Below are positions 1-64,000 of a stretch of 64,000 nt of DNA, piece by piece. How positions within the stretch are numbered: position 1 is the stretch's first letter; every line of letters starts with the position of its first letter. The notes under the pieces are model-generated. The model was not told the DNA's origin. It worked only from the letters and a program-made list of their open reading frames with translations, and searched no databases. Made by a program: the position numbers and the translations under genes. Source of the DNA: a virus; the IMG/VR virus record IMGVR_UViG_3300032322_001765, positions 156,868 through 220,867 of that record; one strand, given 5' to 3'.

Positions 1-701
1 TAGGTTGTAACGCCATACATTTCATAATTTCTTTTTAATTCATCGGCTAAATTTTCTTCATACCTAATGTAATCGTTTTTCTTTTTACCCAATAAAGGAT
101 ATTGGCAATATTTACATTTAAAAATACATCCTCTGCTTATCTCAATAGGTAAAACACAAGCATCAACCAAATCAGATTTTTGCCATTCAATGGTTAAATC
201 TGTATCATCGTTCTTGTAAGATTTTTCAGCATCTATTGCAACAGTGCCTTTATATTCTACCCAATTTAGATTATCTAAACGTTTTTTGGTTAGATAATCT
301 AGGTAGTGTGATATAGCTTCTTCAGCGTATCCCCAAATTATTCTGTCAACATATTTGGTTTCTAAAAAATTATCATCACCCTGAGATAGGGTAGTTTCAG
401 TACCGCCAATCACAGTTTTGACATGAGGGTATTTTTCTTTTATAGTTTTAAATAAAAAATTAACTTTGTTAAACTTATTAAAAAAAGTAATACTTACACC
501 CACAAATAGTGTTTTGTCTCCGATGTATTTTTCGAGTAATTGCTCAATTTCATTTTCAGTAAACTTGCTAAAAAAATCTATAACTTCTACCTCATAGTTT
601 TTTTTCTTTAACCAAGTACGTATTCTGAATGCTCCGGCTGGTCTCAATATTAAATCGTCATCAGCCATACCAGTAAATATTAGTCCGTGATATAGGCTCA
701 T
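1..701 (-). CDS. Cobalamin-type radical SAM protein (C-terminus cut by window edge)
   Basis: About 233 N-terminal residues are visible on the minus strand, starting at the ATG at 701; the rest lies outside the window. The N-terminal part looks like a B12-binding domain (GGTETTLSQGD loop region). It is followed by the radical SAM 4Fe-4S motif GCIFKCKYC (CxxxCxxC). The region around the motif (ISRGCIFKCKYCQYPLLGK) closely resembles the protein at 5002-6480, so the two are paralogues. The ATG overlaps the stop of the next gene as ATGA-type coupling. The reaction is unknown; B12 radical SAM enzymes usually methylate or rearrange unactivated carbons. Confidence 0.85.
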   Translation of the reverse strand, partial: MSLYHGLIFTGMADDDLILRPAGAFRIRTWLKKKNYEVEVIDFFSKFTENEIEQLLEKYIGDKTLFVGVSITFFNKFNKVNFLFKTIKEKYPHVKTVIGGTETTLSQGDDNFLETKYVDRIIWGYAEEAISHYLDYLTKKRLDNLNWVEYKGTVAIDAEKSYKNDDTDLTIEWQKSDLVDACVLPIEISRGCIFKCKYCQYPLLGKKKNDYIRYEENLADELKRNYEMYGVTT

Positions 702-1792
702 CGTTTAAAAAATATTCCCTGATTGTCACTAACTAATTTTTGTCCTTGCCACCAACCTTTTTTCCAACCATCTCTTAATATTGCTTGTATTAAAAAAGTG
801 CCACGGGTGTTTGGAATAAAAGATGCCCAAGGACCCATGTACATGTAACTTGTATCAACCGAATTTACATCTGCCCAATGAATTACTTGTATAAGGCTTT
901 TTTCTAAAACAGTGCCGATATGATAAGGGTTACTACCATAATTAGGATGTCTGTGATAGCTTAAATTCTTTTCTTTAGCAATTTCTGAAATCCAATCATA
1001 AATTTCGCTTGCGAATATTTCTCTTTCTCTTTCAAATTCCACACCTATCATTGCCGGCGATCTAATACAGTAGTTAGTAGCTTGTATACCTTTTTCTTCT
1101 ATCCAAAGAATCTTGTCAATTGCATGTCTTACTTGTTCTCTACTTTCTACTGTGAATGATACTTGTGCTAATGCTATGCCTTCTTCAATTACATTCGTGA
1201 GTGCAGATGACACGTTTTTCCAAACCTTTTCTGAATGATACTCTGGATGATGAATACTCATGCATACGCTTGAAAGTTTGACTTTTGCTAATTCTTTTAC
1301 GTAATCTTTATTTTGTAATTTTACTCCATTGGTGTATACAGTAACAAGCTTGTGAGATTTACCGTAGGGAATACTTTGTATCTTTGCTATAAGTTCAGGT
1401 AAATCTTTTCTCATGGTTGGTTCTGCTCCTGCAAGACAAACAACCTGACCAGGTGCAGCCTTGGCAGTGGTTACTATCCACTCTAATGATTTATCTTGTA
1501 AAGTGTTATCAGGGTCGTGATAGCAATGTTTACACTGAACATTGCATTTATCGGTAACTTCTATAGTCGATACATTATTGTAAATATCCCAACATGGATT
1601 ATCAGGATCTTTTTGCGTTATACTATCCCAAAATTCATATGATTTTTCAACCATTGCCTCTTGATATCCATGCGAAGGGCAGGTTTTGGTAATATAGGCT
1701 GAACCGTCAGTTCTATATTCAATTTGAGCTGGTAGTTCTCTATAACATACTTTACACAATCCGGTAGTAAAGTAAGAATTTACTAATTCCAT
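698..1792 (-). CDS. Radical SAM protein with Tes/MJ0619-like cysteine N-terminus
   Basis: This 364-residue protein has an N-terminal metal-binding-like module (C13xxC16 ... CPSHG near 38-42). The radical SAM cluster is DKCNVQCKHC with Cys83, Cys87 and Cys90, and a GAEPTMR segment corresponds to the GGE SAM-binding motif. The N-terminal pattern is typical of the MJ0619/tetraether synthase (Tes) branch, whose members do difficult carbon-carbon or methylation chemistry; this is family-level resemblance only. It is a close paralogue of the protein at 3355-4452, including the shared C-terminal GWKKGWWQGQKLVSD segment. It lies in a tightly overlapping minus-strand operon. Substrate unknown. Confidence 0.85.
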   Translation of the reverse strand: MELVNSYFTTGLCKVCYRELPAQIEYRTDGSAYITKTCPSHGYQEAMVEKSYEFWDSITQKDPDNPCWDIYNNVSTIEVTDKCNVQCKHCYHDPDNTLQDKSLEWIVTTAKAAPGQVVCLAGAEPTMRKDLPELIAKIQSIPYGKSHKLVTVYTNGVKLQNKDYVKELAKVKLSSVCMSIHHPEYHSEKVWKNVSSALTNVIEEGIALAQVSFTVESREQVRHAIDKILWIEEKGIQATNYCIRSPAMIGVEFEREREIFASEIYDWISEIAKEKNLSYHRHPNYGSNPYHIGTVLEKSLIQVIHWADVNSVDTSYMYMGPWASFIPNTRGTFLIQAILRDGWKKGWWQGQKLVSDNQGIFFKR

Positions 1793-1805
1793 AATTTTTC
1801 CTAAA

Positions 1806-2435
1806 CTATTTTGTTCCGTAAAACCACAAGAAAGTCAAATCTTTTCCAGTATTTTTGACTTCAAATGTGATGTTTTTAAATCCAATTTCTTCAAATATTA
1901 ATTTGTATTTTTCTACAGAAGTATGAAAAACTGGTAATGGATAACCAAGATATTCAAAATAATTTTCAAATTCTTCATGTCCTGTAAATTCCTTACATCC
2001 TAAAGTTACGTATACAGGCATGTTATGTTTTACCATTTTATAAAACAATTTAAATGATATAATTTGTTTTTCCATAGGCAAATGCATGATTGAGTAAAAA
2101 CAAGTTATTAAATCAAATGTGTTTTCAGGAAAGGATAATTCACAGGTATCACACAAAACAGTTTTGGCATTCGGAGCGTGTTTATTTACATATTGTAATG
2201 CTTCACCTGCAATATCAGATCCAGTGACTTCGTGCCCTAAATCATGAAAAAATTTAATTACAGGATATCCAGTCCCGCACCCCGCATCTAAGACTTTACT
2301 TGTTTTTGGTAATTTTGCAGCTAGCCCTTCTAATTGCTCTGTGTTATTAAAGTAAGTGTCTCTTTCAATGTCATGAAAAGATGAAAATTTATTATATACA
2401 CTTGATAGTTCATCGGTTATCTGAAGGTAATTCAT
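1806..2435 (-). CDS. Class I SAM-dependent methyltransferase
   Basis: This 209-residue protein has a clear motif I (VLDAGCGTGYPVIKF, near residue 50), an acidic motif II (GSDIAGEAL) and a motif-IV-like segment FDLITCFYSIMHLP. This is a Rossmann-fold methyltransferase without membrane segments. No Shine-Dalgarno sequence is visible; instead an AATAAATA box lies 5 nt before the ATG (see 2441-2448). It sits between two radical SAM genes, so it probably methylates an intermediate of the same pathway; the target is unknown. Confidence 0.85.
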   Translation of the reverse strand: MNYLQITDELSSVYNKFSSFHDIERDTYFNNTEQLEGLAAKLPKTSKVLDAGCGTGYPVIKFFHDLGHEVTGSDIAGEALQYVNKHAPNAKTVLCDTCELSFPENTFDLITCFYSIMHLPMEKQIISFKLFYKMVKHNMPVYVTLGCKEFTGHEEFENYFEYLGYPLPVFHTSVEKYKLIFEEIGFKNITFEVKNTGKDLTFLWFYGTK

Positions 2436-2440
2436 CGTAA

Positions 2441-2448
2441 TATTTATT
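2441..2448 (-). promoter_or_regulatory. T4-late-promoter-like box before methyltransferase
   Basis: Minus-strand AATAAATA lies 5 nt upstream of the start codon at 2435, with no Shine-Dalgarno sequence between. T4 late promoters are TATAAATA at about -10, so transcription would begin at or next to the ATG. Assignment is by resemblance in an AT-rich background. Confidence 0.45.
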
Positions 2449-2467
2449 TCTTAATTTTAATAGGTTT

Positions 2468-3358
2468 TTATTCTAATGTGTATTCAATTTTATAAAATTT
2501 TAATTCTTTCAAAAATCGAGTTGAATCTACATAATCTCCCATTAAATACGATCCGGTTTTGGTCAAGTTTAAGTCTTGAAGTATTGCTGAAACAACTAAA
2601 CAAGCAGAGTAATAATATCCTGAAAATGTTTTAATTGTTAATTTTTGATTTTCTGATTGTATTATTATTTTAGAATATTCATCTCCTAAATTTATCTCAT
2701 CCATTTGCATATAAAAACCTGCAGTGTTTATATTTGAAAAATTTTCTTTTGCTACTTTAAGTTCATAATTTGGAATAGGATTTACATATCCGATATCAAA
2801 TTTTTTTTGTTGGCTTGTACTAGTAGGAATCCAATTACCATCTACTAAGGTACAATCTAGAATTTGGTTGCTTTCATGTATTGTTAAGTATTCATCTATG
2901 TTTTGCTGAGATAGGTTTCTATTACTCCAACAAGTTTTAAAATGAGCTAGAATACTTAATTCATTTTCTACTTTTAACATTTGAAGAAATGGTAAAAATG
3001 AAGTTGCCCCGCAATCAAAGACATAGGTATTTTTTGAAAATTTATATTTTTCAAGAAGATTATAATTTATTTGAGCAGGAGAGTGACAATCAAAAAAACT
3101 AGTGTCAGCTTTTTCTATTTTTTTTAATAAATTTTCTTGATAGTTAATATTATTAGTGCAATTAATTACTAAATTAAAATTACTGTAACCGTCAAAATTT
3201 TCAATCGTGTCACACACATACTCTACATTTTCTTTTGACTGCTGTTTAAGTAAATTTTCGTTTTTTCCTAATATGGTTACATTTAATCCTTTGTCACATA
3301 GTAGTTTTAATATTTCTTTACCTAAATTTCCGTAACTACCTAGCAACAATATTTTCAT
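2468..3358 (-). CDS. NAD(P)-binding oxidoreductase, saccharopine-dehydrogenase-like
   Basis: This 296-residue protein has an N-terminal Rossmann motif GSYGNLGKEILKLL (residues 7-20, GxxGxxG). A segment near 95-125 (DCHSPAQINYNLLEKYKFSKNTYVFDCGATSF) is reminiscent of saccharopine dehydrogenase-like reductases. The C-terminal half has no motif I can name. The start overlaps the end of the upstream radical SAM gene by 4 nt, so the two are translationally coupled. It could reduce or oxidise a pathway intermediate. The family call is moderate and the substrate unknown. Confidence 0.6.
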   Translation of the reverse strand: MKILLLGSYGNLGKEILKLLCDKGLNVTILGKNENLLKQQSKENVEYVCDTIENFDGYSNFNLVINCTNNINYQENLLKKIEKADTSFFDCHSPAQINYNLLEKYKFSKNTYVFDCGATSFLPFLQMLKVENELSILAHFKTCWSNRNLSQQNIDEYLTIHESNQILDCTLVDGNWIPTSTSQQKKFDIGYVNPIPNYELKVAKENFSNINTAGFYMQMDEINLGDEYSKIIIQSENQKLTIKTFSGYYYSACLVVSAILQDLNLTKTGSYLMGDYVDSTRFLKELKFYKIEYTLE

Positions 3359-4452
3359 ATGTTTTTTGAAAAACTTAAAGTGTTTACTTGTTTTGAGTCA
3401 GAAACAAGACGTTGCCCTTGCCACCAACCACGCTTCCAACCTTCTCTTAAAATAATTTGTAAATGCAAAGTAGCAAGTGTTACTGGAACAAAATCTGCCC
3501 AAGGACCCATATTCATCCAAGACAAATCAACATTTTTTACACTCGCCCAATGAATTACTTGTAAGAATAAACCATCTAACAAATATGCAATATGATAAGG
3601 ATTACTGCCACCATTTGGGTGTTTTTCAAAACTAAGATTTTTTTCTTTGGCAACTTGTTCTATCCATATTACAATGTCGCTAGCAAAAATTTCTTGATCG
3701 TCTATAGCAGTGCCTATCTCAGCAGGACTACGAATACAAAAATTACCTGGTATTCTATTTTGAGATTTAAACCAAAGCATTTTGTCAATTGCATATCTAA
3801 CTTCATCAATGTTTTCTACAGTAAATGATACTTGTCCTAATCCTATGTTAGTGTTATGTACTACTAATTCTACTCCGGTGGATATTTTTTCCCACAATTG
3901 CTCTTTATGGTATTCTGGATTATGAACGCTGAGATTTATTGTTCCTAATCCTGCCGCTTCTAATTTTTCAACATAACCGGGTTCTGCAAGTTTTATTCCG
4001 TTAGAATAGAGCCCAATCATTTTATTAGATTTTTCTTTAGCTTCTGTTATTATTTCGAACAAATCTTCTCTCATTGTGGGTTCAGCTCCCATTAAACATA
4101 CATTATTAAATGGAGCACTTATTATTTTGTTAACTATAAAATCTTTTGGTTTATCTTTAATTTTATTATCTGGGTTATGATAACAATGTTTACACATAAC
4201 ATTGCACCTATCAGTAATGTCAATACACACAAGTTGATTATAACCCATAGTTGTGGGATTATTAGGATTAAATTGAGGGGCTGATTCCCAAAATTCATAA
4301 GATTTTTCTACTACGAATTCTTCATATCCATGATTAGGGCATGTTTTAGTAATGTAGGCTGCGCCATCACTTCTATACTCAATCGTCGCAGGTAATTCTA
4401 AGTAACACGTACTACATAAGCCGCGAGTTGGATATGATTTTATTATTTCCAT
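3355..4452 (-). CDS. Radical SAM protein with Tes/MJ0619-like N-terminus (paralogue)
   Basis: This 365-residue paralogue of the 698-1792 product is collinear over its whole length. It has N-terminal CSTCYLELPA and CPNHGYEE cysteine motifs, radical SAM DRCNVMCKHCYHNPDN, a GAEPTMRED segment, FCIRSPAEIG, HPNGGSNPYHI and a C-terminal GWKRGWWQGQRLVSD. Two such genes flanking a methyltransferase and an oxidoreductase point to a duplicated enzyme module acting on similar substrates. It overlaps the hydroxylase-like gene upstream by one base (TAATG type). Confidence 0.85.
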   Translation of the reverse strand: MEIIKSYPTRGLCSTCYLELPATIEYRSDGAAYITKTCPNHGYEEFVVEKSYEFWESAPQFNPNNPTTMGYNQLVCIDITDRCNVMCKHCYHNPDNKIKDKPKDFIVNKIISAPFNNVCLMGAEPTMREDLFEIITEAKEKSNKMIGLYSNGIKLAEPGYVEKLEAAGLGTINLSVHNPEYHKEQLWEKISTGVELVVHNTNIGLGQVSFTVENIDEVRYAIDKMLWFKSQNRIPGNFCIRSPAEIGTAIDDQEIFASDIVIWIEQVAKEKNLSFEKHPNGGSNPYHIAYLLDGLFLQVIHWASVKNVDLSWMNMGPWADFVPVTLATLHLQIILREGWKRGWWQGQRLVSDSKQVNTLSFSKNI

Positions 4453-5009
4453 TATTGTTCCTTAATAATTCCAAAAAAATTGAATAGATATTTAGGTTTA
4501 AATCCGCAGTTTATGCCGCCATGCCAATTAGTTCTTGATGGCCACTTGTAAACTGCACCTTGGTCTTGAAAATACATACAATGATCTTCTATCATTACTG
4601 CATGTCCTACAGTAGGTTTTGATATATGACATGTAAATCTAGCTGTATTTAGTGTTTCATAATAAGCTTCATTATCATTGCAATCCCAATGCCATGGTGT
4701 CATGTAACCAGGATTAATTCTACTAATCCAACAACTTAATGGATCTACATTTACGTAATCAGCAAATATAGTGACAATTTTTTCATCAAAGTGTACTTCG
4801 GGAAAAAACATATCCCAGCCTGCGTTACCGCCATCTTTTATAAGCTTGAAACCAGCTTCTTCCCAAAGTTTCGCCATTTCTTTTATGCCTATAATTTCAT
4901 CCGTACCTTTGTGTCTAGGTCCTATGTATCCTGGTTCTTTGTTATCTAAGACAGAAATTATAGAATCCCAGTCAATTAAGTGTGAAATATTTCCAATAAG
5001 TTCAGCCAT
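4452..5009 (-). CDS. Cupin/2OG-Fe(II)-type hydroxylase-like protein
   Basis: This 185-residue protein shows the double-stranded beta-helix metal motif: PWHWDCND (H-x-D) near residues 112-119 and a distal histidine in NWHGGINCGFKPKYLFNFFG near 161. This resembles aspartyl/asparaginyl hydroxylase-type oxygenases. It is paralogous to the 172-residue protein at 6477-6995; both end in a WHG..NCGFK.+YL(F/Y).F(F/L)G signature. Each paralogue precedes or follows a cobalamin radical SAM gene with a short overlap, suggesting they act on a common product. Substrate not known. Confidence 0.65.
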   Translation of the reverse strand: MAELIGNISHLIDWDSIISVLDNKEPGYIGPRHKGTDEIIGIKEMAKLWEEAGFKLIKDGGNAGWDMFFPEVHFDEKIVTIFADYVNVDPLSCWISRINPGYMTPWHWDCNDNEAYYETLNTARFTCHISKPTVGHAVMIEDHCMYFQDQGAVYKWPSRTNWHGGINCGFKPKYLFNFFGIIKEQ

Positions 5010-6480
5010 TTTTTAATTTATCTATCAAGGGGGTAAAATAATCAGTTATTGGATTATCAATTGTTCCTAACTTATAATCTACGTTATCTTTTCTAGGACC
5101 TCTTGCAGTCCAAACTTTATGATTTAATTCTGTCGCTAACTCATGCGCCCGTGCATATGTTAAAATATCTGTCCCATCATTTTTAATCCAGTGTGTAGGT
5201 TTGTTTTTGTCAGGAATGGTATATCCAAATTTTTCTGGGTCTTTATCTATTTCACTTGGATGAATCGTAGATCCTTCATAATAAGGATGAATTATTAATC
5301 CTAAAAATGATGCACCGTAATTAACAGGACAATCGTCTTTGGAAAACCAATCTGCTTGTTCTCTAACAAATGCTTCATCCTCTTCGGGAAGACCAACTAT
5401 ATAACCGCCATTGATTGATACTGTATCTCCCCAGTGTTCTTGCATTTCATATAAAGCCTGCTTTCTTCTAGATGGATTCATTCCTTTACCAGCAAATTTA
5501 CCAGCAGCTGGATGAAATGATTCTATTCCTATATAACAAGATGAAAGTCCTCCTTCTTTGAGTAAAGGTATTTGCTTTGGTTGTGTTGCGATAATGTCTG
5601 CACGAATGTAAGCTTTTGTTTGTAGATTAAAAGGCAATTTGTTTCTTACTCTCGCCATCATTTCTAATTTTTCAATTGAGTCGTTAAAGGTGTCATCTGC
5701 AATAAAATATTTCGTAGTTCCAAACTCATTATAATTTCTAATTAGTTCGTTATATATCGTATCTTCTGTTTTTGTATATCCAGCTACATCCTTTTGTCCA
5801 ATGAGAGGGAACGAACAAAAATTGCATTTAAATTTACATCCTCTTGCTATCTCTAAATTTAAAATTTCATTAGCGTTTATTTGGTCATATTTTGTATAGA
5901 TAGTTGAACAATAATTCCAACCCCAATCACGAGAATTTGAATTGATATCGTGTTGTATTATCTTAGGCCATAATCTTTTTTGGTCTTTTAATAAATCAAT
6001 TGTTTGATTTTCTCCTAAACCATTTATAAAATAATCAGCAGGAAAATCTCTGTAAAATTCAATTTTTGGTCCGCCTAAAATTATTTTAATTTTTTTATTT
6101 TTTTCTTTTACAACATTCGTCCAATCACTAACTTCTCCCATAACTGCACTATATGTTAAACTATCTTTGCTAATCGTAGGACTTTCACCTGATTCTGTAA
6201 ACCAGGCAATATTACAAGAACTAAATCTACTATTTTTTACGAAAGGGGTTCGATATGGCCACCAAGTTGTGGAAAAACCAACCATTTTAGTGTTATCGCC
6301 TATTGCCAAATTGCATATAGTTTTCCATGTGTCTAAAGTTAGAGCAGAAGAAAAATCAACTACTAAAGTTTTAAACCCGTTAGATCGTAAATGACTAGCA
6401 AGCCTGTGTGCTCCATATCCTCTAGACCAAGTAGGAAATGTCGCCGTATCAGTGACTAATATTACATCAAAGGTATTCAT
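5002..6480 (-). CDS. Cobalamin-type radical SAM protein
   Basis: This 492-residue protein has an N-terminal B12-binding-like domain (residues about 1-170, with ILGGPKIEFYRD and INGLGENQT matching the usual GG.. and GEGE-like positions). The radical SAM cluster motif is IARGCKFKCNFC (Cys215, Cys219, Cys222), followed by an Elp3-type TIM barrel (YFIADDTFNDS, CYIGIESFHPAAGKFAGKG, GYIVGLPEEDE). It is paralogous to the truncated gene at the window start. It overlaps neighbours on both sides by a few bases. Confidence 0.9.
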   Translation of the reverse strand: MNTFDVILVTDTATFPTWSRGYGAHRLASHLRSNGFKTLVVDFSSALTLDTWKTICNLAIGDNTKMVGFSTTWWPYRTPFVKNSRFSSCNIAWFTESGESPTISKDSLTYSAVMGEVSDWTNVVKEKNKKIKIILGGPKIEFYRDFPADYFINGLGENQTIDLLKDQKRLWPKIIQHDINSNSRDWGWNYCSTIYTKYDQINANEILNLEIARGCKFKCNFCSFPLIGQKDVAGYTKTEDTIYNELIRNYNEFGTTKYFIADDTFNDSIEKLEMMARVRNKLPFNLQTKAYIRADIIATQPKQIPLLKEGGLSSCYIGIESFHPAAGKFAGKGMNPSRRKQALYEMQEHWGDTVSINGGYIVGLPEEDEAFVREQADWFSKDDCPVNYGASFLGLIIHPYYEGSTIHPSEIDKDPEKFGYTIPDKNKPTHWIKNDGTDILTYARAHELATELNHKVWTARGPRKDNVDYKLGTIDNPITDYFTPLIDKLKNG

Positions 6481-6995
6481 ACGTAGCCTAAAAAATGATA
6501 CAAGTATTGTTTTTTAAAACCACAATTAGAAGCACCGTGCCAATCTAAAAAGTTATTCCATTTAATTATAGTATTTTTTGATTGCATGTAGTAGGATTTA
6601 TCTTCGATCATTAATAATTGACCATAAGCCGGATCATGTATAAAACAAGTATATCTAACAAGTTTTCCTAATTTATTATATTCACTTAAATTGTCATCAA
6701 CGTCTTGGTGCCATGGTGCATTTTTTCCCGGTCTTAGACAGCTTATCCAAGAACGGATAGGCTTACAATTTACAATTTGTGAAAATTTATTTTCAACCTC
6801 TTTATTGTAATGTAAATTTGGATAATAATTTATCCACTCAACTTGCACCGATGTATATTTTGCAGATTCCCATAAAGTAGATATTTCATTAAATTCTCCC
6901 TTTTCGTTTTTATAAAAATCTAAACCAATCGTTCTTACCTCTCCTTGCATTTGAGATATTTCCAAAACTACATCGTCCCAAAAACTGTCATTCAT
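6477..6995 (-). CDS. Cupin/2OG-Fe(II)-type hydroxylase-like protein (paralogue)
   Basis: This 172-residue protein has the likely iron facial triad in APWHQDVDDN (H-x-D, near residues 95-104) and a distal histidine in LDWHGASNCGFKKQYLYHFLG. It shares the C-terminal signature and spacing of the 4452-5009 product at lower overall similarity. It lies in an operon with overlaps of 4 nt and 8 nt to cobalamin radical SAM genes. Hydroxylation or cupin-type chemistry is inferred from fold motifs only. Confidence 0.65.
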   Translation of the reverse strand: MNDSFWDDVVLEISQMQGEVRTIGLDFYKNEKGEFNEISTLWESAKYTSVQVEWINYYPNLHYNKEVENKFSQIVNCKPIRSWISCLRPGKNAPWHQDVDDNLSEYNKLGKLVRYTCFIHDPAYGQLLMIEDKSYYMQSKNTIIKWNNFLDWHGASNCGFKKQYLYHFLGYV

Positions 6996-8991
6996 CTTTT
7001 TTTCCTGCTCTCGACATTTGAAACAATTTCATTTTAATTCTCTCATTTGTGTCTTTTCTAAATGTTGCAAAATTTCTATACATACTGGATTTGTTTTTCC
7101 ATTCGACATCAATAGCTTTTGTAACTAAACTTACGGTTTCTAATTTAGGTAATATTTTTTTGTTACCTTCTTCTTCCCATATGTCCCAACGATATTTGTT
7201 ATCCCAAATGAGTTCTTCAGGCACTGCAAATGTACTATTTTTACAGTAAAGTAAGCAATCCTCAAGTAAATCATCTATTATTTCAACAAACTCACATCTT
7301 AAAGATTCATATATTTCATCACGATTAGTACACCACAGCCAAGCATAAGAAGCATAAACAGTCCAAGTTCCTTTAATCGGTCCTATTTCAAATTGCCTCC
7401 ATGACTTATTCCAAAACTTACCTTCAGCTATAGGGGTAAGGTATTCATCATAAATTGGCTTATAAAAATTATCAACCTTAGATAGTGCGGTGAAGATTTT
7501 TTTGAAAACAACGTCTAACGGAACTTCTTTAATATGAAATAGTATGTCAATAAATGGAGTAAGCATTGCCATATTCATTAATACTAAGTTCATGTCATTC
7601 ATAAAAAACATTTCTTTCCAATCTTCAACAGAGTAGGAATAACAACTGATTGGAATATGAAGTGTATTTTCTTTGGGAAAGTTTTTTGATCTATACAATT
7701 GTAAGGCGTTTGATTCATTGTCATTTAGTAAAGACATTGATTCATCTATTGCGATTGGTGCTAATTTCATATCAAATTTAGCTAAGTAATCGGGATTACC
7801 TATAGGTGCATCAGGTAAAACATATAATGGGACATGATGAGTATGAGGTTTAATACTATTCATGAGTGAATATTCTATGGCTGTTTCTTGATAGAATGTT
7901 TCTACTTTCATACCAGGCAAACCTAAAATAAGTTCAACAATCACATCAATGTCATATTTTTCAATTAAATATTTTGCTAGGCTTACATTTTCTTCAGGTG
8001 TAACATCTGTTCTTTCGATATTTTCTAATATCTTTTCATCAATTGTTTGTAGACTTATTTGATATAATGTTACAAGACCTGATTGAATCAAAGGTTCTAA
8101 TACTGCTTGCCTTTTGGCAGATTTAGTTTTCGCTAATCCGGTTATACCTACGAATTTCATATAATCATTTTGTTGAGCCAGTAAATTTGCAATATCGGGA
8201 TCTCTTTTTAAGATACCAAAGTTTGCATCAGTAAGCCAAACAGTATGAACATTTAACTCTCTAAAGAAAGAAATATCATCAACAAGACTTTCCATTTCTT
8301 TTACAATAACTTTAGTGTTTGTGCCTCCTCCCCATTCACAATAGGTACATTTATACATACAACCCCTATTTGTTTCGTACATAGCACCTAAAATTTTGTT
8401 TTTACTTTTAGCATATTCTGCAATTTTTCTAGCATGATCAATGTTTGCTCTTATAATATCTGGTGGATATTTAAACTCTCTTTTGTCTCCTTCCGGACCG
8501 TAGCCTTTTCTTGAATAACTACCTCTTACCTTAAGCCAATTGATTTCGTTTTCTACTAACATATCTAACATGTCAGTTATAAAAAATTCACCGTATTCAA
8601 CTGGTCTAGAAACAACATCAAAATAGGGATGATTTTTAAACCATAAAAAAGGTTGAGTGTAGGTTGTGTGTTGGTGAGGACCGCCTAGCGATAAAATTGC
8701 ATTTGGCTTACGTTCTTTAATTGCGTTAGCAACTACCTTTACTATTTCCCAATTCCACATGTAACTACTAAATAAGTAAACATCAGCATCTTTACTTACG
8801 GCATCATCAACAATGTCATCTACCGAATATTGTTCATAGTCTGTAACAGGTGGTATCCATTCCCATTGTTCAACGTGTTTTCCATTTAATTCATAATATC
8901 TTTTAAATTCATACCACATGAGTGGCAAATACACATGACTCATTTGCCATGTATTATAATGAAAAATAAATATTTTTTTCTTGTTATCCAT
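6988..8991 (-). CDS. Large cobalamin-type radical SAM protein
   Basis: This 667-residue protein has an N-terminal B12-binding-like region (FSSYMWNW, SLGGPHQHTT, SRPVEYGEFF up to about residue 140). The radical SAM motif is NRGCMYKCTYCEWGGGTNTK (Cys211, Cys215, Cys218), followed by a TIM barrel with VWLTDANFGI, QISLQTIDEKIL and VELILGLPGMKVETF. About 250 C-terminal residues are of unknown type. It is the largest enzyme of the block, and its stop overlaps the next gene by 8 nt. Reaction unknown. Confidence 0.9.
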   Translation of the reverse strand: MDNKKKIFIFHYNTWQMSHVYLPLMWYEFKRYYELNGKHVEQWEWIPPVTDYEQYSVDDIVDDAVSKDADVYLFSSYMWNWEIVKVVANAIKERKPNAILSLGGPHQHTTYTQPFLWFKNHPYFDVVSRPVEYGEFFITDMLDMLVENEINWLKVRGSYSRKGYGPEGDKREFKYPPDIIRANIDHARKIAEYAKSKNKILGAMYETNRGCMYKCTYCEWGGGTNTKVIVKEMESLVDDISFFRELNVHTVWLTDANFGILKRDPDIANLLAQQNDYMKFVGITGLAKTKSAKRQAVLEPLIQSGLVTLYQISLQTIDEKILENIERTDVTPEENVSLAKYLIEKYDIDVIVELILGLPGMKVETFYQETAIEYSLMNSIKPHTHHVPLYVLPDAPIGNPDYLAKFDMKLAPIAIDESMSLLNDNESNALQLYRSKNFPKENTLHIPISCYSYSVEDWKEMFFMNDMNLVLMNMAMLTPFIDILFHIKEVPLDVVFKKIFTALSKVDNFYKPIYDEYLTPIAEGKFWNKSWRQFEIGPIKGTWTVYASYAWLWCTNRDEIYESLRCEFVEIIDDLLEDCLLYCKNSTFAVPEELIWDNKYRWDIWEEEGNKKILPKLETVSLVTKAIDVEWKNKSSMYRNFATFRKDTNERIKMKLFQMSRAGKKDE

Positions 8992-9643
8992 ATATCTTTT
9001 TGTGTATGTCTGTTAAATTAATTGGCCATTTTCCAAAATGTGTCAATCCTGATTTAAACAATAACTCTACATTTACTTTACTTTCAATTGTCGCTTTGCT
9101 AAATCTGTCAGTATCAAATCCTATGATACTTTTTACATTTTCAAGTTCTACAAATGGGTTTTCTTTTTCAACGGTAGCATAAAAATCTATACAATGCATT
9201 TGACCATTAGTATCATAATAATGACTATGAGGATAAATCGTTGCTTTTAAATATCCTAAATTTACTTGATCGTAAATTATTGTACTTATATCTTCGTACC
9301 AATTTTCGTTTAAATTTTTATGTTTAAAAATTAAATCATTGCAGGTATTACCATACCATTTTATGAAAATTTTATTATCTTTAATATCTAATACTTCGGG
9401 TGCATATGGTTTTGATTCAAAAATTTTTAAATATTTACACTCACGTTCAAACATAAATTCAATATGATTTTTATCATAACACAATCTTACCTGTTTAGAT
9501 TGATATTCATTTGGGTAAGAAAAATTCATGCAAAAAACATTGCCCTCAGGATTAATTCTGGGTTCATAACACATTTGAGTTGTTGTTAGCTCACCAGTGG
9601 ACTCATGAGTTTTATAATATAAATTCCAGTTTTCTAAATCCAT
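8984..9643 (-). CDS. Kinase-like (APH/protein-kinase fold) protein, function unknown
   Basis: This 219-residue protein has features suggesting a degenerate kinase fold. A FERECKYLKIFES.. segment and KIFIKWYGNTCNDLI resemble the helix-C/hinge region. YPHSHYYDTNGQMHCIDFYA (about residues 145-165) sits where H(G)D...N...IDF of small-molecule kinases would be, but the catalytic HxD is not clearly intact. It is the promoter-proximal gene of the 1-9.6 kb operon; a GATAAATA box lies 4 nt before the ATG and no Shine-Dalgarno sequence is visible. Confidence 0.45.
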   Translation of the reverse strand: MDLENWNLYYKTHESTGELTTTQMCYEPRINPEGNVFCMNFSYPNEYQSKQVRLCYDKNHIEFMFERECKYLKIFESKPYAPEVLDIKDNKIFIKWYGNTCNDLIFKHKNLNENWYEDISTIIYDQVNLGYLKATIYPHSHYYDTNGQMHCIDFYATVEKENPFVELENVKSIIGFDTDRFSKATIESKVNVELLFKSGLTHFGKWPINLTDIHKKIYG

Positions 9644-9647
9644 CTGG

Positions 9648-9655
9648 TATTTATC
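9648..9655 (-). promoter_or_regulatory. T4-late-promoter-like box for the 0-9.6 kb minus operon
   Basis: Minus-strand GATAAATA lies 4 nt upstream of the ATG at 9643. It is the only promoter-like element seen before a run of ten overlapping genes. The short distance implies a leaderless transcript if it is used. Confidence 0.45.
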
Positions 9656-9674
9656 GTGTAAATAGCTCTTAGAT

Positions 9675-11069
9675 ATGAAAGATAAAATTCAAAATTACAT
9701 TAAACTAGTAGAAGAAAAAACAGGAACACCCACATTTTGCGCACTACCTTGGATACACTTAGCAACTAGGCCTAACGGCGACGCAAGACTTTGCTGTGTA
9801 ACGAACGCAAGCGGAGCCACAACCGGTGACCACACGGTTGGGCTTGTGAAAAAAGAAAATGGCAAGCCGGCTAATTTTGGAAAAGATTCTTTATTAGACG
9901 CATTTAATAATGATTATATGCGTAGTGTTAGAACAACTATGCTAGCAGGTAATATTCCAGCCAGTTGCACAAAATGCTTTGAAGAAGAAGAAAACGGCGT
10001 AGTAAGTAAAAGGTTATGGGAACTGTATGAATGGAATAGGGACGGGTTAGATTTCAATCAATTAATTAGAGATACGATGGAAGATGGCACTGTACCTCCA
10101 ATTATAAGGTATATGGATTTACGTTTAGGGCACACATGCAATTTAAAATGTGTAATGTGTAGTCCACATGATTCTAGTCGTTGGCTTCAAGATTATGACA
10201 AAGTAATGAATCGTACTACAAGTCAAGTTGTTAAGTTTCAATTAAACTTTGATGCCGAATCATTTAACAATGTTTGGTACGAAAAGCCTACATTTTGGGA
10301 TGAAGTGTTTGAACAGATACCAAACATAACACAATTATATTTCGCAGGTGGCGAACCGCTGATGATTAAAGAACATCGTAAATTTTTAGATGAAATAGTT
10401 AAGCGTGGTTATGCAAAAAACATTAGTTTACGATATAACAGTAACGGAATATTTGTTAATGAAGATATTATAAACGTTTGGAAAGAGTTTAAACAAGTTA
10501 GATATGCTTTTAGTTTAGATGCTATTTTTGATAGAAATCATTATATTCGATATCCGGCTAATTGGGACGAAATTGAAAGTAGTTTGCGTCTAATGGATAA
10601 TACACCTGAACATATTCATTGTGCGATTGCATGTGCTGTACAAGCACTTAACATTAAACACATAGTAGAATTTGCTAAATGGAAAATAAGCCAAAATTTT
10701 AAAAAAATCAATAAATTTAAATTAGATGAATATGAAACTGGTGGTGGAATAATTAACTTGCACTTATTGTACATCCCTACATTTTTGAGTGCTAGAATTT
10801 TACCAAAAGAGGATAAGTTAGAAATTAGAAAACTTATTTTAGATTTTAAACAATGGCTATGGAAAAATTACACACAGGATGATAATTTTTGGCACATTAA
10901 TCCATATGGTTGGAAAAGATGGGAAGCTATTTTAAAATTCGTTGAAGCAGAAGATCATTCTCATTTATTAGATGACTTTAAAGAATATATTAAAAATTTA
11001 GACGCTGTAAGAAATTTAAATTCTAGTCAAATTTTTCCTGAGCTTTCGCATTTATTTGATCAAGTATAA
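9675..11069 (+). CDS. Twitch/SPASM-type radical SAM protein
   Basis: This 464-residue protein has an N-terminal cysteine segment (FCALPWIHLATRPNGDARLCC plus CTKCFEEEE near 98-105) typical of twitch-domain radical SAM proteins. The cluster motif is GHTCNLKCVMC (Cys155, Cys159, Cys162), followed by the SAM-binding FAGGEPL. The same domain order is found in the 13614-14876 product. Such proteins are common in phages and cyanobacteria but have no assigned reaction. The 3' end overlaps the convergent gene at 11023 by 47 bp. Confidence 0.85.
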   Translation: MKDKIQNYIKLVEEKTGTPTFCALPWIHLATRPNGDARLCCVTNASGATTGDHTVGLVKKENGKPANFGKDSLLDAFNNDYMRSVRTTMLAGNIPASCTKCFEEEENGVVSKRLWELYEWNRDGLDFNQLIRDTMEDGTVPPIIRYMDLRLGHTCNLKCVMCSPHDSSRWLQDYDKVMNRTTSQVVKFQLNFDAESFNNVWYEKPTFWDEVFEQIPNITQLYFAGGEPLMIKEHRKFLDEIVKRGYAKNISLRYNSNGIFVNEDIINVWKEFKQVRYAFSLDAIFDRNHYIRYPANWDEIESSLRLMDNTPEHIHCAIACAVQALNIKHIVEFAKWKISQNFKKINKFKLDEYETGGGIINLHLLYIPTFLSARILPKEDKLEIRKLILDFKQWLWKNYTQDDNFWHINPYGWKRWEAILKFVEAEDHSHLLDDFKEYIKNLDAVRNLNSSQIFPELSHLFDQV

Positions 11070-11799
11070 CCTTCGCAAATTTTCTATGCCAATTAGGACT
11101 AGGACTAGCACCGTCTCTAGCCGTGTCATTGCCAACAGTTTTCTCATCAGTTGAATCCATATACAAATTATACGGTACTGTATATAAGTCTACGTTATAC
11201 ACTTGACGGACTAACTCTACCATATGTGTATTTTTGTCTCTATTGTACTTGCAAGATGTTTTATCAATGCCAAAAAAATACCCATCATACGGTGGTTTTG
11301 AATATGCAGTAACTGCCTCATGATGGTGGTCTAAGAACACTTCTCTACGCACATCTTGTGGCCACATAATAATAACACTTAGTTTTTTACATTTTGGTAA
11401 AAAATATGGTACTGTGCAAGATACCATTCTAGCAATTGTATCTGGTGCAGCTTTAGCAATTGCTAAATTAAGTATTCTTATATTTGGCAAACTGCGTTCG
11501 ATGACTCTAAGAAATATATCACGATCGGCTATTCCTGTTCCAGCTGTGGAACTATTCCCAAACCCCAAAAATAATTCATCATATTGATGATATGATTCTT
11601 CAAATTCTTTTTCTCTATAACCTAAAGAGTTTACAGTGTAAACAATATCATCACTATCAAATCTTGCATTTTTAGGATTATCAGGGCTCTCAGGAAATAG
11701 ATTGCTTGCCCATTTAAATGTAGTGCCCGCTACTTTTTCCATAGGACTGGCTGCGATCCATGCGGGAGGAATATGAGGATAAAAATATTTATTAGCCAT
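11023..11799 (-). CDS. SGNH/GDSL-hydrolase-like protein
   Basis: This 258-residue protein has a block-I-like nucleophile segment LFLGFGNSSTAGTG (near residues 76-89), an ILNLAIAKAAPDT segment, and a C-terminal D..H-like region ARDGASPSPNWHRKF. This layout matches SGNH hydrolases, which deacylate or deacetylate carbohydrates and lipids. No signal peptide. The start overlaps the upstream radical SAM gene by 8 nt, so it belongs to the same operon. The block is divergent and the assignment moderate. Confidence 0.55.
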   Translation of the reverse strand: MANKYFYPHIPPAWIAASPMEKVAGTTFKWASNLFPESPDNPKNARFDSDDIVYTVNSLGYREKEFEESYHQYDELFLGFGNSSTAGTGIADRDIFLRVIERSLPNIRILNLAIAKAAPDTIARMVSCTVPYFLPKCKKLSVIIMWPQDVRREVFLDHHHEAVTAYSKPPYDGYFFGIDKTSCKYNRDKNTHMVELVRQVYNVDLYTVPYNLYMDSTDEKTVGNDTARDGASPSPNWHRKFAKVILDQINAKAQEKFD

Positions 11800-12700
11800 T
11801 TTTTACCTTTGTTAATGGAATGTCAGACGCACAAGTACAAAAATCCCTAGTGCAAATTATAGGGTCTATGGGTAATTTAAAATCATCTTTGTATATATTT
11901 CCTAAACTACCTCCAACTCTACACGTAGCACGATGCACTTCACCGTCCCAGTTAATCATCAAACTTTCTAAACCTGCGTTACAGCTCCAACCCTTATATT
12001 TATTAAAGTGTTTTTTAATAATATCATTGGCGTGCATTTTAATATTGTCATCAATAATACTATTGGGTTCAACAGTAGCATCTTTACTTAATATCCAATC
12101 TAAATCATTTTGATCGTAGCGCATATCATCAAATATATTATGATCATCATTTGTCCAACGAATTCTACGAATCGTGTACGGTACGTTGTAAACCTCTAAC
12201 CTTTGAGTTGCGATTCTAACTTCTTTCATTTTATCAGGATGAGCCATAATATTAATCATACAAGGTTTGCGCATGCCTGGCTCTACATCACTTGCTGCGT
12301 AACGTAATATTGTGTCTAATACTCTTTTCCAGTCTTTTTCAAAATGCAGACTAAACACAATATGATTTACTGGCAATCTAAAATAATAAATCGGACTTCT
12401 TGTTCCATTAGTTGTTACATTTATCCATTTAATGTCTTTGTGAACGCAATATTGAACCAATTCTTCAAAATCAGGATGTACTGTAGGTTCTCCGCCTGTA
12501 AAACTAAGTCGTATAGGCTTACCCAATATTACTAGTTTGTCTACCGTTGCCTTTAGTACCTCTATGTCAGTGTGCGGGCTATTATTGTCATGTATACTAC
12601 TAGGACAATAACTACAATCATAGTTACAACGTTTACCTAAGTTCCATTCAACCTTAATGCTGTCTTGATGATGCCAACGACTTGTTATTTTTTGCATCAT
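11792..12700 (-). CDS. Radical SAM/SPASM-type protein
   Basis: This 302-residue protein has a radical SAM motif near the N-terminus, KRCNYDCSYC (Cys25, Cys29, Cys32). It has the SAM-binding FTGGEPTVHPDF and a C-terminal cysteine cluster (GWSCNAGLESL ... RVGGSLGNIY ... CTRDFCTCASD) that probably ligates an auxiliary cluster. The layout parallels the products at 18179-19117 and 20806-21819 (CKAGNES / CNSGYQS plus C-terminal Cys pairs). It overlaps both neighbours by 4-8 nt. Confidence 0.85.
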   Translation of the reverse strand: MMQKITSRWHHQDSIKVEWNLGKRCNYDCSYCPSSIHDNNSPHTDIEVLKATVDKLVILGKPIRLSFTGGEPTVHPDFEELVQYCVHKDIKWINVTTNGTRSPIYYFRLPVNHIVFSLHFEKDWKRVLDTILRYAASDVEPGMRKPCMINIMAHPDKMKEVRIATQRLEVYNVPYTIRRIRWTNDDHNIFDDMRYDQNDLDWILSKDATVEPNSIIDDNIKMHANDIIKKHFNKYKGWSCNAGLESLMINWDGEVHRATCRVGGSLGNIYKDDFKLPIDPIICTRDFCTCASDIPLTKVKNG

Positions 12701-13617
12701 AATATTGATCTTATTTGAGCATGGTCAATCGACATTTCGTGATATTTATTGTCATTATAAAACTTTAAATTTTTGACAGTTACATTATCACCTAAGATAT
12801 CTTTATTCCACATCAATTTGCATAGATGATTTGGTATATACCAATCTCCAACATTATTGTGGTAATCTAAAAGAGTTTGATCAATTATTAATTTACCTAA
12901 TACATATCTACCTAATGATAGTTTGTTTAAGTCATGCAATGGGATATTAAATTTGCACTGTTTTGCCCACCGGTAAAAGAAAATTTCACTAGCCTTTGGA
13001 AAATTATATTCGGGTTTAAAAAATAACAAAGTTTCTGAACTAATTGTATTTTGGGCTGCTAACTCTGTATAATCATCATCGTCCGTAGACAAGTCTAACC
13101 AATCTTTGCCTAAAGTGCCGTAACCTAAAATTAAATCGCCCCACTTATTATTAGATTCTAGCCATATTTTATATTCTTCTTTTATGGGTATGTATTGTTC
13201 ACTATTTGCAGAATAGAATACTATATTCGAATTGTATTCAGAATATTTACTGTTAATCTTATTTTCTAAAACATGTATTAATTTATTCAATGTAGATAAT
13301 GTATCGTCATTGGATTCGTTAGTTAATTTGACTAGTAAACTATGCGTTTTATTTAAATCAGTTTTGGTAAAATTTTTAGGAATCTCTTTAATATTAATTG
13401 TTGTACAGATGTCATTTGCTAATCTTAATACCTTGTCAGTTGGCGTATTCATTTGAATACCTGTATTATATTCACTAGTTTCTAATTGTATCTGTTGCCA
13501 TATATGCTGTACAGGATTATCAATGAGTTGATAATTCAATTTTAGATCACCTACACGACAACTTATAGTTATTTCTAAGGTGTTGTAACCTTCTATATTT
13601 TGAAAAATCTCTTTCAT
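12697..13617 (-). CDS. Hypothetical protein in radical SAM operon
   Basis: I do not recognise a family for this 306-residue protein. It has no signal peptide or membrane segment and is rich in Asn, Asp, Leu and Ile. The N-terminal half looks helical (LVKLTNESNDDTLSTLNKLIHVLENK). The C-terminal half contains an aromatic stretch (FFKPEYNFPKASEIFFYRWAKQC) and GRYVLGKLIIDQTLLDYHNN. The start overlaps the twitch radical SAM gene upstream as ATGA, so the two are probably made together. It may be a partner or substrate-recognition protein, but nothing in the sequence proves this. Confidence 0.7.
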   Translation of the reverse strand: MKEIFQNIEGYNTLEITISCRVGDLKLNYQLIDNPVQHIWQQIQLETSEYNTGIQMNTPTDKVLRLANDICTTINIKEIPKNFTKTDLNKTHSLLVKLTNESNDDTLSTLNKLIHVLENKINSKYSEYNSNIVFYSANSEQYIPIKEEYKIWLESNNKWGDLILGYGTLGKDWLDLSTDDDDYTELAAQNTISSETLLFFKPEYNFPKASEIFFYRWAKQCKFNIPLHDLNKLSLGRYVLGKLIIDQTLLDYHNNVGDWYIPNHLCKLMWNKDILGDNVTVKNLKFYNDNKYHEMSIDHAQIRSIL

Positions 13618-14876
13618 ATGTAATCCTTAAATTCCGGAGTCACCTCTAAAAAACTCTGTTTTCTAGTATTATCCAATCGCATATTGAAATTAATTGTATC
13701 TACCCAAAGATGGCTCTCATCTTTTGCTGTTAGAAAGTTCAAAACGCCATTTATTTGATTTAATGTCAACTCATATAACATCGGGTGTTTTTTAACCATT
13801 TTAAAATCTTGCAGTCTTTCAGATACAAGTTTAAGTTTAGAACTAGCAATGTTTTTTAATTGCTCAGGTAATACTTGTATACTTAAACAATTTGGATATC
13901 TAACCATATTAGTATAGAAAACAATTTCTAACTCATCTAAGAAATACTCAATCATTTCGTCTAATATTAATATGTTAGATATTTGAACAGCTACAGCTCC
14001 TACTATTCGATTAATATTAGTAATACTTTGAACTTCTTTAATATTCTTAATTAATATATCCCACTCAGCATTACCTCGAATGTATTCATAAGAATCTTTC
14101 ATGCCATCTATACTGACATTTAATGCAACGCTTTTAAAATAAGGCCAATATTCATATATATTACGATTTCCCTTACCTAACATTGTTAAATTTGTGGCGT
14201 ATTTAATTTCAATTTGATGTCCATATGGTTTGAGCATATTTAATATGCGATAATGCTGCGGATCCATCAAAGGTTCACCTCCTGCAAACTCTACTCGCCT
14301 AAAGTATGGTAAATTTTTTTCTAAGCTAGACCACCAATTGGGATTGTCTTCAAATTTATCTAATAGCGGCTTGTTTTCTAAATTATGATCTTCCACTAAT
14401 TGATATATAACTTTACCGGATTCTTTATAAAAGTCTTTAATTTCTGCCCAGTCATTCCAGCTAGTGCTATCGCCGGGATGACACATCCTGCATTTTAAAT
14501 TACATAGATTATTCAGCTTTAATTCCATAGTAGGAATTTTAAAAGGCATGGTCATTGTCGGATGAAGATCATCAAATGCATTTGGGTAAAGTTTTATACG
14601 GGCTTCTGGTATCTCACCCTTAATATGTCGTTGACGTAAACTTTCTACACCTTGGTCTTCTAAGCTGAAGCAAGGTTCGCATTCTGGTGGACGTTCTCCG
14701 GACAAAACTTGAGAACGTATTCTTCTCATCGTATGGTTATTCCATATTTCTTCTAAAGTATTATCCTGTATATTACCAATTGGATGACTGCGGCAACACA
14801 CTTGTATGGCGCCATCTTCTCTTGTTGCTAATCCGGTAAAAGGATGCATACAAAATGTTTTACTATTACATTGCAT
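13614..14876 (-). CDS. Twitch/SPASM-type radical SAM protein
   Basis: This 420-residue protein has an N-terminal auxiliary cysteine set (FCMHPFTGLATREDGAIQVCC and CEPCFSLEDQG). The cluster motif is NNLCNLKCRMC (Cys125, Cys129, Cys132), followed by FAGGEPLMDPQH. The domain order matches the 9675-11069 product. It overlaps the PP-loop ATPase gene upstream by 11 nt. It is likely an oxidoreductive or peptide/sugar-modifying enzyme by family, with unknown substrate. Confidence 0.85.
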   Translation of the reverse strand: MQCNSKTFCMHPFTGLATREDGAIQVCCRSHPIGNIQDNTLEEIWNNHTMRRIRSQVLSGERPPECEPCFSLEDQGVESLRQRHIKGEIPEARIKLYPNAFDDLHPTMTMPFKIPTMELKLNNLCNLKCRMCHPGDSTSWNDWAEIKDFYKESGKVIYQLVEDHNLENKPLLDKFEDNPNWWSSLEKNLPYFRRVEFAGGEPLMDPQHYRILNMLKPYGHQIEIKYATNLTMLGKGNRNIYEYWPYFKSVALNVSIDGMKDSYEYIRGNAEWDILIKNIKEVQSITNINRIVGAVAVQISNILILDEMIEYFLDELEIVFYTNMVRYPNCLSIQVLPEQLKNIASSKLKLVSERLQDFKMVKKHPMLYELTLNQINGVLNFLTAKDESHLWVDTINFNMRLDNTRKQSFLEVTPEFKDYI

Positions 14877-15600
14877 TACTTATAGCCCAATTTCTTTCTT
14901 TACACCAAAAACATATATCACATGTAGGTACATGTTGATTAGGTATGTATGTTTCATAAGTTATCCCTTCAAATTCACCCTCGCAACTTCTTGTTATAGA
15001 AAATAAGTCTAATAAGTTTCTTTTTCTATATTGTTGAATTACCCAATGTTTCTCAATAAATCTAAATGGGTGTATGGCATATACATTCATGTGCTTCATT
15101 AAACGCAGGTGTTGATTAAATTCAGTAGGATCAATATCTCTTTCTTTCATCCCATCAAAGTTTTTATTTTTTGGATTTCTCGTAACACCATTATAGTAAG
15201 CACTAATTTTATTGTGATAACAAACATATTCACTATACGCACGTATTTGAATATTATCTCCGCTTACTTTTTTACCATATTCGTCCATAAGCACAGGACC
15301 AGTTGCACCATATTCAATATCCGGTGCAATAAAATTTACGTGTCTAGTCCATTCGAACGTTGGAAACTTCTTTGTTAAGTATTCATATACATTTTTTGAA
15401 TCATATTCTTGCCATGGTCTAGTTTTCCACATACGAATATGACTTATGATATGAATTTTCAGATTAGGGTTTTCATTTACTGCAAGTGAACATAATAGAT
15501 ATGCTAATAGCGCCGAATCGGCACCACCACTTAAACTGACAGCGATACTAGGCCATTCTTTATCATAGGGTATGTTAACGCCGTCTATGTTATATTCCAT
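14866..15600 (-). CDS. PP-loop ATPase, QueC-like
   Basis: This 244-residue protein has the ATP-binding PP-loop VSLSGGADSALLAYLL (residues about 21-36). A C-terminal cysteine set SCEGEF...TCDICFWCKER resembles the zinc-binding signature of QueC (7-cyano-7-deazaguanine synthase). The spacing between the first Cys and the CxxCxxC group is longer than usual. QueC adenylates a carboxylate and adds ammonia to make preQ0; here it may act on another carboxylate. No QueD, QueE or FolE homologue is evident. It overlaps both neighbours. Confidence 0.65.
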   Translation of the reverse strand: MEYNIDGVNIPYDKEWPSIAVSLSGGADSALLAYLLCSLAVNENPNLKIHIISHIRMWKTRPWQEYDSKNVYEYLTKKFPTFEWTRHVNFIAPDIEYGATGPVLMDEYGKKVSGDNIQIRAYSEYVCYHNKISAYYNGVTRNPKNKNFDGMKERDIDPTEFNQHLRLMKHMNVYAIHPFRFIEKHWVIQQYRKRNLLDLFSITRSCEGEFEGITYETYIPNQHVPTCDICFWCKERNWAISNAM

Positions 15601-16444
15601 TTTCTTCTAAATAACGAATTAAAGGTGAAACACCGACTGGCATGCCATTTTTTAATGCTAAATAAATGCTTTTTGTTTCAGTTAAATTAAAGTCCTTGCA
15701 AATTGTCTTATATCTATGTTCATGAGTATTCCAAAGGTAATCAGGTACTAGCTCATCTAAAAAATATGAACCAATCATTACTAATGCCTTATTATTCATA
15801 TGGAAATCGTTCATTATTGTAATACTATCGCTATCTTCATTTGACCATCGTAAACCTATTCTGTTCCAACCTAACCCTAATCCTTTACTTAAACTAATAC
15901 CCACCGATTTAATATTTGGGTGATTAAAATCAAATTCTATGTCAGTACATGTTGTAACCCATGCTCCGTCGATATGTACATCAATTTTTTTCTCTGCACA
16001 CTCACTGAGTATATCCTGCATATTATTATGTATAGATCCTATTTGTGGAAATGGCATAGCGATAATTAAAGGCACACCATGTATTAAATTTTTTGGGGTA
16101 ACAAGGTATGATAAGTTTAATCTACTGTGGTATCTGTAGTCATCAACTAGTGTTTGTACCCGATGGTGCATATAAATGTTATCGATAAATTGAGTGCATC
16201 CGTTAATAATATCTATACGGTTAAATTTTTTCAATCCATATAACGAATTACGTTTAGATTCTGATAACCAATTTACAAATCGAAACTTAAATCTATTATA
16301 AACCTCATTACTAATGTCTTTGTCCAAACATCCATGCAACACTTGTTGTATTAGAGTGTCAATTTTTTTATCTGTAAGTGGTTGTGGTCTTTCTATTTCT
16401 AAATACTTACTATCATAATCGGGTGCAATTTTAATTCTATCCAC
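15590..16444 (-). CDS. PLP-dependent aminotransferase-like protein (fold type I)
   Basis: This 284-residue protein is shorter than usual class I aminotransferases (about 400). It has the co-factor Asp in IDVHIDGAWVTTC and a Schiff-base-lysine context SVGISLSKGLGLGWNRIGLRW. The large domain appears reduced, so it may be a minimal or diverged transaminase or decarboxylase. It is the first gene of a minus-strand operon running to 11023, divergent from the oxygenase gene at 16468 across 23 bp. Confidence 0.6.
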   Translation of the reverse strand: MDRIKIAPDYDSKYLEIERPQPLTDKKIDTLIQQVLHGCLDKDISNEVYNRFKFRFVNWLSESKRNSLYGLKKFNRIDIINGCTQFIDNIYMHHRVQTLVDDYRYHSRLNLSYLVTPKNLIHGVPLIIAMPFPQIGSIHNNMQDILSECAEKKIDVHIDGAWVTTCTDIEFDFNHPNIKSVGISLSKGLGLGWNRIGLRWSNEDSDSITIMNDFHMNNKALVMIGSYFLDELVPDYLWNTHEHRYKTICKDFNLTETKSIYLALKNGMPVGVSPLIRYLEENGI

Positions 16445-16455
16445 TGACTATTTAC

Positions 16456-16463
16456 TATAAATA
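16456..16463 (+). promoter_or_regulatory. T4-late-promoter-like box TATAAATA
   Basis: A perfect TATAAATA ends 4 nt before the ATG at 16468, and there is no ribosome binding site. It matches the T4 late consensus and would give a leaderless or nearly leaderless mRNA for the 16468-19117 operon. Confidence 0.55.
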
Positions 16464-16467
16464 TTTC

Positions 16468-17136
16468 ATGCTTTCAAAATTGACTCTTTCTGTAGACGTA
16501 GATAGTTTAGTAAAACAAGTTAGTGAACTTAATTTTGGTAAAAGTTTATCCATTAATTATACCACAGGAAAATTACTTAATGGTCCTTATCTAACGAAAC
16601 CCGAATTTCTAAATACTCCTTTAGGAAATATTTTACAATCTATTGAAAATGTAGGTGAAGCTAGATTATTAAAACTAGAAAGTGGAGAATCTTATACTGC
16701 ACATTCTGACCCAGATGATAGAATACATGTTCCTATCATAACCAATCTATATTCTTATATTATGGATTTGGACAACAATAAAATGTATCATTTGCCTGCT
16801 GATGGATCAGTGTGGTATATGGACACAAGTGTTACACATGTGGCAGCAAACTTTGGAGGTAGAACTAGAATACATTTAAACATTCGAGTGCTACTTCCTA
16901 AATTTAAATCCCCTGGCTACAAATTAACTGTTACAGGAGGCGATTATGATTGGAAACAGGAAGCATATTTTACCTTAATGACTTTTTTTAATAAATCTAT
17001 TAAAGAAAGAATTATTACAGGATTTGAAAAGGTAAACGAAAGAGAAGTTTTATTAAATTGTGATCCAATCGTGCTTAATCCTTACATAAAAAAATTAGAA
17101 GATAAAGGGTTTAGTATATCTTTAAGCGCCACATAA
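16468..17136 (+). CDS. Aspartyl/asparaginyl beta-hydroxylase-like protein
   Basis: This 222-residue protein has the iron-binding pattern of the aspartyl/asparaginyl hydroxylase domain. It has an H-x-D in YTAHSDPDDRIHVPI (near residues 87-101) and a distal histidine plus arginine in DTSVTHVAANFGGRTRIHLNI. The C-terminal 70 residues are unassigned. It heads a three-gene plus-strand operon with two radical SAM genes; its stop abuts the next ATG directly (TAA then ATG). Substrate unknown; radical SAM pathway involvement inferred from context. Confidence 0.7.
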   Translation: MLSKLTLSVDVDSLVKQVSELNFGKSLSINYTTGKLLNGPYLTKPEFLNTPLGNILQSIENVGEARLLKLESGESYTAHSDPDDRIHVPIITNLYSYIMDLDNNKMYHLPADGSVWYMDTSVTHVAANFGGRTRIHLNIRVLLPKFKSPGYKLTVTGGDYDWKQEAYFTLMTFFNKSIKERIITGFEKVNEREVLLNCDPIVLNPYIKKLEDKGFSISLSAT

Positions 17137-18186
17137 ATGACTTTCTACAATTCTGATTTAAAAATTTTAGATATTGAGCCATCTTCTTTTTGTAATGCAA
17201 AATGTCCTCAATGCATGAGAGAATCACAAAATGGTTCCTATGATTTTTTTAATCAAGTGAATTTAACTGATACTTTTTTTGAGATTTTTTTTCCTAAACA
17301 AGTAGTAATAAATTTAGAAATAGTTTCATTTAGTGGAAATGTGGGGGAACCTACAATGAATAAACATTTGATTGATATTATCAGGTGGTTTAGAAAACAA
17401 AACCCTAAAATTTATGTAGAAGTATACACGAACGGCAGCGTACAGAAACCAAAGTTTTGGAGCGAATTAGGAGAAGTTATTGGACATAATGGTAATGTGA
17501 TATTTGCCATCGATGGACTAGAGGATACTAATCATATATACCGTATTGGAGTTAAATGGAACCTGCTAATGCAAAATGCAAAAGCATATATAGAATCTGG
17601 AGCGAAGGCAACATGGCAGTTTATACCTTTTCTACACAACGAGCATCAAGTTGAGTTAGCTAAACAATTAAGTGCAGAAATGGGATTCGATAAATTTAAA
17701 ATTAAAATATCACATAGAGATTTATTAAATCAACAGCAAAATGAAAAAACTAGAGTCTATCCACCAAAAAATCCTATGTATACACATAGCGGAAATAAAC
17801 TAGATTTTACTAATCTTGATGTTACTGAAAACTATTTAAATAGTCTAGATATTAAATGTTATGCCATAGAAAATAGTAACTTATATATTTCTGCTGAAGG
17901 TTTAGTGTTCCCTTGTTGTCACACGGCTAGCATTATACTTTTAGATGATAATATGGTACCTGAACCGTATAGTTGGATTAGGAAAACAAAAAGTCAATTT
18001 AATCTTAATGAAATTAATTTACATAACAATACTCTAGAACAAATTTTAAAATCAGTTACCTTTAATGAAATTAAAGAGTCATGGAACAAAGACATTAGCG
18101 TAGGAAAAAATGCAATATGTGCAGCGATTTGCGGCAAATGTAAAAATAACAAAAGTCTTATAGAAAATCTATTGCACCATGAATAA
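17137..18186 (+). CDS. Radical SAM/SPASM protein
   Basis: This 349-residue protein has the cluster motif SSFCNAKCPQCMRES (Cys19, Cys23, Cys26). A SGNVGEP stretch replaces the usual GGEP SAM-binding motif. FAIDGLEDTNHIYRIGVKW and a C-terminal SPASM-like cysteine set (CYAIENSN, FPCCHTAS, CAAICGKCKNN) follow. It is paralogous to the 19101-20186 product on the opposite strand (FALDGLVDTHSLYRIGTNY). It overlaps the next gene by 8 nt. Confidence 0.88.
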   Translation: MTFYNSDLKILDIEPSSFCNAKCPQCMRESQNGSYDFFNQVNLTDTFFEIFFPKQVVINLEIVSFSGNVGEPTMNKHLIDIIRWFRKQNPKIYVEVYTNGSVQKPKFWSELGEVIGHNGNVIFAIDGLEDTNHIYRIGVKWNLLMQNAKAYIESGAKATWQFIPFLHNEHQVELAKQLSAEMGFDKFKIKISHRDLLNQQQNEKTRVYPPKNPMYTHSGNKLDFTNLDVTENYLNSLDIKCYAIENSNLYISAEGLVFPCCHTASIILLDDNMVPEPYSWIRKTKSQFNLNEINLHNNTLEQILKSVTFNEIKESWNKDISVGKNAICAAICGKCKNNKSLIENLLHHE

Positions 18187-19117
18187 ACTAATAAAAATAG
18201 AAATAGCTAATCCTAATGCATTGCGTATTAATTTTGTAATGACACGTAGTTGCACCTACGAATGTAGATATTGTCCGGATGATCTACATTACGGTACACA
18301 TAGAGATATAAACTTAAATGATTTAAAACTGTTTCTTAGTAGATTTACGGATAGAAATACGGCCGTTCAATTGACAGGTGGTGAATGCACTACTCATCCA
18401 CAATTTGAGGAAGTTATAAAATTAATTAAAGACTTTAATTATAATGTACTAGTGGATTCTAACAGTGTTAGGACATTGCGCTTCTACGATGAAGTAAAAC
18501 ATTTAGTAGATAATTGGTGCATAACATTACATCCTAGTCAACATAAATTAGATTTAGAAAAATTAAAATTATTATCACAACATTCTTTTCTAGTGATTTA
18601 TGTTATGATGGATCCTAATTATTGGGAGATATCATTAGACTGGTTTGATCAAATATCAAAATTAAAAGATTTAAAAGTAACACCAATCCGAGTTATGAAC
18701 AATTGGGGAGGTGCAAATTTTCACGCTAATTACAGTGACGAACAATTAGAGTATTTGTCAAAGGCAGAATCTAAATGGCTTTTTACTGTTGAACGAGAAA
18801 CAGAATTAAGAAAAACTCACATGTGGTTAGCGGATACAGAATCTATAGCAACAGACACTACTGGAAACAGGGTTACACTAGATCCATTTAAAATGATACG
18901 CACAGGCACAAACAATTTTTATGGTTGGCAGTGTAAAGCCGGTAATGAATCAATATGCATATTTGATGACGGCAAAGCCATATGGGCAAATTGTGGGATT
19001 AAAAAATTTAACCATTACTTAGAGTTGACTCCTGAAATAATGGCTGAACCACTGAAATGTAATTTTTTAGCTTGTTCATGTGCTACTGATATTCGAGCCT
19101 CTAAGTCAAAGAATTAG
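18179..19117 (+). CDS. Radical SAM protein with C-terminal cysteine cluster
   Basis: This 312-residue protein has the cluster motif TRSCTYECRYC (Cys25, Cys29, Cys32) and LTGGECTTHPQF as SAM-binding region. It has a C-terminal auxiliary cysteine set (GWQCKAGNESICIF, WANCGIKK, CNFLACSCATD). It matches the architecture of the 11792-12700 product. Its start lies inside the previous gene (8-nt overlap); the 3' end overlaps the convergent gene by 17 bp. Confidence 0.87.
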   Translation: MNKLIKIEIANPNALRINFVMTRSCTYECRYCPDDLHYGTHRDINLNDLKLFLSRFTDRNTAVQLTGGECTTHPQFEEVIKLIKDFNYNVLVDSNSVRTLRFYDEVKHLVDNWCITLHPSQHKLDLEKLKLLSQHSFLVIYVMMDPNYWEISLDWFDQISKLKDLKVTPIRVMNNWGGANFHANYSDEQLEYLSKAESKWLFTVERETELRKTHMWLADTESIATDTTGNRVTLDPFKMIRTGTNNFYGWQCKAGNESICIFDDGKAIWANCGIKKFNHYLELTPEIMAEPLKCNFLACSCATDIRASKSKN

Positions 19118-20186
19118 TTTCTATCCACTGATCATTGGGTTGACTTATATCTACATTTTTAAATTCACCGCATACTCTGGCACAGGTAATTAATTTTTCT
19201 TCATTCCATTTTTTGTGCCAAATATTTTGCCAAATTTCAGAATCAATCACATTTTTTATTCCGTTTAGTGCATTAAGTTTTTCTACACCACCAAAATCTT
19301 CAATTAGTTTAGTGTATTGATTTTTTATATCTTCGCTTACATTATGATTGATATATTCAGGATCATAGTATGTATAGGGTATGGAACTTACCCAACAACA
19401 AGGAAGTATGGTTTTGTATGCGTCAATGTAGATTTCTTTAAGATTTAAAACATGGCAGTTAATTTTTGCCTCAGCTATAAGTTGTTTATAAGAATTAATT
19501 ACCTCTTTTGGCATAAACTTAATAGTAGTTTCAGTTGGGGGTTCAATTGTATGTGTATAGTTTCCTTCTTTATCTACAACATCGTATTTTGGTTCTACTA
19601 AAAAGCGTGAACTATTTTTTACAACAAATTTTGAGAAACCTAAACTTTTGGCTACTACCCTACATTCTTCTGTTTGATGCTCATTGTGTTTAAATTTTAT
19701 AAATGTCCATTCGGCGATTCCCCCTGCATCAATAAAAGCTTTTGCATTTTTTATTACAGTATTGTAATTAGTGCCTATCCTATATAATGAATGCGTATCA
19801 ACTAATCCGTCAAGTGCGAAATGAACACAGTGATCTACAGGAAGTGCCTTAGCTAAATCTATCCACCATGACGGCTTTCTAGCTCCGCCATTGGTGTGTA
19901 TGGCAATTCGTACATTTGGATTCACATGTTTGATGTACACACACATTTCTATTAGGTCATCATGCAGCATAGGATCACCAAAATTGCCGCAAAAATATAT
20001 ACATCGGACTAAGTTTAAAATTTCAGGAGAGATGATCTTTTTAAACTCAATTAGTGTCCACTGAGTTAATTTTAAATATGGATTAGGCAACCCACCGTGA
20101 TGATTTCTGGCACACATGGGGCACCTTGCCTGACAATTATTAGTTAGCTCTATGTGAATAGATTTTAATTCATTAAATTTAAACAT
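19101..20186 (-). CDS. Radical SAM/SPASM protein
   Basis: This 361-residue protein has the cluster motif TNNCQARCPMCARNHHGG (Cys18, Cys22, Cys25) and a GNFGDPMLHDD stretch in place of GGEP. FALDGLVDTHSLYRIG and a C-terminal SPASM-type cysteine set (CHVLNLK, LPCCWVSS, CARVCGEFKN) follow. It is a paralogue of the 17137-18186 product. It is coupled by an 8-nt overlap to the methyltransferase-like gene upstream. Confidence 0.87.
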   Translation of the reverse strand: MFKFNELKSIHIELTNNCQARCPMCARNHHGGLPNPYLKLTQWTLIEFKKIISPEILNLVRCIYFCGNFGDPMLHDDLIEMCVYIKHVNPNVRIAIHTNGGARKPSWWIDLAKALPVDHCVHFALDGLVDTHSLYRIGTNYNTVIKNAKAFIDAGGIAEWTFIKFKHNEHQTEECRVVAKSLGFSKFVVKNSSRFLVEPKYDVVDKEGNYTHTIEPPTETTIKFMPKEVINSYKQLIAEAKINCHVLNLKEIYIDAYKTILPCCWVSSIPYTYYDPEYINHNVSEDIKNQYTKLIEDFGGVEKLNALNGIKNVIDSEIWQNIWHKKWNEEKLITCARVCGEFKNVDISQPNDQWIETNSLT

Positions 20187-20805
20187 TCGCCTTTCCTATA
20201 ATCATGTATCTGTCATACAATGGCAATTCAAGTTTTTTTGCATTATAAACATGTAGTTTGCATTGATCTATAAAATGAGTTAAACTATTGGCAATTCGTA
20301 TGTGTTCATCAATTTTGTAATTATTACTTTGTACTACAATCAAACTATTGTGCGGTAAACAAGTTAACCATGTATCATATTGTTCTTGTGTAATGTGTTC
20401 ACAACTAGTGTTGATAATAATATCTGCATTACTGTGAATTGCACACATATCCGATGTAATTGCTGTAAATCTTCCTTGCATTTCTTCTTTTTTATTCATA
20501 GTTCTAGCTATTTCTTCACAACTAGGATCTATATCGATGGTACGAATATACTTAATAGAAATTTTACTTTGAAAAAGAAAACTAGCAAGAGTGCCGACCC
20601 ACCCGCCGTGTATGTCAATACTGACAGGAAAATTTAAACTTTTATCTTGTTCTGAACTGATAAAACTTTCTAAAGTTTCAATTAACCACTCTTTGCTTTG
20701 TATCTGTCCTCGCCAAAAGGCGTCTAGTGTACGTTTGGGGTCTTTGCTCTCACGAATGGCACACATCCAATAATGCAAGTGTTCAGTGTCTATATTCATG
20801 TTCAA
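20179..20805 (-). CDS. Class I SAM-methyltransferase-like protein
   Basis: This 208-residue protein has a Rossmann-type core. SIDIHGGWVGTLASFLFQ occupies motif I, TIDIDPSCEEIARTMN motif II, and ADIIINTSCEHI the motif IV region. The glycine motif is less canonical than in the 1806-2435 product. No membrane segment. It sits between radical SAM genes in one minus-strand operon; its ATG follows the stop of the 20806 gene directly. Target unknown. Confidence 0.65.
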   Translation of the reverse strand: MNMNIDTEHLHYWMCAIRESKDPKRTLDAFWRGQIQSKEWLIETLESFISSEQDKSLNFPVSIDIHGGWVGTLASFLFQSKISIKYIRTIDIDPSCEEIARTMNKKEEMQGRFTAITSDMCAIHSNADIIINTSCEHITQEQYDTWLTCLPHNSLIVVQSNNYKIDEHIRIANSLTHFIDQCKLHVYNAKKLELPLYDRYMIIGKANV

Positions 20806-21819
20806 CTATTCTGTTAACTTGCATTTTGGTATTTTGCTATCTGCCGAACTCACACAGCTAGGGGTTATACACTTTTTTGGCGAGCCAAATAATTTAAAAC
20901 CATCAGTTAATGTTCCTAATGGTTGGTCGTGGCAACTATAACTTCTTTTAATTTCATCTCCCCGTATTATAACACTTTGATACCCTGAATTGCAATACCA
21001 ACCTTTAAAATTATTAAAACCAAAAGAATTAAATCTTTCTGCTTGGTCAAACAAGTACTCATTGTTGTCTTGGTCATACAAGCTTATTTGATATATTTCT
21101 TGCTCCTTTGCCTTTTGGGGGAACCCATTTTGCATTATTGCAATCATTTCGTTTGTGTATCCATCTACAATTGCACTGGCGGTGTCGTTACTCTGTGGCT
21201 TTAGTGTGACATTGATTCCTTTATCATGAAATCTATTACACCTATCATACAACTCATAAAATTGATCTGGTACCATAACTTGATTAATGGTTACGTGAAC
21301 ATTTTCTCCCATTAAGAATAAACATTTTTCTGCAAATTCATTTTCATTCGCAAACTCACTATGATAACTTGCAGTAATTGATTTGCGTTGAAATAGTTCA
21401 GTAGACATGCACCAATTTCCCCACCATTTTTTGCTTGGACTTAAATTAGTAGTCATGTGTATACTTTGGTATGGGGTGATACCATCTTCAAGGTATTTTA
21501 ATAAAGATAATAAATGTTTATAAGCAGTTGGTTCTCCGCCACTAAAGGACCAATGAAATTTATTAAATCTATTTTGCCTTGCTTGAGTTTTTATTGAATC
21601 TATTGTTTGAATGTATTTTTGAAAATCCGAATAGTCAGGCGTTTGGCTATTAGCATAAGGCCAACAATAGCTGCACTTATAATTACAGAACCTACCAAGA
21701 ATCCAACTAATATTAAAGACATCATCTTTTATTAAAGTTTGTTGACCAAATTTTACTATTTTCTCAAATGGAATTTTTGTAAAATCGATCATACTGTTCT
21801 TTGAGCCAGTCGTAGTCAT
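20806..21819 (-). CDS. Radical SAM protein with C-terminal cysteine cluster
   Basis: This 337-residue protein has the cluster motif GRFCNYKCSYCWPY (Cys45, Cys49, Cys52), FSGGEPTAYKH, and a C-terminal auxiliary cysteine region (GWYCNSGYQSV, YSCHDQPLG, CITPSCVSS). The annotated start lies 56 nt inside the upstream gene; an internal Met at residue 10 is a possible alternative. Same architecture as 11792-12700 and 18179-19117. Confidence 0.87.
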   Translation of the reverse strand: MTTTGSKNSMIDFTKIPFEKIVKFGQQTLIKDDVFNISWILGRFCNYKCSYCWPYANSQTPDYSDFQKYIQTIDSIKTQARQNRFNKFHWSFSGGEPTAYKHLLSLLKYLEDGITPYQSIHMTTNLSPSKKWWGNWCMSTELFQRKSITASYHSEFANENEFAEKCLFLMGENVHVTINQVMVPDQFYELYDRCNRFHDKGINVTLKPQSNDTASAIVDGYTNEMIAIMQNGFPQKAKEQEIYQISLYDQDNNEYLFDQAERFNSFGFNNFKGWYCNSGYQSVIIRGDEIKRSYSCHDQPLGTLTDGFKLFGSPKKCITPSCVSSADSKIPKCKLTE

Positions 21820-23365
21820 TTATCCTTTTTAATACTTCTGTATCATTCTTGTTAGCCATCGCAAATTCTTTGCCTGCAATAGCTCCGTCAATTGCAAATT
21901 CGCCGTACTTCTTATCTTTGCCTACTGTACACCAAACGTTTAATCTGTCGTTAGTTTCAATTGAGTTTTGTCTATCAATTATTTGACTTGCTAACTTTAC
22001 GCATTCTCTAAATGCACTTCGCCATGTATTGAATGGATCCGTATTAAAATTAGTATAATTACTTAGTTTAATTACAGGTTCGTATAAATTACTTATACTT
22101 GTAGTCATATCAGGTTTATTAGTTTGCATATGTAACGTGTAGAATCTGGGTAATAGCTTTACACCACCGTACCCATATATTAACCCATTAATTGGATTAA
22201 CGCTGCGCCAAACTCTAACTTTGGCTTGTTCATAAAAAGGTACACTAAAATCAAAAGAAAAATCATCAACTAATGATGCATCGGCATCTACTACCCAAAA
22301 ATAATCTGTTTTTGCAATCTTAGCAGCAGCAATGTGTGCTTGATGTATCCCTGCTATGCCGTCAATTCTTTTTGCTTTTGGATATTTTTTAAGTACTAGT
22401 TCAAAATTTTTTTCAGCGTTTGGTTCACCGTAGCTTATGAATATTACGTCAAATTCACCTGGGTATTTGTATTTTATAAATGTTTCAGGACTTCTTCTGC
22501 TTACAGGAATTTCTTCTTTGTATTCTTTGCTAGCATTTGGTTGAAATACATCTACAATTCTTCCATCATTTGTTATAGAACTTAACGATCTACCTAATCG
22601 ATTACATTCAAACAATATATCATCTTTATATAATTCATACTGAGCTTCAAATAGGTTATCTAAATGTTCAAAATCTTTGATATCCCCTATATTAAAATTT
22701 TGTTTTGACAATGCGATATATGCTGCCTGCCTGGCGCCCAATATAGCCCAAACTCCATTTTCAACGTCTGTGCCTAAATGCATCCATCTCCAAAGTCTTT
22801 CATAATTTCTCCAGTTGATTTCTGAAATTTCTTTTACGAATATATCATTTTCCATACATAGTTTGATGCCTTCCCTAAACCCACTTCTCCAAGCTTGCTT
22901 TGGACTTGAATTTATGTTTACATCACTTAAACTACGATTTAATTGTAGATAATTTTTAAAATCAAAATCAACACTATTAGGATTGGAGCTGTTTTCATGG
23001 GTACGCATAGTTTTCAGTTTTTCTACTGGCCAAACTTTGATACCACCGTTACCATACGTATTTCCATTAATGTTGTTTTTACCACTAAAGCTTATTACAC
23101 TGTCGGATACGTTTACGGTATCGACTAGATTCAGTTCAATTTGCAATAAATTATCGTGTACGTAGTTATCACCATCAACAATAATAACGTGACTATGATT
23201 TTCAACAAGATTTGCAACAGCTTTGTGTGCAGTGTCGCTTCCCTTTATATTGTCAACACGCAGTGCATTTGGACAAATTTCTAGTAAGCGTAAGTAATTG
23301 GCTTCTTTGTTTTCCTCTTGATAACTTAGAAAAACGACTGGATAATTTTGAATTTTGAATAGCAT
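21764..23365 (-). CDS. Tandem-duplicated glycosyltransferase-like protein
   Basis: This 533-residue protein is built from two homologous halves. VVFLSYQEENKEANYLRLLE, IIVDGDNYV, GGIKVWPVEKLKTM and AWRSGFREGIKL in the first half match DVIFISYGEPNAEKNFELVL, WVVDADASLV, GGVKLLPRFYTLHM and TWRSAFRECVKL in the second. The VDGD/VDAD strands look like a GT-A nucleotide-sugar DxD site, so a sugar-transfer role is inferred. It is the first gene of the 19.1-23.4 kb minus operon; an AATAAATA box lies 5 nt before its ATG. Confidence 0.6.
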   Translation of the reverse strand: MLFKIQNYPVVFLSYQEENKEANYLRLLEICPNALRVDNIKGSDTAHKAVANLVENHSHVIIVDGDNYVHDNLLQIELNLVDTVNVSDSVISFSGKNNINGNTYGNGGIKVWPVEKLKTMRTHENSSNPNSVDFDFKNYLQLNRSLSDVNINSSPKQAWRSGFREGIKLCMENDIFVKEISEINWRNYERLWRWMHLGTDVENGVWAILGARQAAYIALSKQNFNIGDIKDFEHLDNLFEAQYELYKDDILFECNRLGRSLSSITNDGRIVDVFQPNASKEYKEEIPVSRRSPETFIKYKYPGEFDVIFISYGEPNAEKNFELVLKKYPKAKRIDGIAGIHQAHIAAAKIAKTDYFWVVDADASLVDDFSFDFSVPFYEQAKVRVWRSVNPINGLIYGYGGVKLLPRFYTLHMQTNKPDMTTSISNLYEPVIKLSNYTNFNTDPFNTWRSAFRECVKLASQIIDRQNSIETNDRLNVWCTVGKDKKYGEFAIDGAIAGKEFAMANKNDTEVLKRINDYDWLKEQYDRFYKNSI

Positions 23366-23370
23366 GACAA

Positions 23371-23378
23371 TATTTATT
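23371..23378 (-). promoter_or_regulatory. T4-late-promoter-like box
   Basis: Minus-strand AATAAATA ends 5 nt before the ATG at 23365. No Shine-Dalgarno sequence is seen. Confidence 0.4.
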
Positions 23379-23401
23379 AGAAAAAACGGGCAAATAAGTA
23401 T

Positions 23402-23430
23402 TTGACTATATAGATATCTTATTGTACAAT
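23402..23430 (+). promoter_or_regulatory. Sigma70 promoter
   Basis: TTGACT (23402-23407), a 17-bp spacer and TACAAT (23425-23430). It starts the plus-strand RNA region and drives the short unit that ends at the 23671 terminator. Confidence 0.75.
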
Positions 23431-23478
23431 GTGTACATTGAAAATGCGTAAAAAAGCTAGATAATTTAAGCTTTTATT

Positions 23479-23643
23479 ATGCCAGGACTAAATAACTTTA
23501 CTATGATGAACTTTACTTGTAAAAATACGATGCTGCATGAAGGGCTATGGTCAGTTTTAGCCATAGAGTCTTTTGCGCCTGTATATCCAACAAGTATCCG
23601 TGGCACAAATGATAATCAAAGCGGCTACCGGGGAACGGAATAA
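23479..23643 (+). CDS. Possible 54-residue peptide or small RNA, own promoter and terminator
   Basis: An ATG-to-TAA frame of 54 codons (MPGLNNFTMM start, RGTNDNQSGYRGTE end) fills a monocistronic unit between a sigma70 promoter and a strong terminator. There is no Shine-Dalgarno sequence before the ATG, and the DNA contains inverted repeats (CTATGG...CCATAG), so it could equally be a non-coding RNA of about 260 nt. I recognise no family. It lies directly beside the radical SAM block, so a precursor-peptide role is possible but unproven. Confidence 0.35.
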   Translation: MPGLNNFTMMNFTCKNTMLHEGLWSVLAIESFAPVYPTSIRGTNDNQSGYRGTE

Positions 23644-23670
23644 ACAAGTAACATTATAAAAGTTTATACG

Positions 23671-23703
23671 AACCCTGGAAATTTAAAATCTCCAGGGTTT
23701 TTT
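23671..23703 (+). terminator. Rho-independent terminator
   Basis: A 9-bp stem AACCCTGGA/TCCAGGGTT is followed by a run of T. It closes the short transcript started at about 23437. Confidence 0.85.
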
Positions 23704-23722
23704 GTTGCAGGAATACAACACT

Positions 23723-23881
23723 ATGATTGACAAAATAACAGAAAATGATATAAAATTCGGTTCGCTTGATAACAAAAAGTGGTATGAAGAACATGTGTTA
23801 TCAAAAGAACAACTAGATTTGTTAATAAAAAACAAATTTGATAGGTATAAAAATTATCAAATAGACAAGGTTGATTGCTAA
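23723..23881 (+). CDS. Small hypothetical protein (52 aa)
   Basis: The protein starts MIDKITENDI and ends NYQIDKVDC; it is charged, Lys/Asp-rich and probably helical. AGGA lies about 10 nt upstream of the ATG. No family recognised. A 67-codon frame on the opposite strand is its shadow. It lies downstream of a terminator, so it would rely on read-through or an unseen promoter. Confidence 0.55.
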   Translation: MIDKITENDIKFGSLDNKKWYEEHVLSKEQLDLLIKNKFDRYKNYQIDKVDC

Positions 23882-24147
23882 TTTTTATACAAGTGTTTAG
23901 AGAGAACGAGGCTCTTAGGTTCACTATAAAAAATCTTTAACGGGCGGACAGTATACATGAAGTATATGGCGAAAACATATATAGTAAGACTACTGGTTGG
24001 AACGTCGATTCTAACATAATGCGAGATAACTCGCATTATTCTAAAGCATACTCAGTGATATAGGGTACAGTCGGGATGCCGTAATGGATCCTTTTAGATG
24101 AGCGGTTCAACTCCGTTAATAGTATGTTTCAGAATAATAATTACAAT
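23882..24147 (+). other. Intergenic region with tRNA-like remnants
   Basis: No convincing gene is seen in 266 bp. Two T-arm-like elements occur: GTTGGAA/TCTAAC near 23996-24018, and AGCGG-TTCAACT-CCGTT near 24100-24117. There is also a hairpin AATGCGAG/CTCGCATT near 24019-24040. Neither T-arm can be extended to a complete cloverleaf by eye, so they may be decayed tRNA genes or part of a structured leader. Confidence 0.35.
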
Positions 24148-24223
24148 TGGGGATTCGCCAAGTTGGTAAGGCACCGGATTTTGATTCCGGCATTCGGTGG
24201 TTCGAGTCCATCATCCCCAGCCA
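24148..24223 (+). tRNA. tRNA-Gln(TTG)
   Basis: Acceptor TGGGGAT pairs with ATCCCCA; anticodon stem CCGGA/TCCGG with loop TTTTGAT; T-loop TTCGAGT; CCA is encoded. First tRNA of the array. Confidence 0.93.
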
Positions 24224-24225
24224 TT

Positions 24226-24302
24226 GCCCCAATAACTCAGTGGACTAGAGTACTGTGCTACGAACGCAGGAGTCGGAGGTTCGAATCCTTCTTGGGGTAC
24301 CA
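24226..24302 (+). tRNA. tRNA-Arg(ACG)
   Basis: Acceptor GCCCCAA/TTGGGGT, anticodon loop CTACGAA in stem CTGTG/CGCAG, T-loop TTCGAAT, encoded CCA. A34 would need TadA editing to inosine. Only 2 nt separate it from tRNA-Gln. Confidence 0.9.
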
Positions 24303-24308
24303 TTCTTG

Positions 24309-24337
24309 TTGACTAAATACGTTTGCTTGTTTAATAT
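24309..24337 (+). promoter_or_regulatory. Sigma70 promoter of the pqqA-like gene
   Basis: TTGACT (24309-24314), 17-bp spacer and TAATAT (24332-24337). Transcription would start about 20 nt before the ATG, upstream of an AGGAGGT ribosome binding site. Confidence 0.75.
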
Positions 24338-24362
24338 GAGCGTTCTTATACAGGAGGTAAAC

Positions 24363-24434
24363 ATGTGGACTAAACCTACAGCACAGGATATGCGTTTTGG
24401 TTTTGAAATCACTATGTATATTGCAAATCGCTAA
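24363..24434 (+). CDS. pqqA: PqqA-like PQQ precursor peptide
   Basis: This 23-residue peptide begins MWTKP and contains RFGFEITMYIANR. In PqqA proteins the substrate signature is G-x-E-[VI]-T-x-Y; Glu15 and Tyr19, cross-linked by the radical SAM enzyme PqqE to form PQQ, are both present at the canonical positions, and the length equals that of Klebsiella PqqA. PQQ is the cofactor of methanol and glucose dehydrogenases. The gene has its own sigma70 promoter, a perfect AGGAGGT Shine-Dalgarno sequence and a terminator. No PqqB, C, D or E homologue is seen in the window, so host enzymes would have to process it. The family call is firm; the benefit to the phage is inference. Confidence 0.9.
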   Translation: MWTKPTAQDMRFGFEITMYIANR

Positions 24435-24452
24435 TATACAACATTGATGGGC

Positions 24453-24479
24453 AAAAAGGTAGCTATGCTACCTTTTTTT
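24453..24479 (+). terminator. Rho-independent terminator after pqqA-like gene
   Basis: AAGGTAGC-TAT-GCTACCTT stem-loop with seven T residues. It separates the pqqA-like transcript from the next tRNA, only 3 nt downstream. Confidence 0.9.
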
Positions 24480-24481
24480 AC

Positions 24482-24557
24482 GGTAGAGTAGCATAGCGGC
24501 TAATGCGCCACCTTCATACGGTGTTTATCGTCAGTTCGAGTCTGACCTCTACTACCA
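24482..24557 (+). tRNA. tRNA-Met(CAT) or Ile2(CAT)
   Basis: Acceptor GGTAGAG/CTCTACT, anticodon loop TTCATAC, T-loop TTCGAGT, encoded CCA. One C-T mismatch at the top of the anticodon stem. Elongator Met versus lysidine-modified Ile2 cannot be settled by eye. Confidence 0.8.
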
Positions 24558-24571
24558 ATAAAGGAAATATT

Positions 24572-24724
24572 ATGCCAATGTATGAAACTACTGTTAGAAC
24601 GCCGAGCGGCGAAGAAAAGAAAAGAATTTATGCGGATACACCGCAAGAGGCTAAAAAACTTTTTGAACAATTGTATGGTGGGCCTAGAGCAGTTCCATAT
24701 ATACCAAAAATAGTACCAAGTTAG
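24572..24724 (+). CDS. Small hypothetical protein (50 aa)
   Basis: The protein starts MPMYETTVRTPSGEEKKRIY and contains ADTPQEAKKLFEQLYG, an alternating strand-helix pattern seen in small phage proteins. AAAGGAAA lies before the ATG. The G of its TAG stop is also the first base of tRNA-Ala. No family assigned. Confidence 0.75.
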   Translation: MPMYETTVRTPSGEEKKRIYADTPQEAKKLFEQLYGGPRAVPYIPKIVPS

Positions 24725-24797
24725 GGGGATTAGTTAAATGGGATAACAACGGCTTTGCAAGCCGTGATTAACAGTTCGATTCTGTTATCCTCCACCA
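24724..24797 (+). tRNA. tRNA-Ala(TGC)
   Basis: Acceptor GGGGGAT/ATCCTCC, anticodon stem ACGGC/GCCGT with loop TTTGCAA, T-loop TTCGATT, encoded CCA. A one-base register shift would read GCA (Cys) but breaks the stem. It shares its first base with the previous stop codon. Confidence 0.82.
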
Positions 24798-24808
24798 AAA
24801 CATTCAAT

Positions 24809-24885
24809 GGTGATGGTAGCTCAGTTGGTAGAGTCCCGGATTGTGATTCCGGTCGTCGTGGGTTCGAGCCCCATCCTTCACCCCA
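24809..24885 (+). tRNA. tRNA-His(GTG)
   Basis: Anticodon stem CCGGA/TCCGG with loop TTGTGAT. Includes the His-specific G-1 opposite C73; acceptor GTGATGG/CCTTCAC has one T-T mismatch; encoded CCA. Confidence 0.88.
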
Positions 24886-24888
24886 AAT

Positions 24889-24966
24889 ACCCTGATGGCG
24901 AAATTGGTAGACGCACCAGTTTAAGGTACTGGATTGTTGAGAGTTCGAGTCTCTCTCAGGGCACCA
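24889..24966 (+). tRNA. tRNA-Leu(AAG)
   Basis: Anticodon stem CCAGT/ACTGG with loop TTAAGGT, T-arm GAGAG-TTCGAGT-CTCTC, encoded CCA. The acceptor starts with an A-C mismatch (ACCCTGA/TCAGGGC). An A34 leucine tRNA is unusual in bacteria. Confidence 0.78.
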
Positions 24967-24968
24967 AT

Positions 24969-25044
24969 GCCGTTCAAGCTAACCAAGTGGAAGCGTCTGT
25001 CTGAAGAACAGAATGGCCTGGAGCGTTACCAGGGGTCGGCACCA
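24969..25044 (+). tRNA. Degenerate tRNA-Phe(GAA)
   Basis: 76 nt with anticodon stem TCTGT/ACAGA, loop CTGAAGA, acceptor GCCGTTC/GGTCGGC (one T-T mismatch) and encoded CCA. The T-stem CCTGG/CCAGG is intact but its loop is AGCGTTA instead of TTCxAxx, and position 8 is A instead of T. Either a specialised or a decaying tRNA. Confidence 0.6.
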
Positions 25045-25048
25045 ATTT

Positions 25049-25077
25049 TTGACAAATATTAAATTATTTGTTATACT
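25049..25077 (+). promoter_or_regulatory. Consensus sigma70 promoter
   Basis: TTGACA (25049-25054), 17-bp spacer, TATACT (25072-25077). It lies just before tRNA-Arg(CCG) and the HNH gene. Confidence 0.85.
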
Positions 25078-25081
25078 TGAT

Positions 25082-25156
25082 GAGTCCTTAGTCTAATGGA
25101 TAAGATACTGCATTCCGATTGCATTGATGCAGGTTCGATTCCTGCAGGACTTACCA
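25082..25156 (+). tRNA. tRNA-Arg(CCG)
   Basis: Acceptor GAGTCCT/AGGACTT, anticodon loop TTCCGAT in stem TGCA/TGCA, T-loop TTCGATT, encoded CCA. Starts only 4 nt after the -10 box, so the 5' end would be close to the transcription start. Confidence 0.85.
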
Positions 25157-25188
25157 AAAGTAAATACTATTTTATATAGGAGATTAAA

Positions 25189-25749
25189 ATGTCTGTCTTA
25201 GCTTTGGATATCACAGGAATCCCTAGACAATGGGTTTCAAACGATATTGCAATCACTTACCATGCAAAAGAGATGGTAGCATGGAGTATTGGTGAAATTG
25301 TTGCACGTTATCGTGGTGGCATTCAAAATAATGGCAAAATGAGTTATCTTGAAACTCCTAGTATTATTGCCATTAAAGGACATGGTTTTGATCCTAGCAA
25401 ACATGGCAAAGTTGCACTTACTAATAAAACATTGTTTGGGCGTGACCGTCATGTATGTGCATACTGCGGCGGACATTTTTCGAATTCAAACAACTTAAGT
25501 CGTGACCATATTTTACCTAAAAGCAGAGGTGGTGCAAACAATTGGATGAATGTGGTTACTGCATGTACTCCATGCAATAACAAGAAAGACAACAAAACAT
25601 TGAAAGAGGCACGAATGGAATTGCTTTATGTTCCCTATGAGCCAAATTTCTTTGAAGCAATGATTTTGCAAAATAGAAATATTCTCGCTGATCAAATGGA
25701 ATACTTAATGACAGGTGTACCAAAACATAGCAGAATTTTGTTATCATAA
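25189..25749 (+). CDS. HNH endonuclease
   Basis: This 186-residue protein has a C-terminal HNH domain. CAYCGG and CTPCNNKK form the zinc-binding CxxC pairs, and LSRDHILPKSRGGANNWMNVV holds the catalytic DH, N and following residues. The N-terminal 85 residues are unassigned and may bind DNA. An AGGAGA ribosome binding site precedes the ATG. It sits inside a tRNA array, a typical place for free-standing HNH homing or mobility nucleases in T4-type phages; that role is inference. Confidence 0.88.
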   Translation: MSVLALDITGIPRQWVSNDIAITYHAKEMVAWSIGEIVARYRGGIQNNGKMSYLETPSIIAIKGHGFDPSKHGKVALTNKTLFGRDRHVCAYCGGHFSNSNNLSRDHILPKSRGGANNWMNVVTACTPCNNKKDNKTLKEARMELLYVPYEPNFFEAMILQNRNILADQMEYLMTGVPKHSRILLS

Positions 25750-25757
25750 TAAAAACA

Positions 25758-25786
25758 TTGACATAAAATGTTTTGTGTGATATGAT
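25758..25786 (+). promoter_or_regulatory. Consensus sigma70 promoter
   Basis: TTGACA (25758-25763), 17-bp spacer, TATGAT (25781-25786), 20 nt before tRNA-Thr. Confidence 0.85.
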
Positions 25787-25805
25787 TGCGTTTAAATAGT
25801 TTTAT

Positions 25806-25880
25806 GCTGGCGTGGCTCAACGGTAGAGCAACGGATTTGTAATCCGTAGGTTGAGGGTTCGATTCCTTTCGCCAGCACCA
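25806..25880 (+). tRNA. tRNA-Thr(TGT)
   Basis: Acceptor GCTGGCG/CGCCAGC, anticodon stem ACGGA/TCCGT with loop TTTGTAA, T-loop TTCGATT, encoded CCA. Confidence 0.92.
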
Positions 25881-25886
25881 TTTTAT

Positions 25887-25962
25887 TGTCTAGTAGCTCA
25901 GTCGGTAGAGCAGGTGACTGTTAATCACCCTGTCGTAGGTTCGATCCCTACCTAGACAGCCA
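25887..25962 (+). tRNA. tRNA-Asn(GTT)
   Basis: Acceptor TGTCTAG/CTAGACA, anticodon stem GGTGA/TCACC with loop CTGTTAA, T-loop TTCGATC, encoded CCA. Confidence 0.93.
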
Positions 25963-25986
25963 AACTTCTTGTATTATAGGTATATT

Positions 25987-26181
25987 ATGTTAGTTACTGA
26001 AGCACAAGGTTACAAACTTTTCTGTGAAACACAAAAAATTGATTTCCCGCCGGACACCTATTATGTTCGTATTTTTACCAAATATGAATTTGCTAAGAAC
26101 TCTGATGCGGAGCAAACTAAGATTGAACTTTTTCTAACTAAAAGTGAATTAGACAATCTTAGACAAATGCTTACTGTCTAA
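25987..26181 (+). CDS. Small hypothetical protein (64 aa)
   Basis: The protein starts MLVTEAQGYKLF and ends LDNLRQMLTV. It looks soluble, with a helix-strand-helix pattern and no known motif. A longer frame begins upstream at 25969, but this ATG is the more likely start because the upstream codons run out of the tRNA-Asn spacer. It lies between two tRNA genes. Function unknown. Confidence 0.65.
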   Translation: MLVTEAQGYKLFCETQKIDFPPDTYYVRIFTKYEFAKNSDAEQTKIELFLTKSELDNLRQMLTV

Positions 26182-26188
26182 TTAATTT

Positions 26189-26263
26189 CTGGCGTTCGTA
26201 TAAGGGATAATACTACAGACTTCTAATCTGTAAATCCAGGTTCGAGTCCTGGACGCCGGACCA
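26189..26263 (+). tRNA. tRNA-Arg(TCT)
   Basis: Acceptor CTGGCGT/ACGCCGG, anticodon stem ACAGA/TCTGT with loop CTTCTAA, T-loop TTCGAGT, encoded CCA. Starts 7 nt after the previous stop. Confidence 0.9.
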
Positions 26264-26292
26264 AATTATCAAACTAGCAACAAAAATAATTG

Positions 26293-26321
26293 TTGACGAT
26301 AAATCCTATTTGATGTATAAT
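26293..26321 (+). promoter_or_regulatory. Consensus sigma70 promoter
   Basis: TTGACG (26293-26298), 17-bp spacer, TATAAT (26316-26321), upstream of tRNA-Glu and tRNA-Ile. Confidence 0.85.
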
Positions 26322-26366
26322 TCTTTTTATCGTAGTTAATATCTTTAACAATTTAATAACATTTAG

Positions 26367-26442
26367 GCACCCATCGTCTAGAGGCCTAGGACATTGCCCT
26401 TTCAAGGCAGTAACACGGGTTCGAATCCCGTTGGGTGTACCA
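26367..26442 (+). tRNA. tRNA-Glu(TTC)
   Basis: Acceptor GCACCCA/TGGGTGT, anticodon stem TTGCC/GGCAG with loop CTTTCAA, T-loop TTCGAAT, encoded CCA. Confidence 0.92.
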
Positions 26443-26447
26443 GTTAA

Positions 26448-26497
26448 TGGTATAACTAACTGTGATACAAGCACAATATGCTTGGTAGATTATACCA
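26448..26497 (+). ncRNA. Stem-loop between tRNA-Glu and tRNA-Ile
   Basis: ATGGTATAA pairs with TTATACCAT (9 bp) and an inner AAGC/GCTT stem follows. It fills the spacer and may guide processing of the tRNA precursor; role inferred. Confidence 0.45.
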
Positions 26498-26502
26498 TAC
26501 TT

Positions 26503-26579
26503 GCCCACTTAGCTCATTCGGTTAGAGCATCGTCTTGATAAGGCGGGGGTGCTTGGTTCGATTCCAAGAGTGGGCACCA
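26503..26579 (+). tRNA. tRNA-Ile(GAT)
   Basis: Acceptor GCCCACT/AGTGGGC, anticodon loop TTGATAA, T-loop TTCGATT, encoded CCA. Its ACCA end also forms the base of the downstream hairpin 26576-26661. Confidence 0.93.
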
Positions 26580-26661
26580 TATTGAAGCACATTATTAGTG
26601 ACGCTGGGAAGGACAAGATTCAGCGGTAAATAAATCCTTCATTAGTGTGTTTCAATATGGT
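26576..26661 (+). ncRNA. Structured hairpin sequestering tRNA-Ile CCA (copy A)
   Basis: ACCATATTGAAGCACA pairs with TGTGTTTCAATATGGT (16 bp). The first four bases are the ACCA of tRNA-Ile. Inside, CGCTG/CAGCG and GAAGGA/TCCTTC interlock as a possible H-type pseudoknot. A homologous hairpin follows tRNA-Lys at 28102-28184, with a compensatory base-pair change. The base pairs are read directly; function is unknown. Confidence 0.7.
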
Positions 26662-26689
26662 TGACAATAAATCAGTTTGCTGTTAAACT
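26661..26689 (+). promoter_or_regulatory. Sigma70 promoter before structured RNA region
   Basis: TTGACA (26661-26666), 17-bp spacer, TAAACT (26684-26689). It begins exactly at the foot of hairpin A and would transcribe the structured region up to tRNA-Asp. Confidence 0.7.
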
Positions 26690-26695
26690 AGCGGC

Positions 26696-26897
26696 AAATA
26701 AAGATTCCGGTTACTACTTTCCTGAAAGTAGCGTGTGGCGACGATAATTGACCCGGTGGCAGCAAACCGTTAGCGAGGTAACTCCTCAGGCACTGCTAGG
26801 CAGAATCCCAACTGCACACAGACACGAGAATAAACGGGATGGACAGGGTAACAACTCTGCTAAGGGGCGATGCCTGGAAAACACGTAGCCTTAGCAA
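26696..26897 (+). ncRNA. Candidate structured non-coding RNA (copy 1)
   Basis: No ORF with a ribosome binding site is seen. The region holds a hairpin CTACTTTC-CT-GAAAGTAG, GAGG/CCTC, and the 20-nt box GATGGACAGGGTAACAACTC (26838-26857). The box is followed by a stem TGCTAAGG (26858-26865)/CCTTAGCA (26889-26896). The same box and a covarying stem recur at 27924-27975. It lies behind its own promoter. Class unknown; comparison with large phage RNAs such as GOLLD or ROOL would be sensible. Confidence 0.6.
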
Positions 26898-27021
26898 TAT
26901 TAGTTTTGCAGTTTGTAAGCACAGAAGCCGGCGCGAGGCATTATGTAACCAAAGCAATAAACAGTAATCACGTGTAAAGCTGTTGAGCGAGGCATATAGT
27001 ATAAACTGCAAAACTAATATT
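26897..27021 (+). ncRNA. Long stem-loop abutting tRNA-Asp
   Basis: A 22-bp stem with one G-U pair joins about 26897-26918 (AATATTAGTTTTGCAG...) to about 27000-27021 (...CTGCAAAACTAATATT), enclosing about 80 nt. Its 3' strand ends on the base before tRNA-Asp. A near-perfect stem of this length is not expected by chance and may direct RNase processing of the precursor. Confidence 0.65.
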
Positions 27022-27098
27022 GGCTTCATAGTTCAGTTGGTTAGAACGCCGCCCTGTCACGGCGGAGGTCAGGGGTTCGAGTCCCCTTGAGGTCGCCA
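27022..27098 (+). tRNA. tRNA-Asp(GTC)
   Basis: Acceptor GGCTTCA/TGAGGTC (two G-T pairs), anticodon stem CCGCC/GGCGG with loop CTGTCAC, T-loop TTCGAGT, encoded CCA. Confidence 0.92.
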
Positions 27099-27118
27099 AA
27101 CATAGGGTAAACTTCTAC

Positions 27119-27147
27119 TTGCACTTAATTTGAACTTAAAGTAAAAT
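27119..27147 (+). promoter_or_regulatory. Sigma70-like promoter
   Basis: TTGCAC (27119-27124), 17-bp spacer, TAAAAT (27142-27147), 33 nt before the small membrane-protein gene. Confidence 0.5.
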
Positions 27148-27180
27148 ATAGGTTCTTTAGTTAAGTCATTGGAGAACAGA

Positions 27181-27384
27181 ATGAATTTGAAATTGAAAGC
27201 AGCATTGTATACCTTTCTATATGCATTAACAGGATTAGGTGTAGGATTTGTAGTATCACAACTGCCTACTTGGACAGTAGTAACACTTGTGTGTATTTTT
27301 GGAATTTGTCTAGCATATATTCTTATACATACAGGACTAAAATACGATGAAGCAGTAAAAGAAATAAGTAAGAAGTACGAATAA
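27181..27384 (+). CDS. Small membrane protein (67 aa)
   Basis: The protein starts MNLKLKAALYTFLYALTGLG. Two hydrophobic segments (about residues 7-28 and 34-53) are followed by a charged tail (DEAVKEISKKYE), so it is a probable two-span inner-membrane protein. GGAG lies before the ATG; an in-frame TTG at 27169 is less likely. The size fits a small holin or membrane-stress protein, but no family is recognised. Confidence 0.7.
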   Translation: MNLKLKAALYTFLYALTGLGVGFVVSQLPTWTVVTLVCIFGICLAYILIHTGLKYDEAVKEISKKYE

Positions 27385-27392
27385 TGTAGTTA

Positions 27393-27483
27393 GGAGCGTT
27401 GGCCGAGTGGTCGAAGGCAGTGGTTTGCTAAACCATCGTACATCAAAAATGTACCATTAGTTCGAATCTAATACGCTCCGCCA
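27393..27483 (+). tRNA. tRNA-Ser(GCT)
   Basis: Type II tRNA with a long variable arm. Acceptor GGAGCGT/ACGCTCC, anticodon stem GTGGT/ACCAT with loop TTGCTAA, T-loop TTCGAAT, G73, encoded CCA. Confidence 0.92.
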
Positions 27484-27510
27484 GTTTTCATATTTTATTT
27501 AGGAAAGAAA

Positions 27511-27690
27511 ATGAAATATCTTAATTTTGTATTACCCGTTATAATCACACTACTTTCAATAATTGGAATTATTGCTAGTTATGGTGCAGGTAACGATTCT
27601 GCACTTAGTGCATATGTTGTAGCATTATCAGGTTGGATGGTAATCGCAACGGATGAAGTTATTAAATTTATTGATAGTCGAAGAAAATAA
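27511..27690 (+). CDS. Small membrane protein (59 aa)
   Basis: The protein starts MKYLNFVLPVIITLLSIIGI; two hydrophobic segments (about residues 5-24 and 32-48) are followed by DEVIKFIDSRRK. AGGAAAG lies before the ATG. Its layout resembles the 27181 protein (two spans and a charged tail), so the pair may work together. Function unknown. Confidence 0.7.
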   Translation: MKYLNFVLPVIITLLSIIGIIASYGAGNDSALSAYVVALSGWMVIATDEVIKFIDSRRK

Positions 27691-27696
27691 ATTTAT

Positions 27697-27774
27697 GCAA
27701 CGGTGGCAGAGAGGCCCAATGCAAGAGTCTGCAAAACTCTAAAGCCGTCAGTTCGAATCTGACCCGTTGCTCCA
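27697..27774 (+). tRNA. tRNA-Cys(GCA)
   Basis: Acceptor GCAACGG/CCGTTGC, anticodon stem AGAGT/ACTCT with loop CTGCAAA, T-loop TTCGAAT, encoded CCA. Confidence 0.9.
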
Positions 27775-27985
27775 AGTATCCCGCAGGCCCTTCTGCGCTA
27801 TGAAAGGGGGTATATTGGCTTCACCATAACGCCAGGGCTCTTACGTTGATAGCCTCAAAGCCCGCTTGACATGGGTGATAGAAAAAACGTAGGTGGGTAT
27901 CACACCTTGCCAGAAGTAAATGTGATGGACAGGGTAACAACTCAGTAAGGGGCTTATGGGAATAAGTAGCCTTACACTTTATACT
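27775..27985 (+). ncRNA. Candidate structured non-coding RNA (copy 2)
   Basis: No ORF with a ribosome binding site occupies this spacer. It holds hairpin GCAG-GCCCTT-CTGC and TTACGTT/AACGTA pairing. It also holds the same 20-nt box as copy 1 (27924-27943), followed by stem GTAAGG (27945-27950)/CCTTAC (27970-27975) with an inner CTTAT/ATAAG hairpin. The stem sequence differs from copy 1 but pairing is kept, which supports a folded RNA. Function unknown. Confidence 0.6.
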
Positions 27986-28000
27986 ATAGGAGATCCTGTT

Positions 28001-28039
28001 ATGGATAGTGACAAGAGTGACAAGATAATGCGGGCATAG
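28001..28039 (+). CDS. Possible 12-residue leader peptide before tRNA-Lys
   Basis: A good AGGAG box about 10 nt upstream is followed by ATG and 12 codons (MDSDKSDKIMRA) whose TAG lies inside tRNA-Lys. It could be a translated leader affecting tRNA release or simply chance; coding evidence is weak. Confidence 0.25.
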   Translation: MDSDKSDKIMRA

Positions 28040-28105
28040 CTCAGTCGGTAGAGCAGTAGACTTTTAATCTATTGGTCGTGGGTTCGAATCCCCCTGCCCG
28101 TACCA
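28030..28105 (+). tRNA. tRNA-Lys(TTT)
   Basis: Acceptor GCGGGCA/TGCCCGT, anticodon stem TAGA/TCTA with loop CTTTTAA, T-loop TTCGAAT, encoded CCA. Its ACCA is paired in the following hairpin. Confidence 0.92.
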
Positions 28106-28184
28106 TATAAAAACACATTCGCTTATATTTTAACGGCTTGCAAGGCACGGGCGTATAAGAGTATTGAGTGTGTTTCTATATGGT
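28102..28184 (+). ncRNA. Structured hairpin sequestering tRNA-Lys CCA (copy B)
   Basis: ACCATATAAAAACACA pairs with TGTGTTTCTATATGGT (15 of 16 positions). It is homologous to copy A: both start with tRNA ACCA and end ATATGGT. At position 8 a T-A pair in A becomes A-T here, a compensatory change. An inner CTTATA/TATAAG stem replaces the pseudoknot of copy A. Confidence 0.7.
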
Positions 28185-28189
28185 TTATT

Positions 28190-28274
28190 GGGGATGCGGC
28201 TAAGTTAGAGAGTGGCGGCGGACTGTAAATCCGTTCTTTCGGGTGAGTAGGTGCGAATCCTTCCATCCCCACCA
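28190..28274 (+). tRNA. tRNA-Tyr(GTA)
   Basis: Type II tRNA. Acceptor GGGGATG/CATCCCC, anticodon stem CGGA/TCCG with loop CTGTAAA, long variable arm, encoded CCA. Confidence 0.92.
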
Positions 28275-28280
28275 ATTAAT

Positions 28281-28354
28281 TCCGGTGTAGTATAATGGCA
28301 GTGCGACGGTCTCCAAAACCGTTAGTGGGAGTTCGATTCTCTCCACCGGAGCCA
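28281..28354 (+). tRNA. tRNA-Trp(CCA)
   Basis: Acceptor TCCGGTG/CACCGGA, anticodon stem ACGGT/ACCGT with loop CTCCAAA, T-loop TTCGATT, encoded CCA. Confidence 0.92.
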
Positions 28355-28355
28355 G

Positions 28356-28646
28356 TTATTTAGTGAATCGTCTAATATGTGTAGATATAGGAGTATTATA
28401 TTGTTCTGTACCGCGATCACCGCCTACTGTTAAACGTAAGTTTACATCAACGGTTTTTGCGTAATAGTTTACATAATTGGCAATTTTACTACTTGTTGTT
28501 CTAATTAGACAAATACCGGCATTATTACAAACTATGTAGGTAGTTATTCCGAATTCGTCTTTGTCTATGAATAGCATAACATATTTATTAATATTTGGGC
28601 AACTAATAGTTGCATTATTAATTTGTTTGATGTATAATCTATACAT
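28356..28646 (-). CDS. Possible hypothetical protein antisense within tRNA array
   Basis: A 96-codon minus-strand frame fills the spacer between tRNA-Trp and the next tRNA. An internal Met (at 28577, MLFIDKDEFGITTY) is an alternative start. The C-terminal part (TVDVNLRLTVGGDRGTEQY) looks protein-like, but no ribosome binding site is seen before either start, and the 5' part overlaps a plus-strand promoter. It is the only minus-strand candidate in this region. Confidence 0.4.
   Translation of the reverse strand: MYRLYIKQINNATISCPNINKYVMLFIDKDEFGITTYIVCNNAGICLIRTTSSKIANYVNYYAKTVDVNLRLTVGGDRGTEQYNTPISTHIRRFTK
28610..28638 (+). promoter_or_regulatory. Sigma70 promoter
   Basis: TTGCAT (28610-28615), 17-bp spacer, TATAAT (28633-28638). 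It would drive the Met-Gly-Leu-Leu tRNA run. Confidence 0.75.
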
Positions 28647-28657
28647 AAGTTAGAAAT

Positions 28658-28734
28658 GCCTCTGTAGCTCAATCGGTCAGAGCAGCGGACTCATAATCCG
28701 TTGGTTAGGGGTTCGAGTCCCTTCGGAGGCACCA
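28658..28734 (+). tRNA. tRNA-Met(CAT) or Ile2(CAT)
   Basis: Acceptor GCCTCTG/CGGAGGC, anticodon stem CGGA/TCCG with loop CTCATAA, T-loop TTCGAGT, encoded CCA. A second non-initiator CAT tRNA; one of the pair may read AUA. Confidence 0.88.
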
Positions 28735-28742
28735 GGTATTAT

Positions 28743-28816
28743 GCGGGATTAGTTTAATGGTAAAACGAAAGCCTTCCAAGCTCTAGTTATCAGTTCGATT
28801 CTGATATCCCGCTCCA
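28743..28816 (+). tRNA. tRNA-Gly(TCC)
   Basis: Acceptor GCGGGAT/ATCCCGC, anticodon loop CTTCCAA (stem with one A-C mismatch), T-loop TTCGATT, encoded CCA. Confidence 0.87.
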
Positions 28817-28825
28817 AGTTAGAAT

Positions 28826-28909
28826 GCCCGGGTGGTGAAATGGTAGACACAAAGGACTTAAAATCCTTCGCCGCAAGGCGTGCCGGTTCGAGTCCGGCTT
28901 CGGGTACCA
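28826..28909 (+). tRNA. tRNA-Leu(TAA)
   Basis: Type II. Acceptor GCCCGGG/TTCGGGT, anticodon stem AAGGA/TCCTT with loop CTTAAAA, variable arm CGCCGCAAGGCG, encoded CCA. Confidence 0.92.
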
Positions 28910-28917
28910 AGTAACAT

Positions 28918-29000
28918 GCGCATATGGCGAAATTGGTAGACGCGCCAGATTTAGGTTCTGGTCTCAACGGGTGGGGGTTCGAGTCCCTCTATGCGCACCA
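28918..29000 (+). tRNA. tRNA-Leu(TAG)
   Basis: Type II. Acceptor GCGCATA/TATGCGC, anticodon stem CCAGA/TCTGG with loop TTTAGGT, T-loop TTCGAGT, encoded CCA. Confidence 0.92.
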
Positions 29001-29017
29001 CTGTTCTCTTTTATAAA

Positions 29018-29025
29018 GATAAATA
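29018..29025 (+). promoter_or_regulatory. T4-late-promoter-like box GATAAATA
   Basis: It ends 8 nt before the ATG at 29034; no Shine-Dalgarno sequence is seen. Confidence 0.4.
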
Positions 29026-29033
29026 ATTGTACT

Positions 29034-29207
29034 ATGGCACAATTAAAAATCTTCATTAACGACAAACTATACAAAACAGTACCATTAGATACTGAAAAAT
29101 ATGAGCCTTCTTGGTATTGGCCTCAAATTAAGGCTGATAAAGAAGCCGGTTTACTAAATTCTTTTAACATTGAAGAATCAATGAAAGTAGAATTTAGAAA
29201 AATATAA
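29034..29207 (+). CDS. Small hypothetical protein (57 aa)
   Basis: The protein starts MAQLKIFINDKLYKTVPLDT and contains YEPSWYWPQIKADKEAG. It has a strand-strand-helix pattern and is soluble. It lies between tRNA-Leu and the initiator tRNA and is preceded by a late-promoter-like box rather than a ribosome binding site. Function unknown. Confidence 0.7.
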   Translation: MAQLKIFINDKLYKTVPLDTEKYEPSWYWPQIKADKEAGLLNSFNIEESMKVEFRKI

Positions 29208-29311
29208 ACCATAATAGTTTGTATACTTTCAATATTGCAATGATATGCTCACGCATATCAAAAAAGCAAGCCTATTTTTTTAGCTTATAAATAAGTCGTA
29301 GGACATTAAGA

Positions 29312-29384
29312 CGCGGGTTAGGGAAGAGGTCATCCCGTTAGGCTCATAACCTGAAGATCGTTGGTTCAAATCCAGCACCCGCAT
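29312..29384 (+). tRNA. Initiator tRNA-fMet(CAT), no encoded CCA
   Basis: CGCGGGT/ACCCGCA acceptor has the initiator-specific C1-A72 mismatch; anticodon loop CTCATAA; T-arm TTGG-TTCAAAT-CCAG closely matches bacterial tRNA-fMet. The anticodon stem keeps two of the three initiator G-C pairs. The 3' end runs into TCTTA, so CCA must be added, unlike every other tRNA here. Confidence 0.85.
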
Positions 29385-29402
29385 CTTAGTGTCTTACAAT
29401 AA

Positions 29403-29481
29403 CCGGGTGTAGCTTAGTCTGGCTTAAAGCGCCTGCTTTGGGAGCAGGAGATCGTGAGTTCGAATCCCACTTCCCGGACCA
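29403..29481 (+). tRNA. tRNA-Pro(TGG)
   Basis: Acceptor CCGGGTG/TTCCCGG (one T-T mismatch), anticodon stem CTGC/GCAG with loop TTTGGGA, T-loop TTCGAAT, encoded CCA. Confidence 0.9.
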
Positions 29482-29500
29482 ATTCTTTTTAAGGTGATAT

Positions 29501-29638
29501 ATGGCTAAGCAAGTTGGAGTAAAAGAACGTAAGAAGGTAGTCAAATTAACTTGTCAGGGAGGAAGTAAACCCAAAACAAGTACTATGAATAAGGATTTAA
29601 AAAGAAGTTACAAGAAGTATAGAGGACAAGGTAAATAG
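29501..29638 (+). CDS. Small basic protein (45 aa)
   Basis: The protein starts MAKQVGVKERKKVVKLTCQGG and ends KRSYKKYRGQGK. It is strongly basic, so nucleic-acid or ribosome binding is plausible. AAGGTG lies before the ATG. The last base of its TAG is the first base of tRNA-Val. No family recognised. Confidence 0.75.
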   Translation: MAKQVGVKERKKVVKLTCQGGSKPKTSTMNKDLKRSYKKYRGQGK

Positions 29639-29712
29639 CATCGTTAGTTCAGCGGTAGAATCCCTGCCTTACAAGCAGGTTGTCGTTGGTTCGAATCCAG
29701 CACGATGCACCA
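29638..29712 (+). tRNA. tRNA-Val(TAC)
   Basis: Acceptor GCATCGT/ACGATGC, anticodon stem CCTGC/GCAGG with loop CTTACAA, T-loop TTCGAAT, encoded CCA. Its first base is shared with the preceding stop codon. Confidence 0.92.
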
Positions 29713-29718
29713 AGTATT

Positions 29719-29793
29719 GCGGGTGTAATTCAGGGGTAGAATGTTTGCTTGCCAAGCAAAATGTCAGGAGTTCGAATCTCCTCACCCGCTCCA
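29719..29793 (+). tRNA. tRNA-Gly(GCC)
   Basis: Acceptor GCGGGTG/CACCCGC, anticodon stem TTTGC/GCAAA with loop TTGCCAA, T-loop TTCGAAT, encoded CCA. Confidence 0.92.
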
Positions 29794-29809
29794 ATTTTAT
29801 ATAATTTTT

Positions 29810-31050
29810 ATGGCACATCAACAACAATTTGATTTTGTACAAAGAGTAAAGAATCGCTATCCAATAAATTTTTTTCAGAAAAAAGTTTTAGAAATTGGTA
29901 GCTTAAACATTAATGGCACAATAAGAGATTTTTTCAACTATTGTGATTATTTGGGAGTTGATGTAGGACAAGGTCCATGCGTCGATATAGTTTGTGAAGG
30001 TCAAAATGTAGATCATCCCGACAACACTTATGACACAGTTGCAAGTTGTGAATGTTTTGAACACAACCCTCATTGGGTAGAAACTTTTCAAAATATGTAT
30101 CGTATGACTAAGCCGGGTGGTTTAGTTTTTATGAGTTGTGCAACTACAGGTAGACCTGAACATGGTACAACACGTACTAGTCCTAGTGATAGTCCGTTAA
30201 CAATTGGTATAGGTTGGGATTACTATAAAAATTTAACTGAACAAGATTTTAGAGATAACTTTAACATTGATGAAATGTTCAGTGAATATAAATTTGAAGT
30301 TGGTACATCACATCCTGATTTATATTTTTATGGTGTTAAAAAAACAAGTGATGTAATTGATTTTAGAAAATACTTTACTGAAAAGTATTACGACAGTAAT
30401 TGGTTAAAAACTGCAAAAGAAACTTATGACAATAACGATCCTTACCCGCATCTTGTCATAGATGATTTTTTACCAGTTGACGTAATGGAAAAAGTTTTAA
30501 ATTCTTTCCCTCAACCCGGCGACTTAGATTGGTGGGAATTCAAGAATGATAACGAAATAAAATTAGGCAGTAGAAAAGAAATTCAATTACCGCAAGTAAC
30601 AAGAAATGTATGTGCAGAATTAAATTCTGGCTATGTGTTAGATTGGTTAGAGTATTTAACCAGTGTACCTGGGCTTATTGCTGATACAAGATTGTTTGGT
30701 GGTGGGTTGCATCAAATTGTGCGTGGTGGAAAATTAAACATCCATGTAGATTTTAATATTGAACCACATACAAAATTACGTAGGCGACTTAATGTTCTAA
30801 TCTATCTTAACAAAGATTGGAAAGAAGAATACGAAGGTTATTTAGAATTGTGGGACAAAACAAAAACACAATGTGTAAAAAAGATAGCGCCCGTTTTTAA
30901 TCGTTGTGTAATTTTTAATACTAATGATACTTCATGGCATGGGCATCCTACTCCATTAAATACGCCCGAACATATTACAAGAAAAAGTTTAGCCATGTAT
31001 TATTACTCTGTCGATACAGAGAACGTAAAAGTTCATTCAACCATTTATTA

Positions 31051-31051
<1 letters not shown>
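29810..31051 (+). CDS. Fused SAM methyltransferase and 2OG-Fe(II) oxygenase
   Basis: The ATG at 29810 (MAHQQQFDFV) follows tRNA-Gly; upstream in-frame codons belong to the tRNA. Residues about 10-190 form a class I methyltransferase-like domain (VLEIGSLNINGTIRDFF, CDYLGVDVGQGPCVD, SCECFEHNPHW). Residues about 220-413 form a prolyl-hydroxylase-type oxygenase: H-x-D in LNIHVDFN, distal His in SWHGHP, then the 2OG-binding Arg in TRKSLAMYYY. The domain pair recurs in phage sugar or protein modification genes. The TAG overlaps tRNA-Ser by one base. Confidence 0.85.
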
Positions 31052-31140
<89 letters not shown>

Positions 31141-31180
31141 ACTATAGCTCTATTTTGTAAAATAATCACAGGAGGTAATT

Positions 31181-31741
31181 ATGCCAGCAAGTTTTTTAGT
31201 AAGCGACACACATTTCGGCCATGCTGGCGTATGCCGTTTCCTACGTGATGACGGTACGAAACTACGTCCATGGGATAACCCAGATGAAATGGATGAAGAA
31301 ATGGTAAAGCGTTGGAATGAAACAGTTCGACCCAATGATAAAGTTTATCATTTAGGAGATGTTGTGATTAACCGTAAAGCACTTGCCACACTTAGTCGCC
31401 TTAATGGTGATAAGGTGCTTATCAAAGGTAATCATGATATTTTTAAATTAGAAGAATACACACAATACTTTCGTGATGTCCGAGGCTACCATGTTATGAA
31501 TGGTATGATACTAAGTCATATACCTGTGCATGAAGAAAGTTTAGCACGATTTGGGACAAACATTCATGGACATCTGCATTATAACCGTGTAAAGAAAGAT
31601 GGTGTCATTGATGTTAGATATCATTGTGTTTGTGTAGAACAAACAGATTACCGTCCAATACTGTTTGAACATGTTATCAAACGTATTCAAGAAGAAGGTG
31701 GCACAGTTGGCTTTAAAAACGGTAACGGCCCTATCATGTAA
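31181..31741 (+). CDS. Calcineurin-like metallophosphoesterase
   Basis: This 186-residue protein has all the metal motifs of the family: SDTHFGH (residues 8-14), HLGDVV, GNHD, and the C-terminal IHGHLH. Such small phosphoesterases cleave phosphomonoesters or diesters, including 2',3'-cyclic ends; the specific substrate is not visible. AGGAGG precedes the ATG. The stop lies in the loop of a terminator hairpin. Confidence 0.9.
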   Translation: MPASFLVSDTHFGHAGVCRFLRDDGTKLRPWDNPDEMDEEMVKRWNETVRPNDKVYHLGDVVINRKALATLSRLNGDKVLIKGNHDIFKLEEYTQYFRDVRGYHVMNGMILSHIPVHEESLARFGTNIHGHLHYNRVKKDGVIDVRYHCVCVEQTDYRPILFEHVIKRIQEEGGTVGFKNGNGPIM

Positions 31742-31766
31742 TTTATGATAGGACCTTTTTTAGCAT
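31730..31766 (+). terminator. Rho-independent terminator overlapping gene end
   Basis: CCTATCAT/ATGATAGG stem with the TAA stop in its loop, then ACCTTTTTT. Confidence 0.75.
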
Positions 31767-31797
31767 AAGTATCTTACTACATTTTTAAGGAGGCATC

Positions 31798-32979
31798 ATG
31801 GCTGGCCGCAATTTTCTATTTGTTCCAGGACCAACAAATATTCCCGATAGAGTTTTAAGAGCAATGGTAGTATCTATGGAAGATCATAGGTCACCTGATT
31901 TCCCTTCACTAACTCTTGAAATACTGCCAAAGTTAAAAAAACTTTTTCGCACAACAACAGGTACACCGTTTATATTCCCGTCTAGCGGCACAGGCTGTTG
32001 GGAAGCAGCACTTACAAATACTTTATCACCTGGCGACAAAATATTAGCAGCACGATTTGGACAATTCAGTCATCTATGGATTGAGATGTGCCAAAGGTTG
32101 GGATTTGAAGTCGAAATAGTTGATTGTGAATGGGGCACTGGTGTACCACTTGACATTTACAGAGATAAATTAGAAGCAGATACCGAACACAAAATTAAAG
32201 CTGTGTTAGTTACTCACAATGAAACAGCAACTGGTGTCACTTCAGATGTTGCAGGCGTACGCCGTATAATGAATAATGCAAATCATCCTGCAATGATATT
32301 TGTCGATGCAGTCTCATCATTTGCTAGTATTGATTTAAGATTTGATGAGTGGGGTATTGATATGTGTGTAACGGGATCTCAAAAAGGTCTTATGTTACCT
32401 GCAGGACTAGGTATTCTATGTGCAAGTGAAAGGGCATTAGAAATGCGCCACCTTGCAAAATCTAAAAGAGCATATTTTGATTTAAACGATATGTTAAATT
32501 CAAATAGAAACGGATACTTCCCGTATACCCCTGCTCTTTCGTTGTTATATGGATTAAAAGAATCACTCTGTATACTTGAGGAAGAAGGTTTAGATAATGT
32601 TATCAACAGACATAACTATCTTGCTTCGGGGGTACGTGCAGCAGTAGAAGGATGGGGACTAAAACTTTGTGCTAAGGATCCTAAATGGAATAGTAACACT
32701 GTTTCAGCTATTATGGTTCCGGAAGGCATTGACGCTGCAAAAGTAATATCAGCAGCATATAATCATTATAACTTATCTTTAGGTGCAGGATTAAATAAAG
32801 TTGCAGGCAAATTATTTAGAATTGGGCATTTAGGTGACATGAATGAGGTGCATTTGTTAGCCGCGATAGCAGGTGCAGAAATGGCCATGTTGGACGTTGG
32901 TATAAAAATAGAATCAGGTAGTGGGGTTGCCGCTGCAATTAATTATTATCGAATGCACAAAGGAACAGTCAATGTATAA
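31798..32979 (+). CDS. sgaA: Serine-glyoxylate aminotransferase
   Basis: This 393-residue protein is of normal family length. It has the N-terminal signature LFVPGPTNIPDRVLRAM, substrate region DHRSPDFPSLT, AARFGQFSHLW, VTHNETATGV, the PLP aspartate in FVDAVSSFAS and the Schiff-base lysine in GSQKGLMLPAGLG. It transfers the amino group from serine to glyoxylate, giving hydroxypyruvate and glycine, a key step of the serine cycle of methylotrophs. AAGGAGG lies before the ATG. An auxiliary metabolic gene; the metabolic purpose in infection is inferred. Confidence 0.9.
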   Translation: MAGRNFLFVPGPTNIPDRVLRAMVVSMEDHRSPDFPSLTLEILPKLKKLFRTTTGTPFIFPSSGTGCWEAALTNTLSPGDKILAARFGQFSHLWIEMCQRLGFEVEIVDCEWGTGVPLDIYRDKLEADTEHKIKAVLVTHNETATGVTSDVAGVRRIMNNANHPAMIFVDAVSSFASIDLRFDEWGIDMCVTGSQKGLMLPAGLGILCASERALEMRHLAKSKRAYFDLNDMLNSNRNGYFPYTPALSLLYGLKESLCILEEEGLDNVINRHNYLASGVRAAVEGWGLKLCAKDPKWNSNTVSAIMVPEGIDAAKVISAAYNHYNLSLGAGLNKVAGKLFRIGHLGDMNEVHLLAAIAGAEMAMLDVGIKIESGSGVAAAINYYRMHKGTVNV

Positions 32980-33046
32980 AGTAGGTGAAGCAATTTTTTA
33001 TAGTTTAGTAGCAGTTTTTATTGTGGCATTTTTACTTACTATTTAA
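32972..33046 (+). CDS. Possible small membrane peptide (24 aa)
   Basis: It overlaps the end of sgaA in another frame. The 24-codon frame starts MYKVGEAIFYS and continues as one hydrophobic span (LVAVFIVAFLLTI). Translational coupling is possible, but there is no ribosome binding site; coding status is uncertain. Confidence 0.35.
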   Translation: MYKVGEAIFYSLVAVFIVAFLLTI

Positions 33047-33072
33047 TATTGTTGTATGAAACAATCCGAAAC

Positions 33073-33111
33073 AGGTTCTGGACGGCGGTTCGATTCCGCC
33101 CATCTCCACCA
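33073..33111 (+). ncRNA. ssrA: Permuted tmRNA, acceptor (3') piece
   Basis: T-arm GGCGG-TTCGATT-CCGCC is followed by CATCTCC-A-CCA (33101-33111). CATCTCC pairs with GGGGATG at 33194-33200 of the coding piece to make the acceptor stem. The acceptor piece precedes the coding piece, so the gene is circularly permuted and the mature tmRNA has two chains. The exact 5' end is uncertain. Confidence 0.85.
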
Positions 33112-33193
33112 AATGCAATCTTGGGATGATTATTTTCCGCCTTTGAATTTGTGGAACTATAGTATCAGTTGGCAATGGAAGATTTCATTTGAT
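33112..33193 (+). other. Intervening segment of permuted tmRNA
   Basis: About 80 nt between the acceptor CCA and the 5' GGGGATG of the coding piece; expected to be removed during maturation. No ORF seen. Confidence 0.65.
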
Positions 33194-33349
33194 GGGGATG
33201 ATCAGGTCTCGACAGGGTCAAGAGTACGAGAGTGGACAACACGGTAGGCGATGACCGTAAATCAAGCAAAACTATAACTGCAAACGCAGCTAATGATGAG
33301 GTATACGCTCTAGCAGCGTGATCTCCGGGGCAACTATGCCTTGTTACCA
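33194..33349 (+). ncRNA. ssrA: Permuted tmRNA, coding (5') piece with tag ORF
   Basis: It begins GGGGATGATCAGGTCTCGAC, the usual tmRNA 5' end. The tag reading frame runs from GCA at 33280 to TGA at 33319-33321 and encodes ANAANDEVYALAA, ending in the -LAA protease tag. tmRNA with SmpB rescues stalled ribosomes and marks nascent peptides for ClpXP. The 3' end is approximate; a terminator follows. Confidence 0.9.
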
Positions 33350-33360
33350 AAAATAGTTTA

Positions 33361-33384
33361 AAAGGCTACTTCGGTAGCCTTTTT
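33361..33384 (+). terminator. Rho-independent terminator after tmRNA
   Basis: AAAGGCTAC-TTCG-GTAGCCTTT with a UUCG-type tetraloop and T-run. Confidence 0.92.
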
Positions 33385-33388
33385 CCAT

Positions 33389-33396
33389 TATAAATA
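33389..33396 (+). promoter_or_regulatory. T4-late-promoter-like box TATAAATA
   Basis: Perfect TATAAATA ending 7 nt before the ATG at 33404, with no Shine-Dalgarno sequence. Confidence 0.55.
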
Positions 33397-33403
33397 TACT
33401 ATT

Positions 33404-33988
33404 ATGATAGTTTATATACACGGCGCCAGCGCAACTAAAGATAGCTTTTCTTACATTAGACAATTTGTTAGAGATAATATAGAGTTACCTGATATCGCAT
33501 TAGAGTATAACAGTAGTGATGGGTTTGATTATAATATAGGCACTATGTTTGGTAGATTGGATGATGCTGAAAAACTATTTTTCGTTTCGCATAGTTTAGG
33601 TGGCATATACGCATTGCATTTAGCAAATCATTATAAAGATAGAACAATCGGTGGCGTTTCACTAAGTACTCCATACGGTGGATGTAGACAAGCAGATTTT
33701 GCTAGATATTTTTTACCTTTTAATAAGTTAATGAAAGATATTGGAACAATGTCAGATCCAATGATAGAGGCAAAGCGTTTACCTGCTCCTAAAAATTGGA
33801 CTAATGTTGTCACAACAAGAGGAGATAGTCCTTGGATACAAGAACCAAATGATGGAGTGGTTACTATTGAAAGCATGAAGTATCGTGCAGATTTTGAATT
33901 GGTTGAGGCAAATATTAACCATTATGAAGTTGTATTAAATCCAAACATTGTTGAACTTATTTTAGATAGAATTAAAAAAGCAATTTAA
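33404..33988 (+). CDS. Alpha/beta hydrolase
   Basis: This 194-residue protein has an oxyanion region YIHGASATKDSF (residues 4-15), the nucleophile elbow VSHSLGGIYAL (near 62-72), a likely acid in EPNDGVVTIES, and a catalytic His in NINHYEVVLNP. This is a compact lipase/esterase-type fold without signal peptide. It is preceded by a TATAAATA box rather than a ribosome binding site. Substrate unknown. Confidence 0.8.
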   Translation: MIVYIHGASATKDSFSYIRQFVRDNIELPDIALEYNSSDGFDYNIGTMFGRLDDAEKLFFVSHSLGGIYALHLANHYKDRTIGGVSLSTPYGGCRQADFARYFLPFNKLMKDIGTMSDPMIEAKRLPAPKNWTNVVTTRGDSPWIQEPNDGVVTIESMKYRADFELVEANINHYEVVLNPNIVELILDRIKKAI

Positions 33989-34013
33989 CCAAAACTCCAT
34001 TTATTTCTAATTT

Positions 34014-34047
34014 TGTAACATATCTGTAATATTCTAACTTCTAAATA
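34014..34047 (+). promoter_or_regulatory. Pho box and -10 of pstS
   Basis: TGTAACA-TATC-TGTAATA (34014-34031; repeats at 11-bp phase as in PhoB sites), then 10 nt and TAAATA (34042-34047). The same architecture and spacing occurs before 36665. Indicates activation by host PhoB under phosphate limitation. Confidence 0.7.
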
Positions 34048-34083
34048 TTTTTGTACACATGTACATTTTATCGGAGACAGAGT

Positions 34084-35106
34084 ATGAAAAAAATATTTGC
34101 ATTATTGGCGTTTGTGTCAACATTTGCATCAGCAGCAGAATTCACCGGAGCAGGAGCAACATTCCCGTTCCCAATCTATGCTAAGTGGGCTGAAGCATAC
34201 AAAGCACAAACTGGCATTGGTCTAAATTATCAATCAATTGGTAGTGGCGGTGGTATTCGTCAAATCAAAGCAAAGACGGTTGACTTTGGCGCAAGTGATA
34301 TGCCATTGAAAAAAGAAGAACTTGACAAAGAAGGTCTTGTACAATTTCCAGCAATCATCGGTGGTGTTGTACCAGTATTCAACCTAGACGGTATTGATGC
34401 TGGTAAATTAAAACTTACTCCAGATGTGATTGCTAATATTCATTTAGGTAAAATTAACAAATGGAATGACAAAGCAATTGCTGAATTAAATCCAGGAGTT
34501 GCTCTTCCTGCTATGAACATTACTGTAGTTCATCGTGCAGACGGTTCAGGTACTACATTTATCTGGACAAACTTTTTAGGCAAAGCAAATGCTGAATTTC
34601 AAAAAACAGTAGGCGAAGGCACAGCAGTTAAATGGCCAGTTGGTGTAGGCGGTAAAGGCAACGAAGGTGTAGCAGCACAAGTGCAAAGAATCAAAGGTGC
34701 ATTTGGTTATGTTGAGTATGCTTATGCTAAAAGAAACAAGATTCCTTATGCAGCGTTGAAAAATCGTGATGGTAACTTTGTACTACCAGATGATACTACA
34801 TTCAAAGCAGCCGCAGCTAATGCTGATTGGAACAATGCGCCAGGGATGTATTTGTTACTCACATGGCAGACAGGTAAAGATGCATGGCCAGCAACAGGTG
34901 CAAGTTTCATTCTAATGCACAAGCAACAGGCAGATACATTAACGGGTCGTGCAGTTCTCAAGTTCTTTGACTGGTCATACAAGAATGGTGGCCAAATGTC
35001 AACTGAGTTAGAGTATGTTCACATGCCAGCTGATGTAATTAAATTAGTTCAGGAAAATTGGAAGAAGGATTTCCGTGGTCCTGATGGTAACCCAATTTGG
35101 AAATAA
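34084..35106 (+). CDS. pstS: Phosphate ABC transporter substrate-binding protein PstS
   Basis: This 340-residue protein starts MKKIFALLAFVSTFASAA, a Sec signal peptide likely cleaved before EFTGAGATFPFPIYAKW. The PstS phosphate-site motifs are present: GAGATFP, IGSGGGIRQI, DFGASDMPL and HRADGSGTTFIWTNFL. It binds phosphate in the periplasm for the host PstCAB importer. GGAGA precedes the ATG; an in-frame ATG at 34051 lacks a ribosome binding site. pstS is a known auxiliary gene of marine and freshwater T4-type phages. Confidence 0.96.
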   Translation: MKKIFALLAFVSTFASAAEFTGAGATFPFPIYAKWAEAYKAQTGIGLNYQSIGSGGGIRQIKAKTVDFGASDMPLKKEELDKEGLVQFPAIIGGVVPVFNLDGIDAGKLKLTPDVIANIHLGKINKWNDKAIAELNPGVALPAMNITVVHRADGSGTTFIWTNFLGKANAEFQKTVGEGTAVKWPVGVGGKGNEGVAAQVQRIKGAFGYVEYAYAKRNKIPYAALKNRDGNFVLPDDTTFKAAAANADWNNAPGMYLLLTWQTGKDAWPATGASFILMHKQQADTLTGRAVLKFFDWSYKNGGQMSTELEYVHMPADVIKLVQENWKKDFRGPDGNPIWK

Positions 35107-35110
35107 ACAC

Positions 35111-35139
35111 TTGACAACCGTTAACACTGATGATACAAT
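35111..35139 (+). promoter_or_regulatory. Sigma70 promoter for porin gene, inside terminator hairpin
   Basis: TTGACA (35111-35116), 17-bp spacer, TACAAT (35134-35139). Most of it lies within the inverted repeat that ends the pstS transcript. Confidence 0.8.
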
Positions 35140-35153
35140 GTTAACGGTTTTTT
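35116..35153 (+). terminator. pstS terminator overlapping the next promoter
   Basis: AACCGTTAACA (35116-35126) and TGTTAACGGTT (35139-35149) are perfect 11-bp arms, followed by a T-run. The loop contains the porin promoter spacer and -10 box. Confidence 0.8.
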
Positions 35154-35166
35154 ATAAGGACACACA

Positions 35167-36573
35167 ATGAAAACATTAGGTAAATTAACTTTGGCTATTT
35201 CTTTAGCCTTCTCAGTTCCAGCATATGCTGATGAATATTTGAGTACATTAAATATTTTGCGAGACAAAGGTATCATTACAAAACAAGAGTATGATACTAA
35301 AGTACGTGATTATGAAGAAAAAGCAGAAAACAAAAAATTTGCAGAGCAACGAATCGACAAAGATGTTAGCGATTCAGTCAAATTTAGACAAGCAAGAGCA
35401 AACGACGGATCAGTTACAGAAAACGGATTTGGACTTAAATCCAAAGATGGAAACACGACTGCCCAATTTACAGGTCGATTACATATGGACTATCGTCAGT
35501 ACGACCCCAATTATGGTACAGGTCAAACCACGGATTCGTATCAGAACCTAGCAGAAGTTCGTCGTGCTAGATTTGGCGTACGTGGTCAATTTCAAAAAGA
35601 TTTCAAGTATCAACTACTTGCAAACTTTGGTAATGACGTAGGTGCTTCTGCTACTTCCAGTACCGCAGATGAGATGTGGGTTAACTATGCAGCCAATCCT
35701 GAAATGCAATTTCAGTTTGGTTTATTCAAAATGCCATTCAGCTTAGAGCAATTAACAAGTTCTAATAATATTGATTTTATGGAGCGTAGTTTAATTGGTA
35801 ACACTGATGGTGAGTTCATTCCTGCAAAAGAAACTGGATTCATGGTTCATGGTATACCTAAACCAGGTCTATTGTATCAAGTAGCATTAAGCCGTGGTCG
35901 TGCAAACAAAGATGCAACTAACGATGGTTTTGACTATATTGGTCGTGTAGTAACAAACGTTGCTGAACTACAAGGTAGCAAAGCATATGTATTACATTTA
36001 GGCGCTGCATACAGTATGGGTGATATCAAAGGTGGTGTTACACCAGCTAGTGGTAGAACAGAGGCTCGCACACAGTCAGCATGGTTTACAGGTCCTGCAT
36101 TATCTGGTACCACGACAAGAACTCGCCAAGGATTAGAAGCAGCATTTGCTTACAATGGTTTAAAGTTACAAGGCGAACAGTTTAATTTCAAGTATGATCC
36201 TACAACAGGTTCCGATCAAGAAATTAAAGGTTACTACGTACAAGCATTGTATAACTTAACAGGCGAAAGTCACAATTATAAAGACGGTATCTTTAACTGG
36301 ATTAAACCAAACAATCCAACAGATAAAGGTGGTCGCGGTGCATGGCAAGTTGGTGTGCGTATGAGTGAGTTTGATGCAAGTGGTATCACTGTTGTAACAG
36401 GCAAATCTAATCGTGCTACTGCCATGACATACGGAATTACTTGGTTTGCAACTGACAATTTACGCTTCATGCTCAACTATGTTGACACAAAGTTTGATTC
36501 GTTAGTAGGAAGTTCAGGTAGCCGTGTAAATGGTGACAGAGCAGTTATGTTTAGAAGCCAATTAAGTTTCTAA
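35167..36573 (+). CDS. Outer-membrane phosphate-selective porin (OprP/OprO family)
   Basis: This 468-residue protein has a Sec signal peptide (MKTLGKLTLAISLAFSVPAYA) and an N-terminal DEYLSTLNILRDKGIITKQEYD coiled segment typical of O/P porins. A 16-strand-barrel-like C-terminal part follows (FTGRLHMDYRQYD, ARFGVRGQFQKDFKY, QFGLFKMPFSLEQLTSSNNIDFMERS), ending in Phe (FRSQLSF) as required for BAM insertion. It would let phosphate cross the outer membrane to PstS. AAGGA precedes the ATG. Rarely reported in phages, to my knowledge. Confidence 0.92.
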   Translation: MKTLGKLTLAISLAFSVPAYADEYLSTLNILRDKGIITKQEYDTKVRDYEEKAENKKFAEQRIDKDVSDSVKFRQARANDGSVTENGFGLKSKDGNTTAQFTGRLHMDYRQYDPNYGTGQTTDSYQNLAEVRRARFGVRGQFQKDFKYQLLANFGNDVGASATSSTADEMWVNYAANPEMQFQFGLFKMPFSLEQLTSSNNIDFMERSLIGNTDGEFIPAKETGFMVHGIPKPGLLYQVALSRGRANKDATNDGFDYIGRVVTNVAELQGSKAYVLHLGAAYSMGDIKGGVTPASGRTEARTQSAWFTGPALSGTTTRTRQGLEAAFAYNGLKLQGEQFNFKYDPTTGSDQEIKGYYVQALYNLTGESHNYKDGIFNWIKPNNPTDKGGRGAWQVGVRMSEFDASGITVVTGKSNRATAMTYGITWFATDNLRFMLNYVDTKFDSLVGSSGSRVNGDRAVMFRSQLSF

Positions 36574-36591
36574 AATTATTTACTGTAAAAC

Positions 36592-36618
36592 AAAAAAGGC
36601 ATTTATATGCCTTTTTTT
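36592..36618 (+). terminator. Rho-independent terminator after porin gene
   Basis: AAAGGCAT-TTAT-ATGCCTTT with A-run before and T-run after; may act in both directions. Confidence 0.9.
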
Positions 36619-36625
36619 GTGGCTT

Positions 36626-36659
36626 TGTAATCGTCTTGTAACATAAGATATTCTAAATA
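36626..36659 (+). promoter_or_regulatory. Pho box and -10 of the phosphoesterase operon
   Basis: TGTAATC-GTCT-TGTAACA (36626-36643), then 10 nt and TAAATA (36654-36659): identical layout to the pstS promoter. The -10 ends 5 nt before the ATG, so the transcript would be almost leaderless. Confidence 0.7.
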
Positions 36660-36664
36660 GTTTT

Positions 36665-37474
36665 ATGAAATCACAATATCGCTCAATTTTTATATCAGAT
36701 ATACATTTAGGTACTAAAGATTGTAAGGCGGAGGCGCTAAACAATTTTTTAAAAAATAATACCTGTGAAATGTTGTATTTGGTTGGCGATATTATTGATG
36801 CATGGAAAATAAAACAAAATAAATGGCGTTGGAAACAAAGTCATACAAATGTTGTACGTAGAATATTAGGTCATGCTAAAAGAAATACTAGAGTAATCTA
36901 CGTGTTAGGAAATCATGATGAGTTTCTAAGACCATTTTTACAATATAATTTAAATTTTGGTATGGTAGAATTACATAACCAAATTGAACATATTGGTGTT
37001 GACGGAAAACATTATCTTGTTGTACATGGGGATTTATTTGATGGTATAACTAGACTTGCACCATGGTTATCTTTTTTAGGAGACAAAGCATATGATTTTA
37101 TCTTATCAGTTAATAGCAAATTTAATTGGTTCTTACATAGAATTGGTTTTGGCTATTTTAGCCTTAGCCGTTTTCTTAAGCACAAAGTAAAAAAAGCAGT
37201 AGATTTTATATTCCAGTTCGAGAAAAACTTAGCAGGTTATTGCAAAAAACGCGGGTTTGATGGTGTGATATGTGGTCACATACATCATGCAGAAATAAAA
37301 GAAATAGACGGTGTTACATACATGAACGATGGTGATTGGGTAGAAAGTTGCACTGCTCTGGTAGAGCATCTAGATGGTAGATGGGAAATTGTAACGTGGG
37401 TGCAGGAGAAAGACGATGTGGTTGATGATATTGATAGCAGTACACATAAGCGATCCAAAGGACATTCCGGGTAA
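36665..37474 (+). CDS. PlcP/LpxH-family metallophosphoesterase (lipid remodelling phospholipase C candidate)
   Basis: This 269-residue protein has the full metal site: SDIHLGTKDCKAE (residues 10-22), YLVGDIIDAW, VLGNHDEFLRP, VVHGDLFDG and ICGHIHHAEI. LpxH (UDP-2,3-diacylglucosamine hydrolase) and PlcP (phospholipase C that strips phosphate from membrane lipids during phosphate starvation) share this fold. A Pho box upstream and a glycosyltransferase downstream favour the PlcP role, because PlcP works with a glycosyltransferase to replace phospholipids with glycolipids. The specific activity is inference. Confidence 0.82.
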   Translation: MKSQYRSIFISDIHLGTKDCKAEALNNFLKNNTCEMLYLVGDIIDAWKIKQNKWRWKQSHTNVVRRILGHAKRNTRVIYVLGNHDEFLRPFLQYNLNFGMVELHNQIEHIGVDGKHYLVVHGDLFDGITRLAPWLSFLGDKAYDFILSVNSKFNWFLHRIGFGYFSLSRFLKHKVKKAVDFIFQFEKNLAGYCKKRGFDGVICGHIHHAEIKEIDGVTYMNDGDWVESCTALVEHLDGRWEIVTWVQEKDDVVDDIDSSTHKRSKGHSG

Positions 37475-37586
37475 AATAACATTAGAATTTCAAGACGTAA
37501 GTGTGTGCGAACAAACATTAAAATCAATGACTTACTGGTTAAAGTTTGATAATTTCAAAGTAGAAGGAAAATGTATTAAAAAATGA
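37416..37586 (+). CDS. Small protein (56 aa) linking phosphoesterase and glycosyltransferase genes
   Basis: A frame starting MWLMILIAVHISDPKDIPGK, with GGAG 8 nt before the ATG, overlaps the end of the phosphoesterase gene. Its TGA overlaps the glycosyltransferase ATG as ATGA. This nested coupling supports it being real. The N-terminus is hydrophobic and the rest soluble (LEFQDVSVCEQTLKSMTYW). Family unknown. Confidence 0.65.
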   Translation: MWLMILIAVHISDPKDIPGKITLEFQDVSVCEQTLKSMTYWLKFDNFKVEGKCIKK

Positions 37587-38296
37587 TGAGATTAAGTGAT
37601 AAAATTACTATAGTAATTCCTTGTAAAAACGAAGAAAACTACATAATTCATTTATTGACGGCTTTACGGTCTCAAAAATTGGGAGATACTAGAATTATAA
37701 TTGCTGATAGTTCTACAGACAATACAAGAGATATTATTCAAAAAAATAGTGCATTTTTAAATTTAGAAATTATCGACGGTGGTACTGTATCTCAAGCTAG
37801 GAATGCGGGAGCTAAACTTGCAACTACCCCTTATATTTTATTCATTGACGCAGATGTTAGATTCTTTGATGGTTATGTGATTCGTGACGCGGTTGAAGAA
37901 GTTGTGTTTTATGACCTCGACTTAATTGGTGCAAAAGTGTACTGTTATGAAAATGATTGGCGAGCAAATTTAAGCTTTACGATTTTTAATTTTGTAAACG
38001 ACATTTTAAAACATTTTAATCCATTCGCAGTGGGTGCATTTATGTTGACACGTAAAGACAAATTTGAAGAATACGGCGGCTTCAGTGAACGTTACATTAC
38101 GTCAGAAGATTTTTTTCTTTCTAGAAAATATGACCCGAAAAAATTCAAAATTTTAAATCATTATTTTGGACAAGATTCACGTAGATTTAAGAAAATGGGT
38201 TATTTTGGTATGGCGACATATCTACTTAAAAATTTTATAAATCGCAATAATAAAAAATATTGGGATAAATTAGAACACAATAAGTATTGGAGTTAA
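37583..38296 (+). CDS. GT2-family glycosyltransferase
   Basis: This 237-residue protein has a GT-A fold: IVIPCKNEENYI (residues 10-21), SQARNAGAKLATTPYILFIDADVRF with the DxD (near 85-93), and AVGAFMLTRKDKFEEYGGFSERYITSEDFFLSRK as acceptor/ED motif region. It is coupled to the upstream small gene and, through it, to the PlcP-like gene. By analogy with PlcP-Agt systems it may glycosylate diacylglycerol to make phosphate-free membrane lipids; it could also act on surface glycans. Confidence 0.88.
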   Translation: MMRLSDKITIVIPCKNEENYIIHLLTALRSQKLGDTRIIIADSSTDNTRDIIQKNSAFLNLEIIDGGTVSQARNAGAKLATTPYILFIDADVRFFDGYVIRDAVEEVVFYDLDLIGAKVYCYENDWRANLSFTIFNFVNDILKHFNPFAVGAFMLTRKDKFEEYGGFSERYITSEDFFLSRKYDPKKFKILNHYFGQDSRRFKKMGYFGMATYLLKNFINRNNKKYWDKLEHNKYWS

Positions 38297-38345
38297 TTTT
38301 AAATCGGATGCAAACATAGAGCATCTCTGGAACTCGTAACCAGAT

Positions 38346-38366
38346 GCCCGGTTGGGCTATTTTTTT
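38346..38366 (+). terminator. Rho-independent terminator
   Basis: GCCC-GGTT-GGGC followed by TATTTTTTT, ending the phosphoesterase-glycosyltransferase unit. An AATAAATA box (38370-38377) follows 8 nt before the next ATG. Confidence 0.75.
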
Positions 38367-38385
38367 GGTAATAAATACATATATT

Positions 38386-39030
38386 ATGCTTCCAGTAATA
38401 GCACTGTTTATCCATCAACCAAAATGTTCAGTACAAAGTGGCAATGGAATAATTAAAGCCCTCAGCCCATACTACCGATTTAAACTTTTTACCAAACATG
38501 AACTTGAGGATGACTTCTTTGACGACGTTGACTTAATCGCTATCCCAGGGGGAATTGGTGAAGATGTTTCATATCACAACTTAATGAAAATCCATGGACA
38601 AAGAATACGAAAATTCATAGCAGGTGGAGGAAAGTACTTAGGTATCTGTATGGGTGGATACTGGGCAGATAAAGATTTTTTTAATATAATTGATGACGTA
38701 AGAGCTGTACAATACATCAGAAGACCAAATACGGATACTCGCAGACCACACGCTAAAAACATTGAAATCAACTGGTTAGGTCAAGATATAAAGATGTATT
38801 TTTACGATGGATGTGCCTTCGTCGGAGATGAAACTAAATTCACTACAATTGCTAGATATAAAAATAATGACCCAATGGCTATTATTAAAGGTAACGTGGG
38901 ATTAATTGGTTGTCACCCAGAAAGTGAACGTCACTGGTATAATGATCATAGTTGGATGCGTAAACACTATCATAACGGGACGCACTATCCTTTATTATTA
39001 GATTTTGTAAATTGTCTGATGAGGAAATAA
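38386..39030 (+). CDS. Class I glutamine-amidotransferase-like protein (BPL_N-like)
   Basis: This 214-residue protein has the start chosen at MLPVIALFIHQ; codons upstream of it run into the terminator. It has AIPGGIGEDVSYHNL, the nucleophile elbow YLGICMGGYWA (Cys near residue 97) and a histidine in IGCHPESERHW. This matches the GATase1-like domain found at the N-terminus of some biotin-protein ligases. No synthetase domain is attached, so the reaction is unknown. Soluble. Confidence 0.75.
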   Translation: MLPVIALFIHQPKCSVQSGNGIIKALSPYYRFKLFTKHELEDDFFDDVDLIAIPGGIGEDVSYHNLMKIHGQRIRKFIAGGGKYLGICMGGYWADKDFFNIIDDVRAVQYIRRPNTDTRRPHAKNIEINWLGQDIKMYFYDGCAFVGDETKFTTIARYKNNDPMAIIKGNVGLIGCHPESERHWYNDHSWMRKHYHNGTHYPLLLDFVNCLMRK

Positions 39031-39090
39031 ATACTAATGTAGGTTTCCAGAGATGTTTTAAAAATAGTCTTAATATATTATCATACTAAT

Positions 39091-39414
39091 ATGAGCCACG
39101 AACAAGACAAATTTAAGAAAAGCAAGCGTCTACATACAGAAGAAACATCTATTCAAAAACAAGTTCAATTAGCCAAAAATTATGGCTATCATAAATTAAG
39201 TAGTACGATGAACAAATGGCGAAACTTAACACAGCCACATAGAAATCATAAAACACATATTTTTAACTGCGGTGATCCTAAATGTCATATGTGCGGTAAT
39301 CCAAGAAAATTCTTTAATCAGAAAACCATGCAAGAAAAACGTTTTGAACAAGATATGGACAACGCTAGAGATAGACATAGTAATGGTTTACCTCCTAAAG
39401 ATTCAGAAACTTAA
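39091..39414 (+). CDS. Hypothetical protein with CxxC element (107 aa)
   Basis: The N-terminal half is helical and charged. CGDPKCHMCGNPRKFF (near residues 60-75) provides three cysteines that could hold a metal, and the tail is acidic-basic mixed. I recall similar proteins (GDPKCHMCGNPRK) in other T4-type phages but know no function. Confidence 0.75.
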   Translation: MSHEQDKFKKSKRLHTEETSIQKQVQLAKNYGYHKLSSTMNKWRNLTQPHRNHKTHIFNCGDPKCHMCGNPRKFFNQKTMQEKRFEQDMDNARDRHSNGLPPKDSET

Positions 39415-39509
39415 TTTTCCCAAATAATTCAATAAACGCAATATAGTAGTATATAATGTGTTGTATAGAGCAGTAAATACTATAAAGTGCTTTACAACAT
39501 GGTCTATAA

Positions 39510-39854
39510 ATGAATTCTTGTTTTACATGTCTAAACTGTGGTAGAAACAATCCTGTTAAGGGTCACAGTTTTACTAACAAATACTGTAATAATAAATGTC
39601 AAGCAGAACATCGTAGTCGCCTTCTGATTAAAGAATGGAAAGACCACGAAAAAACTACTGCATGGCGTCAAGTTCCTGATTATGTTAAGAAGTACTTAAT
39701 AGAGAAACGTGGTAAACATTGTGAGATATGTTATAATGATTTACATGCAGGGAAATCAATTCCACTCGTAGTAGACCATAAAGATAATAATACTCACAAT
39801 AACGAAGAGGATAACTTAATTGTTATATGCCCTAATTGTAGGGCGCAAAGATAA
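39510..39854 (+). CDS. HNH endonuclease
   Basis: This 114-residue protein has CxxC zinc pairs (CLNCGRNN, KYCNNKC, CEICY, CPNCRA) and the HNH core LVVDHKDNNTHNNEEDNLIVICPNC. It resembles free-standing phage HNH nucleases. A 7-bp inverted repeat (TGTTGTA/TACAACA, 39460-39499) lies just upstream of its ATG, which is itself embedded in TATAAATG. Confidence 0.82.
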   Translation: MNSCFTCLNCGRNNPVKGHSFTNKYCNNKCQAEHRSRLLIKEWKDHEKTTAWRQVPDYVKKYLIEKRGKHCEICYNDLHAGKSIPLVVDHKDNNTHNNEEDNLIVICPNCRAQR

Positions 39855-39875
39855 TTTTTTACAAAGGAGACACAC

Positions 39876-40421
39876 ATGAAAACTATCGGAGATAAAGTAG
39901 AAGCATTTGCAGTAACAGGTGTAAAGCCAGGTGCATTGACAGTTGATGGTGCATTTGAAACAATTACAGAAAAAAGTTTTGAAGGTAAGTGGAAAGTAAT
40001 CGTTTACTATCCAAAAGATTTCACATTCGTGTGCCCAACTGAAATCGTAGCATACGACAAATTAAACAGTGACTTTGCAGACCGTGATGCAGTATTGCTT
40101 ATTGGTAGCACAGACAATGAGTTCTGTAAATTAGCATGGCGTAATGCTCATGAAGATTTGAAGAAAACTAATAGCTGGAGTTTTGCTGACGTAGCACGTG
40201 GCGAACTTTCACTAGCAGATCAACTTGGTATTTTCTATGAGCCAGCAGGCGCAGCACTACGTGCAACATTTATTGTTGATCCAGATAATACTATTCAGCA
40301 TGTTACCGTGAACAACCTAGATGTTGGTCGCAACCCAGATGAAACATTACGTATTCTTGACGCACTACAAACAGGTGAACTATGTCCATGTAGTCGTCCA
40401 ATTGGCGGCGAAACACTATAA
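39876..40421 (+). CDS. Peroxiredoxin, AhpC type
   Basis: This 181-residue protein has the peroxidatic cysteine in FTFVCPTEI (Cys51-52 region), the catalytic Arg context ALRATFIVDP, and the resolving cysteine in GELCPCSRP, so it is a typical 2-Cys peroxiredoxin. It reduces hydrogen peroxide and organic peroxides. AAAGGAG precedes the ATG. An AhpD-like gene lies 0.7 kb downstream, which could regenerate it. An oxidative-stress auxiliary gene. Confidence 0.93.
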   Translation: MKTIGDKVEAFAVTGVKPGALTVDGAFETITEKSFEGKWKVIVYYPKDFTFVCPTEIVAYDKLNSDFADRDAVLLIGSTDNEFCKLAWRNAHEDLKKTNSWSFADVARGELSLADQLGIFYEPAGAALRATFIVDPDNTIQHVTVNNLDVGRNPDETLRILDALQTGELCPCSRPIGGETL

Positions 40422-40431
40422 AAGGAAAATT

Positions 40432-40827
40432 ATGTTAGAGTGCCTTATCTTAGGTGATAGTATAGCAAAAGGTGTTAGTCAAGTTAGACCTGAGTGCGTA
40501 GCTTATGTACAGAGCGGTATCAACAGTTCAGACTATAATAACATTTATAGAAAGAATATAAAATCAGCTAAAACTACAATTATTAGTTTAGGAAGTAATG
40601 ATTTCGATAAACTAAACACTGAAGTAGAATTAATTGCACTACGTTCAAGTGTACGTGAAGGTCGTGTATTTTGGATATTACCTGCTATTAAGCCAGCTAA
40701 ACAAAAAATAGTAACTAGTGTTGCTAGAAGTTACGGAGATACGGTTATTATTATTCCTGAACTATCCAAAGATAAGGTACATCCTACATATCGTGGTTAT
40801 AGACAATTAGGAGAATTGACTAAATGA
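40432..40827 (+). CDS. SGNH/GDSL hydrolase
   Basis: This 131-residue protein is chosen from the ATG preceded by AAGGAAA; a longer frame exists upstream. It has the blocks in order: LGDSIAKG (nucleophile Ser), a Gly in YVQSGINSSD, LGSNDF (Asn), and DKVHPTYRGY (catalytic Asp-x-x-His). A minimal esterase/acetylhydrolase; substrate unknown. The stop overlaps the next small gene as ATGA. Confidence 0.82.
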   Translation: MLECLILGDSIAKGVSQVRPECVAYVQSGINSSDYNNIYRKNIKSAKTTIISLGSNDFDKLNTEVELIALRSSVREGRVFWILPAIKPAKQKIVTSVARSYGDTVIIIPELSKDKVHPTYRGYRQLGELTK

Positions 40828-40895
40828 GTTACAAAGAGTTATTTGACTACTTAAAAAATTATCATTGTCCTAAATGTAAAGGTGAGTCTAAATGA
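40824..40895 (+). CDS. Tiny CxxC protein (23 aa)
   Basis: MSYKELFDYLK start and HCPKCKGESK end. It overlaps both neighbours by ATGA, which argues for coupled translation. A single CPKC pair suggests metal binding. No family known. Confidence 0.5.
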   Translation: MSYKELFDYLKNYHCPKCKGESK

Positions 40896-41155
40896 GCAAG
40901 GGATCAACTCCTCGACCATATAGTATAAATCAAAATCAATTCGCAGAAAATTGGGACAAAATTTTTAAAAAGGACAAAGATATGCAAGTTCGTGTTAACG
41001 AAGAAATAGGTAGATGTGGATGTGGTCGTAGCCCTACAGGAAGATGTATTGGTTGGCATGGACTAACAGAAGATGAATATCGAATCAAACTAAAAGAATA
41101 TCATGAGTTTGATAAGAAAGTTATTATGAAAAACGAATTTTATGGAGATAATTAA
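40892..41155 (+). CDS. Small cysteine-motif protein, CDGSH-like (87 aa)
   Basis: The motif CGCGRSPTGRCIGWHGLTEDEY (about residues 42-63) resembles the CDGSH iron-sulfur signature CxCxxS...CxGxH. It is one residue shorter between Ser and Cys, and Asp is replaced by Ile, so a 2Fe-2S or zinc site is possible but unproven. The flanks are charged helices. It lies in a coupled gene string between the SGNH and AhpD-like genes. Confidence 0.7.
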   Translation: MSKGSTPRPYSINQNQFAENWDKIFKKDKDMQVRVNEEIGRCGCGRSPTGRCIGWHGLTEDEYRIKLKEYHEFDKKVIMKNEFYGDN

Positions 41156-41157
41156 TA

Positions 41158-41670
41158 ATGAGTTGGATTGAACAAATAAAAGAAGGTCTACCAGAATATG
41201 CTAAAGACACGAAACTTAATCTTGATAACGTTATCAATAGGTCTACACTTGATATTGTTGAAGCTAATGCTATTGCTCTAGCAGCAGCAATGGCTACTGG
41301 TAATGGTAAATTAGTTACATTCATACAGAGTAACATATTAGATGCTACTGAACGTGATGCTGCATTAGCAGCAGGTGCGGTTATGGCACAAAATAATGTT
41401 TGGTATCCATACATTGAAATGGCTGACGATGACAATTTAAAAGGTCTGCCAGCACAATTACGTATGAATACTATTGCAAGCCATGGTGGCACAACTAAAG
41501 CAAGATTTGAAGCATATAGTCTTGCTGCTAGTATAGTTGGTAAATGTCATTTCTGTGTTAAGGCACATTACGAAACTCTTAAAAAAGAGGGCTATACAAT
41601 TGAACAATTGCGTGATATTGGTCGTATTGCAGCAGTAATTAATTCAGTAGCAAAAGTACTAAACAGCTAA
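41158..41670 (+). CDS. AhpD-like / carboxymuconolactone decarboxylase family protein
   Basis: This 170-residue all-helical protein has the AhpD active site KCHFCVKAHYETLKKEG (CxxC...H; near residues 128-144). AhpD-type proteins use this CxxC to reduce a peroxiredoxin or peroxides. Its location close to the AhpC-like gene suggests a joint peroxide defence. It starts 2 bp after the upstream stop. Confidence 0.88.
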   Translation: MSWIEQIKEGLPEYAKDTKLNLDNVINRSTLDIVEANAIALAAAMATGNGKLVTFIQSNILDATERDAALAAGAVMAQNNVWYPYIEMADDDNLKGLPAQLRMNTIASHGGTTKARFEAYSLAASIVGKCHFCVKAHYETLKKEGYTIEQLRDIGRIAAVINSVAKVLNS

Positions 41671-41672
41671 AT

Positions 41673-41696
41673 ACAATGGGACATTGTTCCCATTGT
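41673..41696 (+). terminator. Hairpin, possible weak terminator
   Basis: ACAATGGGA/TCCCATTGT (9 bp) followed only by AATTT; termination would be partial. Confidence 0.5.
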
Positions 41697-41712
41697 AATT
41701 TAGGAGAATATA

Positions 41713-41889
41713 ATGAAATATTTTATTTTATTATCAATTTTTTTAGTCGCATGTTCTAATCAATATGATCAATGTATTGAAACTGAAAAAGTCAACTACA
41801 GAAAGCGCAACCCAAATGCAAGTTATGGTCAATTGATGAGCAAACAAAGTGAATTTGAAATGATGTGTTCATCATATAAAGGCAAATAA
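41713..41889 (+). CDS. Small lipoprotein (58 aa)
   Basis: Signal peptide and lipobox MKYFILLSIFLVAC with Cys14, then a charged 44-residue domain with two more cysteines (DQCIE, MMCSS). AGGAG precedes the ATG. Probable outer- or inner-membrane lipoprotein, perhaps in superinfection exclusion or envelope function; this is a guess. One-base overlap with the next gene (TAATG). Confidence 0.75.
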   Translation: MKYFILLSIFLVACSNQYDQCIETEKVNYRKRNPNASYGQLMSKQSEFEMMCSSYKGK

Positions 41890-42119
41890 TGAAGAAACCT
41901 ATTAAAATAGATATGTCTGCTACTGTTTCATTAGAACAAGCAACAGACATTCTATCAGACGCAATTGAAGAAATTTCAGGTAAAGCTGTAAAAGAAATAG
42001 TTTTTAAATATGCAGAAGATGGAAAATTTGATGGTTTTCACGTTATCTTTGATGATAGTAATTCTATTAATATAGAGCATAATGTAGATAACGTTTTTAG
42101 ACCTATGACATTTTGTTAA
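41889..42119 (+). CDS. Hypothetical protein (76 aa)
   Basis: Small soluble protein (starts MKKPIKIDMSATVSLEQATD). Predicted helix then strands (KEIVFKYAEDGKFDGFHVIFDD). Coupled to the upstream lipoprotein gene. No family recognised. It converges on the minus-strand tail-fibre operon. Confidence 0.7.
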   Translation: MKKPIKIDMSATVSLEQATDILSDAIEEISGKAVKEIVFKYAEDGKFDGFHVIFDDSNSINIEHNVDNVFRPMTFC

Positions 42120-42131
42120 ACTACCTAAAAA

Positions 42132-42443
42132 TTATTCTATAAGTTTACTAATTGGATTTATTTTATCGGTATTCATACCGAGCATATTTGTAAATATTTG
42201 TTGAGTTGCCTCATTTGATTTAACCATCTCATTCCTAAAACTTTCAACTGCTGCTCCGGTTTGTCTAGACATTCCGGAATTTTCAATTAATAACATTGGT
42301 ATAAAGGTCATAGCACAATTCCATTCTTCTATTTGTTTACCTGTGTTAATATTGTAACCTTCTACTTTGGTGAACCATGCACATTTTAATTGAATGCATT
42401 CTTCTTTCATAATGGGGCAAAAAGTACCCGGTTTTAATTGCAT
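42132..42443 (-). CDS. Conserved phage hypothetical protein (103 aa)
   Basis: Starts MQLKPGTFCPIMKEECIQLKCAWF: four N-terminal cysteines (9, 16, 21, plus CAM near 43) could bind metal. A conserved-looking C-terminal GMSRQTGAAVESFRNEMVKSNEAT follows. I have seen this signature in T4-type phages without function. AGGAG precedes the ATG. Last gene of the tail-fibre operon. Confidence 0.8.
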   Translation of the reverse strand: MQLKPGTFCPIMKEECIQLKCAWFTKVEGYNINTGKQIEEWNCAMTFIPMLLIENSGMSRQTGAAVESFRNEMVKSNEATQQIFTNMLGMNTDKINPISKLIE

Positions 42444-42462
42444 TTTTTCTCCTTAAATTTAT

Positions 42463-43665
42463 TTAAATAAACCATGTAACTATAGAATATCTAGTTCCCT
42501 TAGTTACAGTTAACACCTCATGAGGATACATATAAGTTGATGGGAACATTAAAACTGATCCTTTTTTAAGTTTATACGTTAGTTCTTTACCAAAAAAAGA
42601 AAAATCGCCTCCCTCATAATCATCATTTAAAGCTATCGAACAAGAAACGGATCTTGGTTGTTCTGTAAAACTATCACAATGAATGCTGTAAAAATTTCCT
42701 TCACTGTATTTTAAAAAGTTGTAACCTGTATCACTGTTAATGTGAACTGTGGGATGTTTTTTCCTATATTTTTGCATTGCATTTATCATACATTCATGTA
42801 GTTGCGTATCTAGACTTTGTGCATTTTTGTTCAGTTCAAAAACTACCGGATCACTAATTAATAGAGTAAAAACATTTCGTACTTCAGGATTTTGTATTGC
42901 GGCAGCACCAACTGCTGCCAATTGTAATTTTTCGTCATTTCCAAATTCTTTAATAATTCTATCACATAATGAATGTGGGATAATGTTTTCATATACTTCA
43001 ATAAAATCTGTTATTTTACTTTGAGAAGTTATGACATAGGAACTTTCTTCTTGAACGGAATTTTCTTCTTGATTAGAAATTTGATTCGTTATATTATAAG
43101 TTGTTATTGATTCTTGTTTTTTTGATTTATCACTACTTTTATCAAAATATGCGTAAGCTCTTTCGCCTCTACTTCTTACATAATGTAAAAAAACTTGTAC
43201 ATATCTTTCACCGTCATACATTTCTCTCCAATGTTCAGCTTCGCATCCAAGGTAAATCATAGCGTCACCTGATTTTAAGTTGAGTTTAATGGTCTCACCT
43301 TTTGGATTTTTAATAAAAATGGGCCATTCTTTATCACCATCTAAGTGAACTGTTAAACTTATTTCACATGCATCTCTATCTTTGTGTATATGAAGTTCTG
43401 CTCCTTTTTTGTAAACTCTAGAATATGTGTATGTTGGCAAAACGTTTTCACCAATAAATTCACCTACTTCTGGTGTAGAATTACATAATAATTCTAAAAA
43501 ATCTATGTAATTATAAGAGGAACTGGAAGAAGGTATTTGAGGATCGCCTCCTATATTATTTTCTTCACAAAAATGTTCAAAATTATTTGCTAGTATTTTA
43601 GCCCTTTCTTTAGAAATAAAATTAGGTATATACACATAATTATTTTCAGTTAATAATGGGTTCAT
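42463..43665 (-). CDS. Double-domain 2OG-Fe(II) oxygenase
   Basis: This 400-residue protein has two DSBH units. Residues about 80-185 have LHIHKDRDACE (HxD) and AEHWREMYDGERYVQVFLHY (distal His, Arg). Residues about 310-400 have YSIHCDSFTEQ (HxD) and MYPHEVLTVTKGTRYSIVTWF (His...Arg). A Ser/Gln-rich linker joins them. Such prolyl/lysyl-type hydroxylases are frequent in marine T4-type phages. Placed among fibre genes, it may hydroxylate structural proteins; this is inference. Confidence 0.85.
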   Translation of the reverse strand: MNPLLTENNYVYIPNFISKERAKILANNFEHFCEENNIGGDPQIPSSSSSYNYIDFLELLCNSTPEVGEFIGENVLPTYTYSRVYKKGAELHIHKDRDACEISLTVHLDGDKEWPIFIKNPKGETIKLNLKSGDAMIYLGCEAEHWREMYDGERYVQVFLHYVRSRGERAYAYFDKSSDKSKKQESITTYNITNQISNQEENSVQEESSYVITSQSKITDFIEVYENIIPHSLCDRIIKEFGNDEKLQLAAVGAAAIQNPEVRNVFTLLISDPVVFELNKNAQSLDTQLHECMINAMQKYRKKHPTVHINSDTGYNFLKYSEGNFYSIHCDSFTEQPRSVSCSIALNDDYEGGDFSFFGKELTYKLKKGSVLMFPSTYMYPHEVLTVTKGTRYSIVTWFI

Positions 43666-43679
43666 AAAAATCCTATAAT

Positions 43680-43997
43680 TTAAACTTCACCATTTAATAT
43701 TTTATTCTCATGTACTTGTTTAGCTAATTCGTAAACATTAATAGCCCATTGGGGTAATTCTGTTATATCAATGTTAGGGTCAGTTGATCTAATTTCTATC
43801 CAACCTTGTCCCTGACCATATGATAATCCGTTTAAATGACTATTATTTTTATCAGGCCACAATGGATTATTCCATTGCAATGCATGTACGTTATTTGGTA
43901 TATTACAAGAAGATAGATCAAGTCCTGTTTCATTCCAATTATCGGTATTTACTGTTCCGTCGACGGGAATAATTGTAAGTTTATGTGTGTCAAACAT
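43680..43997 (-). CDS. Hypothetical protein in tail-fibre operon (105 aa)
   Basis: Starts MFDTHKLTIIPVDGTVNTDN; contains VHALQWNNPLWPDKNN and GQGQGWIEIRSTDPN. Soluble, Trp/Asn-rich. AGGAGA precedes the ATG. Position next to three collar-type adhesin genes suggests a fibre-tip or assembly factor, but no family is recognised. Confidence 0.75.
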   Translation of the reverse strand: MFDTHKLTIIPVDGTVNTDNWNETGLDLSSCNIPNNVHALQWNNPLWPDKNNSHLNGLSYGQGQGWIEIRSTDPNIDITELPQWAINVYELAKQVHENKILNGEV

Positions 43998-44068
43998 TAT
44001 TTTCTCCTAAGATAAAATTATTTTACTATTTAATATATATGTCAGTATATTAAATATTTAAATTTTTA

Positions 44069-44566
44069 TTAGTTTTTAGAAGCAATTATAAAATCAGTAT
44101 ATCTAACACTCATATCAGTTAGATTTCCTGAGGCTGTAAAAACTATAGGATGATCATGAGCAGTTGTTCCGGTACCGGTTGACGTACCTAATGTGCTACC
44201 AGCAACGTTACCAATTCCCGGGTTTAATCTAGTAACATTTGGTGTAGGTGCCGGAACCGTTCCAGGAGTTGATGCTGTTGATGTTGCTGCCCTTCTAGTC
44301 GCGGTAGGTCCTGCATGTACGTGTCCGTGTGGCGCGATTTGGGGCCAAGCTAATGTAGTTGCACCAAGTGCTGCTGATCCAAATGGCACACTACTAAAAG
44401 TGTGTTGAGTAAAAACACTAGTAAAATCTTCTGAACCCCCACTCGAAGCAGCGCCACTGACCACTCTGAGTGCGGCATTATTAAATGAAACATCTTTAGT
44501 CCACCCAGTTGGGGCACTTGTTTGATTAAATATAGTTTTTGTACCTGCTGGAAAAATAGTAGACAT
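44069..44566 (-). CDS. Tail collar/adhesin domain protein
   Basis: This 165-residue protein has the phage-collar pattern FPAGTKTIFNQTSAPTGWTKDVSFNNAALRVVSGAASSGG. It ends in an HDHPI..-like metal-loop histidine pair (AHDHPIVF) and VRYTDFIIASKN. It is paralogous to the next two upstream proteins. Such proteins form fibre tips for receptor contact. The middle (residues 60-130) is Thr/Ala/Pro-rich and variable. Confidence 0.85.
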   Translation of the reverse strand: MSTIFPAGTKTIFNQTSAPTGWTKDVSFNNAALRVVSGAASSGGSEDFTSVFTQHTFSSVPFGSAALGATTLAWPQIAPHGHVHAGPTATRRAATSTASTPGTVPAPTPNVTRLNPGIGNVAGSTLGTSTGTGTTAHDHPIVFTASGNLTDMSVRYTDFIIASKN

Positions 44567-45030
44567 TATGACCTCTGAACTAAAATAGCATCAACATACC
44601 TAATTGCCATATCTAATGTTCCTGATATACTTGATACGGGAGCAGCAACTGGATGTGAATGTCCTGTAGTGCCTTCTGTTGGAGACCCGCCGGATATTTG
44701 ACCGCTAGCGGAGGGGACTAATAAGCCACTACTATTGGGAGGTACAACGGTAGACTGTGATATAGTGGCTGAACCAATTTGATATACATGAACATGCGGT
44801 GGTATCATATTTAAACTCATACTTGTCTGACCAGAAGTTATAGTACTTGTAGTAACTGTTGATGAAAGTGTAGTAAAAGCTGAAGTATAATTAACTGTAC
44901 CTCCACTTGATACCGCACCATTCACAACTCTTAACGCATTTAAATTTGCCGTATTAGTTTTGGTCCATCCTGGTGGAGGAGTGTTCATTCTCATAACTGT
45001 AATTGAACCTGCAGGGATAACTAATGACAT
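44566..45030 (-). CDS. Tail collar/adhesin domain protein (paralogue)
   Basis: This 154-residue protein has IPAGSITVMRMNTPPPGWTKTNTANLNALRVVNGAVSSGG, then a Ser/Thr-rich variable middle and GHSHPV...MAIRYVDAILVQRS. Same plan as its neighbours, with divergence concentrated in the centre. It overlaps the downstream paralogue by one base. Confidence 0.85.
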   Translation of the reverse strand: MSLVIPAGSITVMRMNTPPPGWTKTNTANLNALRVVNGAVSSGGTVNYTSAFTTLSSTVTTSTITSGQTSMSLNMIPPHVHVYQIGSATISQSTVVPPNSSGLLVPSASGQISGGSPTEGTTGHSHPVAAPVSSISGTLDMAIRYVDAILVQRS

Positions 45031-45032
45031 AA

Positions 45033-45596
45033 TTAATTTTTCGTAGCTACTATAACATCAACGTATTTTAAATTAAAACTCCTAGAAAAATATGTTGTTG
45101 GATTTGTGGCCAATGACGGCGGATTAGGATGTACATGTGCTGTTGGACCAGTATAAGCCGGCGGATAAGAAGTTGAACCAGATATGGGAGCAGTAGCAGG
45201 TACAGACATTGTGGGATTAACCGTCGGTGTTGTCGGCCCTCTAAAAGGTCCAACTGCATAAGTAGTGGGTATAGGGTGCGTATGCGAAGGAATCATAGGA
45301 GCTGTCATAGTTGTTCCCCCTACCGTAAAAGAACCGTATGTTACTGTACCAGTTATAGAACGAGTAGTATTTACCGCAGAAGTTAATCCCAATGTTCCAC
45401 CATTAGATATTGTACTTGTAGTAGCAGTCAAAATAGCATCATCGAATGTTGTAGATTTAGTCCAACCGGTTGGTGCAGCAGTTTGTTGAAATACCATAAC
45501 TGCGCCTGCGTAGTTGGGACCTTCGTTAACTGTAACGGTGCCCATAATACTATACACACCATCAAAAGAACCAATTGTACCAAGTAAAGGAGCCAT
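45033..45596 (-). CDS. Tail collar/adhesin domain protein (paralogue)
   Basis: This 187-residue protein has a short extra N-terminus (MAPLLGTIGSFDGVYSIMGT), then the shared AVMVFQQTAAPTGWTKSTTFDDAIL block, His-containing loops (SHTHPIPT, AHVHPNPP) and the ending NLKYVDVIVATKN. It lies directly after the giant fibre gene, whose tip it may cap or extend. Confidence 0.85.
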   Translation of the reverse strand: MAPLLGTIGSFDGVYSIMGTVTVNEGPNYAGAVMVFQQTAAPTGWTKSTTFDDAILTATTSTISNGGTLGLTSAVNTTRSITGTVTYGSFTVGGTTMTAPMIPSHTHPIPTTYAVGPFRGPTTPTVNPTMSVPATAPISGSTSYPPAYTGPTAHVHPNPPSLATNPTTYFSRSFNLKYVDVIVATKN

Positions 45597-45601
45597 ATAT
45601 T

Positions 45602-48600
45602 TTATCCAAAAGTTCCATTATTTCCTAACACTGTCCAAGCGCCCGATACTCTCAATAATGCAAAAGTAAATACGTCCCTCTTATTTGCATTACCGGTTGG
45701 TGTCACGCCACCCGGCCAGTTAATTGTTTGCGCCACACTATTTATCTGCACTGCATTTGGTATAAATCCTGTTGCGCCTTGGGTAATAACTATTGTTACA
45801 ACTATTGATCTATTATCAGTTGTTGGAACATTCGTAAAGTTTGCAGTAAAACTAGCCGCTACACTTGTGTGTACAAATATTAGTCCACCTGCTACATTAT
45901 GTGTTACTGTTCCCGTAGCCCCTGTTAGTGACTGCGTGACCTCAGTAAATTCTTGCGAAGTTATCCAACCAGTTACGCTCGCATCTCCGCTTACAGTTAA
46001 GCTTGCTAACGTACCAACACTGGTTATATTTGTTTGTGCTGCTGTAGTTAATGTACCAGTTAAGAAGTTACCACTAATTAGATTAGCACCTGAAATATTA
46101 CCAGCAGTAAAATTACCGGTATATGTTGGTAGATATGCAGCAACATTCGTATTAGAATATGAACTTCCGAAATTCCATGCAACTCCGTTAGCATATAATA
46201 AGTTATTTGTTAAGACATTACCCGCACTAACATTTGCGGTGACGCTTAAGCTTGATAACGTTCCGACAGTAGTAATATTTGGCTGTGCTGCTGTTGTTAA
46301 TGTGCCAGTCAATAAAGAAGCACTTACTAAGTTAGCACCGGTAATTTGTGATAAACTACCACTGAGTGTAACGTTCGAATTAGCTGCTATCGTAGTACTC
46401 TGTAATGTACCAACTGAGGTAATGTTGGGTTGCGCTGCTGTTGTCAATGCACCAGTCAATAAAGAAGCACTTACTAGATTAGCACCAGTTATTTGAGCTA
46501 AACTACCACTAAGCGTAATATTCGAATTAGCTGCTATCGTAGTACTTTGCAACGCACCTATCGAAGTAATATTTGGTTGGGCCCCTGTTATTAAGGTGCC
46601 TTGTAAGAAATTACCAATTACCAAATTACCTAAATTAGCATTATATGATGTAATATTACCAGTACCACTAGTACCAACGGTCAGATTTCCATAAATACCT
46701 GCGTCGCCTGCTCTGTTACCATATCTTGTTTCAATTGTTACAGTGCCTGTACTATCAAATATATTTGCGGTTCTAATGCCATTACTTGTTGCAATGATTA
46801 GCCCAGTAACAGTAAGTGAAGATAAAGTACCAACACTTGTTATATTAGGTTGTGCACCAGTAGTTAGTGTTCCTGTAAATAGGTTAGCTGAAATTACATT
46901 AGCACCTGTTAAATTACCTCCGCTACCACTACCCATTGTTAGTGTTCCTGCTACAGTGGCGTTTCCTGCACTGAAGTTTGCTGAAACATTAGCGTAACCC
47001 GTAACGTTAGCACCCGTACTTGTTAAAATTAAAACATTTGATGTGCCACCTACGCCTGCGGTAATATTACCACCAGAAGAGCCAATGTTAATATTACTAG
47101 TTCCATTTGAAATTGAAGAAACGCTAGCTGAAATGCCTGTCAGTAAAGATCCATTTCCAACGAAGAAATTAGCTGTTGCTGCATTTCCTAAGTTAGCATT
47201 TCCTGAACTAATATTACCTGTTACATTTAAACTTGTTAATGTACCAACACTAGTGATGTTTGGTTGTGCATTTGTATATACAGTACCGGCAACCAGTGCA
47301 TTACCCACCTGGCCACTTACATTGCTGCCGGTGATTGATGTTAACGTGCTTCCATTGCCAATAAAATAATTTGCTGCGACATTGCCTGTATAAGTTGGTA
47401 GATATGCTGCGACATTTGTATTAGAGTATGAACTACCAAAACTCCATGCAACTCCATTTGAATATAAGAGATTGTTTGTTAAAAGATTTCCGGCTGTAAC
47501 ATTACCTGTATAAGTTGGTAGATATGCTGCGACATTTGTATTAGAGTATGAACTACCAAAACTCCACGAAACTCCGTTTGCATACAACAAATTATCAGAT
47601 AATATGTTTCCTGCACTTACATTAGCGGTAACACTTAAACTTGACAATGTACCGAGTGAAGTAATATTGGGTTGTGCATTAGTATAGACCGTACCAGCAA
47701 CCAGTGCATTACCTACTTGACCTGTAACATTAGCACCAGTAATTGAAGTTAATGCACTTCCGTTGCCAATAAAATAATTTGCCGCAACATTGCCTGTATA
47801 AGTGGGTAAGTAAGCAGCAACGTTTGTATTTGAATACGAACTACCAAAACTCCATGCAATTCCATTAGCATAAAGTAAACTGTCCGTTAATATGTTACCT
47901 GCACTTATATTCGCAGTAACACTTAAGATAGATAATGTTCCTACTGAAGTAATATTTGGTTGTGCATTGGTGTAGACCGTACTAGCAACTAGTGCGTTTG
48001 CCACTTGACCATTTACATTACCGCCTGTAATAGAACTTAACAATGAACCATTTCCACTGAAGAAATTAGCTATTGCTAAATTACCTAAATTACTATTACC
48101 TGAACTAACATTACCAGTTACATTTAAGCTACTTAATGTTCCTAAACTAGTGATGTTCGGTTGTGCTGCTGTGTATACTGTGCCAGCTACTAATGCATTA
48201 GCCACCTGTCCTGTTACATTACCACCTGTGATACTTGTTAATAAACTTCCGTTACCTGAAAAGAAATTAGCTATTGCTAAATTACCTAAATTAGCATTAC
48301 CCGCAATTACGTTACCGGTAACAGTCAAACTTGATAAGGTGCCAACGCTGGTGATATTAGGTTGTGCATTTGTATACACTGTTCCTGCAACTAATGCATT
48401 ACCTACTTGGCCCGCTATGTTACTACCTGTGATACTTGTTAGTAAACTTCCATCTCCGCTAAAGAAGTTTGCTCTAGCTAAATTACCTAAGTTAGCATTA
48501 CCTGAACTAACATTACCAGTGACGGTTAAACTACTCAAAGTACCTAAACTTGTAATATTTGGTTGTGCATTTGTGTAAACAGTACCGGCTACTAATGCAT

Positions 48601-51094
48601 TTGCTACTTGACCAGTAACGTTAGCACCAGTAATTGATGTTAATGTACTCCCATTACCAATAAAATAATTTGCGGCAACATTACCCGTGTACGTTGGAAG
48701 ATATGCTGCGACATTTGTATTAGAGTATGAACTACCAAAACTCCATGCAACTCCATTAGCATAAAGTAAACTGTCCGTTAATATGTTACCTGCACTAACA
48801 TTAGCGGTAACACTTAAGCTTGATAACATCCCTACACTTGTTATGTTTGGTTGTGCTGATGTTGTTAATGTTCCCTGCAAGAAATTACCAATAACTAAAT
48901 TACCTAAATTAGCATTGTATGCAGTAATATTTCCTGTACCACTGGTACCAACGGTTAAATTTCCGTATATGCCGGCATCACCGGCTTTGTTACCATACTG
49001 TGTTTCAATTGTAAGTGTACCTGTACTATCGTAGATGTTTGCAGTTTTAACACCATTTGCTGTTGTTGTAATTAAACCTGTAACTGTTAACGATGATAAT
49101 GTTCCTAAACTTGTTATATTTGGTTGTGCAGCAGTATAAACAGTACCTGCAACTAATGCATTAGATACTTGACCTGTGACATTACCGCCTGTTATTGAAG
49201 TTAATGCGCTTCCGTTGCCGATAAAATAGCTTGCTGCAACATTACCTGTATAAGTCGGAAGATACGCAGCAACATTCGTATTTGAATATGTTGCTCCAAA
49301 ACTCCATGCAACTCCATTTGCATATAATAAATTATTTGTTAAAACATTACCGGCTGCAACATTGCCTGTATAAGTGGGTAAGTAAGCAGCAACGTTTGTA
49401 TTTGAATACGAACTACCAAAGCTGTAGGGTGAGCCATTTGCATATAATAAATTATCTGTTAACACATTACCGGCTGCAACATTACCTGTATAAGTCGGAA
49501 GATACGCAGCAACATTCGTATTTGAATATGTTGCTCCAAAACTCCATGCAACTCCATTTGCATAAAGTAAGTTGTTCGTTAAAACATTTCCTGCACTTAC
49601 ATTTGAAGTGACTGCTAGGTTTGCTAATGTACCTAGGCTTGTAATATTTGGCTGTGCATTTGTATAAACAGTACCAGCTACTAATGCATTACCTACTTGA
49701 CCAGTAACGTTAGCTCCTGTAATTGAAGATAATGCACTACCGTTTCCTATAAAATATCCTGCGCGGATATTACCAAAACTATTAAATGTTACTACTTCAC
49801 TAGCAACTGATACGTTGCTACCAAACGCAAATTCACCATTACTGTTGTCCCACCCCATAAATGCATCAATTGGGGCAGTAGTGTAGTAATGTAAGATTTC
49901 TCCTCTGTCTTTACCGTCATTAGTAGTTAATGCATTTCCATTAGGCCCACCTCCCATCTCAATGATAGGATCTTCTATTACTAACGACTCTACATTTATA
50001 TAAGTTACATTTCCGTTGACTGTTAAATTACCGGCAACAGTTGCATTTCCTGATACATTTAGATCAGTTGTATTGGCATTGATAGACACATTTAAACTTG
50101 TTAATGTACCTACACTTGTAATATTAGGTTGTGCTGCTGAATATACTGTACCCGAAACTAATGCGTTTCCTACTTGACCTACAACATTGCCACCTGTGAT
50201 GCTTGATAATAAAGAGCCATTCCCGCTGAAATAATTGGCTACTGCTAAGTTTCCTAAGTTTGCATTACCTGACTCTATGTTACCTGTTAATGCAATATCA
50301 GCTCCGGATGCTTGTATTTGGGCGCCACCGATAATAATAGAATTACCTGCAAGATACAAATCATTCCAACGATAATCATTATTACCTAAATTGTAGGTTA
50401 TATTAGAACTAGGTATTAAATTGCCAATAACATAGTTGGCAACTGATAAATTACCAACGTTGGCGTTTCCGGATACAGCAACATTTACTAGTGTACCTGT
50501 GCTTGTGATGTTAGGTTGCGCACTAAATTGAACCGTTCCAGCTACAATTGCCGCTTGAGCATATGTAGCGTTAGCAACTTCATTAATTACATTACTTCCG
50601 TTAATTACTGTTAATCCTATTCCGTTTCCAAAAATGTAATTTGCACTTATATTTCCATTATAGGTAGTAAGATAAGCACCTACATTAGTGTTAGAATAAA
50701 CAGTTCCTAAATTCCATGCGACCCCATTAGCGTATAATAAATTGTTTGTTAGAACATTTCCAGCTGAAACATTACCTGTATAAGTTGGAAGATAGTTTGC
50801 AACATCAGTGTTACTGTAAGTTCCTGAGATTCCGGTTAATAAAGCACCGTTTCCTATGAAATAATTTGCACTAACATTTCCAGCGTAAGTGGGTAGATAG
50901 TTTGCAACATCAGCATTACTATAAGTTCCTGCAATTCCGGTTAGTAAACTACCATTTCCTATGAAATAGTTTGCCGTAGCAGCGTTACCTAAATTTGCGT
51001 TACCCGAAGTAACGTTTCCGTTAACAGTTACATTTGCAAACGTGAAATTAGCAGAGGTGTTTACACCAGATGGTTCTAACCTTGTAAAAGACAT
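45602..51094 (-). CDS. Giant repeat tail fibre protein (1830 aa)
   Basis: Almost the whole chain is built of two alternating repeat types. One is NVTGQVANALVAGTVYTNAQ-PNITSLGTLSSLTVTGN..., with NANLGNLA...FFSGNGSLL; the other is LLYANGVAWSFGSSYSNTNV-AAYLPTYTGN. These Asn/Gly/Thr-rich repeats suggest a trimeric beta-structured shaft. A distinct block near 345-430 (IEMGGGPNGNALTTNDGKDR) resembles a fibre insertion domain. The last about 120 residues (GWITSQEFTEVTQSL to GNNGTFG) form a tip domain. It heads the fibre operon; AAGGA precedes the ATG. Confidence 0.92.
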   Translation of the reverse strand: MSFTRLEPSGVNTSANFTFANVTVNGNVTSGNANLGNAATANYFIGNGSLLTGIAGTYSNADVANYLPTYAGNVSANYFIGNGALLTGISGTYSNTDVANYLPTYTGNVSAGNVLTNNLLYANGVAWNLGTVYSNTNVGAYLTTYNGNISANYIFGNGIGLTVINGSNVINEVANATYAQAAIVAGTVQFSAQPNITSTGTLVNVAVSGNANVGNLSVANYVIGNLIPSSNITYNLGNNDYRWNDLYLAGNSIIIGGAQIQASGADIALTGNIESGNANLGNLAVANYFSGNGSLLSSITGGNVVGQVGNALVSGTVYSAAQPNITSVGTLTSLNVSINANTTDLNVSGNATVAGNLTVNGNVTYINVESLVIEDPIIEMGGGPNGNALTTNDGKDRGEILHYYTTAPIDAFMGWDNSNGEFAFGSNVSVASEVVTFNSFGNIRAGYFIGNGSALSSITGANVTGQVGNALVAGTVYTNAQPNITSLGTLANLAVTSNVSAGNVLTNNLLYANGVAWSFGATYSNTNVAAYLPTYTGNVAAGNVLTDNLLYANGSPYSFGSSYSNTNVAAYLPTYTGNVAAGNVLTNNLLYANGVAWSFGATYSNTNVAAYLPTYTGNVAASYFIGNGSALTSITGGNVTGQVSNALVAGTVYTAAQPNITSLGTLSSLTVTGLITTTANGVKTANIYDSTGTLTIETQYGNKAGDAGIYGNLTVGTSGTGNITAYNANLGNLVIGNFLQGTLTTSAQPNITSVGMLSSLSVTANVSAGNILTDSLLYANGVAWSFGSSYSNTNVAAYLPTYTGNVAANYFIGNGSTLTSITGANVTGQVANALVAGTVYTNAQPNITSLGTLSSLTVTGNVSSGNANLGNLARANFFSGDGSLLTSITGSNIAGQVGNALVAGTVYTNAQPNITSVGTLSSLTVTGNVIAGNANLGNLAIANFFSGNGSLLTSITGGNVTGQVANALVAGTVYTAAQPNITSLGTLSSLNVTGNVSSGNSNLGNLAIANFFSGNGSLLSSITGGNVNGQVANALVASTVYTNAQPNITSVGTLSILSVTANISAGNILTDSLLYANGIAWSFGSSYSNTNVAAYLPTYTGNVAANYFIGNGSALTSITGANVTGQVGNALVAGTVYTNAQPNITSLGTLSSLSVTANVSAGNILSDNLLYANGVSWSFGSSYSNTNVAAYLPTYTGNVTAGNLLTNNLLYSNGVAWSFGSSYSNTNVAAYLPTYTGNVAANYFIGNGSTLTSITGSNVSGQVGNALVAGTVYTNAQPNITSVGTLTSLNVTGNISSGNANLGNAATANFFVGNGSLLTGISASVSSISNGTSNINIGSSGGNITAGVGGTSNVLILTSTGANVTGYANVSANFSAGNATVAGTLTMGSGSGGNLTGANVISANLFTGTLTTGAQPNITSVGTLSSLTVTGLIIATSNGIRTANIFDSTGTVTIETRYGNRAGDAGIYGNLTVGTSGTGNITSYNANLGNLVIGNFLQGTLITGAQPNITSIGALQSTTIAANSNITLSGSLAQITGANLVSASLLTGALTTAAQPNITSVGTLQSTTIAANSNVTLSGSLSQITGANLVSASLLTGTLTTAAQPNITTVGTLSSLSVTANVSAGNVLTNNLLYANGVAWNFGSSYSNTNVAAYLPTYTGNFTAGNISGANLISGNFLTGTLTTAAQTNITSVGTLASLTVSGDASVTGWITSQEFTEVTQSLTGATGTVTHNVAGGLIFVHTSVAASFTANFTNVPTTDNRSIVVTIVITQGATGFIPNAVQINSVAQTINWPGGVTPTGNANKRDVFTFALLRVSGAWTVLGNNGTFG
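45900..51000 (-). repeat. Tandem coding repeats in tail fibre gene
   Basis: Units of about 180-200 bp recur many times at high DNA identity, for example the AACATTTGTATTAGAGTATG block near 47410, 47530 and 48712. They are coding repeats, not a CRISPR array: there are no short spacers of fixed length. Confidence 0.85.
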
Positions 51095-51254
51095 TTTTTA
51101 TCCTTGAATACAGTGTATTTATGCGTTTTGGACTACCGTATGGGTTAGCAAAAAAGCAACATTTGACTTAAAATCACAAAGGAAGTATAATAGCGAATTA
51201 GTGAATTGTAGTAATATAGGTTGTTGTAAATTTGACAAGTTTTTGGGCAAAATT

Positions 51255-51704
51255 ATGAACGTATATATTCGGAGTTCAAGTAAAGACCGTGCTAAATTTT
51301 TGGAAATCAGCGTCAATTTTTTCAAAAAATATCTCAATCTAGACAAAAGTAAGTACAATCTTTATGTTTTTTCCAAACAAGGCCTCAGAAAAAATGACGG
51401 CAATTTGGGTCAAGTATGCAAATATGAGAATAATCTGATTATGTTGTTGGATAATCAACTTTCTTACCCAAAATTGTTACAGACCATTAGTCATGAAATG
51501 GTTCATATTAAACAATATGCTAAGGGGCAGATTAAAACAAAGCACACCAAATTTGGTAATTTTAGTCATTTTTGGTTGGGTAAAAAAGTCAATAGAATGT
51601 ACCACAAAAGACCATGGGAGATTGAAGCTTATTCTAGAGAACTAGAATTAATAGAAGCATTTATGAAGTATTTTTCCAAAAATAAATCTAAATTATTGAC
51701 ATAA
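51255..51704 (+). CDS. SprT-like zinc metallopeptidase domain protein
   Basis: This 149-residue protein is read from MNVYIRSSSKDRAKF; an in-frame ATG at 51201 would add 18 residues. It has the zinc site TISHEMVHIKQYAKGQ (HExxH), and a third ligand may be a His or Glu near HFWLGKKVNRMYHKRPWEIEAYSRE. SprT-type proteins degrade DNA-linked proteins; the phage role is unknown. No good ribosome binding site is seen. Confidence 0.75.
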   Translation: MNVYIRSSSKDRAKFLEISVNFFKKYLNLDKSKYNLYVFSKQGLRKNDGNLGQVCKYENNLIMLLDNQLSYPKLLQTISHEMVHIKQYAKGQIKTKHTKFGNFSHFWLGKKVNRMYHKRPWEIEAYSRELELIEAFMKYFSKNKSKLLT

Positions 51705-51725
51705 AAATTGTTTTGTAGTACAATC
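51697..51725 (+). promoter_or_regulatory. Consensus sigma70 promoter for moxR-like gene
   Basis: TTGACA (51697-51702), 17-bp spacer, TACAAT (51720-51725), 40 nt before the ATG. Confidence 0.85.
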
Positions 51726-51764
51726 TGTTTCGCTGTAAAAAAATCAATTAACGAAGGAGCTAAT

Positions 51765-52871
51765 ATGGCAGTTGTATCTGATAATCACACTATTACTAGT
51801 GTTCAAACACGTAAATCTATTTTGCAGGCTTTCAAAACGAAACGTCCTGTATTTCTTTGGGGACCGCCCGGCATTGGTAAGAGTGAAGTAGTTGCTGAAA
51901 TTACTCAGGAGCTAGGTGGTCATGTAATCGATTTGCGTATGGCTCAGATGGAGCCTACTGATATTCGCGGTATTCCGTTTTTTAACAAAGAACTCAATAA
52001 GATGGATTGGGCGCCCCCTGTTGATTTGCCTGATGAGGAATTCGCAAGTCAATATCCCATCGTAGTATTATTTTTAGATGAAATGAATTCTGCGCCTCCT
52101 GCAGTTCAAGCAGCAGGTTACCAGCTTGTATTGAATCGTCGAGTAGGTAAGTATAAACTTCCTGACAATGTTGTGATTGTTGCAGCAGGTAATCGTGATA
52201 GTGATAAAGGTGTTACTTATCGTATGCCGATGCCCCTCGCTAATCGTTTCATTCACCTTGAAATGCGAGCCGATTTTTCTTCATGGCAAACATGGGCAGT
52301 TAATAACGGCATTCACAAAGATGTTGTAGGTTATCTAAGTTTTGCAAAACAAGATTTGTATGATTTTGATAACAAATCTAGTAGCCGAGCATTTGCTACT
52401 CCACGTACTTGGTGCTTCGTTAGCGATTTGCTTAATGAAGAAGATAACATGGACTCCGATACACAGTTTAATCTTGTGGCGGGTGCAGTTGGCGAGGGAC
52501 TTGCAGTTAAATTTGCAGCACACAGAAAAATTGCAGGTAAGATGCCTGAACCAAGTGACATTCTTTCAGGTAAAGTAAAAGAACTTGCTGTAAAAGAAAT
52601 TTCTGCTATGTACGCATTGACTATTGCTATGTGCTACGAATTGAAAGATTCTGTACAAAACAAAAAAGTAGATAATAAAAAGTTTCATGAAATGGCACAG
52701 AATTTCTTTGATTATATGATGCAAAACTTTGAAACTGAATTAGTTGTTATGGGTGCAAAAATTGCTCTCAAAACATACGAACTACCTATCGAACCTAGTC
52801 AATTGAATAATTTTGATGAGTTCCACAAAAAATACGGTAAGTATATTGTAGAGGCAGGTAGTTCAAACTAA
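51765..52871 (+). CDS. MoxR-family AAA+ ATPase
   Basis: This 368-residue protein starts MAVVSDNHTITSV, preceded by GAAGGAG; the upstream in-frame ATG at 51708 lies in the promoter. Walker A is WGPPGIGKSE (residues about 34-43), Walker B VVLFLDEMNSAPP, sensor 1 VIVAAGNRDSD, followed by MPMPLANRFIHLEM. MoxR ATPases work as chaperones with VWA-domain partners; one is encoded just downstream (53228-54508). Confidence 0.93.
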   Translation: MAVVSDNHTITSVQTRKSILQAFKTKRPVFLWGPPGIGKSEVVAEITQELGGHVIDLRMAQMEPTDIRGIPFFNKELNKMDWAPPVDLPDEEFASQYPIVVLFLDEMNSAPPAVQAAGYQLVLNRRVGKYKLPDNVVIVAAGNRDSDKGVTYRMPMPLANRFIHLEMRADFSSWQTWAVNNGIHKDVVGYLSFAKQDLYDFDNKSSSRAFATPRTWCFVSDLLNEEDNMDSDTQFNLVAGAVGEGLAVKFAAHRKIAGKMPEPSDILSGKVKELAVKEISAMYALTIAMCYELKDSVQNKKVDNKKFHEMAQNFFDYMMQNFETELVVMGAKIALKTYELPIEPSQLNNFDEFHKKYGKYIVEAGSSN

Positions 52872-52902
52872 GTTAGCTCCTAAGTACGTAAGTACTATGG
52901 TT

Positions 52903-52935
52903 GGGTGGGAGCCAAAAAACTCTCACCCTTTTTTT
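52903..52935 (+). terminator. Rho-independent terminator after moxR-like gene
   Basis: GGGTGGGAG/CTCTCACCC stem followed by seven T residues. Confidence 0.9.
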
Positions 52936-52946
52936 AAGGATATATA

Positions 52947-53171
52947 ATGACCGAAAATAAAATGAAAGTTATTTTTACCCCAGGTTGTTTTGATGACTTT
53001 GAGGGTACTCAGGAAGAACTAGATGAATTGGTCGCAGAGATACGTAGAATGGCAGAATCAGGTGAATTAGAAAAAAATTCTACCCCAATCGATATAGATG
53101 ACATTTTGGATGATGACGATTTTGATGATGACGATTTCGATGAGGATTACCAAAATAACAGCAGACATTAA
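52947..53171 (+). CDS. Small acidic protein (74 aa)
   Basis: Starts MTENKMKVIFTPGCFDDFEG; a helix EELDELVAEIRRMAES is followed by a strongly acidic tail (DDILDDDDFDDDDFDEDY). It may mimic nucleic acid or be an adaptor between MoxR-like and VWA-like proteins, which flank it. Family unknown. Confidence 0.75.
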   Translation: MTENKMKVIFTPGCFDDFEGTQEELDELVAEIRRMAESGELEKNSTPIDIDDILDDDDFDDDDFDEDYQNNSRH

Positions 53172-53172
53172 T

Positions 53173-53201
53173 TTGACAAATATTCATAATTTTGATATAA
53201 T
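53173..53201 (+). promoter_or_regulatory. Consensus sigma70 promoter for VWA gene
   Basis: TTGACA (53173-53178), 17-bp spacer, TATAAT (53196-53201): perfect match at both boxes. Confidence 0.9.
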
Positions 53202-53227
53202 TACAATTATTAATCAAGGAGCCTTTT

Positions 53228-54508
53228 ATGAGTGATGTATTACCCGGACAAAAGAAAAGTAAGAAAAGTAAAAAATTCGAGAATCTAATTGGTCCTACTG
53301 ATAAAAATGTTGATAATCTAGCTAGAGAACGGTTAGTTACTGCACGTATTGGTCTATTACTACGGCATAGCTTTTTTGGTAATCTCGCAACAAGACTACA
53401 ATTAATTAATGCAGATGAGTGGTGCGGTACGGCTGCAACTGATGGATTGCGTTTTTACTATAATAGTAGATTTATTATGATGCTCAAGCCTAAAGAGGTT
53501 GAGTTTCTAGTTGGTCATGAAGTGTTGCACGTGGTATATGATCATATGGGCAGACGCGGTGATAGAAACCCGCAGATATGGAATGTGGCAGATGACTATG
53601 CTGTTAACGCCGATTTGAAACGTCACAAAGTTGGTCAGTTTATTTCAACTGTTCCCTGCTTGTATGAATCAAAATATGATGGCAAGCCTGCTGAGGAAAT
53701 TTATGATGACCTAATGAAAAACATTCAAAAAATTTCCATTGACGATCTAGTTGATCAAATGCTCGATGACCATATGGATGGTGAAGATGATGGTGCCGGC
53801 GATGGTGATGGGGAAGAAGGTGAGGGTAAAGGTAAACGCCCTAAGATGAGTCCTGAGGAACGTGAACGTGTTAGACAAGAAGTAAAACAAGCAATTATCA
53901 ATGCGGCACAAGGCGCCGAAGCAGGCACTCTGCCTAAAGGTGTAGAACGTTTGATTAAACAGTCAACGAATCCTGTCATGCCCTGGCGTGAATTAATTCA
54001 AACGAATCTAACAAGTGCTATTCGCTCTGATTACAGCTGGATGCGCCCATCACGTAAAGGCTGGCATGTTGATGCTGTAATGCCTGGTATGACTCCTGGT
54101 CAAGAAATTGATGTAGTTGTTGCACTAGATATGTCAGGGTCTATCAGCGATAAACAAGCACAAAATTTCTTAGCAGAGATTGGTGCTATGATGGAAGCAT
54201 TCGACGGTTATAAAGTTCACGTATTCAGTTTTGATACTGAAGTATACAACATACAAGATTTTACAAGTGAAAATCTTGATACAATTGATTCATATATTCC
54301 ACAAGGCGGTGGTGGTACTGATTTTGATGCAATCTTTGATTATCTCAAAGAGATCGGTAATGTACCGAAACGTTTGATTGTATTCACTGATGGCTATCCT
54401 TGTGGTAGTTGGGGTGATCCTGATTACTGTGATACTACATGGATTATTCATGGTGATCGTGATCCGAATCCCCCGTTCGGTACTTTTGCAATTTATGACG
54501 AAAAATAA
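53228..54508 (+). CDS. VWA-like metallopeptidase-domain protein (MoxR partner)
   Basis: This 426-residue protein has an N-terminal domain with the zinc-type motif VGHEVLHVVYDHMGRRGDRNPQIWNVADDYAVN (HExxH, residues about 96-128). An acidic linker follows (DDHMDGEDDGAGDGDGEEGEG). The C-terminal VWA domain has a MIDAS-like DMSGSIS (near 300) and FTDGYPCGSWGD. This is the typical partner of a MoxR ATPase, here two genes upstream. Together they may remodel a host or virion complex. AAGGAG precedes the ATG. Confidence 0.9.
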   Translation: MSDVLPGQKKSKKSKKFENLIGPTDKNVDNLARERLVTARIGLLLRHSFFGNLATRLQLINADEWCGTAATDGLRFYYNSRFIMMLKPKEVEFLVGHEVLHVVYDHMGRRGDRNPQIWNVADDYAVNADLKRHKVGQFISTVPCLYESKYDGKPAEEIYDDLMKNIQKISIDDLVDQMLDDHMDGEDDGAGDGDGEEGEGKGKRPKMSPEERERVRQEVKQAIINAAQGAEAGTLPKGVERLIKQSTNPVMPWRELIQTNLTSAIRSDYSWMRPSRKGWHVDAVMPGMTPGQEIDVVVALDMSGSISDKQAQNFLAEIGAMMEAFDGYKVHVFSFDTEVYNIQDFTSENLDTIDSYIPQGGGGTDFDAIFDYLKEIGNVPKRLIVFTDGYPCGSWGDPDYCDTTWIIHGDRDPNPPFGTFAIYDEK

Positions 54509-54710
54509 AATTTACGAAAGTCCAGATGGTGGTAAAACAATACGTGAACGTGAGTTTGGCGAAGTGTCCATCCACTCAAAATTATTTAGGAGAAGAGGTA
54601 ATTGGGACACAATTATATATAAGTGCGAAACTGACGAATTACTAAATGAAATGGTAGAAAAGGTAGAAGTATATTTTGAATTAAAATATAAAGGAGATTA
54701 CCGTGGATGA
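54495..54710 (+). CDS. Small hypothetical protein (71 aa)
   Basis: Starts MTKNKIYESPDGGKTIRERE; overlaps the VWA gene by 14 nt. The amino-acid pattern (DGGKTIREREFGEV..., KVEVYFELKYKGDYRG) is soluble alpha/beta. No family is known. Confidence 0.7.
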   Translation: MTKNKIYESPDGGKTIREREFGEVSIHSKLFRRRGNWDTIIYKCETDELLNEMVEKVEVYFELKYKGDYRG

Positions 54711-54813
54711 AGTCTATGCTGTATTAACTGTAGGTTTACTTATGCTTGTATGTGTGGGATTGTTCGGCTATGCTATTGTTAAAATGGTAGGCAATGATGA
54801 CGAACAAGACTAA
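54703..54813 (+). CDS. Small membrane protein (36 aa), GTG start
   Basis: GTG start behind a perfect AAGGAG box; reads VDEVYAVLTVGLLMLVCVGL with a single hydrophobic span, then MVGNDDEQD. It overlaps both neighbours. Probable single-pass membrane protein; function unknown. Confidence 0.65.
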   Translation: MDEVYAVLTVGLLMLVCVGLFGYAIVKMVGNDDEQD

Positions 54814-55132
54814 TACATACCTTGCAGTTTGGGATTGTTATGGCTTAGAAAGTCTTTTTAATGTTACTGAATGGTCATTTAAAACAACATATAATACATT
54901 AATGGAATTGCCTCCGCCGTACATTCCATTTAATGAGTTAATGTTGCGGGCTAGATATAACCCACAGCGTAATTACGAAATATACACGTTCAATGCTGAT
55001 AATGATGTAACTGAACTTTCACTAAGAGAAGCATTTGATGCCGATCCGCAATACATGGTCGATTGGGTTCGTAAGCATGGAAATAAACTATATAGTGATA
55101 GAATCTCTGATAAGGAAAAACGAATTACATAA
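54794..55132 (+). CDS. Hypothetical protein (112 aa)
   Basis: Starts MMTNKTNTYLAVWDCYGLES; contains WSFKTTYNTLMELPPPYIPFNEL and FDADPQYMVDWVRKHGN. Soluble; no family recognised. It overlaps the upstream GTG gene by 20 nt and the next gene by one base. Confidence 0.75.
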   Translation: MMTNKTNTYLAVWDCYGLESLFNVTEWSFKTTYNTLMELPPPYIPFNELMLRARYNPQRNYEIYTFNADNDVTELSLREAFDADPQYMVDWVRKHGNKLYSDRISDKEKRIT

Positions 55133-55380
55133 TGATTGTATATCCCATTGTTTGGTACGGTACTAGAAAATTAGACAACGTACCACCACACTTTGTAAAA
55201 TCATCAACACCTTTGACCAATGAAGCTTTTATTTGGGTAAAAGCAAAATTGGTAGGCAGATATGCAGTCCACACAAGTCCTCAAATAAATGAATTAGTTT
55301 TTGATTTAAGACCTTATATCTATTTTGAGGATCCAAAAGAAGTGTCCCTTTACGAATTGCGTTGGTCAGGCAGCAAATAA
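55132..55380 (+). CDS. Hypothetical protein (82 aa)
   Basis: Starts MIVYPIVWYGTRKLDNVPPH; contains LVGRYAVHTSPQINELVFDLRPYIYFEDP. Beta-rich soluble protein, translationally coupled (TAATG) to the previous gene. No family recognised. Confidence 0.72.
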   Translation: MIVYPIVWYGTRKLDNVPPHFVKSSTPLTNEAFIWVKAKLVGRYAVHTSPQINELVFDLRPYIYFEDPKEVSLYELRWSGSK

Positions 55381-55433
55381 ATTTTTCATCTTAATACTCA
55401 TATTAAATAGTTGTATCCTTAAGGAGATATAAT

Positions 55434-56108
55434 ATGGGTTTTTTAAGACATGTAGGAAAAATAGGTGATCGCAAGGTAGCAGTTATTTTTAGAGAAGTAC
55501 CTGGCGAAACTCACATGTGTTTGGTAGCATATACCGAAACATTAAATCAACATATACATGATCCAATGATGCGTTGTATTGAAAGTGACATTGGACAAAA
55601 CAGCGAAAATCTTGCTGATGCACTGAATAGATCATACACAAATGATGGTAAAGTAATTTTACAAGTTTTACATGCTGAGGGTATGTTGAAAAAAGTTCAA
55701 ACATCACAAGTCATTATGACACCCACACCAGCAACAAGAATAAAATTAGATGAATTGAACAAAATTTTAGATGAGATGCAACAGGGTGAGGCTGCTGTAA
55801 AACGACTTGCTGAACTTGATGCAAGTAGAGGACTACAAGATCCAGCAGACGTAGCACGTAGAATGCGAGGAGAATCAACAATACCACCAAGTCCTACTAC
55901 AGGTATTTTAGGTGATAATCAATTAGCAAATAATCTACGTGATCAAGCACAGAGAATGAATCGTGAGGCAAAAGGATTGATGGCTGAAGCAGATAGATTG
56001 ATGAAAGAAGCCTCACAACTAGATGGGGCAACACCTGAAGTCAACGTATCAGTACCATTAACTGAAAAGAAGAAAGGCCGAGTAAGTAAGGCAAAAGTAA
56101 CTACATAA
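55434..56108 (+). CDS. Conserved T4-type phage protein (224 aa)
   Basis: An N-terminal domain with strong conserved character (MGFLRHVGKIGDRKVAVIFREVPGE, MRCIESDIGQNSENLADALNR) is followed by a helical, charged C-terminal half (LDELNKILDEMQQGEAAVKRL, DPADVARRMRGE, QAQRMNREAKGLMAEADRLMKEA) likely forming a coiled coil. I believe it is widespread in cyanophage-type myoviruses but cannot name its role. AAGGAG precedes the ATG. Confidence 0.8.
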   Translation: MGFLRHVGKIGDRKVAVIFREVPGETHMCLVAYTETLNQHIHDPMMRCIESDIGQNSENLADALNRSYTNDGKVILQVLHAEGMLKKVQTSQVIMTPTPATRIKLDELNKILDEMQQGEAAVKRLAELDASRGLQDPADVARRMRGESTIPPSPTTGILGDNQLANNLRDQAQRMNREAKGLMAEADRLMKEASQLDGATPEVNVSVPLTEKKKGRVSKAKVTT

Positions 56109-56114
56109 TAAAAA

Positions 56115-56411
56115 ATGACACCTGAATACATCCGAAAGTGGGAACACATCCTTGAAGATGTTGAAAAAAGTAAGGTCCCTGTACAATTTATTAAAAAAAT
56201 TGTAGTAAAGATGGTAGGCAAAAAACAGCATACTATTAATATACAACACTTACTTAAACAAGGATTGAGTCCTGATGAGGTTGAAGAAGTTGTTAGCAGA
56301 AAACTTAATGAATTAGATCCACTAATTACAAGTTTTGAGTTTTTATTAAATGTAGAAACTATTGCTGAAACGGTTCAACCAGAAACTGATAGAATTCTTG
56401 GGAACTTATGA
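56115..56411 (+). CDS. Hypothetical protein (98 aa)
   Basis: Starts MTPEYIRKWEHILEDVEKSK; mostly helical (VEEVVSRKLNELDPLI). The stop overlaps the folA ATG by 4 nt (ATGA), so it is co-translated with the nucleotide-metabolism genes. No family known. Confidence 0.75.
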   Translation: MTPEYIRKWEHILEDVEKSKVPVQFIKKIVVKMVGKKQHTINIQHLLKQGLSPDEVEEVVSRKLNELDPLITSFEFLLNVETIAETVQPETDRILGNL

Positions 56412-56872
56412 AATTAATTATCGCCTGTGATAAAAATGGTGGTATAGGATATCAAAATAAATTGCCTTGGAATAAAATTCAGGGCGATTTACCAAGATTT
56501 AAAAAATTGACTGAAGGTCAAGTAGTTGTTATGGGCAAACATACTTGGGAAAGCCTGCCGGTCAAACCACTTCCTAATAGACTTAATATCGTCATTACAA
56601 CAACAGAATCGATGAAATCTATTACTGTTCCTAAAAAAGTTATCGTAACCGATGATATTGAAAGAGTTAAAGATTATGATATTTGGTTAATAGGAGGGGC
56701 AAAATTAGTTGAAAGTTGTTGGAGTAGAATTAATGAGATACACCTTACAAAAACTTTTGCCGAATATACTTGTGATAGATTTATTGATTTGTTATACTTA
56801 GAACAAAATTTTATCTGTGAGCATACCGAAACATACGCAGACCATACGTACACAATTTGGAAAAGACGATGA
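56408..56872 (+). CDS. folA: Dihydrofolate reductase
   Basis: This 154-residue protein is of typical DHFR length: LIIACDKNGGIGYQNKLPW (substrate loop), DLPRFKKLT, VVMGKHTWESLPVKPLPNRLNIVIT (NADPH binding) and IWLIGGAKL. It regenerates tetrahydrofolate for thymidylate synthase, which is coupled downstream by ATGA. A phage dTMP synthesis module. Confidence 0.95.
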   Translation: MKLIIACDKNGGIGYQNKLPWNKIQGDLPRFKKLTEGQVVVMGKHTWESLPVKPLPNRLNIVITTTESMKSITVPKKVIVTDDIERVKDYDIWLIGGAKLVESCWSRINEIHLTKTFAEYTCDRFIDLLYLEQNFICEHTETYADHTYTIWKRR

Positions 56873-57786
56873 AGCAATATCACGACCTACTGGAATACAT
56901 TTTAAAAAACGGAGAAGAGAAAGATGATAGAACTGGCGTTGGTACTATTAGTACTTTTGGACATCAGCTTCGCTTTGATTTGCGTTTGGGATTTCCTGCC
57001 ATTACAACTAAAAAGTTGGCTTGGAAATCTTGCGTAGGTGAGTTGCTATGGTTCATTGAAGGATCAAGCGACGAACGTAGATTAGCACAAATTACACATG
57101 GTACAAAAGATGGGACTGTAACTATTTGGACTCCTAATGCACTCGCACCATATTGGAAACCTAAAGCAAATTTTGAAGGTGATTTAGGGCGAGTGTATGG
57201 AGTGCAATGGCGACATTGGAGAAGCGTTAAGAAAAGAGAAGTAGATGGAGCCTTCAAGGATAGTTTCGGTGTGTCATATCGTCGTATTGGCAACGATGTT
57301 GAAATTAAAGAAATTGACCAACTTAAGCTATTGATAGAAGGAATTAAAACTGATCCAAACGGTCGCAGACACATTTTGAATGCATGGAACGTGGGTGAAC
57401 TGGATCAAATGGCACTACCACCATGTCACGTAATGAGTCAATTTTATGTAAACAAGAATAAAGAACTTAGTTGCCATATGTATCAACGTAGTGTAGATGT
57501 TTTCTTAGGTCTTCCCTTTAACATTGCAAGCTACGCATTGTTAACTCATATGATAGCACAGGTGTGTAATTTAAAAGTTGGTGAATTAATCATTAGTACA
57601 GGTGACACACATATCTATAAAGATCATATAGAGCAAGTAAAAGAACAGTTGAGTAGACAAGAATATCCCTTACCAACATTAATGCTCACACACGACATAG
57701 AGGATATATCGCAATTTACCATGAACGATATTTACTTAGATAATTATCAGAGTCATGGTCCATTAAAGGCTACAATGGCAGTATGA
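56869..57786 (+). CDS. thyA: Thymidylate synthase (ThyA type)
   Basis: This 305-residue protein starts at MKQYHDLLEYIL, overlapping the folA stop. It has DRTGVGTISTFGHQLRFDL, the catalytic cysteine in MALPPCHVMSQFYV, SCHMYQRSVDVFLGLPFNIASYA and HIYKDH. It converts dUMP to dTMP using methylene-tetrahydrofolate; DHFR next door recycles the dihydrofolate formed. Confidence 0.96.
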   Translation: MKQYHDLLEYILKNGEEKDDRTGVGTISTFGHQLRFDLRLGFPAITTKKLAWKSCVGELLWFIEGSSDERRLAQITHGTKDGTVTIWTPNALAPYWKPKANFEGDLGRVYGVQWRHWRSVKKREVDGAFKDSFGVSYRRIGNDVEIKEIDQLKLLIEGIKTDPNGRRHILNAWNVGELDQMALPPCHVMSQFYVNKNKELSCHMYQRSVDVFLGLPFNIASYALLTHMIAQVCNLKVGELIISTGDTHIYKDHIEQVKEQLSRQEYPLPTLMLTHDIEDISQFTMNDIYLDNYQSHGPLKATMAV

Positions 57787-58013
57787 TAAAGGTAGTTGTC
57801 CATAAATTTAATATGAGTGATGTTGAAGATCCTGATTTATGGGCAGCGCAAACATTTCTTGAATGGGAAAAATCTGACAAGGGCACTTGGATAATGGAAA
57901 ACGCTAAAGAGCCTACTTGGCATAGAAACCCACATCAATATGGTTGGCAATATACTATTACTGCTGATCTGTCTGAAGAACAACTTACTTACTACAAATT
58001 AAGATACGAATGA
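57783..58013 (+). CDS. Conserved phage hypothetical protein (76 aa)
   Basis: Starts MIKVVVHKFNMSDVEDPDLW; contains LWAAQTFLEWEKSDKGTWIMENA and HQYGWQYTITADLSEEQLTYYKL. I have the impression of homologues in T4-type cyanophages, function unknown. ATGA overlaps on both sides tie it to thyA and the epimerase. Confidence 0.8.
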   Translation: MIKVVVHKFNMSDVEDPDLWAAQTFLEWEKSDKGTWIMENAKEPTWHRNPHQYGWQYTITADLSEEQLTYYKLRYE

Positions 58014-58975
58014 ACATTATAGTTACAGGTGGAATGGGCCTCATAGGGCATAATATTGTTTCTAAATTAGAAAATGATCATAGAATTACTATTATTGATA
58101 ATCATACTAATTATGGTTTTATACCTAATAAGCAAATAGATAGTCTCATTAATTTAAGAAGGAAAAAAATCAGCAAATACAAAAATCATATTGCTGATAT
58201 AGTCAACGAACACGCATTAGATATTATCTTTAGTGCTAATTCACCTGAATTAGTAATTCATTGTGCAAGTTATCCTAGACAAAAAGCAGTTGAAGCTAAT
58301 CCAATAATGGCTGCTAAATCTATGTGTGTAGGACTCACTACTCTTTTAGAAGCCTGTATAAAATTTAACGTAAAAAGATTCGTCTACATCAGTTCTAGTA
58401 TGGTATATGGTGATTTTGAAAATGATGTGACCGAAGAAAGTGTATGTAGCCCAATTGGTCAATATGGAATCTTTAAACTAATGGGTGAAAAGCTAGTACA
58501 AGATTACAGTAGAAGAACAGGAATGGAACATGTAATTATTCGTCCTAGTGCTGTATATGGAGAATTGGATGTTGAAGATAGAGTGGTTAGTAAATTTGTA
58601 CTAGGTGCTATTCGAGGTGATACTTTAAAGGTAAACGGACCGGATGAAGTTTTAGATTTTACATATGTCGATGATGCAGCAGAGGGAATAGTCCAAGCAG
58701 CATTAAGTCCCAACACTACGAATCAAATTTATAATATTACACGTAGCGCAGACCGTCTTTGGACTCTGAAAGATGCAGCAGAACTTGCTATACAACTAGC
58801 AGGTAAAGGAGAACTCATTGTAGGTCCCAGAGATTTGAGCTTCCCTAAACGCGGTAGATTATCTATTGACAAAGCCATACAAGACTTTAATTACAGTCCT
58901 AAAACAAATGTAGAAGAAGGATTTAAAAAATATTACGAATGGTTAAGGAATTCTGATATCTTCCATGCTAAATAG
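58010..58975 (+). CDS. NAD-dependent epimerase/dehydratase (extended SDR)
   Basis: This 321-residue protein has GGMGLIGHNIV (residues 8-18) as NAD-binding GxxGxxG and the catalytic YxxxK in GQYGIFKLMGEK (near 158-169), with SSSMVYGD supplying Ser. RPSAVYGE and FTYVDDAAEGI are typical of nucleotide-sugar epimerases. It probably acts on a sugar nucleotide for surface glycan or DNA/protein glycosylation. Confidence 0.9.
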   Translation: MNIIVTGGMGLIGHNIVSKLENDHRITIIDNHTNYGFIPNKQIDSLINLRRKKISKYKNHIADIVNEHALDIIFSANSPELVIHCASYPRQKAVEANPIMAAKSMCVGLTTLLEACIKFNVKRFVYISSSMVYGDFENDVTEESVCSPIGQYGIFKLMGEKLVQDYSRRTGMEHVIIRPSAVYGELDVEDRVVSKFVLGAIRGDTLKVNGPDEVLDFTYVDDAAEGIVQAALSPNTTNQIYNITRSADRLWTLKDAAELAIQLAGKGELIVGPRDLSFPKRGRLSIDKAIQDFNYSPKTNVEEGFKKYYEWLRNSDIFHAK

Positions 58976-58981
58976 TAGACT

Positions 58982-59431
58982 ATGTGGATACTATCAATTA
59001 CACCCGTTTGGGTCTTTCATGCAATTACTTTAGCAGGAATCATTGGAATCATATCAGGTTTCTTGCTAGCCTTCATTCCTTTTATAAGACAATATAAACT
59101 TCCAATCCAAGTTATCAGTATTGTATTATTAGTCTCTGGAATTTTTATGGAAGGGGCTATGCTTAACGAGCAAGTTTGGTTGCTAAAAGTAGCTGAAATG
59201 GAACAGAAAATGGCTGAGGCAGAAGCCAAATCAGCACAAGAAAATGTTAAATTAGTTGAAAAAATTGTAGTTAAGAAAGAGTACATTAAATCTCGCGGTC
59301 GTGATATTGTAAAATATATTGACAAAGAAATCGTAAAATATGATTCAAAGTTTGCAGCCGGCGGGCAATGCGAAATTCCTAAAGAATTCTATAAAGCAAT
59401 AAATGATGCTGCGCAGGAGCCAAACAAATGA
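58982..59431 (+). CDS. Inner-membrane spanin (Rz-like)
   Basis: This 149-residue protein has two hydrophobic segments at the N-terminus (about residues 10-31 and 40-58), then a coiled-coil periplasmic helix (WLLKVAEMEQKMAEAEAKSA onward) and a C-terminal region with one Cys. The overlap with a small lipoprotein gene (ATGA) is the hallmark of Rz/Rz1-type spanin pairs, which fuse inner and outer membranes during lysis. The start is preceded by GCTAAATA 7 nt upstream. Confidence 0.75.
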   Translation: MWILSITPVWVFHAITLAGIIGIISGFLLAFIPFIRQYKLPIQVISIVLLVSGIFMEGAMLNEQVWLLKVAEMEQKMAEAEAKSAQENVKLVEKIVVKKEYIKSRGRDIVKYIDKEIVKYDSKFAAGGQCEIPKEFYKAINDAAQEPNK

Positions 59432-59694
59432 AAAAAATAGTAATTATTTCTATGCTATTATTAACAGGATGCTCAACAGTAGTGCCTGTAAAAGCTAAAT
59501 TCCCTGAGGCACCTGACATGCTAATGACTAAGTGCCCAGCACTGACGCAGGTTAAAGAAGATGCTAAGTTAAGTGAAATTGCAACTTCAGTAGCGAATAA
59601 CTACACAACTTATTATGAGTGTGCAGTTATTGCTAGGGGTTGGCAAGACTGGTATCAGATACAGAAGAATATTTACGAAAACGCTGGTAAGTAA
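59428..59694 (+). CDS. Outer-membrane spanin lipoprotein (Rz1-like)
   Basis: This 88-residue protein has a lipobox LLLTGC (Cys15) after a short signal peptide. It contains MTKCPALTQVKEDAKLSE and a C-terminal NYTTYYECAVIARGWQDWY segment resembling o-spanins. It pairs with the preceding gene by overlap. It indicates a Gram-negative host. Confidence 0.78.
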   Translation: MKKIVIISMLLLTGCSTVVPVKAKFPEAPDMLMTKCPALTQVKEDAKLSEIATSVANNYTTYYECAVIARGWQDWYQIQKNIYENAGK

Positions 59695-60132
59695 TTAATT
59701 ACACCAGCTTTGTTTCGCTTCACCAAAGTATTCTCTAGCAAATCCATTTTGAATAAGCATACTGCGCAAGCTTTGTCCATCTAGGATCAAATCACCTAGA
59801 ACACGTCCTCCAAACTTGTCCCAGCTGTACAAAATAACTTGACGTTTGGTCGACTTTGCAACTGCATTATTTGTAAATTTTGATGCAAGCATGCCTCTTT
59901 CGTTTTCTTGTGGGCATTGGGCACGATGACCTTTTTCAGGGGTATCAACTCCATAAACACGAACAGCAAGCTCAGGCTTTAACGGTGCAGGCAAAAATGG
60001 GGCAGAAATAACGACAGTATCTCCGTCGCTCACTCTAATAATTTGAGCATCGTAAGTAACCCCTTGAGGAGCTTTAGCTGCAAGCGCACTTGCAGAAACC
60101 AGTAATAGTAGTGTAGTGATATATTTTTTCAT
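59695..60132 (-). CDS. Secreted thermonuclease-like nuclease (SNase family)
   Basis: This 145-residue protein has a signal peptide (MKKYITTLLLLVSASALA) and the SNase core. IIRVSDGDTVVI provides the metal Asp, VRVYGVDTPEKGHRAQCP the Arg/Asp site, and GRVLGDLILDGQSL + NGFAREYFG the C-terminal motifs. It would cut DNA or RNA in the periplasm or outside the cell. It converges with the spanin gene; a GATAAATA box lies 7 nt before its ATG. Confidence 0.9.
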   Translation of the reverse strand: MKKYITTLLLLVSASALAAKAPQGVTYDAQIIRVSDGDTVVISAPFLPAPLKPELAVRVYGVDTPEKGHRAQCPQENERGMLASKFTNNAVAKSTKRQVILYSWDKFGGRVLGDLILDGQSLRSMLIQNGFAREYFGEAKQSWCN

Positions 60133-60139
60133 AGTATAT

Positions 60140-60147
60140 TATTTATC
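60140..60147 (-). promoter_or_regulatory. T4-late-promoter-like box before nuclease gene
   Basis: Minus-strand GATAAATA, 7 nt before the ATG at 60132. A plus-strand GATAAATA (60153-60160) lies 20 nt before the divergent virion gene, giving a back-to-back pair. Confidence 0.45.
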
Positions 60148-60180
60148 TTGACGATAAATATAGAATAATGGGATACAAAA

Positions 60181-60957
60181 ATGACTATAACCGTAGCAAA
60201 CATTGATATTGGTGACTTACCCAATGACGGAACGGGTGATCCGTTACGAATTGCATTTGAAAAAATCAATCAAAACTTTATTGATTTAGCAAATGGTTTA
60301 CCTGCAGGACCAGAAGGATCGTTCCAATATAATGCAAACGGTGAAAGCAACGGTACCGCAAACTTTACATATGTTGAGGCTAACAACACCATACGATTAG
60401 GTGCAAACATATTACCAATTAGTAACACACTAACTATAGGTACAGTTGCAAACACAGTTGCCAATCTTTATGTAGGTAATTCAGGATTCTACGTTGGTAA
60501 TATCAATGTCGTAGAGTCAGGAAACATACTTAGTTTCCCTATTCGTGTATTACCAAGTGCAAAAGCAAGTTTTGCCATTAACAATCTTAATGCAGATGGC
60601 AATATAACAGCGAACGGGTCACTATCTGTTAGTAATCTAAAGTTCGGTGGATTCACAGCGAATACATCAAATAATGCAGCCGATCAAATAATTTTTGAAT
60701 ATCCAGCTACAGCGTTTAAAACAGGTAAAGTTGTTTTGAAAACGACACAAAATGACGATGTGCAAACTGCTACCATTGACATAACTAAAGCAGGAACTAA
60801 CGCAACAGCTAATTTTAGTGTATATGGTACAATATTCATTGGAGCACCATTAACAAACTATGAAGTTGACATTGGATATGGAAATATAAGATTGAAGGTA
60901 AGTCCATTGTTAAATACACTGATGGTGCATGAAGGCACATATCAAATTACAGGTTAA
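60181..60957 (+). CDS. Virion protein with fibre-like repeats (258 aa)
   Basis: N-terminal MTITVANIDIGDLPNDGTGDPLRIAFEKINQNF is the structural-protein opening used by many T4-type fibre/baseplate proteins. GPEGSFQYNANGESNGTANFTYVEANN and TVANTVANLYVGNSGFYVGNI resemble the giant fibre repeats. Probably a tail-associated protein. Preceded by a late-promoter-like box. Confidence 0.75.
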   Translation: MTITVANIDIGDLPNDGTGDPLRIAFEKINQNFIDLANGLPAGPEGSFQYNANGESNGTANFTYVEANNTIRLGANILPISNTLTIGTVANTVANLYVGNSGFYVGNINVVESGNILSFPIRVLPSAKASFAINNLNADGNITANGSLSVSNLKFGGFTANTSNNAADQIIFEYPATAFKTGKVVLKTTQNDDVQTATIDITKAGTNATANFSVYGTIFIGAPLTNYEVDIGYGNIRLKVSPLLNTLMVHEGTYQITG

Positions 60958-60958
60958 A

Positions 60959-61348
60959 ATGAGAGCATACGAATTTTTAAGCGAATCACAGAAGGGCAAG
61001 CTTACCAATAGACAGGGCCGCGCCGCAGTTGGAATCGACCTATTCCGTGACAAAGAATTCGCAGATAGAATATATGAATTAAACAGAGTAATGATGGCTG
61101 TTGCTGCGGCAGACGGAACTAATCCAATCAATATTGATCACGAAAGCTGGTCGGGAAGAGAAAATCTTGCTGTACCTTATAGTTCTATAGAACAAAAAAT
61201 GTTATCTCAAGCATTCGCTGCTGTAGGGTCGCATCACGAGGATCTAACAAAAGGTGATTTGAGAAGCATGGAATTACAAGATACTTACACACAAAGCCCT
61301 GTCATAGGGTTTAAAGGGTTTTCAGGCGAGAAAAAGTCAAAAAAATAA
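60959..61348 (+). CDS. Hypothetical virion-associated protein (129 aa)
   Basis: Start at MRAYEFLSESQKGKLTNRQG, overlapping the previous stop. The N-terminal MRAxEFx motif recurs in the 62382 product and in other T4-type phage proteins thought to enter the prohead; here the role is inferred. Central region EFADRIYELNRVMMAVAAADG is helical. Confidence 0.7.
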   Translation: MRAYEFLSESQKGKLTNRQGRAAVGIDLFRDKEFADRIYELNRVMMAVAAADGTNPINIDHESWSGRENLAVPYSSIEQKMLSQAFAAVGSHHEDLTKGDLRSMELQDTYTQSPVIGFKGFSGEKKSKK

Positions 61349-61395
61349 TAACGGTATAATTTTCTGCTAAGTATAGATTACTTAACAGGAAACCT

Positions 61396-62088
61396 ATGTT
61401 AGATATAAACAAAACACTTGATCTAGTCAAACTTAAATTTTTCAATGAATGGTTGTATAGCTCTCATTTATATGATGAGGGTGAAACCGAACTCCACAAA
61501 AAACTCAATGATGAGATGGTTTCATCATATTTTGATACACTAGGATTGCCCAAAGATGCATCAATATTAGATGTATATTGTGGTACTGGTTATTTCTTAG
61601 ATTCTATGAAGGAACGTGGTTATACAAATGTAACAGGTATAACTCTTAGTGAAAATAATGCCAAGCAGTGCAAAGATAAAGGTCATAACGTAAAACTTTA
61701 TGATCCGACCTTTCTTCCGCAAAGTGATGGATTCGTAGATGAGTCTGTTGATTTTATATATTGCCGTCATTATCTACATCACAGTCCATATCCTATCTTT
61801 ACATTAATAGAATATAATAGATTATTAAAACTTAAGGGTAGAATCTTTATTGAAGTTCCTAGTCCTGAATGTGAAAGACCTCATGAATACAATCCTAACC
61901 ATTACAGTATTATGGGTCATAGACAATTAGACGCTTTATTAACAAGAACCGGATTTAAAGTAGAAAGATTCAATGACATTGAATTCGACTTAACTTCTAC
62001 AGCCGACAAAGATAAAGAACCCAAAACAGTCAAAGAAAAATACTTTGCTATTTTAGCCACTAAGAAAAATCCGTTAGATATTAAATAA
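61396..62088 (+). CDS. Class I SAM-dependent methyltransferase
   Basis: This 230-residue protein has SILDVYCGTGYFLDSMKERG (motif I), TGITLSENNAKQC (motif II) and VDFIYCRHYLHHSPYPIF (motif IV region). RLLKLKGRIFIEVPSPECERPHEYNPNHYS is like glycan- or small-molecule-type methyltransferases. AGGAAA precedes the ATG. Target unknown. Confidence 0.87.
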   Translation: MLDINKTLDLVKLKFFNEWLYSSHLYDEGETELHKKLNDEMVSSYFDTLGLPKDASILDVYCGTGYFLDSMKERGYTNVTGITLSENNAKQCKDKGHNVKLYDPTFLPQSDGFVDESVDFIYCRHYLHHSPYPIFTLIEYNRLLKLKGRIFIEVPSPECERPHEYNPNHYSIMGHRQLDALLTRTGFKVERFNDIEFDLTSTADKDKEPKTVKEKYFAILATKKNPLDIK

Positions 62089-62095
62089 ATACGTC

Positions 62096-62377
62096 ATGAC
62101 CTTTGACGTATGGAAACAATCTAAATTACAGAACGGTCTTGATAAACTCAAGACCGTTTCCTTGCCCGACCACCAATCTGATAACCTAGAGGATATTAAG
62201 CGTCTAGCTGGTATAAACAATGTTGAAAAATTAGCAAACGAAATGAACATGAGTTATACAGGAACTGAAAAAGCAAGACTAATGAAAAAACATAATATCC
62301 AACCGGGTACCCCTGAGTGGTTTCAACTTTGGTTCAGTTTACCCAAGCTCACTGGTGAGAAACCTGTAGATAAATAA
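62096..62377 (+). CDS. Conserved small phage protein (93 aa)
   Basis: Contains DNLEDIKRLAGINNVEKLAN and GTPEWFQLWFSLPKLTGEKP, a motif I associate with small T4-type phage proteins. The ATG is preceded by AATAAATA 4 nt upstream and no ribosome binding site. Function unknown; the location suggests a virion role. Confidence 0.75.
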   Translation: MTFDVWKQSKLQNGLDKLKTVSLPDHQSDNLEDIKRLAGINNVEKLANEMNMSYTGTEKARLMKKHNIQPGTPEWFQLWFSLPKLTGEKPVDK

Positions 62378-62381
62378 TAAT

Positions 62382-62654
62382 ATGAGAGCAACTGAATTCA
62401 TAAGGCAACTACTTGATCTAATAGACAATGTAAGTGATACAGCCGACGATAAAAAAGATTACGAATTAGAAACCACAGAAGATTGTGGGTGTAACGACGG
62501 ACAGGCTGAATACAGCAACAGCCCCAAAGAACAATATACAAGTAATGATACTATTATGAGTATGGGTAATGACATTAATATGCCAAAACATCCAGCTGAT
62601 ATTAGAGTCTCATCGGTTGCTTTATATCCAGAAGCTGCCTACAAAGGTAAATAA
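62382..62654 (+). CDS. Hypothetical virion-associated protein (90 aa)
   Basis: Starts MRATEFIRQLLDLIDNV, sharing the MRAxEF opening with the 60959 product. Acidic middle (ETTEDCGCNDGQAEY) with a CGC motif. GATAAATA lies 5 nt before the ATG. No family known. Confidence 0.72.
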   Translation: MRATEFIRQLLDLIDNVSDTADDKKDYELETTEDCGCNDGQAEYSNSPKEQYTSNDTIMSMGNDINMPKHPADIRVSSVALYPEAAYKGK

Positions 62655-62657
62655 TAT

Positions 62658-63095
62658 ATGGCTTCCATTAATATTACTGTGCAAAGCTTATTAAATGCAG
62701 CACAATATGATCCTTACACAGTGGATGATACGACTACTGTAGGTACATTTAAATCGACTATTGAATCAGCGACCGGATGCAATGTATCATGGTTTAGTTT
62801 AGTCTTTAATAATCAAGAACTGAATACCGCAAACACACTAGCATCTTATTCAATCGTAAATAATTCAATGTTAAGAACAGCAAATAAAATAGCTAGATTA
62901 ACTACACTAGAGGATCGACAAAAAGGTAAATTAAATTTGTCTCAATTAGAAAGATTAGATTTATCGAATCCAAGGCCGTATTATGATATAGAAGAATTAC
63001 CTACTCAGTACAGTGGAAATACAATTGTTGACAATCCAAACCCAGGTGGGCTAATAGAAGGCAGACCTTGGGTAGACACACCACCAGGACCATAA
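62658..63095 (+). CDS. Ubiquitin-like-fold virion protein (145 aa)
   Basis: Residues about 5-75 match the ubiquitin pattern strand by strand: TVGTFKSTIESATGCNVSWF corresponds to the helix and loop region, SLVFNNQELN to LIFAGKQLE, TLASYSIVNNSMLRT to TLSDYNIQKESTLHL. The C-terminus is Pro/Gly-rich (GRPWVDTPPGP) and has no terminal GG, so conjugation is unlikely. It lies among structural genes and may be a virion adaptor or decoration protein. Confidence 0.7.
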   Translation: MASINITVQSLLNAAQYDPYTVDDTTTVGTFKSTIESATGCNVSWFSLVFNNQELNTANTLASYSIVNNSMLRTANKIARLTTLEDRQKGKLNLSQLERLDLSNPRPYYDIEELPTQYSGNTIVDNPNPGGLIEGRPWVDTPPGP

Positions 63096-63096
63096 T

Positions 63097-64000
63097 ATGC
63101 CATCAGTACCAGATCCAGCCAATGTAAAGCCTTGGTATCTTAGAAACATAACAGAAGCACTAGCACTTGATGAGGCTAGTGGTAATGTTTATGTTCGCAC
63201 TGGCTTTACTGGAAACATTATTATTGAAGGTAATGTAAGTATTCCAGGCACAATAACAGTAAACAGTTCTCCTGAAGATCCAGTGCATGTTCATTTAGAT
63301 GAAATAGGCACAAGTGGAATACTTGATGTGCCTTATCTTCCTGTTAGTGTTGTCGGCAACATTGCAAACATAACAGGCAATGTTAATGTAACGCAAGGAA
63401 CTGTTCCTTGGTCAGTGTCAGGCAATGTCAATGCTAACATTACTGGTGGAAATGTTAGCATTACCGGTAATATTGCAGGTATAACAAGTAATGTAACAAT
63501 AGTTGACGGCGGCGGAAGTATTACAGTAGATGGCAATGTGGGTATTACTGGAAATGTTAACATTGGCACCATGCCTAATGTTAATGCTAATATTACTGGT
63601 GGTAATGTTACAGTCAGTCAAGGTACAACACCTTGGTCTGTGTCAGGTAATGTAAATGCGAATGTAACTGGCGGTAATGTATCTGTTACTGGAAGTGTAA
63701 ATGCAAATGTTACGGGAGGCAATGTCAGCATTACAGGCAACATTGCAGGCATTACTTCATTACCTAATATACAAGCAAACATAACAGGTGGTAATGTAAG
63801 TGTCACTGGTAATGTAAATGCGAATGTAACTGGCGGTAATGTAACAGTCACTCAAGGCACAACACCTTGGTCAATTAGTGGTAATGTTAATGCTACTCTC
63901 AACAGCAATGCTAATGTAGTTATTTCGGGATTCAGTGGAGCAACTTCTGATGCATTTGGTCGTTTAAGGGTAAGTGAACCATATACATTATTTGATACTA
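63097..64000 (+). CDS. Repeat-rich tail fibre/virion protein (C-terminus beyond window)
   Basis: Open reading frame from MPSVPDPANVKPWYLRNITEAL to the window edge (301 codons visible). After about 85 residues it becomes NVNANITGGNVSITGNIAG-type repeats of NxTGGNV with TQGTTPWSVSGNV spacers, then a conserved FGRLRVSEPYTLFD block typical of phage tail proteins. Minus-strand frames in this stretch are shadows of the repeats. Confidence 0.85.
   Translation, partial: MPSVPDPANVKPWYLRNITEALALDEASGNVYVRTGFTGNIIIEGNVSIPGTITVNSSPEDPVHVHLDEIGTSGILDVPYLPVSVVGNIANITGNVNVTQGTVPWSVSGNVNANITGGNVSITGNIAGITSNVTIVDGGGSITVDGNVGITGNVNIGTMPNVNANITGGNVTVSQGTTPWSVSGNVNANVTGGNVSVTGSVNANVTGGNVSITGNIAGITSLPNIQANITGGNVSVTGNVNANVTGGNVTVTQGTTPWSISGNVNATLNSNANVVISGFSGATSDAFGRLRVSEPYTLFDT

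Follow-up and report, generated by a model that had tools for sequence, protein, structure and literature searches.

The window analyzed here, a stretch of 64,000 nucleotides covering positions 156,868 to 220,867 of the virus record IMGVR_UViG_3300032322_001765 (a viral contig of 220,867 bp), carries an operon that probably represents the PlcP-Agt pathway of bacterial phosphate starvation in a phage version, the recovered phosphate being presumably reused for phage DNA. It comprises the gene of a PlcP-type metallophosphoesterase (plcP), an ORF of 56 aa and the gene of a GT2 glycosyltransferase, and follows directly, on the same strand, a pstS gene and a Porin_O_P gene (Table 1). The last two were missing from a first-pass annotation of this DNA, in which translational coupling of the phosphoesterase and GT2 through a small ORF had been proposed. 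Both enzymes were found at their assigned places, and the small ORF overlaps the phosphoesterase gene by 59 nucleotides and the GT2 gene by 4 nucleotides (ATGA), overlaps which fit translational coupling of the three genes. The true start of pstS is probably the ATG at 34084.

Table 1. Features of the pstS-plcP region (positions within the window).
Feature	Position	Strand	Evidence
Pho box TTGTAACATATCTGTAAT before pstS	34013..34030	+	0 mismatches
TAAATA, late-promoter-like -10, 11 nt past the pstS Pho box	34042..34047	+	
pstS, phosphate-binding protein	34051..35106	+	NF008171 424 bits (cut-off 339); TIGR00975 377 bits (cut-off 205)
Porin_O_P-family outer-membrane porin	35167..36573	+	PF07396 E 2.2e-52
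Pho box TTGTAATCGTCTTGTAAC before plcP	36625..36642	+	0 mismatches
TAAATA, late-promoter-like -10, 11 nt past the plcP Pho box	36654..36659	+	
PlcP-type metallophosphoesterase (plcP), 269 aa	36665..37474	+	PF00149 E 2.9e-11; metal ligands; tree
56-aa ORF between plcP and glycosyltransferase gene	37416..37586	+	follows plcP in 77/83 loci; two invariant Cys
Phage-specific GT2 glycosyltransferase	37583..38296	+	PF00535 E 1.9e-21; PF13506 25.5 bits
Two-hairpin RNA element, about 44 nt, 3' of the operon	38301..38345	+	covariation

The phage is of T4 type, as a gp23 major capsid gene lies on the same contig (PF07068, E 1.2e-99). The window also encodes 27 tRNA genes together with a permuted tmRNA of betaproteobacterial type (24148-31140 and 33007-33386), which hints at a betaproteobacterial host without proving it. 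Between 698 and 20186 lie seven or more radical SAM genes, and SPASM, HMPTM zinc-ribbon or B12-binding domains occur in several of them. An ORF at 29741-31051 gave two PHROG matches, its N-terminal half to a SAM-dependent methyltransferase and its C-terminal half to DNA endonuclease V, and the product of an aminotransferase gene at 31798-32979 came near the L-aspartate-glyoxylate aminotransferase BhcA (595.6 bits, cut-off 650).

Like LpxH, the phosphoesterase belongs to the calcineurin-like superfamily, and LpxH is the usual database label of these phage genes. The comparison of its phylogeny with PlcP and LpxH, proposed in the first-pass annotation as a check, was carried out. In viral contigs, 279 relatives of the phosphoesterase were detected, and the calcineurin-like metal ligands D12, H14, D42, N83, H84, H121, H205 and H207 were invariant in the phosphoesterase alignment A1. 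In a maximum-likelihood tree (IQ-TREE), the five LpxH rows formed a clade of their own with 100/100 support and all phage rows were placed with the bacterial PlcP-type rows; these, assigned through their plcP-agt neighbourhood and similarity, stood for PlcP in the tree. Thus, the phosphoesterase stands on the PlcP side of the 100/100 split and does not cluster with true LpxH. It also differs from LpxH in the motif GNHD, which reads GNRD in LpxH, and in its scores against the LpxH equivalogs TIGR01854 (35.7 bits, cut-off 190.35) and NF003743 (44.7 bits, cut-off 134), cut-offs that the true LpxH of co-resident genomes exceeded. Methylotenera, the gamma proteobacterium HTCC5015, Aquitalea and Gulbenkiania each encode an LpxH and a separate PlcP-type protein in one genome, so these are different genes. 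Scores, co-residence and tree speak strongly against a true LpxH; by sequence it is of PlcP type, its tie to proven PlcP running through the plcP-agt gene pair and similarity. Its predicted activity would be the hydrolysis of phospholipids to diacylglycerol. A GT4 gene was found directly 3' of the bacterial plcP-type gene in 45 of 80 loci; most of the Hyphomonas-type loci sampled had no linked GT4, and enzymes of PlcP type may accordingly serve further purposes.

The gene order is conserved among phages. We compared 83 plcP loci, made up of 81 viral contig loci (the window's own counted twice) and two phage isolates. The small ORF was present 3' of plcP in 77 of them, and a GT2 or GT4 gene in 78. 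PlcP-type homologues were also identified in Pelagibacter phage Mosig EXVC030M (47% identity), where the gene is divergent from a phosphate-transporter gene, and in Synechococcus phage S-SRM01 (38%), both without an adjoining glycosyltransferase gene and without a homologue of the small ORF; a small ORF that overlaps plcP in Mosig proved to be unrelated in sequence. Members of the small-ORF family measure 56-58 aa, share two invariant Cys and precede either GT2 or GT4, the window's member giving an AlphaFold model with a pLDDT of 80. No match to the small ORF was found in Pfam, NCBIfam, PHROGs or phage records, and its assignment to a known phage family was dropped; it may have a part in the pathway.

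The position after the small ORF was occupied by GT2 in 46 of the 83 phage loci and by an Agt-like GT4 in 32, two of which had an extra ORF between the small ORF and GT4; no locus had both. A scan seeded with GT2 instead gave 80 loci. In 76 of them plcP was found upstream at a distance of 734-921 nt, and in the remaining four the contig starts no more than 72 nt from GT2. At least nine changes between GT2 and GT4 were counted on the phage plcP tree, at least four of which are forced by well-supported branches. Such repeated mutual replacement beside the same partner makes it most likely that GT2 and GT4 do the same job. Agt is a proven diacylglycerol glycosyltransferase that adjoins plcP in bacteria. 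The phage GT4 proteins show features close to the hallmarks published for Agt/GTcp, GRVAxEKN and FPSxTDTFG (PMC8231724), with small changes: they carry His104 in YHTKFPE, GRVSxEKN and FPSxxDTFG (FPSxWETFG in some), and most bacterial plcP-linked GT4 proteins have exactly GRVAVEKN and FPSxTDTFG, the phage proteins as a group being split from them at 100/100. The best reading of the exchange is therefore that the diacylglycerol which PlcP would produce is glycosylated, and because relatives of this phage carry an Agt-type GT4 in this slot, the link of the glycosyltransferase to PlcP is firmer than the basis on which the first-pass annotation had placed it.

The GT2 protein itself lies outside every proven glycolipid-synthase family, to judge from its sequence. 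Considered as an Agt, which has a GT-B fold, His104-Asp256, GRVAxEKN and FPSxTDTFG, it was rejected, since its AlphaFold model (pLDDT 91) has a GT-A fold, with Foldseek GT-A matches at E about 1e-12. D89-x-D91 (DxD) and E175-D176 were invariant among the GT2 proteins. The profile of Glyco_transf_21 (PF13506), a family that includes lipid glycosyltransferases, was narrowly passed (cut-off 21.7). No close cellular ancestor emerged from 563 genomes of two proteobacterial classes, in which the best matches, all distant and weak, reached only 81 bits. The putative acceptor of GT2, diacylglycerol, is predicted from the exchange with GT4 rather than from the sequence of GT2 itself.

An improbable but more serious rival is that PlcP frees lipid phosphate while GT2 glycosylates O-antigen, an undecaprenyl-linked sugar or capsule, the altered surface excluding other phages and a host Agt or diacylglycerol kinase dealing with the diacylglycerol. 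The nearest solved structures to GT2, namely TarS, TarP, WrtF and K4 chondroitin polymerase, are polysaccharide or wall teichoic acid enzymes, its weak PHROG match is to GtrB-like O-antigen conversion (E 1.2e-7), and its top NCBIfam match is an arsenosugar glycosyltransferase, far under cut-off. Against this, polysaccharide genes were not found in the cluster, and both the nearly constant linkage to plcP, broken only at contig ends, and the repeated swap with GT4 predict a substrate shared with GT4.

The promoter that the first-pass annotation had placed before the phosphoesterase was recovered as a perfect match to the Pho box pattern YTGTMAY-N4-YTGTMAY, two 7-bp half sites with an 11-bp period. 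The whole 220,867-bp contig contains only two perfect boxes, one before pstS and one before plcP. The reversed pattern also gave two matches, so the count of perfect boxes is by itself no evidence; what is unusual for a chance box is its placement before these two genes and its conservation among relatives. With up to one mismatch allowed, a box was present in the 200 bp preceding plcP in 22 of 61 distinct loci (0.3% in dinucleotide shuffles) and in the same span before pstS in 18 of 30 (0.5% in shuffles), and upstream of GATase and GT2 in none of 28 and 34, respectively. In most plcP loci with a box it lies at -39/-40. Thirty of the 61 distinct plcP upstream regions had no box even at two mismatches, and many of the regions without one carry a two-hairpin RNA element instead. 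At the usual place of the pstS box, six loci (L007, L011, L013, L018, L038 and L054) have a different conserved repeat, TTGTGACGGTTCCGTTAC or near variants, which PhoB may recognise in some other group of hosts.

A TAAATA hexamer follows the plcP box at 11 nt in 20 of the 22 loci; in the remaining two the distance is 22 nt, longer by one repeat period. In this phage, 25 of 90 occurrences of TAAATA lie just 5' of genes, compared with 6-12 of 90-192 for control hexamers, and it resembles the T4-type late element (T4 TATAAAT; PMC3037559). With their half sites, their period and their fixed distance to a -10 element, the boxes have the features of the Pho regulon and are predicted PhoB sites, and each promoter may be a composite of a host PhoB site and a phage late -10. 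Experiments have on an earlier occasion failed to bear out the prediction of Pho boxes in phages (PMC10976474).

The RNA element, of the form AATCGG-stem-...-CTGGA..CGTAACCAG, also lies 3' of the operon in the window. In its alignment 98.4% of cells were paired, the covariation score was 0.455 compared with 0.171 after shuffling, and 38 cells were changed on both sides compared with 11.6 in shuffles; no match was found in Rfam. It was detected in 89 viral stretches (further copies at L007:5952-5995, L016:7633-7676, L308:1524-1567, and others), its commonest places being immediately before plcP or behind a porin, pstS, GT2 or GT4 gene, and in other phages between regA-like and Hsp20-like genes, both of which were read by eye. 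Matches from a first, looser scan of viral contigs were discarded as mostly due to chance.

Two further alternatives fare worse. It is very unlikely that the lipid change is itself the goal, as a block to superinfection or a protection of phage assembly, with phosphate release as a side effect: membrane lipid composition can affect how phages attach, as shown by the aminolipids of Ruegeria with their trade-off between competitiveness and phage attachment (PMC9938194), but the association with pstS and Porin_O_P and the PhoB-type control point to phosphate economy. Least credible of all is that the phosphoesterase is the LpxH of lipid A synthesis and GT2 a part of LPS modification, a reading to which the names of the Mosig and S-SRM01 homologues (UDP-2,3-diacylglucosamine hydrolase/diphosphatase), the listing of K03269 lpxH with LPS biosynthesis in work on Baikal viruses and the closest solved structure by sequence, an LpxH, would lead, and against which stand the low LpxH scores, the motif, the tree, the Pho-box control and the Agt-type partners.

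The reading of PlcP plus a glycosyltransferase as a lipid-remodelling pair, already put forward in the first-pass annotation, is thus supported by the tree, the conserved Pho box and the Agt-type GT4 of sister phages. In a phosphate-starved host, activated PhoB would bind both Pho boxes and switch on pstS-porin and plcP-small ORF-GT2, and late in infection a phage-modified polymerase might also use both promoters through TAAATA. PstS and the porin would increase phosphate uptake. PlcP would cut the phosphorylated headgroup off membrane phospholipids to leave diacylglycerol, to which GT2 (or the Agt-type GT4 in sister phages) would add a sugar from a host nucleotide-sugar. The resulting glycolipid would hold no phosphorus and would preserve the integrity of the membrane, and the phosphate released would be reused, presumably for phage DNA. 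Uptake by PstS and porin and internal recycling by PlcP and glycosyltransferase would in this way share one type of switch. More tentatively, and at somewhat less than an even chance, GT2 may represent a new, phage-only family of diacylglycerol glycosyltransferases which took the place of Agt on several occasions, and the composite promoter, with the PhoB site serving as -35 upstream of TAAATA, would confine remodelling to late infection and to phosphate starvation of the host.

Remodelling by PlcP and Agt is experimentally established in bacteria (PMC8528852, PMC4796936); in P. aeruginosa, PA3219 (PlcP) and PA3218 (Agt1) form an operon with a Pho box whose glycolipid products have been demonstrated (PMC8528852). 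The phage operon resembles PA3219-PA3218 and the operons of SAR11 HTCC7211 and Methylosinus OB3b in that plcP lies upstream of the glycosyltransferase gene behind a Pho-box promoter, and sister phages share the Agt-type GT4 as well. It differs in the small ORF between the genes, in GT2 taking the place of Agt here and in many relatives, in the linkage to pstS and porin, and in the late-type TAAATA element. A phage pstS with PhoB-type control is already known from T4-type myoviruses, where cyanophage pstS and phoA serve phosphate uptake and the use of phosphate esters; the portions of these reports cited here describe no lipid-remodelling genes (PMC3037559, PMC10976474). Cyanobacterial Pho boxes have a sequence other than that of the phage operon.

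No report of a phage-encoded PlcP or of a PlcP-glycosyltransferase operon was found in the collection of open-access papers that was searched. Only single phage homologues labelled LpxH emerged from these papers and the databases, and the Mosig genome paper does not mention its PlcP-type gene. The bacterial PlcP-Agt pathway is known; the substitution by GT2 and the composite promoter appear to be new.

Phages carry genes for phosphate uptake, and the membrane phospholipid of a cell amounts by estimate to millions of molecules. Since a 220,867-bp genome contains about 442,000 phosphorus atoms, this phospholipid would be a useful reserve. If the proposed pathway is true, the host membrane mined for phosphate would be a new phosphate source for phages, the entry of such phage genes as lipid A synthesis (lpxH) in virus gene lists would need correction, and a lipid signature open to search would be left by infection in waters poor in phosphate. 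The repeated exchange of GT2 and GT4 offers a candidate for a new family of glycolipid synthases.
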